A stretch of 64,000 nt of DNA from Dipylidium caninum. Taxonomy: Eukaryota > Platyhelminthes > Cestoda > Cyclophyllidea > Dipylidiidae. Positions within the stretch are counted from its first letter, which is position 1; every line of letters begins with the position of its first letter. Positions 1 through 64,000 of this stretch are shown here, in pieces. The notes under the pieces were generated by a model. It was not told the origin of the DNA. It made no database searches and saw only the letters and a list, made by a program, of their open reading frames with translations. Location of the stretch: positions 1 to 64,000 of the forward strand of contig QEYB01000128.1 of the NCBI GenBank assembly GCA_017562135.1, read 5' to 3'. The translations under genes and the position numbers were made by a program.

Positions 1-430
1 GACAGTCGTAGGGACAGGACAGAGAGAGAGAGGAGAGACAGAAGAGGCGGGGGCGGGCCTCACTCGAGCGCCACCGTCCCAGGCGTTTTGGCTGTTTCAT
101 CTGGTTCTACCAATATTACGTTGCGTCGTCCTCTTAGCAGTGCTGTCTGCCACATGTTCTCATGGCTGGGAAATGCCACACTAAGCGGTTTTCAGTCTGA
201 GAGGCGAGCAGGAGACACCAGAGTGCGTCGCGGACGCTGGGGTGGTAGAGCCGAAGGCGAACGACGAAGGCGATCGAGTTCCTCTGTGGATGAACTAACT
301 TTCCTGGATATTGCCTTGAATTGCTATTTCGACATAGTCAGCGCGACTCATATGCATGGGGCCACGACAAAATCAAACGGCATCCACCACGGACAGATTT
401 TGGCGGAGAAGAAGAAAGAGGGTTTATGGG
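1..430 (+). repeat. Degenerate left edge of the U1 array
   Basis: This stretch aligns only patchily with the segment between the GA tract and the U1 promoter in other units. Shared blocks include GACAGAGAG, CTCGAGCG, TTCTCATGGCTGGGAAA, GGACAGATT and GGCGGAGAA. Between them are insertions unique to this copy, for example about 83-120 and 290-350. It is interpreted as a decaying terminal repeat. Confidence 0.75.
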
Positions 431-691
431 GGGACTCCTAGCGGCCGGGAGGGTACTACTACTGAAGCGTGAGAAGTATGTGTGCTCTAGCCGCACTGAC
501 AGGCGCGGTGGACGTGGTGGTTGGCGAAGGGCGTGATGGTTGAGTCGGGGAGGGGAGGAAGATGCCAGCGTTGGCGGGCAGTGGCGCCATGCGAGGCGGC
601 GAAGGTGAGTGGCCATGGCACTGTCGCCAAGGCGGGACGAGGGCGGCAAGTGGGAGCGCGGCGACGAGCGGAGGCTGAGAGGCAGCTCATT

Positions 692-847
692 AAACTTACC
701 TGGCGCCGGGTTCAGGGTGATCAGGCAAGGCTCTGACCCCAGGTGGAGGCTCAGCATTGCACTCCGCTGTGTTGAAGCCTGCGACGGACTCTAATCGGGT
801 TCGCTCAGGGTGCATAGTTTTTGCCAGTGGGAGCCTTCGGGCGTCCC
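692..847 (+). ncRNA. U1: U1 spliceosomal snRNA, copy 1 (diverged edge copy)
   Basis: First and most divergent copy. It keeps the 5' splice-site pairing segment, the AUUGCACUCC loop and a GCAUAGUUUUUGCC Sm-like region. Against the other ten copies it has an extra G in the stem-loop I loop (GAUCAGGCAAG), an extra A before the Sm-site region (GCUCAGGGUGC) and one G fewer at the base of stem-loop IV (AGUGGGAGCC). The upstream flank (about 430-690) also carries several single-base indels not found in the other units. It may be a decaying edge copy, or the indels may be sequencing or assembly errors. Function is doubtful. Confidence 0.85.
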
Positions 848-1820
848 TTTACCTGCCTCTAATTGTAATTGCCTCTGATGCGCTCGTCCTGCTACTCCCC
901 CCACTAACGCCGCACCGCGGTGCGGCAGCTGGGCTCGCGCGCCGCAGCGTCTGTCGCGGTTCCGCACCTGCGTAGGGTGAGCGCGACCACCGCACTATGA
1001 GCAGTCTCCCCCTTGGACCCATGCTCCGCACAGCGCACTCCCGTTCTCACCGGCGTATGGTATAGGGCACATCGCGTCTGCCCCCCTCACACCTTATACT
1101 GGCACGGGCGCGTGCCTCGCAGCCTCTCCACCTCCGATTCGACCGCGGGTTAGCAGGAGCCTCTGGCCATGTGAGCACACGGGTAACGCTGTGCCCTGGG
1201 GGCCCCTCTTGCCTCTGTCAAACGCGTGCACCAATGCACACGAGAAGCTTCGTGGGCTTTTGCCCTGCGTGCTGCCGCACCTTCAGCGTAGCCGCGCGGC
1301 GACCCCGCCGCCCCAGTCTCCTTCCTCCCCCGCCCCCGCCCCCGCCCCCGCCCCGCCCCCGCCCCCGCCCCGCTAACCCCCCACCGCCATCCCCCCGACC
1401 GCCTACAGGGCTGATCCACTCGCCTCCACCCTCGTGGTGCACCTCGTGACACCGGCGACCTCTCTCTCCACCACCATCTACCTCACACTACCACAAAAGC
1501 AGTCTTCCTTCCTGGCCAACCGTGCACTCCATTGCGTCTAACCTTAGAGATAAGCTACCACATGCACCAACATCCACCCTCTACCCCGGGACACCCACAC
1601 CCACACCCACACCCACACCCACACCCACACCCACACCCACACCCACTTACACCCACAACGACTCCCACTCCGACTACGACTCCGACTCCGACTCCGACTC
1701 CGACTCCGACTCCGACTCCGACTCCGAATCCTATACAGACAGACAGACAGATAGACGGGCAGACGGCCAGACGGCCAGACGGACAGATGGACAGACGGAT
1801 AGACAGACAGACTGACGGAG

Positions 1821-1861
<41 letters not shown>

Positions 1862-2097
1862 CAGAGAGGGGGGGCGACTCGAGCGTGGCGTTGTGTAGCA
1901 GTGCTGCTGCCTGTTCTCATGGCTGGGAAAGCGCGGTGGAGCGAGCCAGGAGTGCGGAGGGAGCGAAGGCGACGAAGGCGACGATGGGATATGCAATTGG
2001 ATGCGTGGCGACGGACAGATTGGCGGAGAAAGAGGGTTTTTGGGGGACTCCTAGCGGCCGGGAGGGATACTACTGAAGCGTGAGAAGTATGTGTGCT

Positions 2098-2296
2098 CTA
2101 GCGCACTGACAGGCGGGTGGGACGTGGTGGTGGCGAAGGGCGTGATGGTTGAGTCGGGGAGGGGAGAAGATGCCAGCGTGGCGGGAGTGGCGCATGGAGG
2201 CGGCGAAGGTGAGTGGCCATGGCACTGGTCGCCAAGGCGGGACGAGGGCGGCAAGTGGGAGCGCGGCGACGAGCGGAGGCTGAGAGGCAGCTCATT
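2098..2296 (+). promoter_or_regulatory. Presumed U1 promoter region (reference unit)
   Basis: The 200 bases before copy 2 are the most uniform part of the unit outside the RNA itself, and are identical by eye before copies 3 to 11. Metazoan U1 genes are transcribed by RNA polymerase II from a proximal sequence element about 50-60 bases upstream of the start, normally without a TATA box. No TATA box is present. I cannot assign the proximal element to a particular motif because its sequence varies between phyla. The call rests on position and conservation only. Confidence 0.5.
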
Positions 2297-2451
2297 AAAC
2301 TTACCTGGCGCCGGGTTCAGGGTGATCAGCAAGGCTCTGACCCCAGGTGGAGGCTCAGCATTGCACTCCGCTGTGTTGAAGCCTGCGACGGACTCTAATC
2401 GGGTTCGCTCGGGTGCATAGTTTTTGCCAGTGGGGAGCCTTCGGGCGTCCC
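2297..2451 (+). ncRNA. U1: U1 spliceosomal snRNA, copy 2 (reference copy)
   Basis: U1 snRNA pairs with 5' splice sites at the first step of intron recognition and forms the U1 snRNP with the seven Sm proteins, U1-70K, U1A and U1C. The gene begins with AAACUUACCUGG, complementary to the 5' splice-site consensus. Stem-loop I follows (GGG and UCAG paired with CUGACCC) with loop GAUCAGCAAG, which departs from the usual GAUCAYGAAG. Stem-loop II has the exact U1A-binding loop AUUGCACUCC, closed by CAGC and GCUG. Stem-loop III pairs CGGACUC with GGGUUCG. A Sm-like site, AGUUUUUG, precedes stem-loop IV, which is capped by a UUCG tetraloop. At about 155 nt it is close to the usual 160-165 nt. The 5' end is set by the conserved pairing segment and could be 1-3 bases off. 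No TATA box is visible upstream, as for many RNA polymerase II snRNA genes. Confidence 0.96.
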
Positions 2452-2512
2452 TTTACCTGCCTCTAATTGTAATTGCCTCTGATGCGCTCGTCCTGCTACT
2501 CCCCCCACTAAC

Positions 2513-2530
2513 GCCGCACCGCGGTGCGGC
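2513..2530. repeat. 18-bp perfect palindrome in the U1 spacer
   Basis: GCCGCACCGCGGTGCGGC reads the same on both strands. It lies about 60 bases downstream of the U1 3' end and recurs at the same place after every copy, including edge copies 1 and 11. It could be a protein-binding site or a cruciform or hairpin element; the sequence does not say which. Confidence 0.9.
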
Positions 2531-2929
2531 AGCTGGGCTCGCGCGCCGCAGCGTCTGTCGCGGTTCCGCACCTGCGTAGGGTGAGCGCGACCACCGCACT
2601 ATGAACAGTCTCCCCTTGGACCCATGCTCCGCACAGCGCACTCCCGTTCTCACCGGCGTATGGTATAGGGCACATCGCGTCTGCCCCCCTCACACCTTAT
2701 ACTGGCACGGGCGCGTGCCTCGCAGCCTCTCCACCTCCGATTCGACCGCGGGTTAGCAGGAGCCTCTGGCCATGTGAGCACACGGGTAACGCTGTGCCCT
2801 GGGGGCCCCTCTTGCCTCTGTCAAACGCGTGCACCAATGCACACGAGAAGCTTCGTGGGCTTTTGCCCTGCGTGCTGCCGCACCTTCAGCGTAGCCGCGC
2901 GGCGACCCCGCCGCCCCAGTCTCCTTCCT

Positions 2930-2971
2930 CCCCCGCCCCCGCCCCCGCCCCGCCCCCGCCCCCGCCCCCGC
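2930..2971. repeat. C-rich hexamer repeat (CCCCCG)n, reference unit
   Basis: Tandem CCCCCG hexamers with occasional CCCCG interruptions. The length differs in almost every unit. The complementary strand is a run of five-G tracts separated by C, which could form G-quadruplexes; the C strand could form an i-motif. Confidence 0.95.
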
Positions 2972-3189
2972 TAACCCCCCACCGCCATCCCCCCGACCGC
3001 CTACAGGGCTGATCCACTCGCCTCCACCCTCGTGGTGCACCTCGTGACACCGGCGACCTCTCTCTCCACCACCATCTACCTCACACTACCACAAAAGCAG
3101 TCTTCCTTCCTGGCCAACCGTGCACTCCATTGCGTCTAACCTTAGAGATAAGCTACCACATGCACCAACATCCACCCTCTACCCCGGGA

Positions 3190-3250
3190 CACCCACACCC
3201 ACACCCACACCCACACCCACACCCACACCCACACCCACACTTACACCCAC
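3190..3250. repeat. CCCACA hexamer repeat, reference unit
   Basis: About nine to ten tandem CCCACA hexamers, followed by the junction CTTACACCCACAACGACTCC. The copy number varies between units. In copies near 14270 and 15800 it grades into plain CA dinucleotides. Confidence 0.95.
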
Positions 3251-3251
3251 A

Positions 3252-3312
3252 ACGACTCCCACTCCGACTACGACTCCGACTCCGACTCCGACTCCGACTC
3301 CGACTCCGAATC
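3252..3312. repeat. CTCCGA hexamer repeat, reference unit
   Basis: Tandem CTCCGA hexamers, some with an internal CTACGA variant, ending in CTCCGAATCC. Expanded with CTCCCA variants in the unit at 7983-8076. Confidence 0.95.
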
Positions 3313-3316
3313 CTAT

Positions 3317-3406
3317 ACAGACAGACAGACAGATAGACGGGCAGACGGCCAGACGGCCAGACGGACAGATGGACAGACGGATAGACAGACAGACTGACGG
3401 AGAGAC

Positions 3407-3450
<44 letters not shown>

Positions 3451-3452
3451 GG
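3317..3452. repeat. GACA/GACG tetramer tract followed by GA tract, reference unit
   Basis: Tandem GACA, GATA and GACG tetramers, with a GGCCAGAC sub-repeat present in one to three copies, grade into a pure GA dinucleotide tract of variable length that ends in GACAGAGAGGGGGGGCGACTC. The purine strand is always the + strand. Confidence 0.95.
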
Positions 3453-3878
3453 GGGGCGACTCGAGCGTGGCGTTGTGTAGCAGTGCTGCTGCCTGTTCTC
3501 ATGGCTGGGAAAGCGCGGTGGAGCGAGCCAGGAGTGCGGAGGGAGCGAAGGCGACGAAGGCGACGATGGGATATGCAATTGGATGCGTGGCGACGGACAG
3601 ATTGGCGGAGAAAGAGGGTTTTTGGGGGACTCCTAGCGGCCGGGAGGGATACTACTGAAGCGTGAGAAGTATGTGTGCTCTAGCGCACTGACAGGCGGGT
3701 GGGACGTGGTGGTGGCGAAGGGCGTGATGGTTGAGTCGGGGAGGGGAGAAGATGCCAGCGTGGCGGGAGTGGCGCATGGAGGCGGCGAAGGTGAGTGGCC
3801 ATGGCACTGGTCGCCAAGGCGGGACGAGGGCGGCAAGTGGGAGCGCGGCGACGAGCGGAGGCTGAGAGGCAGCTCATT

Positions 3879-4033
3879 AAACTTACCTGGCGCCGGGTTC
3901 AGGGTGATCAGCAAGGCTCTGACCCCAGGTGGAGGCTCAGCATTGCACTCCGCTGTGTTGAAGCCTGCGACGGACTCTAATCGGGTTCGCTCGGGTGCAT
4001 AGTTTTTGCCAGTGGGGAGCCTTCGGGCGTCCC
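3879..4033 (+). ncRNA. U1: U1 spliceosomal snRNA, copy 3
   Basis: Identical by eye to copy 2 across the whole RNA and across about 200 bases upstream. It lies 1582 bases downstream of copy 2. Confidence 0.95.
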
Positions 4034-4999
4034 TTTACCTGCCTCTAATTGTAATTGCCTCTGATGCGCTCGTCCTGCTACTCCCCCCACTAACGCCGCA
4101 CCGCGGTGCGGCAGCTGGGCTCGCGCGCCGCAGCGTCTGTCGCGGTTCCGCACCTGCGTAGGGTGAGCGCGACCACCGCACTATGAACAGTCTCCCCCTT
4201 GGACCCATGCTCCGCACAGCGCACTCCCGTTCTCACCGGCGTATGGTATAGGGCACATCGCGTCTGCCCCCCTCACACCTTATACTGGCACGGGCGCGTG
4301 CCTCGCAGCCTCTCCACCTCCGATTCGACCGCGGGTTAGCAGGAGCCTCTGGCCATGTGAGCACACGGGTAACGCTGTGCCCTGGGGGCCCCTCTTGCCT
4401 CTGTCAAACGCGTGCACCAATGCACACGAGAAGCTTCGTGGGCTTTTGCCCTGCGTGCTGCCGCACCTTCAGCGTAGCCGCGCGGCGACCCCGCCGCCCC
4501 AGTCTCCTTCCTCCCCCGCCCCCGCCCCCGCCCCCGCCCCCGCCCCCGCCCCCGCTAACCCCCCACCGCCATCCCCCCGACCGCCTACAGGGCTGATCCA
4601 CTCGCCTCCACCCTCGTGGTGCACCTCGTGACACCGGCGACCTCTCTCTCCACCACCATCTACCTCACACTACCACAAAAGCAGTCTTCCTTCCTGGCCA
4701 ACCGTGCACTCCATTGCGTCTAACCTTAGAGATAAGCTACCACATGCACCAACATCCACCCTCTACCCCGGGACACCCACACCCACACCCACACCCACAC
4801 CCACACCCACACCCACACCCACACCCCACACTTACACCCACAACGACTCCCACTCCGACTACGACTCCGACTCCGACTCCGACTCCGACTCCGAATCCTA
4901 TACAGACAGACAGACAGATAGACGGGCAGACGGCCAGACGGCCAGGCGGCCAGACGGACAGATGGACAGACGGATAGACAGACAGACTGACGGAGAGAC

Positions 5000-5045
<46 letters not shown>

Positions 5046-5473
5046 GGGGGGCGACTCGAGCGTGGCGTTGTGTAGCAGTGCTGCTGCCTGTTCTCATGGC
5101 TGGGAAAGCGCGGTGGAGCGAGCCAGGAGTGCGGAGGGAGCGAAGGCGACGAAGGCGACGATGGGATATGCAATTGGATGCGTGGCGACGGACAGATTGG
5201 CGGAGAAAGAGGGTTTTTGGGGGACTCCTAGCGGCCGGGAGGGATACTACTGAAGCGTGAGAAGTATGTGTGCTCTAGCGCACTGACAGGCGGGTGGGAC
5301 GTGGTGGTGGCGAAGGGCGTGATGGTTGAGTCGGGGAGGGGAGAAGATGCCAGCGTGGCGGGAGTGGCGCATGGAGGCGGCGAAGGTGAGTGGCCATGGC
5401 ACTGGTCGCCAAGGCGGGACGAGGGCGGCAAGTGGGAGCGCGGCGACGAGCGGAGGCTGAGAGGCAGCTCATT

Positions 5474-5628
5474 AAACTTACCTGGCGCCGGGTTCAGGGT
5501 GATCAGCAAGGCTCTGACCCCAGGTGGAGGCTCAGCATTGCACTCCGCTGTGTTGAAGCCTGCGACGGACTCTAATCGGGTTCGCTCGGGTGCATAGTTT
5601 TTGCCAGTGGGGAGCCTTCGGGCGTCCC
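5474..5628 (+). ncRNA. U1: U1 spliceosomal snRNA, copy 4
   Basis: RNA identical by eye to copy 2. The downstream spacer carries the GAGCAGTCTC variant near 5780, shared with units 1 and 8, where other units read GAACAGTCTC. Confidence 0.95.
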
Positions 5629-6571
5629 TTTACCTGCCTCTAATTGTAATTGCCTCTGATGCGCTCGTCCTGCTACTCCCCCCACTAACGCCGCACCGCG
5701 GTGCGGCAGCTGGGCTCGCGCGCCGCAGCGTCTGTCGCGGTTCCGCACCTGCGTAGGGTGAGCGCGACCACCGCACTATGAGCAGTCTCCCCCTTGGACC
5801 CATGCTCCGCACAGCGCACTCCCGTTCTCACCGGCGTATGGTATAGGGCACATCGCGTCTGCCCCCCTCACACCTTATACTGGCACGGGCGCGTGCCTCG
5901 CAGCCTCTCCACCTCCGATTCGACCGCGGGTTAGCAGGAGCCTCTGGCCATGTGAGCACACGGGTAACGCTGTGCCCTGGGGGCCCCTCTTGCCTCTGTC
6001 AAACGCGTGCACCAATGCACACGAGAAGCTTCGTGGGCTTTTGCCCTGCGTGCTGCCGCACCTTCAGCGTAGCCGCGCGGCGACCCCGCCGCCCCAGTCT
6101 CCTTCCTCCCCCGCCCCCGCCCCCGCCCCCGCCCCCGCCCCCGCCCCCCCCCCCCCCCCCGACCGCCTACAGGGCTGATCCACTCGCCTCCACCCTCGTG
6201 GTGCACCTCGTGACACCGGCGACCTCTCTCTCCACCACCATCTACCTCACACTACCACAAAAGCAGTCTTCCTTCCTGGCCAACCGTGCACTCCATTGCG
6301 TCTAACCTTAGAGATAAGCTACCACATGCACCAACATCCACCCTCTACCCCGGGACACCCACACCCACACCCACACCCACACCCACACCCACACCCACAC
6401 CCACACTTACACCCACACTCCCACTCACGACTCCCACTCCGACTACGACTCCGACTCCGACTCCGACTCCGACTCCGAATCCTATACAGACAGACAGACA
6501 GATAGACGGGCAGACGGCCAGACGGCCAGACGGACAGATGGACAGACGGATAGACAGACAGACTGACGGAG

Positions 6572-6610
<39 letters not shown>

Positions 6611-7045
6611 CAGAGAGGGGGGGCGACTCGAGCGTGGCGTTGTGTAGCAGTGCTGCTGCCTGTTCTCATGGCTGGGAAAGCGCGGTGGAGCGAGCCAGGA
6701 GTGCGGAGGGAGCGAAGGCGACGAAGGCGACGATGGGATATGCAATTGGATGCGTGGCGACGGACAGATTGGCGGAGAAAGAGGGTTTTTGGGGGACTCC
6801 TAGCGGCCGGGAGGGATACTACTGAAGCGTGAGAAGTATGTGTGCTCTAGCGCACTGACAGGCGGGTGGGACGTGGTGGTGGCGAAGGGCGTGATGGTTG
6901 AGTCGGGGAGGGGAGAAGATGCCAGCGTGGCGGGAGTGGCGCATGGAGGCGGCGAAGGTGAGTGGCCATGGCACTGGTCGCCAAGGCGGGACGAGGGCGG
7001 CAAGTGGGAGCGCGGCGACGAGCGGAGGCTGAGAGGCAGCTCATT

Positions 7046-7200
7046 AAACTTACCTGGCGCCGGGTTCAGGGTGATCAGCAAGGCTCTGACCCCAGGTGGA
7101 GGCTCAGCATTGCACTCCGCTGTGTTGAAGCCTGCGACGGACTCTAATCGGGTTCGCTCGGGTGCATAGTTTTTGCCAGTGGGGAGCCTTCGGGCGTCCC
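7046..7200 (+). ncRNA. U1: U1 spliceosomal snRNA, copy 5
   Basis: RNA identical by eye to copy 2. The preceding C-rich block runs into a pure C tract (about 6144-6160) instead of the usual GCTAACCCCCCACC transition. Confidence 0.95.
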
Positions 7201-8161
7201 TTTACCTGCCTCTAATTGTAATTGCCTCTGATGCGCTCGTCCTGCTACTCCCCCCACTAACGCCGCACCGCGGTGCGGCAGCTGGGCTCGCGCGCCGCAG
7301 CGTCTGTCGCGGTTCCGCACCTGCGTAGGGTGAGCGCGACCACCGCACTATGAACAGTCTCCCCCTTGGACCCATGCTCCGCACAGCGCACTCCCGTTCT
7401 CACCGGCGTATGGTATAGGGCACATCGCGTCTGCCCCCCTCACACCTTATACTGGCACGGGCGCGTGCCTCGCAGCCTCTCCACCTCCGATTCGACCGCG
7501 GGTTAGCAGGAGCCTCTGGCCATGTGAGCACACGGGTAACGCTGTGCCCTGGGGGCCCCTCTTGCCTCTGTCAAACGCGTGCACCAATGCACACGAGAAG
7601 CTTCGTGGGCTTTTGCCCTGCGTGCTGCCGCACCTTCAGCGTAGCCGCGCGGCGACCCCGCCGCCCCAGTCTCCTTCCTCCCCCGCCCCCGCCCCCGCCC
7701 CCGCCCCCGCCCCCGCCCCCCGCCCCCCCCCGACCGCCTACAGGGCTGATCCACTCGCCTCCACCCTCGTGGTGCACCTCGTGACACCGGCGACCTCTCT
7801 CTCCACCACCATCTACCTCACACTACCACAAAAGCAGTCTTCCTTCCTGGCCAACCGTGCACTCCATTGCGCCTAACCTTAGAGATAAGCTACCACATGC
7901 ACCAACATCCACCCTCTACCCCGGGACACCCACACCCACACCCACACCCACACCCACACCCACACCCACACTTACACCCACAACGACTCCCACTCCGACT
8001 CCCACTTCGACTCCCACTCCGACTCCCACTCCCACTCCCACTACGACTCCGACTCCGACTCCGACTCCGACTCCGAATCCTATACAGACAGACAGACAGA
8101 TAGACGGGCAGACGGCCAGACGGACAGATGGACAGACGGATAGACAGACAGACTGACGGAG

Positions 8162-8200
<39 letters not shown>

Positions 8201-8635
8201 CAGAGAGGGGGGGCGACTCGAGCGTGGCGTTGTGTAGCAGTGCTGCTGCCTGTTCTCATGGCTGGGAAAGCGCGGTGGAGCGAGCCAGGAGTGCGGAGGG
8301 AGCGAAGGCGACGAAGGCGACGATGGGATATGCAATTGGATGCGTGGCGACGGACAGATTGGCGGAGAAAGAGGGTTTTTGGGGGACTCCTAGCGGCCGG
8401 GAGGGATACTACTGAAGCGTGAGAAGTATGTGTGCTCTAGCGCACTGACAGGCGGGTGGGACGTGGTGGTGGCGAAGGGCGTGATGGTTGAGTCGGGGAG
8501 GGGAGAAGATGCCAGCGTGGCGGGAGTGGCGCATGGAGGCGGCGAAGGTGAGTGGCCATGGCACTGGTCGCCAAGGCGGGACGAGGGCGGCAAGTGGGAG
8601 CGCGGCGACGAGCGGAGGCTGAGAGGCAGCTCATT

Positions 8636-8790
8636 AAACTTACCTGGCGCCGGGTTCAGGGTGATCAGCAAGGCTCTGACCCCAGGTGGAGGCTCAGCAT
8701 TGCACTCCGCTGTGTTGAAGCCTGCGACGGACTCTAATCGGGTTCGCTCGGGTGCATAGTTTTTGCCAGTGGGGAGCCTTCGGGCGTCCC
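8636..8790 (+). ncRNA. U1: U1 spliceosomal snRNA, copy 6
   Basis: RNA identical by eye to copy 2. The CTCCGA block upstream is expanded and interspersed with CTCCCA (about 7983-8076). The downstream spacer has the CCCCTTTGG and ACTCCGG variants (near 8950 and 8980) shared with units 9 and 10. Confidence 0.95.
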
Positions 8791-9738
8791 TTTACCTGCC
8801 TCTAATTGTAATTGCCTCTGATGCGCTCGTCCTGCTACTCCCCCCACTAACGCCGCACCGCGGTGCGGCAGCTGGGCTCGCGCGCCGCAGCGTCTGTCGC
8901 GGTTCCGCACCTGCGTAGGGTGAGCGCGACCACCGCACTATGAACAGTCTCCCCTTTGGACCCATGCTCCGCACAGCGCACTCCGGTTCTCACCGGCGTA
9001 TGGTATAGGGCACATCGCGTCTGCCCCCCTCACACCTTATACTGGCACGGGCGCGTGCCTCGCAGCCTCTCCACCTCCGATTCGACTGTGGGTTAGCAGG
9101 AGCCTCTGGCCATGTGAGCACACGGGTAACGCTGTGCCCTGGGGGCCCCTCTTGCCTCTGTCAAACGCGTGCACCAATGCACACGAGAAGCTTCGTGGGC
9201 TTTTGCCCTGCGTGCTGCCGCACCTTCAGCGTAGCCGCGCGGCGACCCCGCCGCCCCAGTCTCCTTCCTCCCCCGCCCCCGCCCCCGCCCCCCCCGCCCC
9301 CGCCCCCGCTAACCCCCCACCGCCATCCCCCCGACCGCCTACAGGGCTGATCCACTCGCCTCCACCCTCGTGGTGCACCTCGTGACACCGGCGACCTCTC
9401 TCTCCACCACCATCTACCTCACACTACCACAAAAGCAGTCTTCCTTCCTGGCCAACCGTGCACTCCATTGCGTCTAACCTTAGAGATAAGCTACCACATG
9501 CACCAACATCCACCCTCTACCCCGGGACACCCACACCCACACCCACACCCACACCCACACCCACACCCACACCCACACCCACACCCACTTACACCCACAA
9601 CGACTCCCACTCCGACTACGACTCCGACTCCGACTCCGACTCCGAATCCTATACAGACAGACAGACAGATAGACGGGCAGACGGCCAGACGGCCAGACGG
9701 ACAGATGGACAGACGGATAGACAGACAGACTGACGGAG

Positions 9739-9777
<39 letters not shown>

Positions 9778-10212
9778 CAGAGAGGGGGGGCGACTCGAGC
9801 GTGGCGTTGTGTAGCAGTGCTGCTGCCTGTTCTCATGGCTGGGAAAGCGCGGTGGAGCGAGCCAGGAGTGCGGAGGGAGCGAAGGCGACGAAGGCGACGA
9901 TGGGATATGCAATTGGATGCGTGGCGACGGACAGATTGGCGGAGAAAGAGGGTTTTTGGGGGACTCCTAGCGGCCGGGAGGGATACTACTGAAGCGTGAG
10001 AAGTATGTGTGCTCTAGCGCACTGACAGGCGGGTGGGACGTGGTGGTGGCGAAGGGCGTGATGGTTGAGTCGGGGAGGGGAGAAGATGCCAGCGTGGCGG
10101 GAGTGGCGCATGGAGGCGGCGAAGGTGAGTGGCCATGGCACTGGTCGCCAAGGCGGGACGAGGGCGGCAAGTGGGAGCGCGGCGACGAGCGGAGGCTGAG
10201 AGGCAGCTCATT

Positions 10213-10367
10213 AAACTTACCTGGCGCCGGGTTCAGGGTGATCAGCAAGGCTCTGACCCCAGGTGGAGGCTCAGCATTGCACTCCGCTGTGTTGAAGCCT
10301 GCGACGGACTCTAATCGGGTTCGCTCGGGTGCATAGTTTTTGCCAGTGGGGAGCCTTCGGGCGTCCC
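10213..10367 (+). ncRNA. U1: U1 spliceosomal snRNA, copy 7
   Basis: RNA identical by eye to copy 2. Its downstream C-rich block (about 10846-10874) is shorter than in most units. Confidence 0.95.
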
Positions 10368-11298
10368 TTTACCTGCCTCTAATTGTAATTGCCTCTGATG
10401 CGCTCGTCCTGCTACTCCCCCACTAACGCCGCACCGCGGTGCGGCAGCTGGGCTCGCGCGCCGCAGCGTCTGTCGCGGTTCCGCACCTGCGTAGGGTGAG
10501 CGCGACCACCGCACTATGAACAGTCTCCCCCTTGGACCCATGCTCCGCACAGCGCACTCCCGTTCTCACCGGCGTATGGTATAGGGCACATCGCGTCTGC
10601 CCCCTCACACCTTATACTGGCACGGGCGCGTGCCTCGCAGCCTCTCCACCTCCGATTCGACCGTGGGTTAGCAGGAGCCTCTGGCCATGTGAGCACACGG
10701 GTAACGCTGTGCCCTGGGGGCCCCTCTTGCCTCTGTCAAACGCGTGCACCAATGCACACGAGAAGCTTCGTGGGCTTTTGCCCTGCGTGCTGCCGCACCT
10801 TCAGCGTAGCCGCGCGGCGACCCCGCCGCCCCAGTCTCCTTCCTCCCCGCCCCCGCCCCCGCCCCCGCCCCCGCTAACCCCCCACCCCATCCCCCCGACC
10901 GCCTACAGGGCTGATCCACTCGCCTCCACCCTCGTGGTGCACCTCGTGACACCGGCGACCTCTCTCTCCACCACCATCTACCTCACACTACCACAAAAGC
11001 AGTCTTCCTTCCTGGCCAACCGTGCACTCCATTGCGTCTAACCTTAGAGATAAGCTACCACATGCACCAACATCCACCCTCTACCCCGGGACACCCACAC
11101 CCACACCCACACCCACACCCACACCCACACCCACACCCACACTTACACCCACAACGACTCCCACTCCGACTCCGACTCCGACTCCGACTCCGACTCCGAC
11201 TCCGAATCCTATACAGACAGACAGACAGATAGACGGGCAGACGGCCAGACGGCCAGACGGACAGATGGACAGACGGATAGACAGACAGACTGACGGAG

Positions 11299-11337
<39 letters not shown>

Positions 11338-11772
11338 CAGAGAGGGGGGGCGACTCGAGCGTGGCGTTGTGTAGCAGTGCTGCTGCCTGTTCTCATGGCT
11401 GGGAAAGCGCGGTGGAGCGAGCCAGGAGTGCGGAGGGAGCGAAGGCGACGAAGGCGACGATGGGATATGCAATTGGATGCGTGGCGACGGACAGATTGGC
11501 GGAGAAAGAGGGTTTTTGGGGGACTCCTAGCGGCCGGGAGGGATACTACTGAAGCGTGAGAAGTATGTGTGCTCTAGCGCACTGACAGGCGGGTGGGACG
11601 TGGTGGTGGCGAAGGGCGTGATGGTTGAGTCGGGGAGGGGAGAAGATGCCAGCGTGGCGGGAGTGGCGCATGGAGGCGGCGAAGGTGAGTGGCCATGGCA
11701 CTGGTCGCCAAGGCGGGACGAGGGCGGCAAGTGGGAGCGCGGCGACGAGCGGAGGCTGAGAGGCAGCTCATT

Positions 11773-11927
11773 AAACTTACCTGGCGCCGGGTTCAGGGTG
11801 ATCAGCAAGGCTCTGACCCCAGGTGGAGGCTCAGCATTGCACTCCGCTGTGTTGAAGCCTGCGACGGACTCTAATCGGGTTCGCTCGGGTGCATAGTTTT
11901 TGCCAGTGGGGAGCCTTCGGGCGTCCC
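11773..11927 (+). ncRNA. U1: U1 spliceosomal snRNA, copy 8
   Basis: RNA identical by eye to copy 2. The downstream spacer again has the GAGCAGTCTC variant (near 12078) seen in units 1 and 4. Confidence 0.95.
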
Positions 11928-12854
11928 TTTACCTGCCTCTAATTGTAATTGCCTCTGATGCGCTCGTCCTGCTACTCCCCCCACTAACGCCGCACCGCGG
12001 TGCGGCAGCTGGGCTCGCGCGCCGCAGCGTCTGTCGCGGTTCCGCACCTGCGTAGGGTGAGCGCGACCACCGCACTATGAGCAGTCTCCCCCTTGGACCC
12101 ATGCTCCGCACAGCGCACTCCCGTTCTCACCGGCGTATGGTATAGGGCACATCGCGTCTGCCCCCCTCACACCTTATACTGGCACGGGCGCGTGCCTCGC
12201 AGCCTCTCCACCTCCGATTCGACCGCGGGTTAGCAGGAGCCTCTGGCCATGTGAGCACACGGGTAACGCTGTGCCCTGGGGGCCCCTCTTGCCTCTGTCA
12301 AACGCGTGCACCAATGCACACGAGAAGCTTCGTGGGCTTTTGCCCTGCGTGCTGCCGCACCTTCAGCGTAGCCGCGCGGCGACCCCCGCCCCAGTCTCCT
12401 TCCTCCCCCGCCCCCGCCCCCGCCCCCGCCCCCGCTAACCCCCCACCCCATCCCCCGACCGCCTACAGGGCTGATCCACTCGCCTCCACCCTCGTGGTGC
12501 ACCTCGTGACACCGGCGACCTCTCTCTCCACCACCATCTACCTCACACTACCACAAAAGCAGTCTTCCTTCCTGGCCAACCGTGCACTCCATTGCGTCTA
12601 ACCTTAGAGATAAGCTACCACATGCACCAACATCCACCCTCTACCCCGGGACACCCACACCCCACACCCACACCCACACCCACACCCACACCCACACCCA
12701 CACCCACACCCACACTCCGACTCGACTCCGACTCCGACTCCGACTCCGACTCCGACTCCGAATCCTATACAGACAGACAGACAGATAGACGGGCAGACGG
12801 CCAGACGGCCAGACGGACAGATGGACAGACGGATAGACAGACAGACTGACGGAG

Positions 12855-12893
<39 letters not shown>

Positions 12894-13329
12894 CAGAGAG
12901 GGGGGGCGACTCGAGCGTGGCGTTGTGTAGCAGTGCTGCTGCCTGTTCTCATGGCTGGGAAAGCGCGGTGGAGCGAGCCAGGAGTGCGGAGGGAGCGAAG
13001 GCGACGAAGGCGACGATGGGATATGCAATTGGATGCGTGGCGACGGACAGATTGGCGGAGAAAAGAGGGTTTTTGGGGGACTCCTAGCGGCCGGGAGGGA
13101 TACTACTGAAGCGTGAGAAGTATGTGTGCTCTAGCGCACTGACAGGCGGGTGGGACGTGGTGGTGGCGAAGGGCGTGATGGTTGAGTCGGGGAGGGGAGA
13201 AGATGCCAGCGTGGCGGGAGTGGCGCATGGAGGCGGCGAAGGTGAGTGGCCATGGCACTGGTCGCCAAGGCGGGACGAGGGCGGCAAGTGGGAGCGCGGC
13301 GACGAGCGGAGGCTGAGAGGCAGCTCATT

Positions 13330-13484
13330 AAACTTACCTGGCGCCGGGTTCAGGGTGATCAGCAAGGCTCTGACCCCAGGTGGAGGCTCAGCATTGCACT
13401 CCGCTGTGTTGAAGCCTGCGACGGACTCTAATCGGGTTCGCTCGGGTGCATAGTTTTTGCCAGTGGGGAGCCTTCGGGCGTCCC
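13330..13484 (+). ncRNA. U1: U1 spliceosomal snRNA, copy 9
   Basis: RNA identical by eye to copy 2. The upstream unit has a shortened CTCCGA block that lacks the usual CTTACACCCACAACGACTCC junction. The downstream spacer carries the CCCCTTTGG and ACTCCGG variants. Confidence 0.95.
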
Positions 13485-14431
13485 TTTACCTGCCTCTAAT
13501 TGTAATTGCCTCTGATGCGCTCGTCCTGCTACTCCCCCCACTAACGCCGCACCGCGGTGCGGCAGCTGGGCTCGCGCGCCGCAGCGTCTGTCGCGGTTCC
13601 GCACCTGCGTAGGGTGAGCGCGACCACCGCACTATGAACAGTCTCCCCTTTGGACCCATGCTCCGCACAGCGCACTCCGGTTCTCACCGGCGTATGGTAT
13701 AGGGCACATCGCGTCTGCCCCCCTCACACCTTATACTGGCACGGGCGCGTGCCTCGCAGCCTCTCCACCTCCGATTCGACCGGGGGTTAGCAGGAGCCTC
13801 TGGCCATGTGAGCACACGGGTAACGCTGTGCCCTGGGGGCCCCTCTTGCCTCTGTCAAACGCGTGCACCAATGCACACGAGAAGCTTCGTGGGCTTTTGC
13901 CCTGCGTGCTGCCGCACCTTCAGCGTAGCCGCGCGGCGACCCCGCCGCCCCAGTCTCCTTCCTCCCCCGCCCCCGCCCCGCCCCCGCCCCCGCCCCCGCT
14001 AACCCCCACCGCCATCCCCCCGACCGCCTACAGGGCTGATCCACTCGCCTCCACCCTCGTGGTGCACCTCGTGACACCGGCGACCTCTCTCTCCACCACC
14101 ATCTACCTCACACTACCACAAAAGCAGTCTTCCTTCCTGGCCAACCGTGCACTCCATTGCGTCTAACCTTAGAGATAAGCTACCACATGCACCAACATCC
14201 ACCCTCTACCCCGGGACACCCACACCCACACCCACACCCACACCCACACCCACACCCACACCCACACACACACACACTTACACCACACGACTCCCACTCC
14301 GACTACGACTCCGACTCCGACTCCGACTCCGACTCCGAATCCTATACAGACAGACAGACAGATAGACGGGCAGACGGCCAGACGGCCAGACGGACAGATG
14401 GACAGACGGATAGACAGACAGACTGACGGAG

Positions 14432-14470
<39 letters not shown>

Positions 14471-14904
14471 CAGAGAGGGGGGCGACTCGAGCGTGGCGTT
14501 GTGTAGCAGTGCTGCTGCCTGTTCTCATGGCTGGGAAAGCGCGGTGGAGCGAGCCAGGAGTGCGGAGGGAGCGAAGGCGACGAAGGCGACGATGGGATAT
14601 GCAATTGGATGCGTGGCGACGGACAGATTGGCGGAGAAAGAGGGTTTTTGGGGGACTCCTAGCGGCCGGGAGGGATACTACTGAAGCGTGAGAAGTATGT
14701 GTGCTCTAGCGCACTGACAGGCGGGTGGGACGTGGTGGTGGCGAAGGGCGTGATGGTTGAGTCGGGGAGGGGAGAAGATGCCAGCGTGGCGGGAGTGGCG
14801 CATGGAGGCGGCGAAGGTGAGTGGCCATGGCACTGGTCGCCAAGGCGGGACGAGGGCGGCAAGTGGGAGCGCGGCGACGAGCGGAGGCTGAGAGGCAGCT
14901 CATT

Positions 14905-15059
14905 AAACTTACCTGGCGCCGGGTTCAGGGTGATCAGCAAGGCTCTGACCCCAGGTGGAGGCTCAGCATTGCACTCCGCTGTGTTGAAGCCTGCGACGGA
15001 CTCTAATCGGGTTCGCTCGGGTGCATAGTTTTTGCCAGTGGGGAGCCTTCGGGCGTCCC
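14905..15059 (+). ncRNA. U1: U1 spliceosomal snRNA, copy 10
   Basis: RNA identical by eye to copy 2. The downstream spacer carries the CCCCTTTGG and ACTCCGG variants and a much shortened C-rich block (about 15535-15570), which makes this the shortest unit (1517 bases). Confidence 0.95.
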
Positions 15060-15951
15060 TTTACCTGCCTCTAATTGTAATTGCCTCTGATGCGCTCGTC
15101 CTGCTACTCCCCCCACTAACGCCGCACCGCGGTGCGGCAGCTGGGCTCGCGCGCCGCAGCGTCTGTCGCGGTTCCGCACCTGCGTAGGGTGAGCGCGACC
15201 ACCGCACTATGAACAGTCTCCCCTTTGGACCCATGCTCCGCACAGCGCACTCCGGTTCTCACCGGCGTATGGTATAGGGCACATCGCGTCTGCCCCCCTC
15301 ACACCTTATACTGGCACGGGCGCGTGCCTCGCAGCCTCTCCACCTCCGATTCGACCTGGGTTAGCAGGAGCCTCTGGCCATGTGAGCACACGGGTAACGC
15401 TGTGCCCTGGGGCCCCTCTTGCCTCTGTCAAACGCGTGCACCAATGCACACGAGAAGCTTCGTGGGCTTTTGCCCTGCGTGCTGCCGCACCTTCAGCGTA
15501 GCCGCGCGGCGACCCCGCCGCCCCAGTCTCCTTCCTCCCCGCCCCGCCCCCGCCCCCGCCCCGCCCCGCACAGGGCTGATCCACTCGCCTCCACCCTCGT
15601 GGTGCACCTCGTGACACCGGCGACCTCTCTCTCCACCACCATCTACCTCACACTACCACAAAAGCAGTCTTCCTTCCTGGCCAACCGTGCACTCCATTGC
15701 GTCTAACCTTAGAGATAAGCTACCACATGCACCAACATCCACCCTCTACCCCGGGACACCACACCCACACCCACACCCACACCCACACCCACACCCACAC
15801 CCACACACACACACACCCACACGACTCCCACTCCGACTACGACTCCGACTCCGACTCCGACTCCGACTCCGAGACAGACAGACAGATAGACGGGCAGACG
15901 GCCAGACGGACAGATGGACAGACGGATAGACAGACAGACTGACGGAGAGAC

Positions 15952-15993
<42 letters not shown>

Positions 15994-16421
15994 GGGGGGC
16001 GACTCGAGCGTGGCGTTGTGTAGCAGTGCTGCTGCCTGTTCTCATGGCTGGGAAAGCGCGGTGGAGCGAGCCAGGAGTGCGGAGGGAGCGAAGGCGACGA
16101 AGGCGACGATGGGATATGCAATTGGATGCGTGGCGACGGACAGATTGGCGGAGAAAGAGGGTTTTTGGGGGACTCCTAGCGGCCGGGAGGGATACTACTG
16201 AAGCGTGAGAAGTATGTGTGCTCTAGCGCACTGACAGGCGGGTGGGACGTGGTGGTGGCGAAGGGCGTGATGGTTGAGTCGGGGAGGGGAGAAGATGCCA
16301 GCGTGGCGGGAGTGGCGCATGGAGGCGGCGAAGGTGAGTGGCCATGGCACTGGTCGCCAAGGCGGGACGAGGGCGGCAAGTGGGAGCGCGGCGACGAGCG
16401 GAGGCTGAGAGGCAGCTCATT

Positions 16422-16576
16422 AAACTTACCTGGCGCCGGGTTCAGGGTGATCAGCAAGGCTCTGACCCCAGGTGGAGGCTCAGCATTGCACTCCGCTGTG
16501 TTGAAGCCTGCGACGGACTCTAATCGGGTTCGCTCGGGTGCATAGTTTTTGCCAGTGGGGAGCCTTCGGGCGTCCC
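16422..16576 (+). ncRNA. U1: U1 spliceosomal snRNA, copy 11 (last copy)
   Basis: RNA identical by eye to copy 2, although it lies next to the degenerate right edge. The spacer diverges within about 25 bases of its 3' end (ATTGTGATTG for ATTGTAATTG, then several substitutions and insertions such as TATATTATATTAGG). The transcribed region therefore stays uniform where the spacer does not. Confidence 0.94.
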
Positions 16577-17180
16577 TTTACCTGCCTCTAATTGTGATTG
16601 CCTCTGAATGCGCTCGTCCTGCCTACTCCCCCCACTAACGCCGCACCGCGGTGCGGCAGCTGGGCTCGCGCGCGCCACCGCGTCTGTCGCGGTTCCGCAC
16701 CTGCGTAGGGTGAGTGCGACCACCGCACTATGGGCAGTCTCCCCCTGCACCCATGCTCCGCACAGCGCACTCCCGTTCTCACCGGCGTATATTATATTAG
16801 GGCACATCGCGTCTGCCCCCCTCAGACCTTATACTGGCACGGGCGCGTGCCTCGCAGCCTCTCTCACCTCCGAATTCGACCGCGGTTAGCAGGAGCCTCT
16901 GGCCATGTGAGCACAGGGTAACGCTGTGCCCTGGGGGCCCCTCTTGCCTCTGTCAAATGCGTGCACCAATGCACACGAGAAGCTTCGTGAGCTTTTGCCC
17001 TGCGTGCTGCCGCACCTTCAGCGTAGCCGCGCGGCGACCCCGCCGCCCCAGTCTCCTTCCTCCCCCGCCCCGCCCCCGCCCCCGCTAACCCGCACAGGGC
17101 TGATCCACTCGCCTCCACCCTCGTGGTGCACCTCGTGACACCGGCGACTCTCTCTCCGCCACCATTCTTACTCACCACCT
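16577..17180 (+). repeat. Degenerate right edge of the U1 array
   Basis: The last spacer keeps the overall order (palindrome region, AGCCTCTGGCCATG, shortened C-rich block, CTCCACCCTCGTGG) but carries many substitutions and small indels absent from inner units. Similarity ends near CTCTCTCCGCCACCATTC. Beyond it the sequence becomes AT- and T-rich and unlike the array. Confidence 0.85.
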
Positions 17181-17717
17181 AAATACCTATTCGTGCGTTT
17201 CATTGCCAAATTGGTCCCTTGCATTTTGGCGGTTAAAGTGAAGATTCTAATTTTTTCTACCATTTTCATTCGTTTCCCTTTTCTCTTTTTGTGCTCCCTT
17301 TTCTGTCTTTTGCCTTCTTCCACCTTCTTTTTTTCTCTTTTTTTTTTCGCTTTTTAATCTCACTCTTCCTTTCCTCCAATCCTTTATGTCGTTGTTTCCT
17401 CTATTTTTGTTATTCGTTAATCACATTTTTTCTTTTTTTGCATTACTCTCTTGTCGCTACTTCTCATTATAGGTTTATTTTCTCCCTCCTTTCGAAATCC
17501 GTCTAACTATTTTGGAAAGAAAAGATGGATGCTGTTATCATTTGATCATTTTGGAATACATGAGTTTAGGCAATATATTCACGTGTGTAGGTAGCAATGT
17601 GTACACAAGTAATGGAAATATATATGTTTTGATAGGGGATTTCGCGGTGGTAGGGAAGCATCGCCAGAAGGAGAAAGACCTGAGTGAAGAGTATGCCCAA
17701 CCATCAACTCACCTCTT
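17181..17717. other. Boundary region: T-rich tract and likely 3' untranslated region of the SH3 gene
   Basis: No gene on the + strand; 17230-17500 is rich in T and C. On the - strand this follows the stop codon of the SH3 exon and contains a polyadenylation signal. A strong splice-donor-like GAAGAG|GTGAGT lies just after the stop (intron would begin at 17712), so an alternative 3' end by splicing is possible. Confidence 0.5.
17474..17479 (-). terminator. Candidate polyadenylation signal AATAAA for the SH3 gene
   Basis: TTTATT on the + strand reads AATAAA on the - strand, about 240 bases after the stop codon of the SH3 exon. It is the first canonical hexamer found after that stop. Cleavage would be expected 10-30 bases further on, before the array edge. 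Confidence 0.45.
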
Positions 17718-19908
17718 CTACACAAGGGTGAATTTCTCAAGCTTATTTTGTCCCACTTGGATCATTGTCTTATAGGGTTCCCAATGCGTTGGATCTGAGT
17801 TGGACGACACCACAACAACTGTGGAGTGAGGGGAGCCGCTCGTCTCCTCTCCTTCCTCCTCGGCCTCCTCCTCCTCTTCAGCCTCCTGTGAGATTGGCGA
17901 ACTTCCACCGCTCTCTTCACATACCTTTCTCTCTTTTTCTACCTTCATCTGCTCCTTCGCCGCCGCCGCCGATATTCGCGAACTGCGCACATAGAGGCGC
18001 GTCCGGGGCCTTGGCTTTGAGCATATTGACGTTCCAGCCTCTGTGTCGGAAATAGACATTGTCGTCGCTGCCGTGGGCATTGTAACCATCGATTTCTTTC
18101 CTTCCATAACTTCCGCACACACATGCGACAACAGGGTCATTGGCGGGGGAGGTAGGGGGCAGGAAAAAGTAGACCCAGACTGCTGATCCAAAGATGAGCG
18201 CCTCTGACAGCTGTCATTCGGATACACATTCAAGGAGGCAGAGGACCGAGTTGCGGCGCCTTGTTGCTGTGATTGTGGCTGAGGATGTTCTTTATCGTCT
18301 ATATTGATATCAGTGGCCCCGCTAAGACTTCCACCTTTTCCACTACTCCATTCAGAGCCAGAGCTCGGCCCACGTCCAGAGTCCCTGTCTTCAATTTCAT
18401 ATACTGCGGGGATCGAAGTGAATGAGGTCTTGACTGCCGACGTAGAAGGGGTGTGGAGGCTTAACTGTGGTGAGGGGTAGACAGCGCGGCTCGGCACCGG
18501 TTCTGAGACCGTGTCACAAATGGATGAGCCTGCATTCATTTGACCACTTGACGAGGACTGAACTACATCGGGAGAAGTTGTCATGAAAACGGTGGGGTCT
18601 ACCATCTTTATAGTATAGTCTTGTGAACGCGTGTGTCGGGGAGTGATATGTGACATTCGTGGAGTGCTATTGGGGTGGACGATAGAGCATATAATGCGTG
18701 GGACGAAACCGACTGGACCTGTTCCAGACCCATGATCCGAGCACCACTTCTGCGCCAAGAACCACCCGGTGGTGGGCGATGTTTTATCCGGATTCGTACC
18801 TGGATAAGGGATGATTCTTAAGAAATCACCTCGATGGACACTTATAACTTTGTACTTTTCAATCCACTCCAAGGTGGGGAAGAAATCCTCCACCGCTCTG
18901 GCAATAATCTGTACAAAATTGGGGTCTTTAGAAGGGCTGCTTGCTGGCCAAGGTCTTGAAAATGTACTCCCTGTTAGGTTGAGAGTCTGTGGGCGACTGC
19001 ATTGACGGGTAGAGGGATACCATGGCATGACTTGTGGAGCTGCAACAGATGGGTGAGCAAGAGACTGATAAGGGTGATGGAGTGTTCGTTTTAACTGTGG
19101 AGTGAAGTGAATCGGCGCTGCGTTAAGGAGCTTTCCACCATTCGTCAACTTCCAGCAAAGATCGAATTCATTGTCGCCCTCACTAGACGAGCTGCTGGAA
19201 GAAGAATCCGTGGAAGTTGAGGGAGATCGCGATGAGAAATGGGCAGTTTCTCGTCGATTGCGCCTTGAGGGCTGTTTTTTACGCCGGTGCCGAGTAGACA
19301 TAGTGGAAGTTCTGGATATTTCAAAACTGGAAGAGGAAGAGTCCGAACTAGGACAATTTCTTGAGTGATGAGTCGAAGGAGACGCACGTTTACTCCGGTC
19401 ACTATCGCTTTTCCTTCCTAACTCACCAGCACCAGCATTTTCTTCATCCGTGCTGTCGCTGAGATCATCTTCATCCCCTGTGGATAAAGAAAGCCACTGA
19501 CTCTCGGCAGTTGTTTGCGCTATCATTGAGAGGGCCAAGCTGTTTTCCGGCCGCTTAGGTTTTGGACATTGTCCAGTAGTGGCCGACGTTGCAGGCGGCG
19601 ATGGGCTAGCAGAAGCCTGCCACACTTGGGTGGGTTTAATAGATTCGAAAGTTACCATAGCTGAACAGGATCGTCGAGAAGACATACTCCTTGTTCGCAT
19701 AGACCCACCAAAACGATGGTCTTCACTGAAGATTCGTGTCGAGGTCTCCTTCCCATAATGGGACTTGCGTTGACTTCGAACATCAGGCGTGGCGGCCTTA
19801 GCTCCACTCTCCCGAAGCTCCCATCTCGGGTCCTGCAAGTTCTCGTTGCGTTGGGATCGTTGTTGCGACTTCGCCTTGGACTTTTTCGACAGCACATGCA
19901 ACATTGGC
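17718..19908 (-). CDS. Large exon of an SH3-domain protein, probably C-terminal
   Basis: An open frame of about 729 codons with stop TAG. The exon probably starts at an acceptor (TTTTCTTGCCACCGTAG, ending at 19909), so the first ATG (19904) need not be the protein start. Counting from that ATG, residues 1-325 are Ser/Arg/Lys-rich and disordered, with acidic and poly-Ser stretches (143-156, 189-193, 231-241). An SH3 domain lies at about 330-409: an ARAVEDF version of the ALYDF motif, YKVISVHRGDFLRII, the Trp of GWFLAQK and GPVGFVPRIICSIV, with a longer than usual loop before GWF. The tail is Ser/Pro/Gln-rich, with a proline stretch (585-588) and an acidic run (675-686) near the end. SH3 domains bind proline-rich ligands, so a cytoplasmic adaptor role is inferred. 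I do not recognise the family. Confidence 0.85.
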
Positions 19909-20124
19909 CTACGGTGGCAAGAAAACCAGCTCAGTCAGTCTTGGTCTCAAAAACCTACCACCTCCCGGTGGAAACTAAACGGTGAGGGACACTTCTGAAA
20001 GTCGTGATTAATTACTACACTCTCCAACCAATGAAATCGCACCTTTTCGCACAAACTCAGACAAGCGTATATGAATCATTGAGTTCTTTGTTATCTTTGT
20101 TATTTTTTCAGTTGGCTGGCTTAC

Positions 20125-20190
20125 CTTCGTTCGAAAATAAAAAAATTCCATTTATGCTGATACAGAATGAGCGGTGCGACTCCAAAATGC
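20125..20190 (-). CDS. Upstream exon of the SH3-domain gene (66 nt)
   Basis: Acceptor GCACTTGTGTGCAG is followed by an open stretch encoding HFGVAPLILYQHKWNFFIFE, then a strong donor, CGAAG|GTAAGC. The exon ends with two bases of a codon, which is exactly the phase the SH3 exon needs (G CCA ATG). The intervening intron (19909-20124) would be 216 nt, GT to TAG. The aromatic and aliphatic run is hydrophobic enough for part of a membrane segment, but too short here to be sure. Matching phase and good splice sites support the call; no homology does. Confidence 0.5.
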
Positions 20191-20882
20191 CTGCACACAA
20201 GTGCGCAGTATGGCTCTCGGGTGTTCCTTGTTCCCGTGCCGACTGGGTACGAGATCGTACAGTTTTGGAGTTATCTACGGACGCATATCACACAATAATA
20301 ATGCCCAACGTTGTGAGCCACGTTTGTCTCTCTTGTCGGTGTTGATGGCCAGTGCAAGTGCTCTGCACTAGGCAGCTCAAAACACCTTGAATCAAGCTGG
20401 CAGGACACAATTGAAGCATTTGTACATGAGGACTTAATAGTCAAAGATACTCCTGCCAACTGAGGATGTTAGGCTGTATGCAAGAAACTCGGAAATCAAT
20501 CATGTCATCATGGGGCATATGGACGAGTTCAGCTGTTCCAACAATGTCAATCGTCCATGTCAATCGTCCTTCCCAGCTCATGGTTACCGAGGAGGAATTA
20601 CACTTATGTCGACGAAAACGACGGCCCCCACATAGACGAAGTGGATGCTCAATTGAGGCAGTAGAGCGATGTAACAGAAAACACTCAGGAGAGGTAGTGG
20701 GAGTATGCAGGCCGAAAGCTTACGATTCGAAGCTATTGCATGTCGATGAAAATGTTTTGTAGTATGACACCCCCGAATGTTAGCATTTGACTAGGGCGTC
20801 TTCCCTCGCAATGCGGACTTCGGGAAATGTTCACGAAGAGAATAATTCGTCTCTTTGACCAATGAAAAATTGTTCTTCTTAC

Positions 20883-20957
20883 AGGTGGAGTCAGCTTATC
20901 TTCGCGCCGTATTTCTTCTGCCACATGCGCAATAACCACAGTCGTTTTGTAACTGGA
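20883..20957 (-). CDS. Candidate upstream exon (75 nt), same strand
   Basis: Acceptor TTGTTGTCTCAG and donor CCACCT|GTAAGA flank a 25-codon open frame, phase 0 at both ends, encoding SSYKTTVVIAHVAEEIRRED and a few more residues. It does not join in phase to the exon at 20125-20190, so a further exon would be needed between them. Alternatively it is chance. The stretch 20191-20882 otherwise shows nothing. Confidence 0.25.
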
Positions 20958-23900
20958 CTGAGACAACAATGACTTCTTAAATTGCCAATGTCAATTTTGC
21001 GTGACACAATCTTTACCAACGTTACTGCTAGCGGCCATTCAGAACTATTCCGCCTTCCCGACGCCCTTATTTTACGACCTGAGCCCTTATGCCACACATG
21101 TAGAACGTGTAGCCCTTATTTGCAGTAGCGCACTTAATATATCAAGCAGAAGTTAAAACAGGGCTTGAAATCGTCAAAGTAGAAGAGAAAAGCTCTTGTC
21201 GGAAGGCGGCAAACTTCCATATATCATAGTTTGTGGACGAAAATTGGAGCAGCCAATCAGATTAGCCACAGGTTGTACCAACTTAGGAGTTTGGGAGGGG
21301 GCATCGATGACAATGGTTACATGGTAGCTACCACCAAATCCCATACATCCCACAGGTAGAGCCGCCCCAACAGTGCAATACCCTGCCAGATACATAATTC
21401 ACGTATTAACTTAGAGTGTAATAAATCTGTGAAGTGAACTAACGGAGCAATTGAAGTGAGGTGTTTTAGACAGTTTCCAAGCGATCCCGCCGAGATTGGC
21501 AGCACTGATCGAGCGTTCTCCCTCCGCAAATCGTCATAATTGGTAGCATTTCAACCAACTGTGACAAAACCGCACATATTGCGGACACTTCAGCGTGTTT
21601 TCTGTCAGATCACAAATTGATGGAGTCTTCGCTATTAGCGTATACTTGAAAATGGCATTGGCGAATGCGTGTTTTTGGTGAGTCCACAATACTGCAAAAA
21701 TGGAGTCACACATGATTATTAACCTGCCCGAAGACAGGCGCTAACGTATTTCCATGACTTCCACGAGAAAGAAAGATCATTTGGAGTTTGAAACACTAAC
21801 CTCTGAGTTGTGATTCATTAAAACAGCCCAGGAAAATCTTCATTTTAGCAAAACATAGGAGGAAAGATTAACGGGAATACAATTTAGCGTTATGAAACGC
21901 TCTTTCGGCTGAATGCAGACCCGATTTCCGTACTCTCGCGCTCGCGCTCCGGTCGTATTTCACTAGCATCCGCGTCTTCTTCCTCCTGCCAACTGTTCGC
22001 GTGTGAGCCTTCGGGTCAGTTGTTGCAATCCTGTCAATGTCTCTGCCTCTCTCTCTCTCTCCCCGTGTGTGTGTCTGTGCTGTGCAGCGCCCCTCTTCGC
22101 ACGAATCTGGACAGCGTTACTCAGGTGGAAACAGTTGTTGCGTGACAGACATAAGCATTTGTGCAGAGATTAGTGCGGCAAGACGAGAAGCCATCATCAC
22201 AGCAACATGATGTTTTTATCACTGTTACTCGCGCTATTACCCTTTACCTAGCCCCTCCCCTCCCCGCCCCTCTCCTCCTCGTACCACTCTTCTCCCGCTC
22301 TGTCCGCTTCACCGTTGTCCAGAAATAGCTCTCAATGTGTGTGTGCGCAAGCCAGTTCGTGCCGTCTATATAAACAGTTAGAAGTTTGGCGCTTATTACA
22401 AAAAAACAGGCCAATCAGGAGGTAGTTTCACTCAGAAGAAAAGTGGATCAAAGAATCAACCTTGCCGAGGGGCAGTCTCTGATGCACCATTTCCGTCCTG
22501 AGAGTAACAAACAATCCCCTCGAAACTGTAGGCCTTTGGCTCAAATAGCTGGATTTCAGCTCAACCTGGGATTGGCGCCACCGAAAGGACTAAACGAACC
22601 CTCTCCTGAACTCTCAATTAACCTGTCAATTTCTTTTCGCCTCGCCTCGCCTCGCCACCTCCTCCCCCATCAGCGTGCCGGACTAATGACAGCTTGTCTG
22701 GTACACATTAAATGCATATTTCCGCTCAAAAATTGCAACAGTTCCAACAGTTAGTATAGGCTGACAATTTGATTCAGATGTAAAGTGCTCAGAGTGAGGC
22801 CTAAGAGCAAGGAACGTGGTGGGTCAGCAAAATGAGGCTCGATTTTCCCTTCCGCCAATTACGAATGGTCACTAAGCACCAGCTTTTAGCATTTCTCGGG
22901 AACTCCTCAAATCGGTGTGGCGATTTGTCATGTCGCATAGTGATAAAATTGAAAATTGTCAGGGTGCGGATGAATGCATGCGCGTCTCACTTTTGCCATT
23001 AGCATGGTCGGAGGTTTTAAACAGACTTAACTGGGGCGGCTGAGGCCATGGGGTCCTCCATCGGTGCCCCTGAGTCAGCAACGTCTACTACTGACAGCAG
23101 TGACATCAACGAAGCCCGAAGTCATGGTGACTCACGCAACCCTTCGCCATTTTTCATTCAATGAAATGTGGATGTGGTTTTCTCCGTTTCTACTTTCCAA
23201 GCAAATGCCCATATCCATTTAGTTATGTCACTTGTTGAAACCGGTTGCCAGAAATACAACGGAAGACCAACAGAAGACAGCTATTTAATCTTTAATCATC
23301 CACTCCGGCATATTTGGAGATTATGCTAAAAAAACATCCAGTTTTATGTGAACGTATTTATATGGTGCGGGAAGAAAAGGTTTTCGCTTCAGCGAAGTAT
23401 AAGGAGTTTCGGTTATGTAAACCAAAGCGTACAATTGAAGAGCTAACTAGCAAGCAAGTGGCGGCTTCGGGAAAGCCTTCTATGCCCCAGTGTGCAGTCG
23501 CGTTTCAGACGCTGTGGGCTGGACAGCACGGCGGTTATCTGAACAATGATGATATATGATGAGATTTTTTGAGGAACGACAAACGGAAACAATCGGAAAA
23601 ATTGGTACATGGTCAGGACCTAAGACCATGCACAAACTACGAGCATACATGAAGGAAGGTCAAAATTAAAGCGTGTCCATGCCACGACCTAACCGATCAG
23701 AGAGTGACAAGGTCCATATCTTGCACGGCCGGAAATTTGTCATGTTTGACGTAACGAATCGCGAGAAAGCTGGGCAGATTTTATTTCATGACCGGGTCAA
23801 CAACTGATAGGGTTCAGGCAGAGAGGAGACTGCTAACGCATGAAACTCCTCCATCGATTGTCTACATATTCTCCACGACAGACCGACTGTGACGTGAGGA

Positions 23901-24836
23901 GGTGGCTCATTGTCCACCTTTCACATCAATTCTAGCGCGTCTAACTTCTGGGGAGTGTGACGAGAGCCTCGCTAAACGACCACTCAGCTTCGGGTACGAT
24001 TTGTGAGAGGAGCGGAGGAAGATGTGGGCGAGTGGAACATTGTATCTCATTCAAAAGTCACCGATGCCAAACAAGCTCCCGCCTGAAATTATTCCTGCAC
24101 TATGCTTTATAACTTTTAGACCTTAACGTGTGGACAAGTGAAATAAAACGTGCAATTTTACATATCTACTTCATGAGGAAACCGTCATACCACTTTTGTG
24201 GTCCTTTTAATACAATGATCGAAGAATTGTGGTGGACAAAACGATTTACTACTACGTATTCAAATTCCGCGTAAAGCTGTGCATGCTGCCAAAATTCTGA
24301 CGAAGCCTAACAAAGCCATCTACCAAATGTTTTCATCTAAGTTATTAGTAGACTTCAGGTTCAAAGTCGACTATCGGCCTTACGATTACTGAGTAGTTCC
24401 GCAAGAGTTTACGCGGGAATGTCTTTCGAAAAGTAGTCAAACACGCAGCGAAAAGATTACTCTGCGAATAATGGGAATTCAGCACACGACTATATTATTT
24501 AACTTTTTAAGCTTCCCACTTGTGGCAACGCAGGGTTGGGAATTGATAAAATGACAACGGGAGTCGAGTCCAGCGACAAATCTCCAGTTTCGCGGTATTA
24601 ATTGGTTGATTTAGCCAAAAGTTGGTGCAATTTTTGCCTGATTTAACTTCCCCGACTCAAAATGTCACGAACGACAGGTGAAAGTAGCGCCACAAGGGAG
24701 CGGGAAAGGCAAAGAAGAAAAGAGAGGGAAAGAAGGAACTGTTCACGCTCGGAATAATAATAAGGATTAAACCGAATGAATATTTATCTTTAAATGGTGT
24801 TGAAAATGTTGCTGCTGCTACTGCTGCCCTACTGAC
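20958..24836. other. No secure gene; contains a pyrimidine-rich, TATA-bearing stretch
   Basis: AT-balanced sequence with only short open frames. Two small + strand frames (22482-22754, 91 codons from ATG; 23323-23559, 79 codons from ATG) have no recognisable motif. At 22040-22320 there is a C/T-rich stretch with CT and GT runs. Possibly an intron of the SH3 gene or intergenic. Confidence 0.4.
22367..22374 (+). promoter_or_regulatory. TATA-box-like TATATAAA downstream of a CT-rich stretch
   Basis: A TATATAAA motif lies just after about 280 bases of pyrimidine-rich DNA. A transcription start would be expected near 22400. The first ATG after that, at 22482, opens a 90-residue frame of unknown nature. 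Chance occurrence is quite possible. Confidence 0.2.
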
Positions 24837-25005
24837 CCTCATGCACCCCCGCTTCTTGAAGGGGGCGAAAGGGAGGCGGGGATGAAACGCCTGACTGCGG
24901 CAGGACCCTCCCATCTGCCGAAGCGGCCGAGGAATCAGACACGGCGGCGAAAATATGATTTGGAGGATGTGTGGCATCGAAGCGACCAGTCCCTGTGAGC
25001 TGACA
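24837..25005 (-). CDS. Candidate exon (169 nt), unknown product
   Basis: Acceptor-like CTCCTTTGTTAACTGCTCTAAAG is followed by 56 open codons (CQLTGTGRFDATHPPNHIF, then a Ser/Ala/Pro-rich part) and a donor-like GAGG|GTCAGT. It would join in phase 0 with the small candidate exon at 25112-25159. The residue composition is protein-like, but no family is recognised. Confidence 0.28.
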
Positions 25006-25111
25006 CTTTAGAGCAGTTAACAAAGGAGCCGTACCAGCGTTAGTGAGTTTTATGTTCAACATTCGCCTTACGGAAACCTTCGAAATTCCCTTCGTAATTC
25101 CCCTCGCTTAC

Positions 25112-25159
25112 TTGTTCGTCCTTCCCCTTTTTTCTACATTTCTTAGCCAACTTGCACAT
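25112..25159 (-). CDS. Candidate first coding exon (16 codons)
   Basis: ATG opens MCKLAKKCRKKGKDEQ, which ends at a good donor, ACAA|GTAAGC, in phase 0. The next candidate exon (24837-25005) starts in phase 0, with an intron of about 106 nt between. If real, this could be a 5' end of the - strand gene that includes the SH3 exon. Very short, so chance is a serious alternative. Confidence 0.22.
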
Positions 25160-28100
25160 CACATTAAACTAAAACTGCCTCGAAGTAAGCAATTTTACGG
25201 TCGAAGTTCAGTGGGCCATAAGAGAAATTTTAAGAGACATTTGAACAGCTGTCGGTCATCGACTTTGAAAAGCATTTGGTTGTGGTAAATAATTTCATTT
25301 TTTACGGTGCAAAACACCTATATCAAAGCCGCCTATTTACAAACTTTAAAGCAGATAGTGAAGTTCATCTACCCTTTCCCAAAGTAAGGCTAATAGGAGA
25401 TAGATTATGGATAATTCATGTGAAAATATGGGTCAAATTGACAGAAATGTAGGTCTTTGAAGATATTTTCATACTCTCAATAAATAAAAATCAGCAAAAG
25501 CCTCAAAAATCGATGGCAAGTGAGCTTTTCTTGACATAGGTAACGCAAGGTAAGCCGAAATGGATGGACTTACTGCTTCAACTATTCGCCGCGAGCATTT
25601 GCGATGACATCCGGGATGGGTGGATTCAGAATAATAAAGTCTCCAAACAAAATTGGTCGCTATTTCACTCAGAGATTGATATGAGAAAGGGCTGATGGTG
25701 GATGTAGTAATTGAGGCAGGAGAAATAACCAACCGTTATTCCCCCTGGGTAGTGAAACGCAGCTGTGTGGCACTAATGGAAATAACACAAGTTGTCCTTC
25801 CTAGTCTCCACAAGCTGACCAATCCCATTTCCTGCCTCAACGACCAATCATCAGGCAGCAATAACTAACTGGTATTTGATTAAATGACGTTGATTGAGTT
25901 GTAAAGAGAAATTCGAGACACGAGTTGAAAATAAGTTAGATTAGTGGGAATGTCACGGAGAAAGTGGATAAAGTACTGGTCTAATTTGTTTTTGTTTAGG
26001 TTAGTGTTATAGCACGCGATCCCAAAAATGACGGCGATAAGTATGAAGATTTTTTCGAGGTGAGTAACAGTACATCATATTTTGTGTCCACAACTATTAC
26101 GTGCCCATTCATACTCTTCCTTATTCAAAGCCCCTCGTTCGGTAACATTGTATAGTTTAAATGAAATCATCGCAGTGTGCTGCCGAGAGGGCAGTGTGTT
26201 TACAACAATGATTTAAATTGACAGCAAATTAAAATAAATAATGCTCAGACACCCCAGTACGCGCAAGACTTCGTGCAGGAAAGCCGTTGCCCGCCGATTC
26301 TACCTCATTTACCATGCTCCACTGATATGTTTTTACAAAACGATGAGCGTCTTTTCTAACAATCGACAATAACTCATGCAAAACAGCAAACAGGGGATTT
26401 GAAATGAGGCCCACTTTGTTCATCTCTGAAATTGAAATTTCAGAAGGGGATCGCACTATATGCTCTCCTCCGTCATCGACTGAACCAGGGAGATGGGGAA
26501 GATCTGTGCTATTAACTGCCTCAACGGCCAGAACCCCTCACAATTCAGTTGCATTCTTGTTGAGTGTTTTAGAAATCTCAAATTTTTTTGGGCATTTTCC
26601 TGATTTCATAATAGCAGAGTAGACTTCGAATGTCCACACTAAGTGCTAGCTTATTCCTACTAAATTAGGGCATTACTTTGAAGGGATGTGGCAGGGATGA
26701 TCCCTCCGCCCCATTCGCCCGAGACCTCCATCTCCGCCCCACCCCACTCTAACCCCGGCTCATTATATTTACGTTAGCTTTCTATTCGGGAGTAGACTGC
26801 ACTCGTTTCGGCGACATAGTGAACAAAAATTTTGTCTGCGAACAGCTCCACTGATGATTAACCTTTTTTGCTACAAGGATTAACATTACAACTCTGTCCT
26901 AATTAGGTCAAAAACTTCAAAATTCGGCGCTTCGTTCAAAAAGATGGGATGAGTGAGAAAGTTAATGGCAGTATGTCCCATAATACGCGACATTTGCGGG
27001 TACGACAAACACCGTTGCAGACGCGAAATGTCAAACACCCCATATAATTGGATAAGAAGGTGTGAGAAAATATCCCACTTTAATAGAGACAGGTAGGGAA
27101 GCTTTTTTACGTCTATTCAGTAGAAAAACGTTTGTTGTTCGAAAATTACACAATGATGGGGTTTTGCGCCATCAAATACACAGAAGGAATAGATGAAACG
27201 GTGTTGGTATCGTTAGGCGCACTCTCCCCAAATTTGCTCGCCCTCCTCCGTGGCCTCGCTAATATTTGCGACATTTCGGGTCGTTTTTGCTGATGATGCT
27301 TCGTTCCGATGTTCGTTTCGGCAGCAACATCCACGAAAACGAAGGTGATGATGGCGATTATTACTTTGAAAGAGAACAAAAGCGCACTTTGGCGACTGTG
27401 GTTATTAGATTACCGTCCGAGGCTGCATAGGCCGGTTATATGAAGTACTGGCATTTACCGAATAGAGGCGGTGGGATAACTCAAAGACATCGAGGCAATG
27501 GTGCGATGGCGGGGAAAGAAAATTAACAAGCGTTGACAGGGCATATCTTGCATTTACCCATGGAAAAGGTAACCAAGTTTGCTAGAAGAGATACAGAGAA
27601 GTGAGGAACCTTTAAAAATAAACGTAATAGGACGACTGAAAATAATTTGTCTGCGTTTGGCTACAGTATAGATGTTAGGATTCAGAATCATATTAGGAAA
27701 AACCGTGGTTTCATGAGAGACACGGGATGATTATGCTACTCAATTAGTTTCGGGAAGAAAATAAAGAAAAGTCTAGAGGATTTTTGGAGAACTGTGAAAT
27801 AATATGGAAGAGGGAGAAGAGATCAGTGAAGAGAGGAAATGGGAGGATGTGAGTGCTTCTACTTGCATTACAGCAGCGTCTCCTGTCATCCAGGAACCCA
27901 TGATTCAACAGTTATGAAAACAATGGAGAAAGTGGGCGGTAGAACTCATTACAGCACGGACGACGAGTTCCGGAGTGCAACTTCGGTGGGCAAAATTATT
28001 TTCAAGTAGAGCATCTATGCGTTTTGATTAAACTGGCAACCGCGAAATTCGCGAGTATACATAAATAAGAATAAGACGCCGAGATGACAGGTCACAGCCT

Positions 28101-28261
28101 AAGAGTTCAGGGCAGACGGAAGACAAGGTACTACCAAAACAAAATCCATTACTCATGCGGGCAAAACGCGTTGGAGGATTTGAATGGAGAGGAAAGAGAT
28201 GACATGTAAGGCCAGGTGAGAGACAGGATGCAGAAAAAGAGTAAAAGAAAAGATAAACGTG
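25160..28261. other. No gene recognised
   Basis: AT-rich sequence with scattered short frames. A - strand frame at 27146-27379 would encode a hydrophobic N-terminus followed by dibasic KR and RRR sites, but it has no ATG. Nothing else stands out. Confidence 0.5.
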
Positions 28262-30426
28262 AGACGGAGCAGAAGGAGGAGTCGATGTGATGGACAAACG
28301 AGCCATTATCCAACCCAAAAGACATCAAAGGCCACGATCCGTCACGGCAATCTCCCTCTTCCAAAGGTAGCGGCCTTGGCAGTGGCACTGACACCAGCGT
28401 TGACACAGCTGCTCCAACAAACTACGGAATGTACGCGCAAAGATGAAAAAGTCATACAAGGCAAATCCGAAAACACAGTTGATGGGACAAACGAATGCAG
28501 ACGACGCGGAGGGGAAAGGAGGGAAGAAGGGAAGAAGGGGCGACTGGAGGCAGAAGCGAGGACGGACACGTAGACGGGGATGGAGACGGAGGGGAAGGGG
28601 AAGGGGAATGTGAAGGTGGTGGAGAGGCAGGAGGCCGCCTGAACAGAGGCAGTCAGAGAAAGTGAGTGAGGGCGGAGGGAGAAGAGAAGATGAAGAAGGA
28701 ATAAGAGAACAGAAGGGGCATCGCTGTCTCTCCACGCAACCACGTCTTCGGCATCAGCTCTACTCCACCACAGTCCACACACACCCACCACCCCTTGTTC
28801 TTCTCCCTCCTTCTTCGTTTCTCTATGTCCAGCATTCCGTCCAACAGTTAACAATGTCTCCAAGTCTGCTCGTCTAAGTCAACAATGGGACCAGCTCCAT
28901 CAACTACATCATCTGCACTAACGTCATTGGCGGAGCGGGCAGTATCAGCGTCGCTTCCTACGCCGTCGCGACCAACTGTCCAACGTGACTTTGGTGTCAA
29001 ATATGAGAGGCGACGTCGAGACCACCAACGCAGTTGTGATCAGCAGCTCACAAGTAGTCAGAGAAGTGATGCGGTCCGGTTAAGGGTGCTACACCCACAA
29101 GTGGGCGCAGCATGCGTGACACACTCATCCGCCACTCGGCAGGCATTGACGCTTCCCTGTTCCTTTTCCGACTCCGCCTGCCTCCACCAACATGGTGAAT
29201 TGCAGACTCAGGGCTTCTTTCTCCACTGGCACTATCACCTTCGGGAAGAGCGCAGGAGACGAGGCATTCTGTGACCCACCTCTGTCCGTCCACTGATACA
29301 CACAAATACATTATCAGGCGCACCAAGCCCTACAACTAAGTGGCGGAGGCCGGAGCGAACTGCGCGACAGCTGAATAAAATGCCTTGCCTCGTGTTTGGA
29401 GGAGAAAAGAATCGCGTTTTTGGGGTGATTAGCAAACCGAACGTCTTGACACCTGTTTTTCATGTCGTCAGATCAATTTCTTTCCGCCTCTTCAGCCCAC
29501 GTGAGGTGGTGCTGCAAACGCGCCTACTCCTGACCTTCCCCTCCCCCTCCCCTTCCCCTGTCCGCCCTCCCCCCGCCCCTACCGCCCCCCCTCCGGCCTC
29601 CGCCCCTCCACCGCCTCCGCCTCCACCGACAACTTACTCGTTCGTCGGTCGATGTCGCTGGTCGCTGCCTCAATACGCTGCCCTCCTCCACACCCTCACA
29701 CATCGCAGCACTCTGCTTGTCCCCCACCCACTTGACGCCCGGCTGCCACCCACGCGTCTACGCACAAGACACCACCGCAGATGCCTGGTGGGGAGACAGG
29801 AAGTAAGCCAACTGCCTGGAGGGCACACTGCCCACCCACCACTGCCATTCCACATCAGTTGACGGTCAACGGATGCTGCGCGATATTCACCCCTGCCCAG
29901 TAGCCAATTCAACAGCAAGGCTGACTGTTGGGCGTCATTTGGTGTCACTTCCGCTCCAACAATTGCGAGTACTAGTGTGAGTGAGCGAACGGGAGACGAG
30001 AGGAAGGCCATTTCCTCCTCCCAACACTACCTGACCAAGTCGAGCAGACTAGTGATGAATGGTTATGGCGGTGGTGAAGTCGAGTATCAGATTGGATGGA
30101 ATAGGACAGCTTTGCCATGCTCACATTCCGCGTTTGTGGAGGAGGCGTTGCAATCAAGATCTCGTCTTTTTCCTCCAGCCAACACGCTAGTTGGTCAGGT
30201 TTGGCATCCTCGTCAAGAGAACAAGCCGACGCATACCTGATGCCCACCAGGGTAAGATGACGCCTTCTACCGAGGAACTGTCACTTCACTACCACACTAC
30301 CGCATGGCCTCACTACCCATGATGTGACATAGTCCAGCCCAGTGGAACCTCCAAGTCCTACCTCATTCTTTCTGCATCAATTCCACCGGTTCTCATCATG
30401 TAGGTCACGATGGTACCGCAGCGTTG
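28262..30426 (+). repeat. Left arm of a large inverted repeat (element copy A)
   Basis: This segment of about 2.16 kb reappears in reverse complement at 33241-35564 at roughly 90% identity by eye. Matching ends are GACGGAGCAGAAGGAGGAG near 28262 and GGTACCGCAGCGTTG near 30426. It contains purine-rich GAAGGGGAAGGGG and GGAGACGGAG stretches and a C-rich stretch (29530-29640). All open frames are short, interrupted and rich in Pro, Arg or Ser, and none resembles a transposase or polymerase. Best described as a dispersed non-autonomous element of unknown class. Confidence 0.85.
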
Positions 30427-30427
30427 T

Positions 30428-33240
30428 AATGAGCTGCACTACATCCTCCTAGCGTCGCGTTTGGCTGCCCTGACAATTGCACTAACGACAATGTGTTACT
30501 CGGCGTTTGTACTAATATCTTTAGCTGCCTATCTTATGGCTTTGTCCGGTCATATGCAGTCTTGGCTCCCACTCATTTTGGACTCAAACAACTACAGCAT
30601 GTACTCTCTTCTTTCCGTGGAGTGGACATGTTTGTTGTCCCCAATTCACCCATAAGATTCTGTTATGGAATTATTGGTCTTTTAGGAGTTGCATTTTATT
30701 CTGAAAGGTCGATGACTTTATGATTTGTAAAGCTGCCTTAAAAGAGGCTTAAAATACCGTGTTTCGATAATCCCTTTCGGTCCCTGTGGAAGATCACAAT
30801 TTGACAGCAGATGGAATTGCTTCTAAGGCCCGCAACTTCCAGCGAGTCACACTTTAAAATTATAGATTGACAACTTTGAGGGAGTAAAATCGGCGGGTGG
30901 ATGTTCTGGATGCGTGAGGCTCCGGCAACTACTGGGTGGACCGCGATCCTTCTTTACGGTGAACGTCATTTGTTAACACCGTTTACATTTGATGTCTTTG
31001 TGGTGAGGATGGTTTCAATCAGGAGACCATAAGGGGGGGGGGGGGGCGATAAACCGTGGGAAAATTTGCGTTTATTGAAATATTTACCACATGTTCCCTT
31101 GAGAAGGCCAAGCACCAGTTTTCCCAAGCAAAGTGCAAAAACTTTTAGAACTGAGCTCGACAAATTTTGCCGTTATTTAAAAGTCCTAAGTTCCTGCCTG
31201 TTCACAGGCTTGTCACATAGGAGAATGTGGGATTGATGTTCCCGATGGTGTTCGTGAAAATGCGGCTTCGTTGCCCCGATCCGCACATTGCAACTCTCTT
31301 AGTTTTGTCTAAATGTACTTACATGCATTTTGCAAATCAGAAGTGTTTAATTTGGCAAATAGTTCGCCTCTTCCCTCATTCAAGCAATGCGTGAGTAAAG
31401 GCCACTGACATGTTTGAGGAGATGAAAAAGTCCTTCAATTAACTTATTTCCTGGGGATAGGCAGTCGCAAGATTTCCCCAAATTGTCCCAAATGCAGTTT
31501 ACGTGCCAACCTTTGATAAATCCTGTGCATTTCTTGCGGCAGTGCCCAAAAGTGCTGCGCCTGAAACGAAGGGGACTTGAAAGCAATTAATAATTTGTTT
31601 GAAGTTGAACACGTTCCCCTTCATGCCGGCTTTTTCTCCCACTCTCTCTCTCATCTCTAATCCTAACTATATCGGTAAAATCCCTGTGTTCTGTCGCCCT
31701 TTTGTTTAGCGGCCTCTTAGGAGGACGAAAATATTTACGCTTGCACAAATTTTAGGAGGTTAGGGAGAAAAGACCTTTCCCTAAGTCAAAGTGATACACG
31801 GTGAGAATGTATTATTTTCCAGAATTTAATTTGCCGCTTGCGTGTCAAAGGTGTTCTAATGATGGTAGTGAAAGTGGTTAGGTGAAAAACCAAGTTAGAA
31901 TATGGGAAAGGTACTAGAACTCTACCCTTTCCCCAGCTTTGAAGCATGTGTTAGTGAGGCGGGATTAGAAGTGGTTCTGACTTTCTTCTCTCCGCGTTGA
32001 TGTACAGTAAATTGCAGAAAGCCACGACCTCACAAACATCCATGGAAAGGTTGGAGGCCCGAACGAATATGTCCCACTCAACAATTTGACTCGTGTGCCA
32101 ACACCTCCACTGGCATGAGCTCTCACGATGCCAAGAGCATATGAGCTTTCTGCCTCGTGTCCCGACCGCCCGAGAAACACCACGTTTTGGCACTTCAAAT
32201 GACAAGAGCCGTGTGGTATGGAGTAGACCACTGGTGGGTGCGCACATGAAATAGTATTAGCGATATCAAGTGGCCATGGGATTCGGTGTGAAGAGTTAGA
32301 GTGTTGACTTCGTATTGGAGCTGGCGAACCAAGGAACAGCTGGCGGTTGCCATCAATTCCACAGTTAGGTGAACCAGTTCTTCTTCCTTCATTCCACTAA
32401 CTTGTTAACTTCGCGAAGAGGGAGAAACTTGGGTTAGTTTGAGGAGACGGTGGGTGATAATAAAGAAGGGCAGAAAAACCGGAGAGAACAATCGCCTGCC
32501 TTCCCCTCTTCCCACAGCTCGTCTCAAGGAGACGAGCACTGCCTATTCCCTAAAAGAATAACACCTTAGTTGAGGTAGACCGTGAATCTGCCCCATACAA
32601 AGGGCAAAATATCAAAGTATAAGTAATCATAACCACACGAAGACAGTTTGGTATTTTCACTGACCAAAAAACTTATAGGAGATTGCGATGAGGGGACTGT
32701 CCTGCAGTGGTGCCTTGTTCACGTCAACTCCTGATGGGTCAGTAGAGGGTGAGGCAGAGTGGCACATGCCCTCTTGACTGCAGTCTGTCACCTGCGCCAA
32801 CCTCATGGCTCGCGTTTGGTCTTGTAAAAAGGCCTGATACACCCGCGTGGGGCATTCACTTAAAGAGCGAGCAACACAATTACTGCACCCCTTCAACCAG
32901 CATTTTGCTTTCCCCATGTCGAATGAGCAGCAATGCAGGATAAGTTGGTCTCACTTATTTGACATGGCAAATGAAACCGTATTAGTGTGAAATGGAATCG
33001 GAGTAGCAGTTGTAACTTGTTCGATAGTGAAACGAGGGCAAAGATGGAATTTTTGACCCAGCGTTTTGAAATAACAGGAGAAATTACTTGACCGTCACTA
33101 ACAGGCTTGACTATCAGGAGACTCCAGAAAGTGTTAACATGTTGACCAGGGTGGTAGCGACACGTACTATACACGTGACGACATGATTCTCTCGTCCCAT
33201 CACGCAAGGACAAATCGAAGCATCCGACAGCTGAGCTCCT
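30428..33240. other. Spacer between the inverted-repeat arms
   Basis: 2.8 kb with no convincing gene. It contains a run of 14 G (31033-31046). A 175-codon - strand frame (32893-33420) runs from the right arm into the spacer, and another frame lies at 32657-32917; neither has a recognisable motif. Confidence 0.5.
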
Positions 33241-35564
33241 CAACGTTGCGGTACCATCGTGACCTACATGATGAGAACCGGTGGAATTGATGCAGAAAGA
33301 ATGAGGTAGGACTTGGAGGTTCCACTGGGGTGGACGATGTCGCATCATGGGTAGTGAAGCCACGCGGGGGAGATGACTTACGTGGTAGTGAAGTGACAGT
33401 TCCTCGGTAGAAGGCGTCATCTTACTCTAGTGTGCATCAGGCATGCGTCGGCTTGTTCTCTTGACGAGGATGCAAACCTGACCAACTGGCGTGTTGGCTG
33501 GAGGAAAAAGACGAGGTCTTGATTGCAACCGCCCTCTCCATAAACGCGGCATGAGAGCATGGCAGAACTGTCCTATTCCATCCAATGTGACACTCGACTC
33601 CACCACCACACTACCACCACCACCACCATTACCATTCATCACTAGTCTGCTCAACTTAGTCAGGTGGTGTTGGGAGGAGGAAATGGCCTTCACCTCGCCT
33701 CACTTTCGTTCACTCACGCTAGTACTTGCAATTGTTGGAGCAGACGTGACACCAAATGACGCCCAACAGGTAGCCTTGCTGTTGAATTGCCTACTGGGCA
33801 GGGTGAATATCGCGCAGCATCCGTGGACCGTCGACTGATGTGGAATGGCAGTGGTGGGTGGGCAGTGTGCCCTCCAGGCAGTTGGCTTACTTTCTGTCTC
33901 CCCACCGGGCATCTGCGGTGGTGTCTTGTGCGTAGACGCGTAGGTGGCAGCCAGGCGTCGAGTAGGTGGGGGACGAGCAGAGAGTTGCGATGTGTGAGGG
34001 TGTGGAGGAGGGCAGCGTGTCGAGGCGACCAGCGACATCGACCGACGAACGAGTAATTGTGATGGGGAGGAGGGGCAGAGGGGGCAGAGGGGCAGAGGCG
34101 GCAGAGGGGGCAGAGGGGGCAGAGGCGGAGGAGGCGGTGGAGGCGGCGGAGGCGGCTCTGGGGCGGGGGTAGGGTAGGGGGTAGGGGGTAGGGTAGGGGA
34201 AGGGGGAGGGGGAGGGAAGAGGGGAGAGGGGCAGGACAGGACAGGACAGGACAGGACAGGACCAGGGGAGGGAGGGGAGGGGAGGGGAGGCAGGAGTAGA
34301 CGCATTTGCAGCACCACCTCACGTGGGGAAGACGCGGAGAGGAATTGATCTGACGACATGAAAAACAGGTGTCAAGACGTTCGGTTTGCTAATCGCCCAA
34401 AAAAGGCGATTTTTTCTCCTCCAAACACGAGACAAGGCAGTTTATTCAGCTGTCGAGCAGTTCGCTCCGGCCTTCGCCACTTAGTTGTAGGGCTTGATGC
34501 GCCTGATAATGTCTTTGTGCGTTTCAGTGGACGGACAGAGGTGGGTCACAGAATGCTTCGTCTCCTCCGGTCTTCCCGAAGGAATATTGCCAGTGGAGAA
34601 AGAAGCCATGAGTCTGCAATTCACCATGTTGGTGGACGCAGGCGGGGTCGGAAAAGGAAGGCGGGAGCGTCAGTGCCTGCCAGTGACGGATGAGTGCGTC
34701 ACGCATGCTGCGCCCACTTTTGAGTGTAGCAGCCTCAACCAGACAGCATCACTTCTCTGACTACTTGTGAGCTGCTGACCACGACTGCGGTGGTGGCCTC
34801 GACGTCGCCTCCCACCTGACACCAAAGTCACGTTGGACAGTTGGTCGCGACGGCGTAGGAAGCGACGCTGATACTGCCCGCTCCGCCAATGACGTTAGTG
34901 CAGATGATGTAGTTGATGGAGCTGGTCCCATTGTTGACTTAGACGAGCAGACTTGGAGACATTGTTAACTGTTGGACGGAATGCTGGACATAGAGAAACG
35001 AAGAAGGAGGGAGAAGAACAAGGGGTGGTGGGTGTGTGTGGACTGTGGTGGAGTAGAGCTGATGCCGAAGACGTGGTTGCGTGGAGAGACAGCGATGCCC
35101 CTTCTGTTCTCTTATTCCTTCTTCATCTTCTCTTCTCCCTCCGCCCTCACTCACTTTCTCTGACTGCCTCCGTTTAGGCCGCCTCCTGCCTCTCCACCAC
35201 CTCCACATTCCCCTTCCCCTTCGCCTTCCCCTTCCCTTTCCCCTTCCCCTCCGTCTCCATCTCCGTCTCCATCTCCGTCTACGTGTCCGTCCTCGCTTCT
35301 GCTCCAGTCGCCCCTCTTCCCTCCTTTTCCCGCGTCGTCTGCGTTCGTTTGTCCCATTAACTGTGTTTTCGGATTTGCCTTTTATGACTTTTTCATCTTT
35401 GCGCGTACATTAGCAGCTGTGTCAGCGCTGGTGTCAGTGCCACTGCCAAGGCCGTTGCCTTTGGCAGAGGGAGGGTGCCGTGACGGATCGTGGCCTTTGA
35501 TGTCTTTTGGGTTGGATAATGCCTCGTTTGTCCATCACATCGACTCCTCCTTCTGCTCCGTCTT
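33241..35564 (-). repeat. Right arm of the large inverted repeat (element copy B)
   Basis: Reverse-complement copy of 28262-30426, about 160 bases longer. The extra length comes mainly from expanded low-complexity parts: a GGGGCAGAGG and GGCGGAGG stretch (34070-34160), a GTAGGG stretch (34165-34200), a (GGACA)n run (34236-34261) and a CCTTCCC/CCGTCTCCAT stretch (35205-35280). Substitutions and small indels are spread over the whole length, so the two copies are not recent. Confidence 0.85.
34236..34261. repeat. GGACA pentamer microsatellite
   Basis: Five to six tandem GGACA pentamers inside element copy B. Element copy A lacks the expansion, so it arose after the copies separated. Confidence 0.9.
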
Positions 35565-38500
35565 CTCTTTTTCTCGAGTGAAATTTTGGGCCTTGTAAAT
35601 CTTAGATGGTACAAATCACAGTTTTAAGGCTTGGGGGCTGCCGATGCGGGGAAATTTTTCCATTGTCTACGTTTCTACGCCTCCCCCTTTCACATTCACA
35701 CTTTCACTCCCACCTTTCACCCTCGCCCGAATCTTCAAATTGTCATGCTGCCGTACCTTGCCACGGCACCGCCTCGCTCCAAATCTTGGATACCACGCGC
35801 AACGTTTGCGTGACCGATGAGCCAGCGCTTTCCACCGCGGAATGAGTAAATCTTAGTCATCGTGTTGGCAGCGGCTTCATCTTCTTACCAACTCTACCAG
35901 CCTTTGCGTGTGGCTATTTAGCATCTCGTTACGTTTTGTGCTGGAATTTAACCTTTAACTCTATCTACTTTGTTCATTCCGCTCTTCGTGATTTTGCGTA
36001 CTTACTGCAATTCGCTGGTACCATTTCGTGCATTAAACAATATCTTAACGACCCGTTCATTTCCGTCCACTGTCCATTGACCCCCGCCTCTCTGTCTCCC
36101 CGCCTCGCCGCCTCCCCCCTTACCCTCCCCGGATTTGTTGTCTGCCTTCGACGCCGCAAACACCACTTGAGGGTGGCTGGATCAGCTCATGGCGGGTAGT
36201 TTCAGCGTCGCGTCTCCGGTGTTTGCTGCCAAGTGTTGAGTTCCTCAGCCCAGTAAATGGAGCCGCTCATTAGATAGCTGTGGCGATTGTGCCTGAGTCA
36301 CGTGGTTTCCATGGAGACGACTCCTCTGGTCCAAATTAAAACACTTCTGTAAATACCACGGTATGTACCTAGGTTTTAAATGAAAACCAAAGAAACTAAT
36401 TTACCCGACTCTACTCTCTACCATACTTGGGCTTTCTGATTTTCATTTTTTTAAATCCACTTAGTACAATTTTTCTAGAGAAGGTGAAGATTCAAAGGGT
36501 AGTCATTAGCCGCAAAGGTTGAAACACGGAATGTCGAGAGCCGCTTAACCTTTTAAGATTTTAACGAAATGTTAATTATAGGCCTAGTTTATAATAATGG
36601 GATTAGTCTAACCTTTGCGTTCTCGGGTAAACAGCTTTCTTTTATGATCTCATGATTAGTAAAATCTGGCTGCACCCCAGCCTCCTCGAACGCTGGATGT
36701 AAACATTGTTTTTAAGTTTAATGGAGGCGTATGTAGCAGCTCGGAATAGAACTATAAATTCGCCCTGAAAGAAACAGTCTTTTACGTCCATCCGAGGAGT
36801 GCCGAGGCCGCTACTTTACGCACAAAAGACCGAACTGGCATAATGAAGAAGTTCTCTCAGGTAACATTTCAGGCACTTTCAAAAGTCATCTTAAATCATG
36901 ATGTCAATGATTATTTTACCATTCGTTAAGTTAAAATCTCCAGTGACCCTTCAGCTTCGGTCCAGAACGCCACTGAATTAATCTTGAGTTAATCGAGGTT
37001 ACGCAGGCTGAATGTGTTCTCATTTGACCACAGGCCCATTTCAAATGTCTTCCAAGTGTGCTTATACTTCACCACTTTGACCCAAGTTAACATATTTTTG
37101 GCTTGTGTATGTGACAAGTGTGCAGTGCCAACTTGTGTCAGTCGGTCGCATCAAGCCGTGAGTCTTAAAAACTTCAAAAAGAACTTCATGTCGTCGGTGT
37201 GAAGTTTCCATTCTTCGGCAGAGCATACTTACTACCGTCAGTTCAAGGCTGTCATCACTCGCACTGCGAAATACTGGCGTTGCCCCGACAACGCATTTTT
37301 TCACCTCAATATGCTTCGATGGCAAATGTGTCTTACTAAATGGTGAACTTTCACTTAGCAAATTACTGTGACCTATTTCAAGAACTCAAGGTAGTCCACG
37401 AAGCAAGAGGGGACCAGTTCATTAAGACGGCAAAGAAATTAAATTAGTATTTGCTTCGCAATTGAGACATCAGCCGAGATGGCTTGGCAGGCATTCATGG
37501 AACTTTATTAATCAGGAGCAACTTGAGATGCGATAAAAGTTGAGAGTAAAACGTCACTTTTACCGTCGCCGCTGTCGCTGGCGGTGCCGCCTTAGTCGCC
37601 GAGTTTTCAGATTCACTTCCGTCCCAGTCGAGGAGCAGCATCCCTCGTTCTCCACTCCCACCAGACATTCAAAAGCGTCAATTAGGTCTCGGTCGGCACT
37701 GTGGCATTTCGCTCGAGGCGATGGCGGTGGTTGCCTGCGCGATGCAAGGGGGGGGAGAGGAGGAGTAGGAGGAGGAAGAGGAAGATGACAACGGTTACCG
37801 GTGTTTACCTAGCAATCACTAAGCCGAGGGGTGGGAGAAACGAAGTGATCTTAACAAGCACCCCTCCAGCCAAGCGGGTAGACAAAAATTGTCCCGCTAA
37901 CAGGCCTGTCAAGTGCCATGAGTGACTATGAGTTTTCGTATGCCACTGACGGGAGTAATTAACACTAATTGAATTTAAGTGAAACCAAGATACCTTCCTT
38001 ACTTATTTAGCAAAACAGTTGTGGCATTTTTGACAAGCTGATGTCAATTTTTTATATTAATGTCAACCGGGATTTTCTGCAATGGCTTATGTGACACTTA
38101 AGGCTTCCGACATTAAACGACACTTCAAATTACTACGGGGGTGAATAGTGGTGGCAAAACTTGCCCTACAGACAGATTAGGACAGAGTTTCTGCGTTTAT
38201 CTCTTTAAAATTCAAAGTTATGTGGGCACCTGAATTGCTGCCTAAATGTCCTTTAGTCGTCTTTGGACATTTAAGTAAAAAAGAATTCACCACAATCAGT
38301 ATTTTGCGTTTCAATAACCCACCCTAAATTATTCATGCATCTGCGGTTCTAAACATCTTTTGGGGTTAGAGGTGTGTAAGGTACGAAGTTTGTTTTGCCA
38401 GACAGAAAGATCTGTTTTCTACGTCTGGTCTGATTGACGAGTGTGGCCTGTTGCGTGCGCCCCGTCGCTTCGGCCCTGCCTGTGTCTGGCTGCCTTCGCC

Positions 38501-41500
38501 CCAGGCGAGACGACGTACGGAGGAGAGGAGGAAGGTGCACATGAGCTAAATCTCGCTTGCACGTCGTCAGGATTTTCTGGGTTAGCGGGTAGGGCGGAAA
38601 CTCCCCGAGGCCTGACCGCACGTTTCAGGGCTTTGGCACCAGCGTCAACACAAGCTGAGAGGATTAGAGAAGTGGACTCAGATGTAAAAAAGCATCACTA
38701 AATCATCTATCTCGTGTAAACGGTACTTTAAGTATGTTGACTTTCGCCAGTTGTCATTCCGTCGCCAAATGACACCAATTAAGACGAGGTGTTTTGACCC
38801 TTTCCTTTTCCCCGTTTTTAAATAGCCAAGTAGTTCTGAAAAGGGAAGGGGTGAATTTCAGCAATGAAAAAACCTTGTATAGCCCAGGGAATAATGAAAT
38901 TGTATAGGTTACAACCATCTTCTCCATTCTTCTCTCCCTTTTTGAATAAAGTGACTCGACTGACTGTTAAGTTAGATTCAAGGAAACGTCCGCATTAATT
39001 AGACGGGAACTGACAAAGTGTTTTTGATTCAACATCCCCATTCTCTCCCCGTCCGCAGATACGTCCAGGTCTTCATGATAGGATACGTTCATGATAGTTT
39101 GAAAGAAATATAAGCCTGCACCTCCACCTCGCTCACAAACGTCGACCAGACATCGGGGCTGCAGGATTCTGTTATCCTATTTCTCCACCTATCGTTCCAA
39201 GTACTCTGAGTGGCCTGGTATCGGTGAAGAAACACCGAAAACTACGTGATCCACAAGTGCGTTCTCTGCCTTCTGGTCATGCGGCGGAATAGTGTGGACA
39301 GCATCGTTGATTATTCGCTAACATCCTCTCATGCTGAGAAAGTCATCGAAATTTCTCAGTAGCCAGTGAGGAGGGGCCTGCAGGACGATCAAATGCTTAT
39401 TTACTCCACATCCGCCTAGTTTAACTGCCTGCCAGCAGTAAAGTATTTTATTGCAATGCGCACAAACTGAAGTATCTGGGATTATTCGCGGAAGATCAAC
39501 CATTCCCCACACTTCAGTCATCTCCGTGGCCTCGGCGATGCAATTTCTTTGTAGCGATGTAGCCCGAGTTAACAGGGCGATTCTGAGTGCGTTGAGTGTG
39601 CAAAGCCAAACGACGGCAGTCGAGTTCACGCTGAGGAGCAGACGCTAATGAGAGGTGAAAAAATTTCCGATTTACCCATTTCCAGTTTCGGGAGGACTTT
39701 GTACCGTGGCACTGTCGCCAGCCCCGCCCTCCTGTCCCACCCGTGGGCCGTGCTACAATGCCACTGGCCTTGCCGTGTGACATGCTGTTTTTTTCGAAAT
39801 CCACGAGAGACGTGGGCCAAACAGATGACTGCGGGACAATGACGCGACGGAAAATGACACTAGTTGAGGCCATTTTCTTTGTCCTAGGAAGAGAAGTTTT
39901 CTAACGTGGCGCGACAGGCAGCATAAATTAGGCTAGAAATCATGAATGTCTGGCTTACGCTACTGCCAAGTGCGCATTGCGGCTCACCGAAATGACTGGT
40001 CCACTACTCACGAATGACGATTTCAAGAATCCTTTTTGGTAGCTTACATGACCACCATCCTCGAATCGGCTGGTCCGTCGGTGCCAATTTCGGGCTCCCC
40101 CGGGCCTACATTTCACCATTCCTTCAGGCTGCTTTGTCCTGTCTTACCAGGAGGCGTTTCATCTCATCCTCCCTGCCTACACCTTCCGCATAAGAAAACA
40201 TTATTTCTTGTGCCCTGCCTCTTCTTCCCCTCTTCCTTAAGTTGATTAAAAGCTATGAGAGACAATGTTTAGTCTGAGAGCAACGGCCTGCCCTTCCTGA
40301 TATCTGGTAATTCTTTAAACTGTCCAGAATGTTTGAGATTTGAACACAAAGCTGTCTTCTTGCACATTTGTTCCTCTCACACATTCATAGGTCGTGTTAC
40401 ATTAACGCCTCGACCTCCTTACCAGACGGTTCGCTAGCTCAAATACATTCATATACCACAAGTTTGATTAAAGTAAAATGGAAGTGGTTTTTAGCCAGTA
40501 TGGACAAACTCAATGAGCCAGAATTAGAAGGATGAATTTCTCGCGACTGGAGCATTTGATTGTCCGTTGATTCTCACTTAGATTTTGCACCATGATGGCC
40601 AACTATGACAGACGGCCAGCTATCGCGTTTGGCACAACTCGGAGGCCAGATGCGACCTCTCCTGAGCCGACATTATTCACGGCAGCCTCCGGCCAGTCTC
40701 ACAGTTGATGGCCTCGTTGAGTCCAGACGGAGGCTTCTCGGGGGCGTATCCTACTCAAATTGGACCTCTTCTTCCACAAACTACACCTAATCAGTAATAA
40801 GCTGTCAGTTGCCATGTTTTCCTCACTTCCCGACCCACTTGGCTAAATGGTGGAAAATTGAAGGGCGCCTCGACGTTTCACAGGTTCTTGCCACCTAACA
40901 TTACACTGTAGTGGCCGAGTGTGGGGACTAAAGACCCGATTGTCCAACCACCAAGACGGAGATTCAATTTGTGCTGACTAAATAACTCGAGTAGTTGCAT
41001 ATACAGTTAAAAGACTTGTTAATCTCACTTTTAAGAAAGTCGCATGAAATGAATGTCTCCGCTTAGTGTTGAACTTCCGCATTAGCTGCACTGGGCTACT
41101 ACACTTTAGCAGACCGCCATATCTCTCTTCTTCTAGGAACTTATTTTCTCTTTCTTCTTTTTCTTCCTTCAAATAAAAGATTGTGGAGTTAGTGATGAGA
41201 TGACATGAGTCAGCCCTCGGAAACATTGGCAGGTGACAGCTTCCCCGACTTAATCGCCGCCCCTGTCACCTGTCCTCTTGCTCCCTCTCCCTCGGAAACG
41301 TTTACTCCTTCCGCTGTCCAAATTTGAAAACGCGACCATCATGCCAGAACTACCGCGATGACTCGGCGTCGACGGATGGCAGTGGAAGCACCTCGTCCCC
41401 TCCCCCTTTCACCGAACGCCCAGCCAATTGAAACGCCCTCTGCGAAAAGCATGGGAGTGGGCATGTTTTGCTTTGATTGTTTTCTCATTAAAGGGGACTG

Positions 41501-43899
41501 CCCTAAACACTCGCACTAACAACTTATTATGGGTAAAGTTTAGTTGGCTACCGGGTCATTCGCATACGTATTTATTATGGGATCCTCGAAATCGCCACGC
41601 GTTAATATCGCTAAGAGTAACCCCGCGAGGGAAGACGATTTTGACCGCTTCACGATTCCATCCATAACATGGCATATTTATTGTACTGCCTCAGGGGAGC
41701 TCCAAACAGACACTCATAACAACATTCTAAGTCGATTGTGACGAGCAGACAGGCGCCGCCGGGGGTGTTGACATTTCGACTGAGAGAGGTAAACTACAAC
41801 GCAGATGGCGTTAGTGGCATGACGGGAATATAAACTCATTATTCACTAGGAAGAAAGTGTTTATGCGTGCAGCGTAGGAGGACGGGCTGTCGACCATCCC
41901 GGAAGGCCAGGAAACGGTTAGATGATCAGACTAGCGTCAAGACATTTCATTAAATTCTTAAGTTCGGACCCTTCTACGAGAGTAGACGGCCTTGTCAAGG
42001 GTTAAATTTCCCTCGTAGAACTCATCTTACCATCGAGAAAGAAAAGTTCTTAGACTACTGAATGCAACACATTCGTCTGACTCCTTTGCCTATCTGACTG
42101 CTCAATTTAACAAAAGACGGCAAAAAGTAAACAGTGCGACACCAGTTGCATGACACTTAGGAGAGTGGTCTTCTACTATCTCTGTTTATTTCATCCCCCG
42201 TAATTAAACAATCCCGTCGTGGGGCAGGAAATAACCAGCTTGATAGTGTAATATCAAGCTTGTTGTTCTGCATGTTTCTTCGCGTTGTGCACCAACAGAA
42301 AAAGCCTCGGAAGCATTACCGAATTAAAGACTTGGTCACTCGGCAGAGGGAGTTCACAACTGCGCAGGGCAACCATCCGTCAACCCCCCCGTGTTTACTA
42401 CGCCTGAGGAGGCGTGTAAAAACTCTGCTGCAAAGATCTCTGGTCTTTGCTCCGACTAAATCAAGCCGAGCACCCAAATTTGGCGAGAGACGCTATTCCC
42501 GTGGGTGGAACACTAAGTGTCGGTTGAGCTACACCGCATGTAGTGTCAAACTGTGTGCATTTAATTTAGATGTGTGCCTGTAAAACTACGGCCAGACATC
42601 GTAATCACGGATGACGAAATGGGAGCGATGGAAGGGGCGATGTGGCAAACACTGCATGCTGTGAAACCGAGTTCCTTCGATTGAGAAAATTTTCGCAATT
42701 TGCTTATATGCATCGAATTTCCCCTGAACTATGCAGTTACGCGCAATGATAGGCTGCTCAGTCACTCCCACTTGCACACCGGCTGCCAGTGAGTCCGAAA
42801 TCCTACAGCTCGGGAGGAGGATGCGTCTGCCTTCAATTCAGCTCCTGCCACTTCCGCCTACACAGGATGTTTGACCTTTAATTCCCAAGCTGGGGAGTCG
42901 ACGGCGACAGCCAGAGGGAATTTTCTTTTGACTGCCGTATTGGGACGGTGGGACGGTTTTCAGTGTGTCTCTTTTCGAGACGCCTTTTGCATGCCGTACT
43001 TCTTCGCCGAATTCAGACGTTCTCTCTGTGCCTCTTAGAACCATTTGAGGTAAGTCGTTCAACCGCCTGACTGTAATCCCCACCCCGTGCAAAATCTAAA
43101 CCTTCCTTGTCTGCTATAATTAAAATTAACGATCTCGCCTGGCCTTTATCCAAACACATGGAACACACGAGTTTATCCCAGTGTTGCATCGTAAAATATC
43201 TTACTGAGATTAGCTCAAATTGTCGCCATAACGCCGTGCGAATGATGTCTATCTGAATAGCCTTCCACAACACACGCACACAGCCGGGTGAATCATTGGG
43301 CGAGCACCGGGGCGATGGGGCACTGACTCGTCCAGGCGAACGTGAGTCTAAAGTCCGCGCGACGACAGCACCGGCCCAGCCGAGGAGATTTTCTCTTCAC
43401 ACCTCCGATGAGTGTGAGGGCAGATGCAAGCGGCACCATAAATGACCGGCTGGGCAGCATGTGTCCGCTTGCCCAACGCCAGGTCGAGAGAGCGTCAAAG
43501 GTGGGCGGAGGGGGGGGTAGGGGCAACTGACCGGGTGAAAGAGGCCCATAAATGGTGAACTGAAGTCATTGAATGTGATGCATTTGGTGCCATGTCGTAA
43601 ATTACCGAATTGCATGTCTGGCAATCTGATGTGTTATGTGTGGCAGGCGGCGTGACGTCACCTTTCGTCCCCTCCACCGTTACCGAATCTCCCACCATGC
43701 TTTCCACGACTCGCACTGTCTGACTGGATGATAGACATGAATGACTGCAGCGGAGCACTGAACTGGCAGTTTCGCAGCTTTTCAGCTGCTTACGAGTCAA
43801 GTTGATTGTAATTTCTGCATTTCAGAGAATAGGCTGTCAGTTTTCCGTTAATTAGTCTTCATTGCTTAAGATCGTAATTAGGAGGAAGAGCTTCAGCAT
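35565..43899. other. No gene recognised
   Basis: 8.3 kb of mixed sequence with only short open frames on both strands and no RNA gene or repeat that I can support. A pyrimidine-rich stretch lies at 35680-35730 and a purine-rich one at 37740-37790. Confidence 0.5.
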
Positions 43900-44151
43900 T
43901 CATGCTTCTTGCCTCCTTTCCGTTGACGCGTCACTGCTGTTACTTCCTCCGTCGAGTAAATTTGACCTTGGATCCCCTCTCTTTTCATTTCCGCTCGCTT
44001 CATCGTAACTCGCCCTCTCTCCCCCTTCCTTCATCCGGTTGTAGCATTTGACGCTTTTAGGCATCCCAAAATTCCATTTGCCCTCATGTAGGCGGATGTC
44101 TTTTTGATTGCGTCGACGAGGCGAACATATTCTTTCCACCATCCGAAAGGT
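43900..44151 (-). CDS. Possible terminal exon, unknown product
   Basis: Acceptor-like GGCTGGCCTTGCAG is followed by 83 open codons and TGA. The product is strongly charged (for example RRRNQKDIRLHEGKWNFG, then a Gly/Glu/Asn/Ser-rich tail ending STERRQEA). It could be a distal-tail exon of the calcium channel or of another - strand gene. The frame is the complement of pyrimidine-rich DNA, which favours open purine-rich frames by chance. Confidence 0.25.
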   Translation of the reverse strand, partial: TFRMVERICSPRRRNQKDIRLHEGKWNFGMPKSVKCYNRMKEGGERASYDEASGNEKRGDPRSNLLDGGSNSSDASTERRQEA

Positions 44152-46903
44152 CTGCAAGGCCAGCCTGAAGATATCACTGACGTAAGACGAAGTTTAACAT
44201 TTCAAAAATCTGGAGTGCTAGCATTTATAAGCCGGACAAAGATCGCTGAGGCATAGGAGGGAACCAACTGAGCGATTCATTATTAAATCCTCTTGTAAAA
44301 AAGGTTCAGGACTTTTAGGGTTTCATTTGAAGGCTTACTTAATCGTGTTATTCTGGTTGTTGAACGCACCATGTAGGGGGAATGATGGTCGAAAGAAGGG
44401 CACACTAAGGTGTCGCTACTGGTCTTTGAGGCTATTCGGCGCATCGTTGGGGTTTCAAAGTGTTTGAATACCTGATAAACTACGGCCATCCTTGAAACAA
44501 GAAGTGGCGTCTTCGTTGGACTATTGCAGTCAGTATCTGTGCGACATGAAAGGAAGTTTGGAGTTGCCATATTTTCCTGCCGATAGTAGGTTGATCATGC
44601 CTGATGGCAATTATTCGCTACTAGTCGGGACATCGGTCGGTCATTAATGAGGTGAAAGGGTGGGTTGCTTCACCATTGCACATACCATTGCCAAAGAAGT
44701 GGCGACAGCTGCTGTCACGGTCGAGCCGCGGGTAGGAGGGGGATGGCGGTTCGTGTGGTCTCGGTTTCCCTACTTGCCCTCGCCCCCACCCCCCTCCTCC
44801 CTGGCATGCTGCACGAAGCCCACGCAGTTGTTTCCTCCTCTCATGACTCACCGGGCTGCCATGAACGTTCATCCCCTCCGCGGTCTGTGACACGAGGTCT
44901 GTTACGTGGCCCAATTACTGCTTCGAGAAATGCCTCTTCTCGTGTCGTGACTTTGGGGTAACATGGGAGCCATTCTACATTTCGAATGTGGCAGTGTGAC
45001 AAACAACGCTTCACCTCAAATTCAAACACCATGATAACAATGGTAACAAGAACACATGCCATTTGGAAAGAAGTCAACGGGAGGAGTGAGTTTTAAAAGC
45101 CTGGCTCCATCACATAAATAAAGTCTTAATAAGGCAATCTTAGATGGCCTGTCTAATGGTACGCCTCAATATTCTTAATTAAAAAGGGAAAAGACGTATC
45201 TGTTGGTGAGGCCCGTCAGGAGTTTCAAACGCATTGACTCGGTCCAGTAGAATAATTTACCACGTAGATAGTAGAGGGTAAATGAACTTAAAGCTAATTT
45301 TGAGAGAGAAAGTTGCGACAGTTCTGTAGGGCTTGGACGCTTTGCAAATGTTGTTAGGCGCATTTTAGTGGGCAACCGGATAGAGAAGTGCGGACTGGGG
45401 AAGGACTAATCAAAGGTTGAGGGATAAATTCCCTCAACAGACGAATAATGGGGAACATCAGAAAATTTATTTTTCACGATAGTTAACACTCCGTAAGGGA
45501 AGAAAATGGCGAGATACCCTCTGGTTATGATATGATATTGTAAAGCGAAAGAGCTGTTGATAACAGGGAATAATTATAGGGGATTTTGCCGGACTATAGT
45601 GTCTCGACAAGGACTTAAAACTACTTAAAATGGGGCAGATGTTACTTGAAAGAGCGCCGACATAGTCGGTACTGCTGCTTCACTGAAGCGTAAACATGGG
45701 CATTCAAGGTCCAATTTTTGTGGGATCTCTGGGCTAGTTACATGAATCCACGCGTTCCGAGACACGTTATCGCATCGCCCGAATCAGCTTGCACACACAC
45801 CAACAGGCCTGAGGAGAGACGACTTTAAAGCCTATTCAGTGGTAAACGTGAATCAGTACTGTGCGGCATATGAGCTCTTCATCCTTTAAGTTTCTAAAGT
45901 GGAGATTGTCACAGTTATCGAGCGATGCAGTTGCAGTTGATGCAGTTCCTGCTTTTAATCTCAACTAAATGGTGATGACCGGCTCTTTGGGAGTTTACTC
46001 ATAATCCGGAAATCATGTGAAATTTATGAATTTTATGTCAATAAGACGTCACCTTCCCGAGCACAACTAATCGAAATTTGTGGACAAGACGTCTAATTGA
46101 GTGTTCACAGTGGACACCGGCATCTACCCTCTGAAGGTGGCCCAAAAATTACGTCAAACGTTCAATTATTCTAACGGCCATAGCGGAGGCTGGAAAAATC
46201 ACAAAGAAAGAAGGATACTTTCTAAACATTCCTCAAATACTTGAAATGTGGATTTGGAGGTTTTGATTAAGATAGTCAAACCAGCCAATGAGCGGAAGGC
46301 TGAAGCGTAATCGATTTTTCATTGGCCAATGAGGCGTAATGTCAGGAAGTACTCAATACAAATTGAAATTCAAATTTGCATTCTACTAGCTAAACAAGAA
46401 CGTTTGAAATCCTTAATTCGAAGGTGAAGATTCTTTAGCCTCGGTCAATCACAATTAAAACAGTTTGAGGATTCTCAAAGGGTTAAAAATTTAAACATTT
46501 TGCAACATATGCATCGGTATGCGGTAGATTTGTCCTTGTCAACTCGTGGTTTCACGTGCATCCACTGCCACTACAACTGTGGTTACTCGCTGTTTTTAAC
46601 CTTTTTCGTCCTACCCTCTCCCTCTCTCGCCGCAGCTCTTCCTACCTCCCTCTCCGCTCTTCTGTCTGTTTGGATCCGGAGCACAAAATTTCCCAATCTA
46701 GAGCGACCGCTCACTGACCGCTACAATTTTTCTGCTCAATTCCCCCTGTAAAAGGCAGCAGTTGTGCCTGATTAACTTGAGGTAATTACGTGGTTCAATC
46801 CCCGGAGGGATTCTGTTCACTTTTACTTAGGCATCGTCAAATTGATTTACTTACCGGAAACTACATGGCAGGACGCGAGGGGCTCAACCGAATGGTTACC
46901 GGT
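44152..46903. other. No gene recognised
   Basis: Short open frames only. A good - strand donor-like TTCCG|GTAAGT lies at the edge near 46855, but no frame leads into it cleanly. Confidence 0.5.
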
Positions 46904-47260
46904 TTAAGCATACCGCCGGTGGCTTAAACCTTCTGGTGTCACAAATACTTGACGCAGTGTCGTATCTGAAAAGGGCTCTGTTGGAACAGTAACCGATGGA
47001 AAGCGTGTGGAAGGAGCTATTTTGTCGAAGTGGAGAACTGCTAGCCCAGATAGGCCACAGCGCTGTTGACTCGCTCGACCAAGGAGGACTTCCTCCAAAT
47101 GTGGACTCAGAAAGGCAAGTGTGGTGACCGGAGACTGGCTGGATGCACCGCGAGGAATACAAAATGGGACGGTAAAAGTTGGTCTTTTATCTGTTTCCGA
47201 TGTTATGCATGGGCGAAACGTTTTCGATTGTCCTTTCGCACGACAGAAGTTAAGATGTGG
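46904..47260 (-). CDS. Possible distal exon, unknown product
   Basis: Acceptor-like GTGGGTCGTTTTTCAG is followed in phase 0 by 118 open codons and a stop. The encoded stretch includes SPHLEEVLLGRASQQRCGL and ends TPEGLSHRRYA. Phase 0 would fit the candidate exon at 48782-48917. The full open frame is 149 codons, long for this AT-balanced region, but a 101-codon frame also runs on the + strand here, so coding status is unproven. Confidence 0.25.
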   Translation of the reverse strand, partial: PHLNFCRAKGQSKTFRPCITSETDKRPTFTVPFCIPRGASSQSPVTTLAFLSPHLEEVLLGRASQQRCGLSGLAVLHFDKIAPSTRFPSVTVPTEPFSDTTLRQVFVTPEGLSHRRYA

Positions 47261-48781
47261 CTGAAAAACGACCCACGACAAATGACATTCACAAAGCCCT
47301 ACATAAGTGGAGAGGCCGGGTTGTTGGAGTTTACTCTGTCTTTTAGACTCCAAATGGGACGTTTATTTTAAGCGTCACATCGTTGTGACATGTGGACACT
47401 ATGACTTGATGACAATGCCGTCTGCATCTGTCTTCTCGATGTCAAAATTGCGCAATGTGAAGTAACAAAATGACTGTTGATTATGCTCCAAATGTAAACA
47501 TTCACGTTGATTTAGGCTTTTGCAAATACTCTCATGACAAGTCCATCCAGCCGTCCGCATAGCTCACTCAGTGGCCCGTTGCTCGATCCAAAGTCTGCCC
47601 CCAGCAGTCTCTGCTGGTGGAATTGCAATCTTCCTCTCATCCGCGCAATTTAGATGCACTAATGACTTCATAGCGAAAATACTTCAAGCGTCTCCTTAAA
47701 AGTATGTTTTTTCCCCACCCCCCCTCTCTCTTTCTCTCTAGTTCGCTCGCTTTCCCTCAACCTTCTCCGACAAACGGAGCCCTCTTGACCCTCTTTAGGC
47801 TTGAGTTTCCGCGCTGGAAACAGGGAAGTAGTTTAAGGAATAGCTTTGGGACAATTGTGTGTTTAAGGCCGGGCCCAAAATACAACAATAAATTTCGGCC
47901 CAGCCCAGTTTTAGTCCCGCGGCAGTGTTTTAAAGGATGACCGGTGAATCGCATCGGACGAGCGTCGCAGAATGCTACCCGAATCACGGGTAGCCAGCCT
48001 TATGCCCTTCCCAGAGACACCCTCACGTCCAAACGAGAGAGGACGGGATGCGAGCGTCGCAGAGGCGGATTTGATCCCGCCCCTCGGTATTAATTGACGT
48101 CGAAAGTTTTTGTCTCTAAGTCAAACGCCAAGACAGAATACCGCTACAAATCTCCTCAGTGGCAATTCAAACATTCTTTTTCATAAATGTTTAAGAAAGT
48201 TGTGGTTTTGTTGAATTAGTAGATACTATCGGTGGAATTGACTTGCTAGTTCATGTTCGTGGCGGGCGAAAGCTATCTACCGTCTCATTTTACTAAAACA
48301 TTTAATTTACTCGCGTTGCCTAGGAAATAATTGCTATAAAGGTCGCTTCAACCTTTTATTTTGAAATTACCAAAAGTATCCGCTAGTTATCACGACAACA
48401 TAGTAATAGAGTCGCATATCACAGAGTTGTACCAGAAAATCCAAATAAAACAGATGTCAATTGATTTTGCCTCCTTTTGCCTAAAATAAGTCAGAGCCTT
48501 TATCAAACTGCAAAAATGGTTTGTAATTTAAAGAGTATGGTCGTGGCCCCTTGCCAAGCAGTAAGACTCAGATTGCCAGATCCGGAGTTAAAGCGAGAAA
48601 AATGTAATTACACACCTCGAATCGGTCACACTCGGAGAGCAATTTTTCCCCTGGGAAGACCAGGCCATCCTCGTCACTTTGCGATGCAAGTGGTTGCTTC
48701 GGGCCGAAAAACCATACACGTCGCATATTTGTGACGCACAGGAATAATTCGTGGAAATGTTAACATAATATAAATTTTTAC

Positions 48782-48917
48782 CGCATTCATAAGTTTCGTC
48801 GCTTCCTGCGGCGCGCGGCAAATCAGCGCATGGACCGACGCATGCCAGCGATCACGTTTTCCAGCCCACTCTCCACAAGACACAATTTGGGAACGCGATT
48901 GGTAGAATGGAAAACAT
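48782..48917 (-). CDS. Probable exon (136 nt) on the calcium-channel strand
   Basis: Acceptor TGTACCCCGTTTCAATATCAG precedes it and GCG|GTAAAA, a weak donor, follows it. Only one frame is open throughout (needs two bases from the previous exon, ends in phase 0); it includes HASVHALICRAPQEATKLM. The composition is protein-like and helix-prone. Placement in the channel tail rests only on strand and order. Confidence 0.4.
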
Positions 48918-49107
48918 CTGATATTGAAACGGGGTACATAGGCAGAGAGGGAGGAAGTGACAAGATCCGGAGATCTCGTGAGTGGAGGGGACAGGAAGTG
49001 CATAGATGAGTCAATGCCTTGCCTCCTCTCCCCTCCCGTCTGGTGCACTAAGCGTTGGAGAAAGATATAATGATTTGTACAACTGGCTACTTTCCGTTTT
49101 TGAGTGC

Positions 49108-49131
49108 GTGTGTGTGTGTGTGTGTGTGTGA
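49108..49131. repeat. TG dinucleotide microsatellite
   Basis: About a dozen TG repeats within presumed intronic DNA. Confidence 0.95.
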
Positions 49132-49512
49132 GTAAGGCGATGTGATTGACTGGAGCAACTATGGTTTGCGGATCACAAGAAGAAAGCCATACCTAGCAAA
49201 GCAGCAATGATGTGCGACGTTACTGTCGAAACGGCGAGCCTTGATAAATACACCTAGAAGGGGAGGAGGGAGCGGATAGAAAATCGTGTTAGCACAGTGG
49301 CTCGGAGAGCCTTTGTTGGCGAAAGGCCCACAGTTATTCGCATTCCCCTGTATATGCGCAGTATTGCCAACCAGATGCGCAATCCCTTGCAGTTGGCAGT
49401 GTGCCGCCTCAGCTGGCCAGATTAAATTAGCTACCATTCTACTCGACCATACTAAATAGCGGATATTCAAATCAACCAGCCTTGTGGGTAATAAGTAGTG
49501 GCTGGTACGTAC

Positions 49513-49639
49513 CCTAGTCGGCCCGATGAGCATAGTAGGATTCTCTGCGAGCAGCAGCGAACATGGATCGCGCGATTTCGAGATCCTCCTTCCTCTCCTC
49601 CTCTTGCCTTTGCTGCTGTTCTTCAGTCTCTTTTCGGCG
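49513..49639 (-). CDS. Probable exon (127 nt), glutamine/glutamate-rich
   Basis: A strong acceptor (TCTACCTGTTTCCCTTAACAG) and a strong donor (AGG|GTACGT) bound it. Phase 0 gives RRKETEEQQQRQEEERKED, then an Ala/Arg-rich helix, but meets TAG four bases before the donor. Another frame, needing two bases from the previous exon, is open to the donor and gives a Lys/Arg-rich product. The first reads as a charged coiled-coil-like helix and could be a terminal exon; the second joins in phase with the exon ending at 53930. Which frame is used is unresolved. It is likely part of the calcium-channel tail, by strand and order. Confidence 0.5.
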
Positions 49640-52600
49640 CTGTTAAGGGAAACAGGTAGAAGGGTATTTGACCAGGTCGAAGACGCTCTCAACTACGCAA
49701 AACTAATCATCATACGTTCCTGGACTGACACATAGATTCTAAAAAAAACATCATGTGGCATCTCGCTGCTAAGGCGGTTCCATAATTTTTTCTTATAAAT
49801 GATATGAAAAAGGCTTTTTAATGATTCTGAGACCAAGCAAGAATTAAAGGACAGGGGACTTACTAAATAGGAACTGCCTCGTCGAATAAGGCCCATGATC
49901 CCTCCACCGCCTTTCTCCTCTCCACCAGGCGGAGGAATTGTGGTCTTAAGTTTTCTGATAATTAATAGTTAGAACAGGGAAAAAGATTGGTAAACATTTG
50001 TGCACTTTCACCGGATGGGTATAAATAATGCATAAAAATGGACAAATAGATTGGATTAATTAAAGTCCGGGTGCTGTGTGAAAGATAAATAATGATATGC
50101 AGTTACGACACCAAACTCAGAACGGAGAAGTAGATTGTGTAGAATAATGCCGATTGTTTGGCATGTGATTGCAGTTACGCGGGTCCTTCGGGTCACATGG
50201 AATGAAGATATTGTTTATATGCACGCGTGAAGCAAAGGCGGCCCGAATTCAGACCCTCCGAATGACATAGCAGGTCGAGACCGGGAAACTCTACTCCCCC
50301 TTTAATGACTACAAGAGCCTTGGGACCAAAATGGCATTAATTAGAGAGATTAACCATCGAATTTTTATCGGTTCACTTCAGGGTCATTCGAATTGAATTG
50401 TCCCTTTTAAATGACGTTTTGACAATCGAGATGCTCGATTTGGAAACACTCCACTTGGCACAGAAATAATAGCCACTTGCCAAATCTGAGGAGTCAAAGT
50501 AAATGTGAGAAAAAGGACTTTCACCGAGAGGCATCGTGAAACGTAACTGCGAGGGTTCACGCGTGCGGAAACGACCAATTTGCATGCATTATGTATAGCC
50601 GCAGCGACCGGGTCTGCTTCGACGCCACTTCACCTTCGCCTCATCGAAGATTGTTCTCTTCCTTTTTTTTATGCATAATTAATTCGCCGGATGAAGAGAG
50701 GAATGCCATTTGCAATCATCCTTTTCCCAGCCACACACGCACACACAAATAGAAACAAAGGTAGTCGAATACGGAATGGTAGAGAACGAATTCCAAGTGC
50801 ATTTTCATCATTTGCATTATTTGGGCATATTTTGAATGGATACTGGAAGCTGCAAAGAATTAACGGAGTATTGCTACAGAATGCGCGTTCGCCGACCGAA
50901 GAAAAGAACATTGTTGGTGGAAAAATCACTAGAGTGCTGGGGCGGAAATGCTTCGTACTGGCAGCTGCGTCGAGGAAGTGGGAGAGTAGAGAGCGGGAGT
51001 AGGTAATCACTACAGGTTGGAGCATACTCAGGCCAATTTGTCTTAATTACCGCGGTGACTAAGTGACTCAAGAAAACAGAGCAGGTTTCTGCACTTCAAT
51101 GGAGTAATAAAAGGCAACTGTAAATCGGTGTCAGCAGATAAAAAGCTCTTCCTTGGACAGCTTTTGGGTAAGGGAGCAGCGGGGGCGAGGATGACAGACA
51201 CAAGTAATTCCGTCAATACAAAGTTTCAGATGGCCAATCTCTCGAGAATTGGTCCCTACCACTGCCAACGAAAGTCATTCTTCCTTTATTTAGGGAGCGG
51301 CGCAATTTATGCCCTCGTATAAAATTTAGGCGGTATAATAAAACTATTAGACTTTGTGGAACGAAACTAACAAACTAATTTGCGCCAGAAAGTTGACGAC
51401 GACGAGGTGACAACTTTTTTGCAAACTTCGGTTGAACGGAAACTGCCTCGATAGCGTCCAAATAGCAACCAAGTAGTGAAGATCACGTAATAGCGAGTGA
51501 GCGTCTTTGAGACCACCTGACTTGCGGCATTTGGTTGAAGTGCGCCACCTTTTTCGTGGCTACTCCCCAGTAACATTGCGTGGAACGTATAGCGAGTCCG
51601 TCAAGAAGAAACGCATTGGGGCTGCTCGTAAATCCAAGAGAGCGGTTAAGTGTAAAGCATTTGGGTGTGGTGCAGAGGCGACACCGAAGAAGACGTCTTC
51701 TGCAGCTAACCAGCTATGTAGGCGACGAGTGGGAGCCTTTAAGATCAAGGGACGAGAGAATCTCTTTTGAATTGCCGACAATTTTTTTTCCGATTAATTA
51801 TTCAGCATACCTGACAGCTTTTAAAGACAGGAACGCAGAACCTACTCAAGCCCATCCCTCTTTTTTCGGGAGATGCTAAGTGCGGTAAGAACAAGAAATT
51901 CCCCATCGTCTGGCCTCGACGCACCTCAGCTCAGCTCAGCTCACCTCCACACCCCACCTCTTCCCCGTCTGCCTGTCTGCCTGCCTGCCTGCCTGCCTCT
52001 CCACTGCTGCTCCCTTCACTGGCACGAAATCCGGGTGACATTAAAGCCGGAATCGCATCCCACACTCTCTGCACACTTTTTTAACATTGAGTGGAAATTT
52101 ATGCTCCAACGAGGTAAAATTGGTAATAATTAAGGACAATCCCCTACCGACCCGCTTTTTTAACATCCCCAACCACTTGGGGCTAATTTTAGGCTTTAAA
52201 CAAACTTCTATCATGTTTACAGCCTGCTGATGTATGTTCATGCGGATAGACCGCATGAATTAAGTCTATGCTAAACGGGTTGAGGGGTCTCAGTTACTGG
52301 CCTACTAGCTGTTTTCGACGATGTATCACATTGTGCAAAAGGGTGACAAGTAATGTGATAGGAGTGAAAGAAGCCTTTTGACTATGAATAGAAATAAGCT
52401 GCATTCATGAATTGAAGGGAAGGAGATTTATTTATCCAGAGCAGGGACTTCCCTTCGTTGCTCCAAAAAATGGGATGGAAACGGCAGGGGGACAGAGGAG
52501 GCGAGTGCCAGTCGCGCCTGCAGCCTTTCGCTTGTACGAGTGACACCAACGGTGGGAAATTGGATTAGCGGAGGGCGGCGGAAAAAACTCCTCTTTAAAT

Positions 52601-53929
52601 TCCATCAACCCGTCTACGTCACTTCAGGCACCAAAAATACGCTCACTTGCCAAAGCGGCTTCCCACACAGCTCAGGTAGCCTTTGTGACAATGTCTGCAA
52701 CTCAAGGTCTCAAATTCCGTAGTGAGGCCGAAAGCACTGCTATAAACGAGTAAAATTTATGAAACACACGGAGTAATCATGAAGCGGAAGTACCCAGGAA
52801 GACTATCCTACACGAAAGGAGTCAAGAAATGGATCTGGTCTGTTTCGATTTTCGCTAGATGGACGTGGAAGCGTAGTATTTACAATTGTAAAGCCATTAA
52901 TTTGGCCACTGATTACAGAAATGGAGTCCAAAAGGAACTTTCAAACTGTATCAATATTTTTAGACCTCTAAGCAGTGTCGGTCAACACGGCAAGTGCGAG
53001 AGGCTGACTTCAGAATCCTCTTGACTGTTCACTTGAACGTCCTGCTCACACAGTAGGCGCAGTTTACTCCGTGAATACTCGGCTTTCAATTCCCACTTTG
53101 CCAAAAGTGGGCGTTAGAAAATGCGGAAGGAGAATTCCATTATGCAGCGCGGATGGAGCAGGGCAAACAACCGCGGAAGGGAGAGGCGAACTCAACACCT
53201 TAATGAAGTGCCGGTCTCACCTCGGCTGCGGACACCTAATTGGAGGGTGTTCTTCAAAGCGGACATGGAAAGGGAGAGCTTTGGTCTTCTAACATAACTG
53301 CGTCAGAAAGCAAACTACTTAAAGTGATTATAACACCAAAAAATAAATCCGCTAAAAGCGTAAATATCTTTTCAATGGATTGAGAGAGGAGCGGACGAGA
53401 TAAGGGGTCGTCCGCCCCTATTTGATAAGCCGGTTTCACTGGGACTTTTAACTTGCGTCAAATCTCCACTGCCAATCAAGGGATGCATTCACAGAGACGA
53501 AAATGGCAGACATCAAGTTGAGTGAAAACGTCAGTTGGGTGGGTGGATTTTCAACCGACCTGCAAGCTAAAGGTGGAAAAGTGCACCACACGATGAGCCC
53601 ACTTCCGTGAAACGAAAGAATGGCCATGACAGGTCTGGAATTGGTTTTTCGTTTGTAATTAGTTGGTCTTACTAATTGTTCCACCGTGACGAGTCGAGCT
53701 AATTGTCGTTAATCAAGTGAATGGACGTTAACATCTTGCAATACCATTTGTTTCCCTTTTTCTTGTCAGTTTGCAATCAAGTTAATCGTGTGGAAGATAA
53801 GTCGAACGGGTTGGTGGTGGAGATTTCACACTCCATTGGGCAGTACGGCAACCTCCCGCCCTGGCTGACTGACGTTATCACTCCCAGCCGTATTCCCCTT
53901 CATCCCCTCGAGCATCAAGTCAGACTCAC
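49640..53929. other. Presumed intron; no gene recognised
   Basis: Short frames only. There is a CTGC-rich microsatellite at 51968-51998. If the exons on either side belong to the channel gene, this is a single intron of about 4.3 kb on the - strand. Confidence 0.4.
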
Positions 53930-54214
53930 TTGTTGTCACTACGGCCTGCCACGGCAATGACCGCGGGATGAGCAGCCGTCACTTGGACTGAGGGGATCTG
54001 GCCGCCTGGCACAGCCGCGCCGTTGCTCCCGACCCCAGTGACACCGCCCCCGGGACCGGGCGCACCTCCGCCTGCTTGGGCTTGGCGCTTTCGCAATTCA
54101 CTTGGCGTTGCGGTGATGTCTCGGTGGCCTGAAGACACGGGCTTCTTGCCCCGCTTCCGAGTCCAGTCTGTCAGTGTTCGACCGAGAATACCACCGCCGG
54201 GGAATCACATCGCG
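53930..54214 (-). CDS. CaV1-type channel distal-tail exon, reading frame ambiguous
   Basis: A strong acceptor, CCAATCGTTTCAG, lies before 54214, and a strong donor, CAACAA|GTGAGT, ends at 53930. From that acceptor, phase 0 continues the previous exon (which ends in phase 0) as RDVIPRRWYSRSNTDRL and stays open for 38 codons. A weak donor, CCAA|GTGAAT, lies just before its stop. From an inner acceptor, CTGACAG (exon then 54167-53930), a different frame encodes TDWTRKRGKKPVSSGHRDI and a Gly/Ala/Pro-rich tail, open to the strong donor. The region is GC-rich and clearly coding in character. Alternative acceptors could give two different tails. Confidence 0.6.
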
Positions 54215-56299
54215 CTGAAACGATTGGGAAAAAGGAGGAACAAATCCAGATAACTCAACTGCAGTATGGTAGACAATGGAAAGGCCGCAAAAGTAGGTAA
54301 GGCGAAAGTTGCATGGCTATCAACACAACGTTTTCAACCGAGTTTAAAAGGCAGGGCTATAATTCACCGTGGAAGTTGGGAATGTGTTTTGCAGGGACAG
54401 AGCCATCGCCAGTGTTCAGTAGTGAGTAAATCGATGGCAGAAATTGTGATTTTTGAGGAAAAAACGCATAACTTTCATTCTGATGTTAGACTATGAGTGC
54501 CCAAAGCAAAAGGCACTCACTAGCTGTTCCCTCAGGTTGCAGATTTTCTCAGGTCACCATTACACGCGAAATCCAACGCAATAAGTGGCCAAGTTGGGTG
54601 GCTTTGAGCAGTTCAGACTTCAGTTTAACAGCTCAGGCAACGCAAAGTCTATTTAAACAAATCTATTTAAACAAAGGGTGCGAACAACCGTGCACTCAAC
54701 TTTCGCCCTCCTCCCAGCACCAGTGTCAGCCGCAAACGGAGCGCGAAACCGGCGTTTGATCTGTAACTGCTTCTAAAGCTGCCGACTACGCTACAAACAG
54801 TTACAATTGCGAAAAGGCGCCTAAAATCCTGACTTTTCTCCCCCGTTTGATGCTCCAGCGGTCAGAAGCCTGGTCGACAGAGAGCGTAGCCTCAAGAGGG
54901 CTGCTAAGAAGCTTGTTTAATTTTTATTCAACGAAAAGAAACCACCTGGTGGACAACAGGGTGTCGAGGCAATTGGTAGAGGTAATGAAATCGACATCCA
55001 TCTACCCATACAGACGGACGGACAGCACATGGGGTGTTGGAGAGTAGAAGTTTTAAAGAAACTACTTTCTGATTGGCCACACTCTGCGAACAGGGGAAAG
55101 ATAAGAGTCAGGCGAGGGAAGGTTTGAGGGCACTAATGAGGCTTTCAGAGACTTGAGTCTTTAAATCATGGCAGTCTGGGACCGTCGGCGGCAGGGAGAT
55201 TATTTGGCTCGCTTTCAATAACATTCCTGCCGTACAAAATTTGACCATCGTCCAAGAAAATTCTATCCGTTCTCTTGCGTTTAATCTCAACGCAAATCTA
55301 TGAAATTCCGTTAGAAATTATACCGAAGCACGCGACCGGAAATGACCATAAATTGTTCTTCCTCTTTCACACTTGTAAAAACACAGTACAGTGGGGTAAA
55401 AGAGCATCAAGATAGCGAATGAAGATAAATTATCAGATTTTGGGGCGAGTTGTTGAGTATTTCTGAGAGAGGCTTAAAAGTAATGTTAAAAAGTGGTGCT
55501 ACGTTACACAACTCCTGCGCCAAGCTTTGTATGTAAAAGTTGAGGAGACGGCGACAAAATGGGAAGTGCGGAGGCAATAAACAACGCCAATTAAGTGAAA
55601 ACCTTTCGAGGGGGGGGGGGAGGGGGGAATCCTTTAAGAGTGGCACAGAAAGATGTTATTCGGCTAACATTTTCTCTCAACTTCACGCTGCAGTGATGCT
55701 TGTCGGGGAAGGGAGAACAGATAGGTGACACGAACACCCCGCAACTCGCATGTCCCGAATCAGATCCGGGATTAAAGGGTGGACGACATGCGCACGGGCT
55801 GTTTGGTGTGTATTGCGATGCGTGCCTGCATTCCCAGTGGCTGCCTCCGAGGTCCACGTCCTCCTCTGTAGACTCACATTTACGGAGTCCCCGAATGGAG
55901 GAAACAGACTATTGTGTCAGTTGATGGGACAAAGTAGGATGACAAAAATACACAGAAAACAGGGGAGTTTAACGGTCGATCGACAAAGTGGGCTCATTGT
56001 TACCCTCCCATCAAGATGGAACCCATCCAACTTTGAAGTGACAGGAATCATGAAAATTAGCTTTCCTTAAACTGGGAGCATAATTCTTTGCAGATTGCTA
56101 AAGAATATGTGGCATGTGTGTAAAATTCGCAGTAGATGTAGCAAGAGGGAGATTATCTTTATTTTCATGGCTCACTGCACTAAGAGGCGTTAATTTTCCT
56201 GCTAGAGATTAAATTGCGCATTCACTTTTCCCCGAAACACGTAGTCGACATAACTGATCAAAAGACACCTCCACGACGCGGTCATCCCAAGTGACTCAC
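54215..56299. other. Presumed intron of the channel gene
   Basis: About 2.1 kb between channel exons on the - strand. It contains a G run (55610-55620) and no convincing exon. Confidence 0.55.
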
Positions 56300-56404
56300 C
56301 TTTTCGCCTTTCCTGCGTTGGATATCATCGCCCGTGAGATCGGAGGAGCAACGGCGGGGAAACCCAACAATCGTCGGTTGATGCGGCATCGAACGATCAC
56401 CGGC
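56300..56404 (-). CDS. CACNA1: CaV1-type channel exon following the IQ exon (35 codons)
   Basis: Acceptor TCTTTTCTTCTTATTGCCAG and donor AAAAG|GTGAGT bound exactly 35 codons, phase 0 at both ends. That matches the phase-0 end of the IQ exon. The product ends RRCSSDLTGDDIQRRKGEK. L-type channels carry a comparable segment shortly after the IQ motif (vertebrate and insect forms read similar to RRAISG followed by a leucine-acidic stretch), so the serine-aspartate-leucine part is taken as its counterpart. Splice signals, phase and composition agree. Confidence 0.75.
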
Positions 56405-57536
56405 CTGGCAATAAGAAGAAAAGAAAGAAAAAGCTAATCATAAGTGTCCATACAAGGGGAAAGAGATGGCAAAAGAGAAGTGAGACGAATGAGTAGACAG
56501 TGCGGAGTGATGTGACCGCTCTCAGTGGCGTATTAAGGTGAGTTAAACCGCAATAGGGAAAGCGCGTCGTCATACAACTTGTTAAAATTCATTCTGAATT
56601 AAATAAGCAGAAAAATTAAACCAACGAGATACTTTGGGGACGGAAAAGAGTTTGGGAAAAGAGAAGTGTCATTTTTGTCACGTCAGTAGTGGACTGCGAG
56701 TATTTTGAGAAGTTGTCTCCACCATTTTTCTCCCCATGTCAGGGTATAATTTGGTCAATATTCGCTTCTAGAGCAAGTGGACAACAGAAGCATTCATCAA
56801 CCGAGTGCCAGAAGAAGTGAGGAATTGCCGCAATTATCCAGCAATATTGGCCCCCAGATCGGTTTTGCCAAGTTTCCTCTGCAGGAATTTCCAAAGGCCA
56901 AAGGGGTGGGGAAACCCCTTTCTTTCGGTCCCAGCCTGCCGATGGGGAGCATTCGACAGGCTCACATTCCCATGAATCCCCCATGCTTTAACCGCGGGGA
57001 CTCCTTGGCATTTAAAGAATTTGGCGGTTGACGGGCAGATTATTACCGAGGCTACATAAAATCGAGCAAAATGGGACTGAAAGATCCCCCATTTAGATGA
57101 TATATTGGTACTTCAAGTGGAGTGACATCTGTCAGACAAGGGGGAGGTCGAGGCGGGAGGGCAGGAAATTGGGAGGGCGGAGAATGATGAGGGATTGGTG
57201 TTCTCAAAATGGCACAGAGAATATTTTAAGCGATTTAAACTTTTACTTACCATACAGCCGAATAATCAACAGGATATAACCAGTCCTAAAATTCAGTTAT
57301 GCATCTAAGCTGTGATATCGTGTCGTTAAATTTTACCATCTGGCATGGGTCACATAAGAATGAATAATTAATGCACAGTAACAAAAGTTGATGCGCCATC
57401 TCAATGAATTCCCCGTCTGAAGTGGAAACGAAAATAGACAAAATGAAAAGCACAAACAATAGGGTGTGTAGGCAAGGTGAAACCGCTCCGGGCCTGGTGT
57501 GGCCCAGTGTCAATGGCGAGTTAAAAGGAAACTCAC
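56405..57536. other. Intron of the channel gene
   Basis: 1132 nt on the - strand between the IQ exon and the next exon. It begins GTGAGT and ends in a pyrimidine tract and CCAG. No other feature seen. Confidence 0.7.
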
Positions 57537-57655
57537 AAGAATCTGAGGGATGTAGCGCGTGTCCTTTTGGATCATTTTCCTTTTTTGCCATTCACGGAAC
57601 CAATTTTGAATGAGGAAGGTGGCGTAGAACTTGCCCACTGTCACGACGTCCAACT
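57537..57655 (-). CDS. CACNA1: CaV1-type channel exon with the IQ calmodulin-binding motif
   Basis: The 119-nt exon encodes [20 protein letters not shown], then KRK and a 14-residue tail. This is the hallmark IQ motif of L-type (CaV1) alpha-1 subunits, usually KFYATFLIQ followed by DYFRKFKKRKE; CaV2 channels read KIYAAMMI at this place. The IQ helix binds calmodulin for calcium-dependent inactivation and facilitation, on the cytoplasmic side. The acceptor AATTAATTTAAG is weak in pyrimidines but gives the correct phase: GAG forms across the junction with the upstream exon. The donor is CTT|GTGAGT. DYFRKF is replaced by NWFREW, so the protein is divergent, but the hydrophobic anchors and the final KRK remain. 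Confidence 0.92.
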
Positions 57656-57735
57656 CTTAAATTAATTGAAATAAATCGGATTTGAGAGAGTGGAAGGTCA
57701 AATTATTAAACTTTCAGGCGTAATTGCGGCTGTAC

Positions 57736-57849
57736 CTTTGGGTGGAAGAATCTGATCCAAGAGTTTAGGACTCGTCCGTTTCCATATTTTCTTGATCACG
57801 ATTCGAAGTTCTTCGTTCAATTGGTCCAATGATTTCTCCTTCTCGTCGT
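57736..57849 (-). CDS. CACNA1: CaV1-type channel exon with the pre-IQ helix
   Basis: The 114-nt exon encodes [20 protein letters not shown], then LDQILPPK, the pre-IQ region shared by high-voltage-activated calcium channels (usually [27 protein letters not shown]). This segment contributes to calmodulin binding and gating control. Acceptor TGCATTTATTCACTGCAG and donor AAAG|GTACAG bound it; the phases link both neighbours without a break. The intron to the IQ exon is only 80 nt. The N-terminal part reads [10 protein letters not shown] where most channels have a shorter EGN-QA stretch. Confidence 0.94.
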
Positions 57850-58752
57850 CTGCAGTGAATAAATGCATCTCGGGACAATGGTTCAAAGTAAAGAGCCACT
57901 AAATTACAGGGGTAAGAGTATGAACTCTCATGCAACACCGAGGAATTCGAATTTAATCGAAATGAGCAGGCGCCGAGTGGTTCTAACCCCACTTACTGAC
58001 GATGTATACCGATACTTTAAATCACGGTATATTGGAGTCACCGCGAAACATTTCGAATGACAGATCTTGCGAGGACTGGACAGGCCTCCCGCTTCTTCCG
58101 TCTCGAATACTTTACAGTAACTTATCAACGGAGTGAAGTCGGATTTCTCTCGATGCGAGTTCGGTCCCACAAAAGGGGTCACCGCATTTTCTCTCCAGTG
58201 TAGCGTCGGGCAATGTGGTTCCAGGCTCAACAACCCCATCCCAAGGTTTCCTCTAAGCAAATGCAACTAAAAAGCTTCAATGGCTACAGGGTGTTTCGTG
58301 AGGACCGGAACTCCCTCTTGGGCAATACCGCAGAAGGCGTGCCCGGGCTCCACAGCTCATCCCCGTGGAGCAGTTGGCATTCGTAACTGTCGAGCGGTTT
58401 CACACTTGGTACCACCAACAACACGTGACATGACATTCTTATTGTTTCTTAATAAATTGTGCCCGGGAAATTGATTAACTTAATGCGAGACTCGTTAAGA
58501 CTTAGCGCGGGAAAACACGGAAAAGAAGACACGCTGACAGTGTGCCAAGCGCCTCAATTGCCCGTCTCATAAGGAGAGACTCATAGGCACGCAGTTTTAA
58601 CGCCCATTTGGTGGCTTTTGAATCTTTCAGGTACTAGAAATTGACGTCTGTAGGGAACTGAGATGCTTCGAATTGGCAGGTGATCGGAGGAGGCAAGACC
58701 GAAGATCGAGGTAAGAATAATGAGGGTTTCAGCAAACTCCCAAAAAACGCAC
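57850..58752. other. Intron of the channel gene
   Basis: 903 nt on the - strand, beginning GTGCGT and ending CACTGCAG. Nothing else is recognised in it. Confidence 0.75.
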
Positions 58753-58858
58753 CTTCGGGAACTTTGATACGCAAATTCCGGCGAACTAAAGCAAAGAGGG
58801 TGGCGTTGAAGAAGACTGTTCCATCGCTCTGCAGTGGCATATTCATTTGCACCAATTT
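58753..58858 (-). CDS. CACNA1: CaV1-type channel exon after the EF-hand region
   Basis: The 106-nt exon encodes [20 protein letters not shown], then [11 protein letters not shown]. It corresponds to the segment of voltage-gated calcium channel alpha-1 subunits between the EF-hand and the pre-IQ helix (usually [31 protein letters not shown]). Alpha-1 is the pore-forming subunit in the plasma membrane. Acceptor CCCTTCTCTCTTGCAG and donor GAAG|GTGCGT bound it. The exon starts just before the LV of K-LV-MNMP, as in vertebrate genes. All membrane domains and the EF-hand must lie upstream on this strand; I did not find them before the window ends at 64000. Confidence 0.95.
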
Positions 58859-61800
58859 CTGCAAGAGAGAAGGGATAGTGTTCACTCCTGAAGTCTTAAA
58901 TTTGAGCGCCAACATCACAATCAGTTGAAGATGGGTGAACTGTCTGCAGACACAGAGAATGAAACTTAATATAACTGTGGAATTTTGCATTCCCTATGAG
59001 AAAAAGTAAAAGGCGCGATAATTCGACGCATATTTAACTTCTAACATCCAAAAGGTGGGAGTTCATTCACGAAACTATTTAAAATTTCTCGAAGGCGACA
59101 AAGACTGGAGTGTAGGCGAAACGTCCAAAATTAGATGTGATACCAGGGTTTTTGTACACAAGCACATTTCCTTCCGTAGTTTTCCCAATTGCTGTCCGAA
59201 TTCCTCAGTAACTGCAGCCTCGGCTTCATGTTGAGTAGCGGCATGGCGCTACCCGATTCACCACTCACAATTACCGAGCATATTTGCGTGATAAGAAATC
59301 GTCAAAACTCTGGCTAGAGAGATGATGCGGAGAATAACATCGGTGGCAGGGTGACAGGCAAATTAGAGGACAATTTTGCTCATAAATGGTCGATTATAAA
59401 TATCGCCAATGTTAATTATGCCTAGAATGGGTGTTACACTCTGCACGTAAAGGATCTACTTAGTGAATGTAAGTGGGAAGCTGGAGCAGAGGAGAAATGA
59501 TGAAGGCAAGGGAGCGAAGACAGCAACCACTTGAGACGGAGTCACGGAAGAAGTCTCCACGAGACAGTCGTGGTGGCGAGGAAGGTCACCCAGAGTCCAG
59601 ACGTCTACTACCGTATCTGACCGCTTATTTCCATCACCTACGCTATGATTTCGATGGCAGCACCGTGGAGTTGTTTTACTTATCACTCAATTCTCCCCCT
59701 CCCACGTAACTTGGTTAGTGATGTCGCCAGGACAATGAGCAGTCGCCAAGTGTCATGCCGGTTGGCACCACCCAATTCAGTCTGTGTTTGAGACTATCCA
59801 CCCGCGGCAGCGGTCATGTTCACCGCCGTCTCAGTCGATTACAGCATTCCACTGGCGGGGGACTCTCGTCTCAGGTGTGAGTGCCACTGGAGGAAAATGG
59901 CAGAAGGATGTCGTGCGGGGGTGGCACGCTTGTCACATCTCAGTGCTCAGGCGTACTAGAATGGTAGTAGATAATGGGGGGACGAAATTTTCTGCCTAGT
60001 TAAGTTTCTGAGGAATCTTGAGAAACTCCGTTTGTCATCAACATGAACAACGTTACAGTGGTTAAATTGGACACACTTTTCTTCTAAGAGGTTCGCGGGT
60101 AAAACAAACTCCACAGTGCCATTAAAATATGAAAACTAGGTGACAAAAAGTTTCCTCTGAAGTTGACCTTCAGTTCCGTAGAAAGAGAAGCTTGAGCCGT
60201 TAAAATGGTTTAGGTCGCCTTACTGAGAGGAAATGCCTTACCTCCACAAGTATGTGAATAAACAGACGAATTCCGCCACTTCCACCATTACGTCTCCGCT
60301 GACAAGACAAAGTGGTCGTTAGAGAAGACTACAGCCTCATTTATGCCTGCTTCATTCTGGGTAAGTTGTCCAATCTCTTCATGATGCTGAAGTTGCTGTA
60401 AATACTTATCGTTATTCCCAAAAATGTCAAACATCCCACGTACGTTGATCGTATTAACTGACAAGTGGTGTGTACTCAAGGGGAAGGTACCCCGTTTTTT
60501 GTGTCCTCCACATTAAGAAGAAAGCAAGTGGATGGAGGTTTACTATACCCCAAACCCTCAACATAAGAGGAAGCAAGTTGCAGACAGGTGTTAACGGCTT
60601 TATTTTTGTTAAATAGGAAAATCACTTTTTTTTCTAGGCAAAATAGTACCTTTGACTAAATTCACCCTAAATTCCCTCTTTCATGATGGGCATTATAAAT
60701 GAGACATTTAAAGGGAAGTCGAGAAACTTTTATGTGTTAGCAAAATTCATAATGAGGGTCAAAAAGTTAATGTCATTTTGCACCATCGCTGTGTCGTATC
60801 TGTGACAAGTGAAGAGGCTGAGGCAGGAACGGTGAGTGAGGTGTGCGACATGCCCGTGGGGAGATTTTATTCACACGATGGAGTAACAACAGAGAGAAGA
60901 GGAGGGGGATGAGAGGAGCGGTGGGGGAGTTAATTTCCTTCCGGAACAGACTCTGGTAGGCGTTATTTTGAGTTCAAAAAAATGGGCGCTCCGGTTAAGG
61001 AAAACGGCGACGTGTAGAAACAACTTTCTGGCCCTCCAAGAGTTGCTTAACTACATGTCTGTAACCTTACGTTCACAAAATGCCGAACTCACTTTATTCG
61101 AACAGAAATGAGAAGTAAGCTAGGTAAATAAATACTGTGGGATGGTTGCCAGTATGGGGTTACAACTTTTCTCCAAGGGCTCGCAGATTGCTGTAAGGAT
61201 ATCAGACGGCAATGACCGTCAGTGAAACACGAACTATGTGGTCAACACGTGTCTAAAACAAACAACTTTTATACGTTTTACTTTTCCATAAGCGACTCAA
61301 GCATCCGCCCTTTGAATTTGAGACCTCCAGCTATCGTTACATACACATGTTAGATTGTTTACAAGTTTTGGATGTAAGGGTTGGAAATTCATCGAGTGTC
61401 ACCTCGGACGTATACCTCAGATGCTTTATGACAGCGAAATGCATGCATTTACAAGATTATTTGGAAATTATCTCTCCATTTCATTGAGAGCGCGAATTAC
61501 TTGCGATCGACCAAGCCAAGTAACTTGGAGAACCGTCCGTTTGAAATTTTCTCGATTCGCGTTTACGGATGGTGGTTGATAAATCTGGCCGACTTTAAGC
61601 TAAAGAAAACACTGCAGCGATATTACTGAAGGTATTTTAGGTGACTAAGTTTGGTGACAAACTAACGCCTCAGGATGTACCTTCGAAATTCATTTTTCAT
61701 TTTCCCTCTTCCCCACCATCTAAATCAAATCCCCAACACTCCAAATGCCCCCTAAATGCCGTCTACTGAGAAGACATCAAAATGTCGGCCATAAGTGCTT

Positions 61801-64000
61801 TAATGTCTAAGTTTTCAATCTGATTTCTCCGGCCTGGTGATAGGATGCCTTTTGGACAACTGTTATTCCCGGAAAATTACCAACTATTTTGTAATTGCCT
61901 ATCAAGTTATTTCCGGAGAAGTGGGTGTTCAGAAATATGGAGGGAATAATTCATTGCACTACATTAATTTTCCCATCTCCTCATAGGATTGCCTGACACA
62001 ATCAAGGTCGATTCAGTCTCATTCAAAAGCTTCTATGGCAAATAACTGGCCTAACTCAAAAAGCCATCGCGCTGGTCATGGCCGTATTTCATCGGAGCGA
62101 GTTTAGGGGAAGTGGAGAGTGGGGTGGAAATGCATGAGCAGCGATTTTCCACTTGGTAGACTAACCGCCTGACCAAAATCGAAGGAGAGGAATAAGGTGG
62201 CAGCGGCAGTGTCCAGTCCACACTGTGCCCACCGCTCGCCAAGTGCTCCCTCCACACTCTGTTTGGCGGATCATCCCAAACCTCTGAATAAATAACTCAG
62301 TTATCATTGGAAAAACAACACGCGCAACATTCAACTCTCTCTCTCTCCATCTGTTTCTCTCGCTCATCATCCCCTTTATCTCTTCTTTCCACGATTTTTT
62401 ATCACCGCCCGAACTTTCAGGCAATACCACATCCTCCCCACTTCCCTGGACCCCTTATTTTGTCTCTCCCTGCGCTGTGACGGCATCTGCGCTTGAGAGG
62501 GAGGCATCGAATTTCCCTTCTTCGACTACAGTGCAAGTCACTTGTACGCAAAAAAACGAGTTGGTGTAATACGCTTGATAAATGCAACCGATAGTTGCAA
62601 TCATGGGTCAATCACTGGTTGATTAACTTGGCAATTACTCCCCTGTCCTCAATACGGTGGGAAGTAATTTCCACCTCGGGGAGGAAACTAGCGGCCATTT
62701 TAACTTCACTAGCCACACCACCAATGAAATTGGTTGGAAGAGGGGAAGCGCAGGAGCTGAAGTAGGGGCGATTCTACGAACCCAGAGAGGTACAGAAGTG
62801 GCATTTTTCAGTAGTACGCCAACAGAACAGTTGATTAATTGGGTGAAAAAGTGCACTCGGTTAATGAATCGGCTAAAAGCTTCTCAAGAAACGGTAGCCT
62901 TGATGGAAAATGGCACGGAACTATACTAACACAGGTTTGCAGTTGATCCAGAACGCCATAGTAAAACGTCTAGAACCTTCCAGTCCAACAGGCTTTTGGG
63001 ATGATTGCAAAGGACAACTGTCCACTTTCACAATCTGGTTATCAGCCCTCAACGTCAAATAGTGGACGAGATCAGCTGCGGACGGGTTAGTCTACGCGGG
63101 CACGCCACACGGAAGAAGGGTCGAAATGGCGTCCATCCAAGGCGGCCAGGACAACCTCGACTGTTAACACGTGAGGCAAGGTAAAATGCAAAGATTTGTG
63201 GTACTACTTTCTCGTCTCCGAGATTTCGCAGGGAATCGAGGTGAGTACGTGAACAGCTTGGAGATTGAGTAATCGCAGTCTCCTACAGGTGGTTAAAACT
63301 AAATTTAATTCAATTGAATCGCACTTGAGCACGTAAAAGTAATTGGTTGCGGAAAACCGGTGAAAACTTCGAGAACATAGAGTCATCCTTGGTGAAGCGC
63401 CTCACAGAATAAGCAAAACTTCAGGAATGATGGCATCAAAGAACTGTAGCGTTGTCATTGCAGTCAAAAGTTCTCCCGTTAGCATGAAAATTTAGTGACA
63501 GGCAGCCCTGTCCGGTGAAAAATTCCTGATACACCAACTACATTGTCGCGACCGACAAAGAAGAAATGGGGGTCTATGAAGTGATTTGCTATTTGTTTAA
63601 GCGTGGACTTTTCAATTTCCGTAATCTGCGCTTCCGACTTGCGGCGCACAATTAATAACAATTCTAATTCAAACGCCGATGCCGACCATCAGTTTCAGCT
63701 GTGACCCTGGGTGGCACACTGAACGAGGCTGAAGCCAACGTATTCTACCCGACATTCACTTTCCTTAGATAATGAAGGAGAAAAGGGGATTAAACAAAAG
63801 TGCCTAGGTGATGCAGTCTCGTAGTGGAATAAATCAGCGCATGTTAAAAGGCATGTCGCGAAATTAAAGCTTTCATATATCGCCTGTTTGTTATGGGGAT
63901 AAGGAACGCAATAAACAGGAAGTGGTCATTCCCATTTATTAATTTACCTACCCGAGTCCATTGGAATTGGAGCGAAGGAGGACCGCCAGATATGTGCAAG
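58859..64000. other. Presumed intron of the channel gene; no secure gene
   Basis: 5.1 kb with no match to the EF-hand or IVS6 segments expected just upstream. A 57-nt - strand stretch (about 60242-60298), flanked by CTTTGTCTTGTCAG and GGAG|GTAAGG, is open in phase 0, but its product does not resemble the channel. A 90-codon + strand frame (62657-62929) has no ATG start and no motif. Confidence 0.45.

Follow-up and report, generated by a model that had tools for sequence, protein, structure and literature searches.

A tandem U1 snRNA gene array from a cyclophyllidean tapeworm

U1 is an RNA that helps to cut introns from messenger RNA. The left end of the window (the whole stretch of 64,000 nucleotides analysed, which is base 1–64000 of contig C388 in a genome of 106,277,105 bases and 920 contigs) is almost certainly a tandem set of functional genes for this RNA in a cyclophyllidean tapeworm. 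Each unit would be self-contained, with a promoter carrying a CAAG like that of a proximal sequence element (PSE) at −45, a U1 gene of 157 nt and a microsatellite-rich spacer. By analogy with other U1 genes the promoter would be used by RNA polymerase II, and the many copies may supply the dose of U1 needed for splicing.

Layout of the array and features of its RNA

At least 11 U1 genes, head to tail in units of about 1.5–1.6 kb, had been proposed from the letters alone, with the Rfam U1 model named as the check. When that check was run as a cmscan of the entire window against every Rfam family, with gathering thresholds applied, U1 (RF00003) was the sole family matched, and 11/11 copies were above its gathering score. 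All are on the + strand, spanning 692–16578, with a unit spacing of 1517–1605 bp, and each match covers model positions 1–166, the full length (alignments were printed for 3 copies; full length of the remaining identical copies follows from letter identity). Ten copies score 116.8 bits each (E 8.4e-29) and are identical letter for letter over 157 nt: the reference, copy 2 (2297..2453), and copies 3 (3879..4035), 4 (5474..5630), 5 (7046..7202), 6 (8636..8792), 7 (10213..10369), 8 (11773..11929), 9 (13330..13486), 10 (14905..15061) and 11 (16422..16578), the last. Copy 1 (692..850) has small indels and scores 98.2 bits (E 1.9e-23). Several head-to-tail units with near-identical genes are what defines a tandem snRNA array.

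The spacer after copy 11 (16579..17175, +) is truncated and forms the right boundary of the array: unit homology stops at about 17175, that is 754 nt counted from 16422, in agreement with the end at 17180 given by the sequence-only reading. G+C is 0.635 in 1–17180 versus 0.469 in the remaining window. In one unit the spacer microsatellites, ACACCC, CGACTC, ACAG and GA, occupy 3189..3450 (+), and other units hold similar blocks. None of 6 open frames taken from the window has a Pfam match.

The features by which U1 had been recognised are all borne out by the RF00003 alignment and by folding. The 5′-splice-site segment ACUUACCUG is at positions 3–11, and the stem-loop II loop AUUGCACUCC (the U1A site) is present, in 11/11 window copies; AUAGUUUUUG is aligned to the Sm region of the model, and the 3′ stem-loop IV is a 7-bp hairpin with a UUCG loop. 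Position 2 is A in the array class versus U in the Rfam consensus. Folded without constraints, the array RNA takes a minimum-energy structure that lacks the canonical stem-loop II; this structure is more stable than those of shuffled sequences (z −2.30, with 5/200 as stable).

Base 1 of the window is also base 1 of its contig, whose left end it forms, and so the array is cut by the assembly. The expectation that it runs past the left edge fits this, as positions 1..691 (+) are a partial unit, the upstream region of copy 1, with many extra bases and probably unpolished. Compared with unit 2, the first four 150-base bins of the contig edge hold 65, 67, 81 and 10 extra bases and the later bins 0 to 6 each; substitutions number 0 to 3 in any one bin and 4 over the first four together. 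In an interior unit compared likewise, no bin has more than 1 extra base, and there is a single substitution overall. Scattered insertions like those of copy 1 are also found in the outermost copies of two other contigs, C506 (165 nt) and C802 (167 nt). Copy 1 is probably unpolished contig-edge sequence rather than a real variant. It is scarcely credible that the whole array is an artefact in which misassembly multiplied a single U1 unit. Contigs C388 and C506 do break inside repeats and their edge units carry many errors, but interior C388 units differ pairwise by 5 to 25 substitutions and also in length, so that they are distinguishable copies, and three contigs carry copies.

Copies elsewhere in the genome and divergence of spacers

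The earlier figure of at least 11 copies holds for the window, but the family in the assembly is larger than that. The genome has at least 30 U1 matches, 26 of them above the cut-off, which is a lower bound: 11 on C388, 6 on C506, 9 on C802, 2 on C219 and one degenerate copy each on C711 and C118. At least 14 further copies of array type are on two contigs besides C388. On C506 five copies are clustered towards the right contig end and one is about 12 kb before the cluster, and the 9 of C802 are spread along a contig of 14.9 kb. Letter identity to the reference copy extends to 18/30 (10/11 on C388, 5/9 on C802, 3/6 on C506 and 0/4 on the others). The repetition of U1 fits a general habit of this genome, because other spliceosomal RNA genes are likewise repeated with kilobase spacing: U2 with at least 46 matches, spread over three contigs (every candidate that was scored proved to be a match), U5 with 14, of which 13 are on two contigs, and U4 with 4, in two pairs. 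The U1 24-mer has no occurrence in the viral-contig or genome-contig collections.

Two spacer subfamilies are present, one made up of C388 and the C506 cluster and the second of C802. The consensus of 9 C388 units was compared with that of 6 C802 units (15/22 units, edge-near units and those of C506 being excluded). The gene is identical at 157/157 positions, as are 99/101 of the last upstream columns. However, there are 41 substitutions and 14 gap columns in unit positions 158–400, 46 and 88 in 401–700, and 67 and 97 in 701–1200. The two subfamilies have drifted apart with the gene consensus unchanged. The presence of identical genes within divergent spacers points to concerted uniformity, in which unequal crossing-over and gene conversion, together with selection, would keep the coding part uniform while spacers drift and their microsatellites slip. 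The assembled units reveal the make-up of a tapeworm U1 array, with a uniform gene and promoter and diverging microsatellite spacers.

A shared upstream element, a second U1 class and the U1-70K loop

Upstream of copy 2, which was the copy whose promoter was examined in the window, CAAG at −45 (2252..2255, +) is the core of the PSE-like element. CAAG starts at −47 to −45 in 5/5 independent promoters (the U1 array, U2, U5 and two U4 types) and in 9/11 of the promoter sequences listed, whereas 0/2000 shuffled promoter sets, which preserved base content only, gave any 4-mer positioned within such a 3-nt span. This positional test is the only motif test that separated promoters from shuffles; for 7 promoters, an unguided Gibbs motif search at each of three widths gave scores inside the spread of 12 shuffled sets. 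The array has a proximal element in common with other Pol II snRNA genes at a fixed distance, and CAAG is most simply a putative proximal sequence element of such genes. Both promoters of the C219 copies are without CAAG at that position and carry GCATTCGGAG instead. The predicted RNA of the array class, of about 157 nt, would start with AAACUUACC, and the C219 RNA would be told apart by AAACUUACUU.

The two C219 copies differ from the array class in the RNA also. Their stem-loop I loop is GAUCAAGAAG, as in the Rfam consensus, versus GAUCAGCAAG in the array. At the 5′ end it is the array that has the consensus, ACUUACCUGG, versus ACUUACUUGG in C219, where position 9 is U instead of C, a change that would alter pairing with the last exon base. 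The array RNA and one of the two, C219b, differ at 23 places in columns 1–141. Among 29 pairs examined, 8 have changed on a single side and 3 on both sides (11 in all), and every one of the 29 is still standard in C219b. In simulations, all pairs survived the changes in 70/20000 trials with random columns and in 177/20000 with the same columns. The 29 pairs were hand-chosen from the printed Rfam structure, with SL3 by inspection, and do not include the central part of stem-loop II or Rfam pair 16–48, which is already non-standard in the array; SL4 was folded apart and is a hairpin in both RNAs. As 29/29 pairs are standard despite 23 differences, C219 looks like a maintained U1 and not debris.

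A rival reading is that the working U1 is the two-copy C219 class and that the array is a satellite whose U1 copies are for the most part silent. The bit scores of C219 are slightly higher (119.7 and 117.9 versus 116.8), and it keeps both the canonical loop and the intact pairing just described. Its minimum-energy fold shows stem-loop II, which that of the array RNA lacks, and for this reason the function of the array is mildly in doubt. However, it is not C219 but the array whose upstream CAAG matches the promoters of U2, U4 and U5 and whose 5′ end is that of the consensus, and its gene consensus is identical between strongly diverged spacer subfamilies. Silence of most array copies is, on this balance, very unlikely, and functional array genes are the preferred reading.

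The loop of the array class is where it departs from a standard U1. GAUCAGCAAG is at positions 28–37 of copy 2 (2324..2333, +), and is identical in 10/11 window copies, with one extra base in copy 1. Its departures from the Rfam consensus, GAUCAaGAAG, are at positions 33–34. The U1-70K site motif is GAUCANGAAG, and the consensus is that of Rfam; this canonical loop is not matched, position 34 being C and not G in the array. The name U1 is kept despite the changed loop because the whole-model score passes.

In the human structure, according to PMC4383343, Arg191 and Lys138 of U1-70K sandwich the bases C33 and G34 in a stack. Binding of U1-70K to the array loop is uncertain since the bases changed, 33–34, are those that the human protein embraces. 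A U1-70K gene is present in the genome, and its model is, among the matches listed, 96% identical to an Echinococcus canadensis protein at 82% query coverage. This tapeworm model keeps Arg191 and has Ala in place of Lys138. In an alignment of 122 proteins (120 of 1482 matches listed, human and the tapeworm gene model itself), Arg191 is present in 122/122 and position 138 is K in just 48/122, and so the change from Lys138 to Ala says little. Co-evolution of U1-70K with the changed loop was considered and is not supported, as position 138 varies widely and its substitution is uninformative. Position 172, which packs on the unchanged G28, is His in 8/122, the eight being the tapeworm rows among those listed.

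A tentative possibility is that two U1 snRNAs split the standard features between them, the array class with a normal 5′-splice-site segment (3–12) but a rearranged loop and the C219 class the reverse. The way in which the major snRNP holds U1-70K may then be altered, and some of the 5′ splice sites may be served by the minor class. That the many-copy U1 has the changed loop and a minor U1 the normal one poses a small, testable puzzle about how strictly stem-loop I is read by U1-70K.

Relatives of the array and its flanking gene

Tandem head-to-tail U1 units are present in sea urchin and frog, and these animals had been offered as the precedents. That such arrays are a known kind stands, but sea urchin and frog are not the closest cases, as tapeworms provide nearer ones. 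Bretagne 1991 is titled for an Echinococcus multilocularis U1 gene repeat, and PMC7238142, which cites it and also Bretagne 1996, refers to U1 gene spacer microsatellites in a tapeworm and to the use of U1 repeats as markers. As in the present array, the E. multilocularis repeat is a repeated tapeworm U1 gene with spacer microsatellites. GenBank M73768.1 is named as E. multilocularis U1 in PMC12274263, and we infer that it belongs to the Bretagne 1991 repeat. The same paper describes, in 2025, ClatSat13-761 of Caryophyllaeus laticeps, a clustered U1 annotated by its likeness to E. multilocularis U1 (PMC12274263); the GenBank record for Caryophyllaeus is PV288798. It is from another tapeworm order and was found by repeat analysis and chromosome mapping.

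A primer pair for taeniid U1 snRNA appears in PMC5527041. The published 24-nt Echinococcus U1 primer (PMC5527041) matches 11/11 window copies exactly; its partner matches nowhere in the window, even when up to 3 mismatches are allowed. In a full-text search with the loop letters and the primer, the matches listed contain just the loop letters, and no title among them concerns snRNA. Passages of PMC12810898, PMC10617735 and PMC8587495 contain no U1 sequence. From the primer matches, the E. multilocularis repeat and the clustered Caryophyllaeus U1, the array is a further member of a kind already described in tapeworms, and what is unusual is its U1-70K loop. Microsatellite spacers of this kind have already served as an Echinococcus genotyping marker. 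[EmsB, a tandem E. multilocularis microsatellite, (CA)n(GA)m, is also in genotyping use (PMC12714974); its forward primer has two 2-mismatch matches in the genome, on C87 and C329, and none on the U1 contigs.]

The gene adjoining the array (17718–19934, − strand) bears on the identity of the source. Its protein has 14 relatives; an organism is named for nine of these, in every case a tapeworm. In a tree of this gene, the fork that joins the source to taeniids and to hymenolepidid and anoplocephalid worms stays unsettled. Identity is 70% to Taenia asiatica, 69% to Hydatigera, 67% to Echinococcus multilocularis and 64% to Anoplocephala. The first three are 84–90% alike among themselves and the source is at most 70% like any of them, which puts it outside that taeniid trio. 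Exons of triosephosphate isomerase were found as well and played no part in the analysis. By the flanking protein, and by the U1-70K match to Echinococcus canadensis, the genome is placed among the cyclophyllidean tapeworms, close to Taeniidae but outside Taenia and Echinococcus.

Splice sites of the U1-70K gene

The U1-70K gene model (1495–3165 of L018, the genome stretch that holds this gene) was assembled by eye with the human protein as guide. Of the six 5′ splice sites in this model, five depart from GTAAG (they read GTATT, GTACT, GTATG, GTTTT and GTTAG) and are therefore weak matches to U1.

Divergent U1 genes and U2 repeats

The two copies of the divergent U1 class lie at 2357–2515 and 4734–4892 of L009, a stretch of contig C219. 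Similarity between the two extends across the gene and ~215 bp upstream of it, and downstream of the gene they diverge within a few bases. U2 snRNA repeats, spaced at ~1.0–1.1 kb, are present on contigs C103, C517 and C867 of the assembly, and on C517 they occur in both orientations.

Sequences flanking the array

The product of a 738-codon open frame at window 17718–19934 (− strand) has no Pfam match, but protein comparison reveals its conservation among tapeworms, and some database records describe its relatives as an SH3- or SAM-domain protein. To the right of the array is a large, imperfect inverted repeat, with arms at window 28251–30426 and 33241–35574 that are ~2.8 kb apart and match in two blocks of 88% and 90% identity (blastn within the window). 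The arms contain low-complexity open frames, and the repeat may represent a mobile element or a duplication in inverted orientation.
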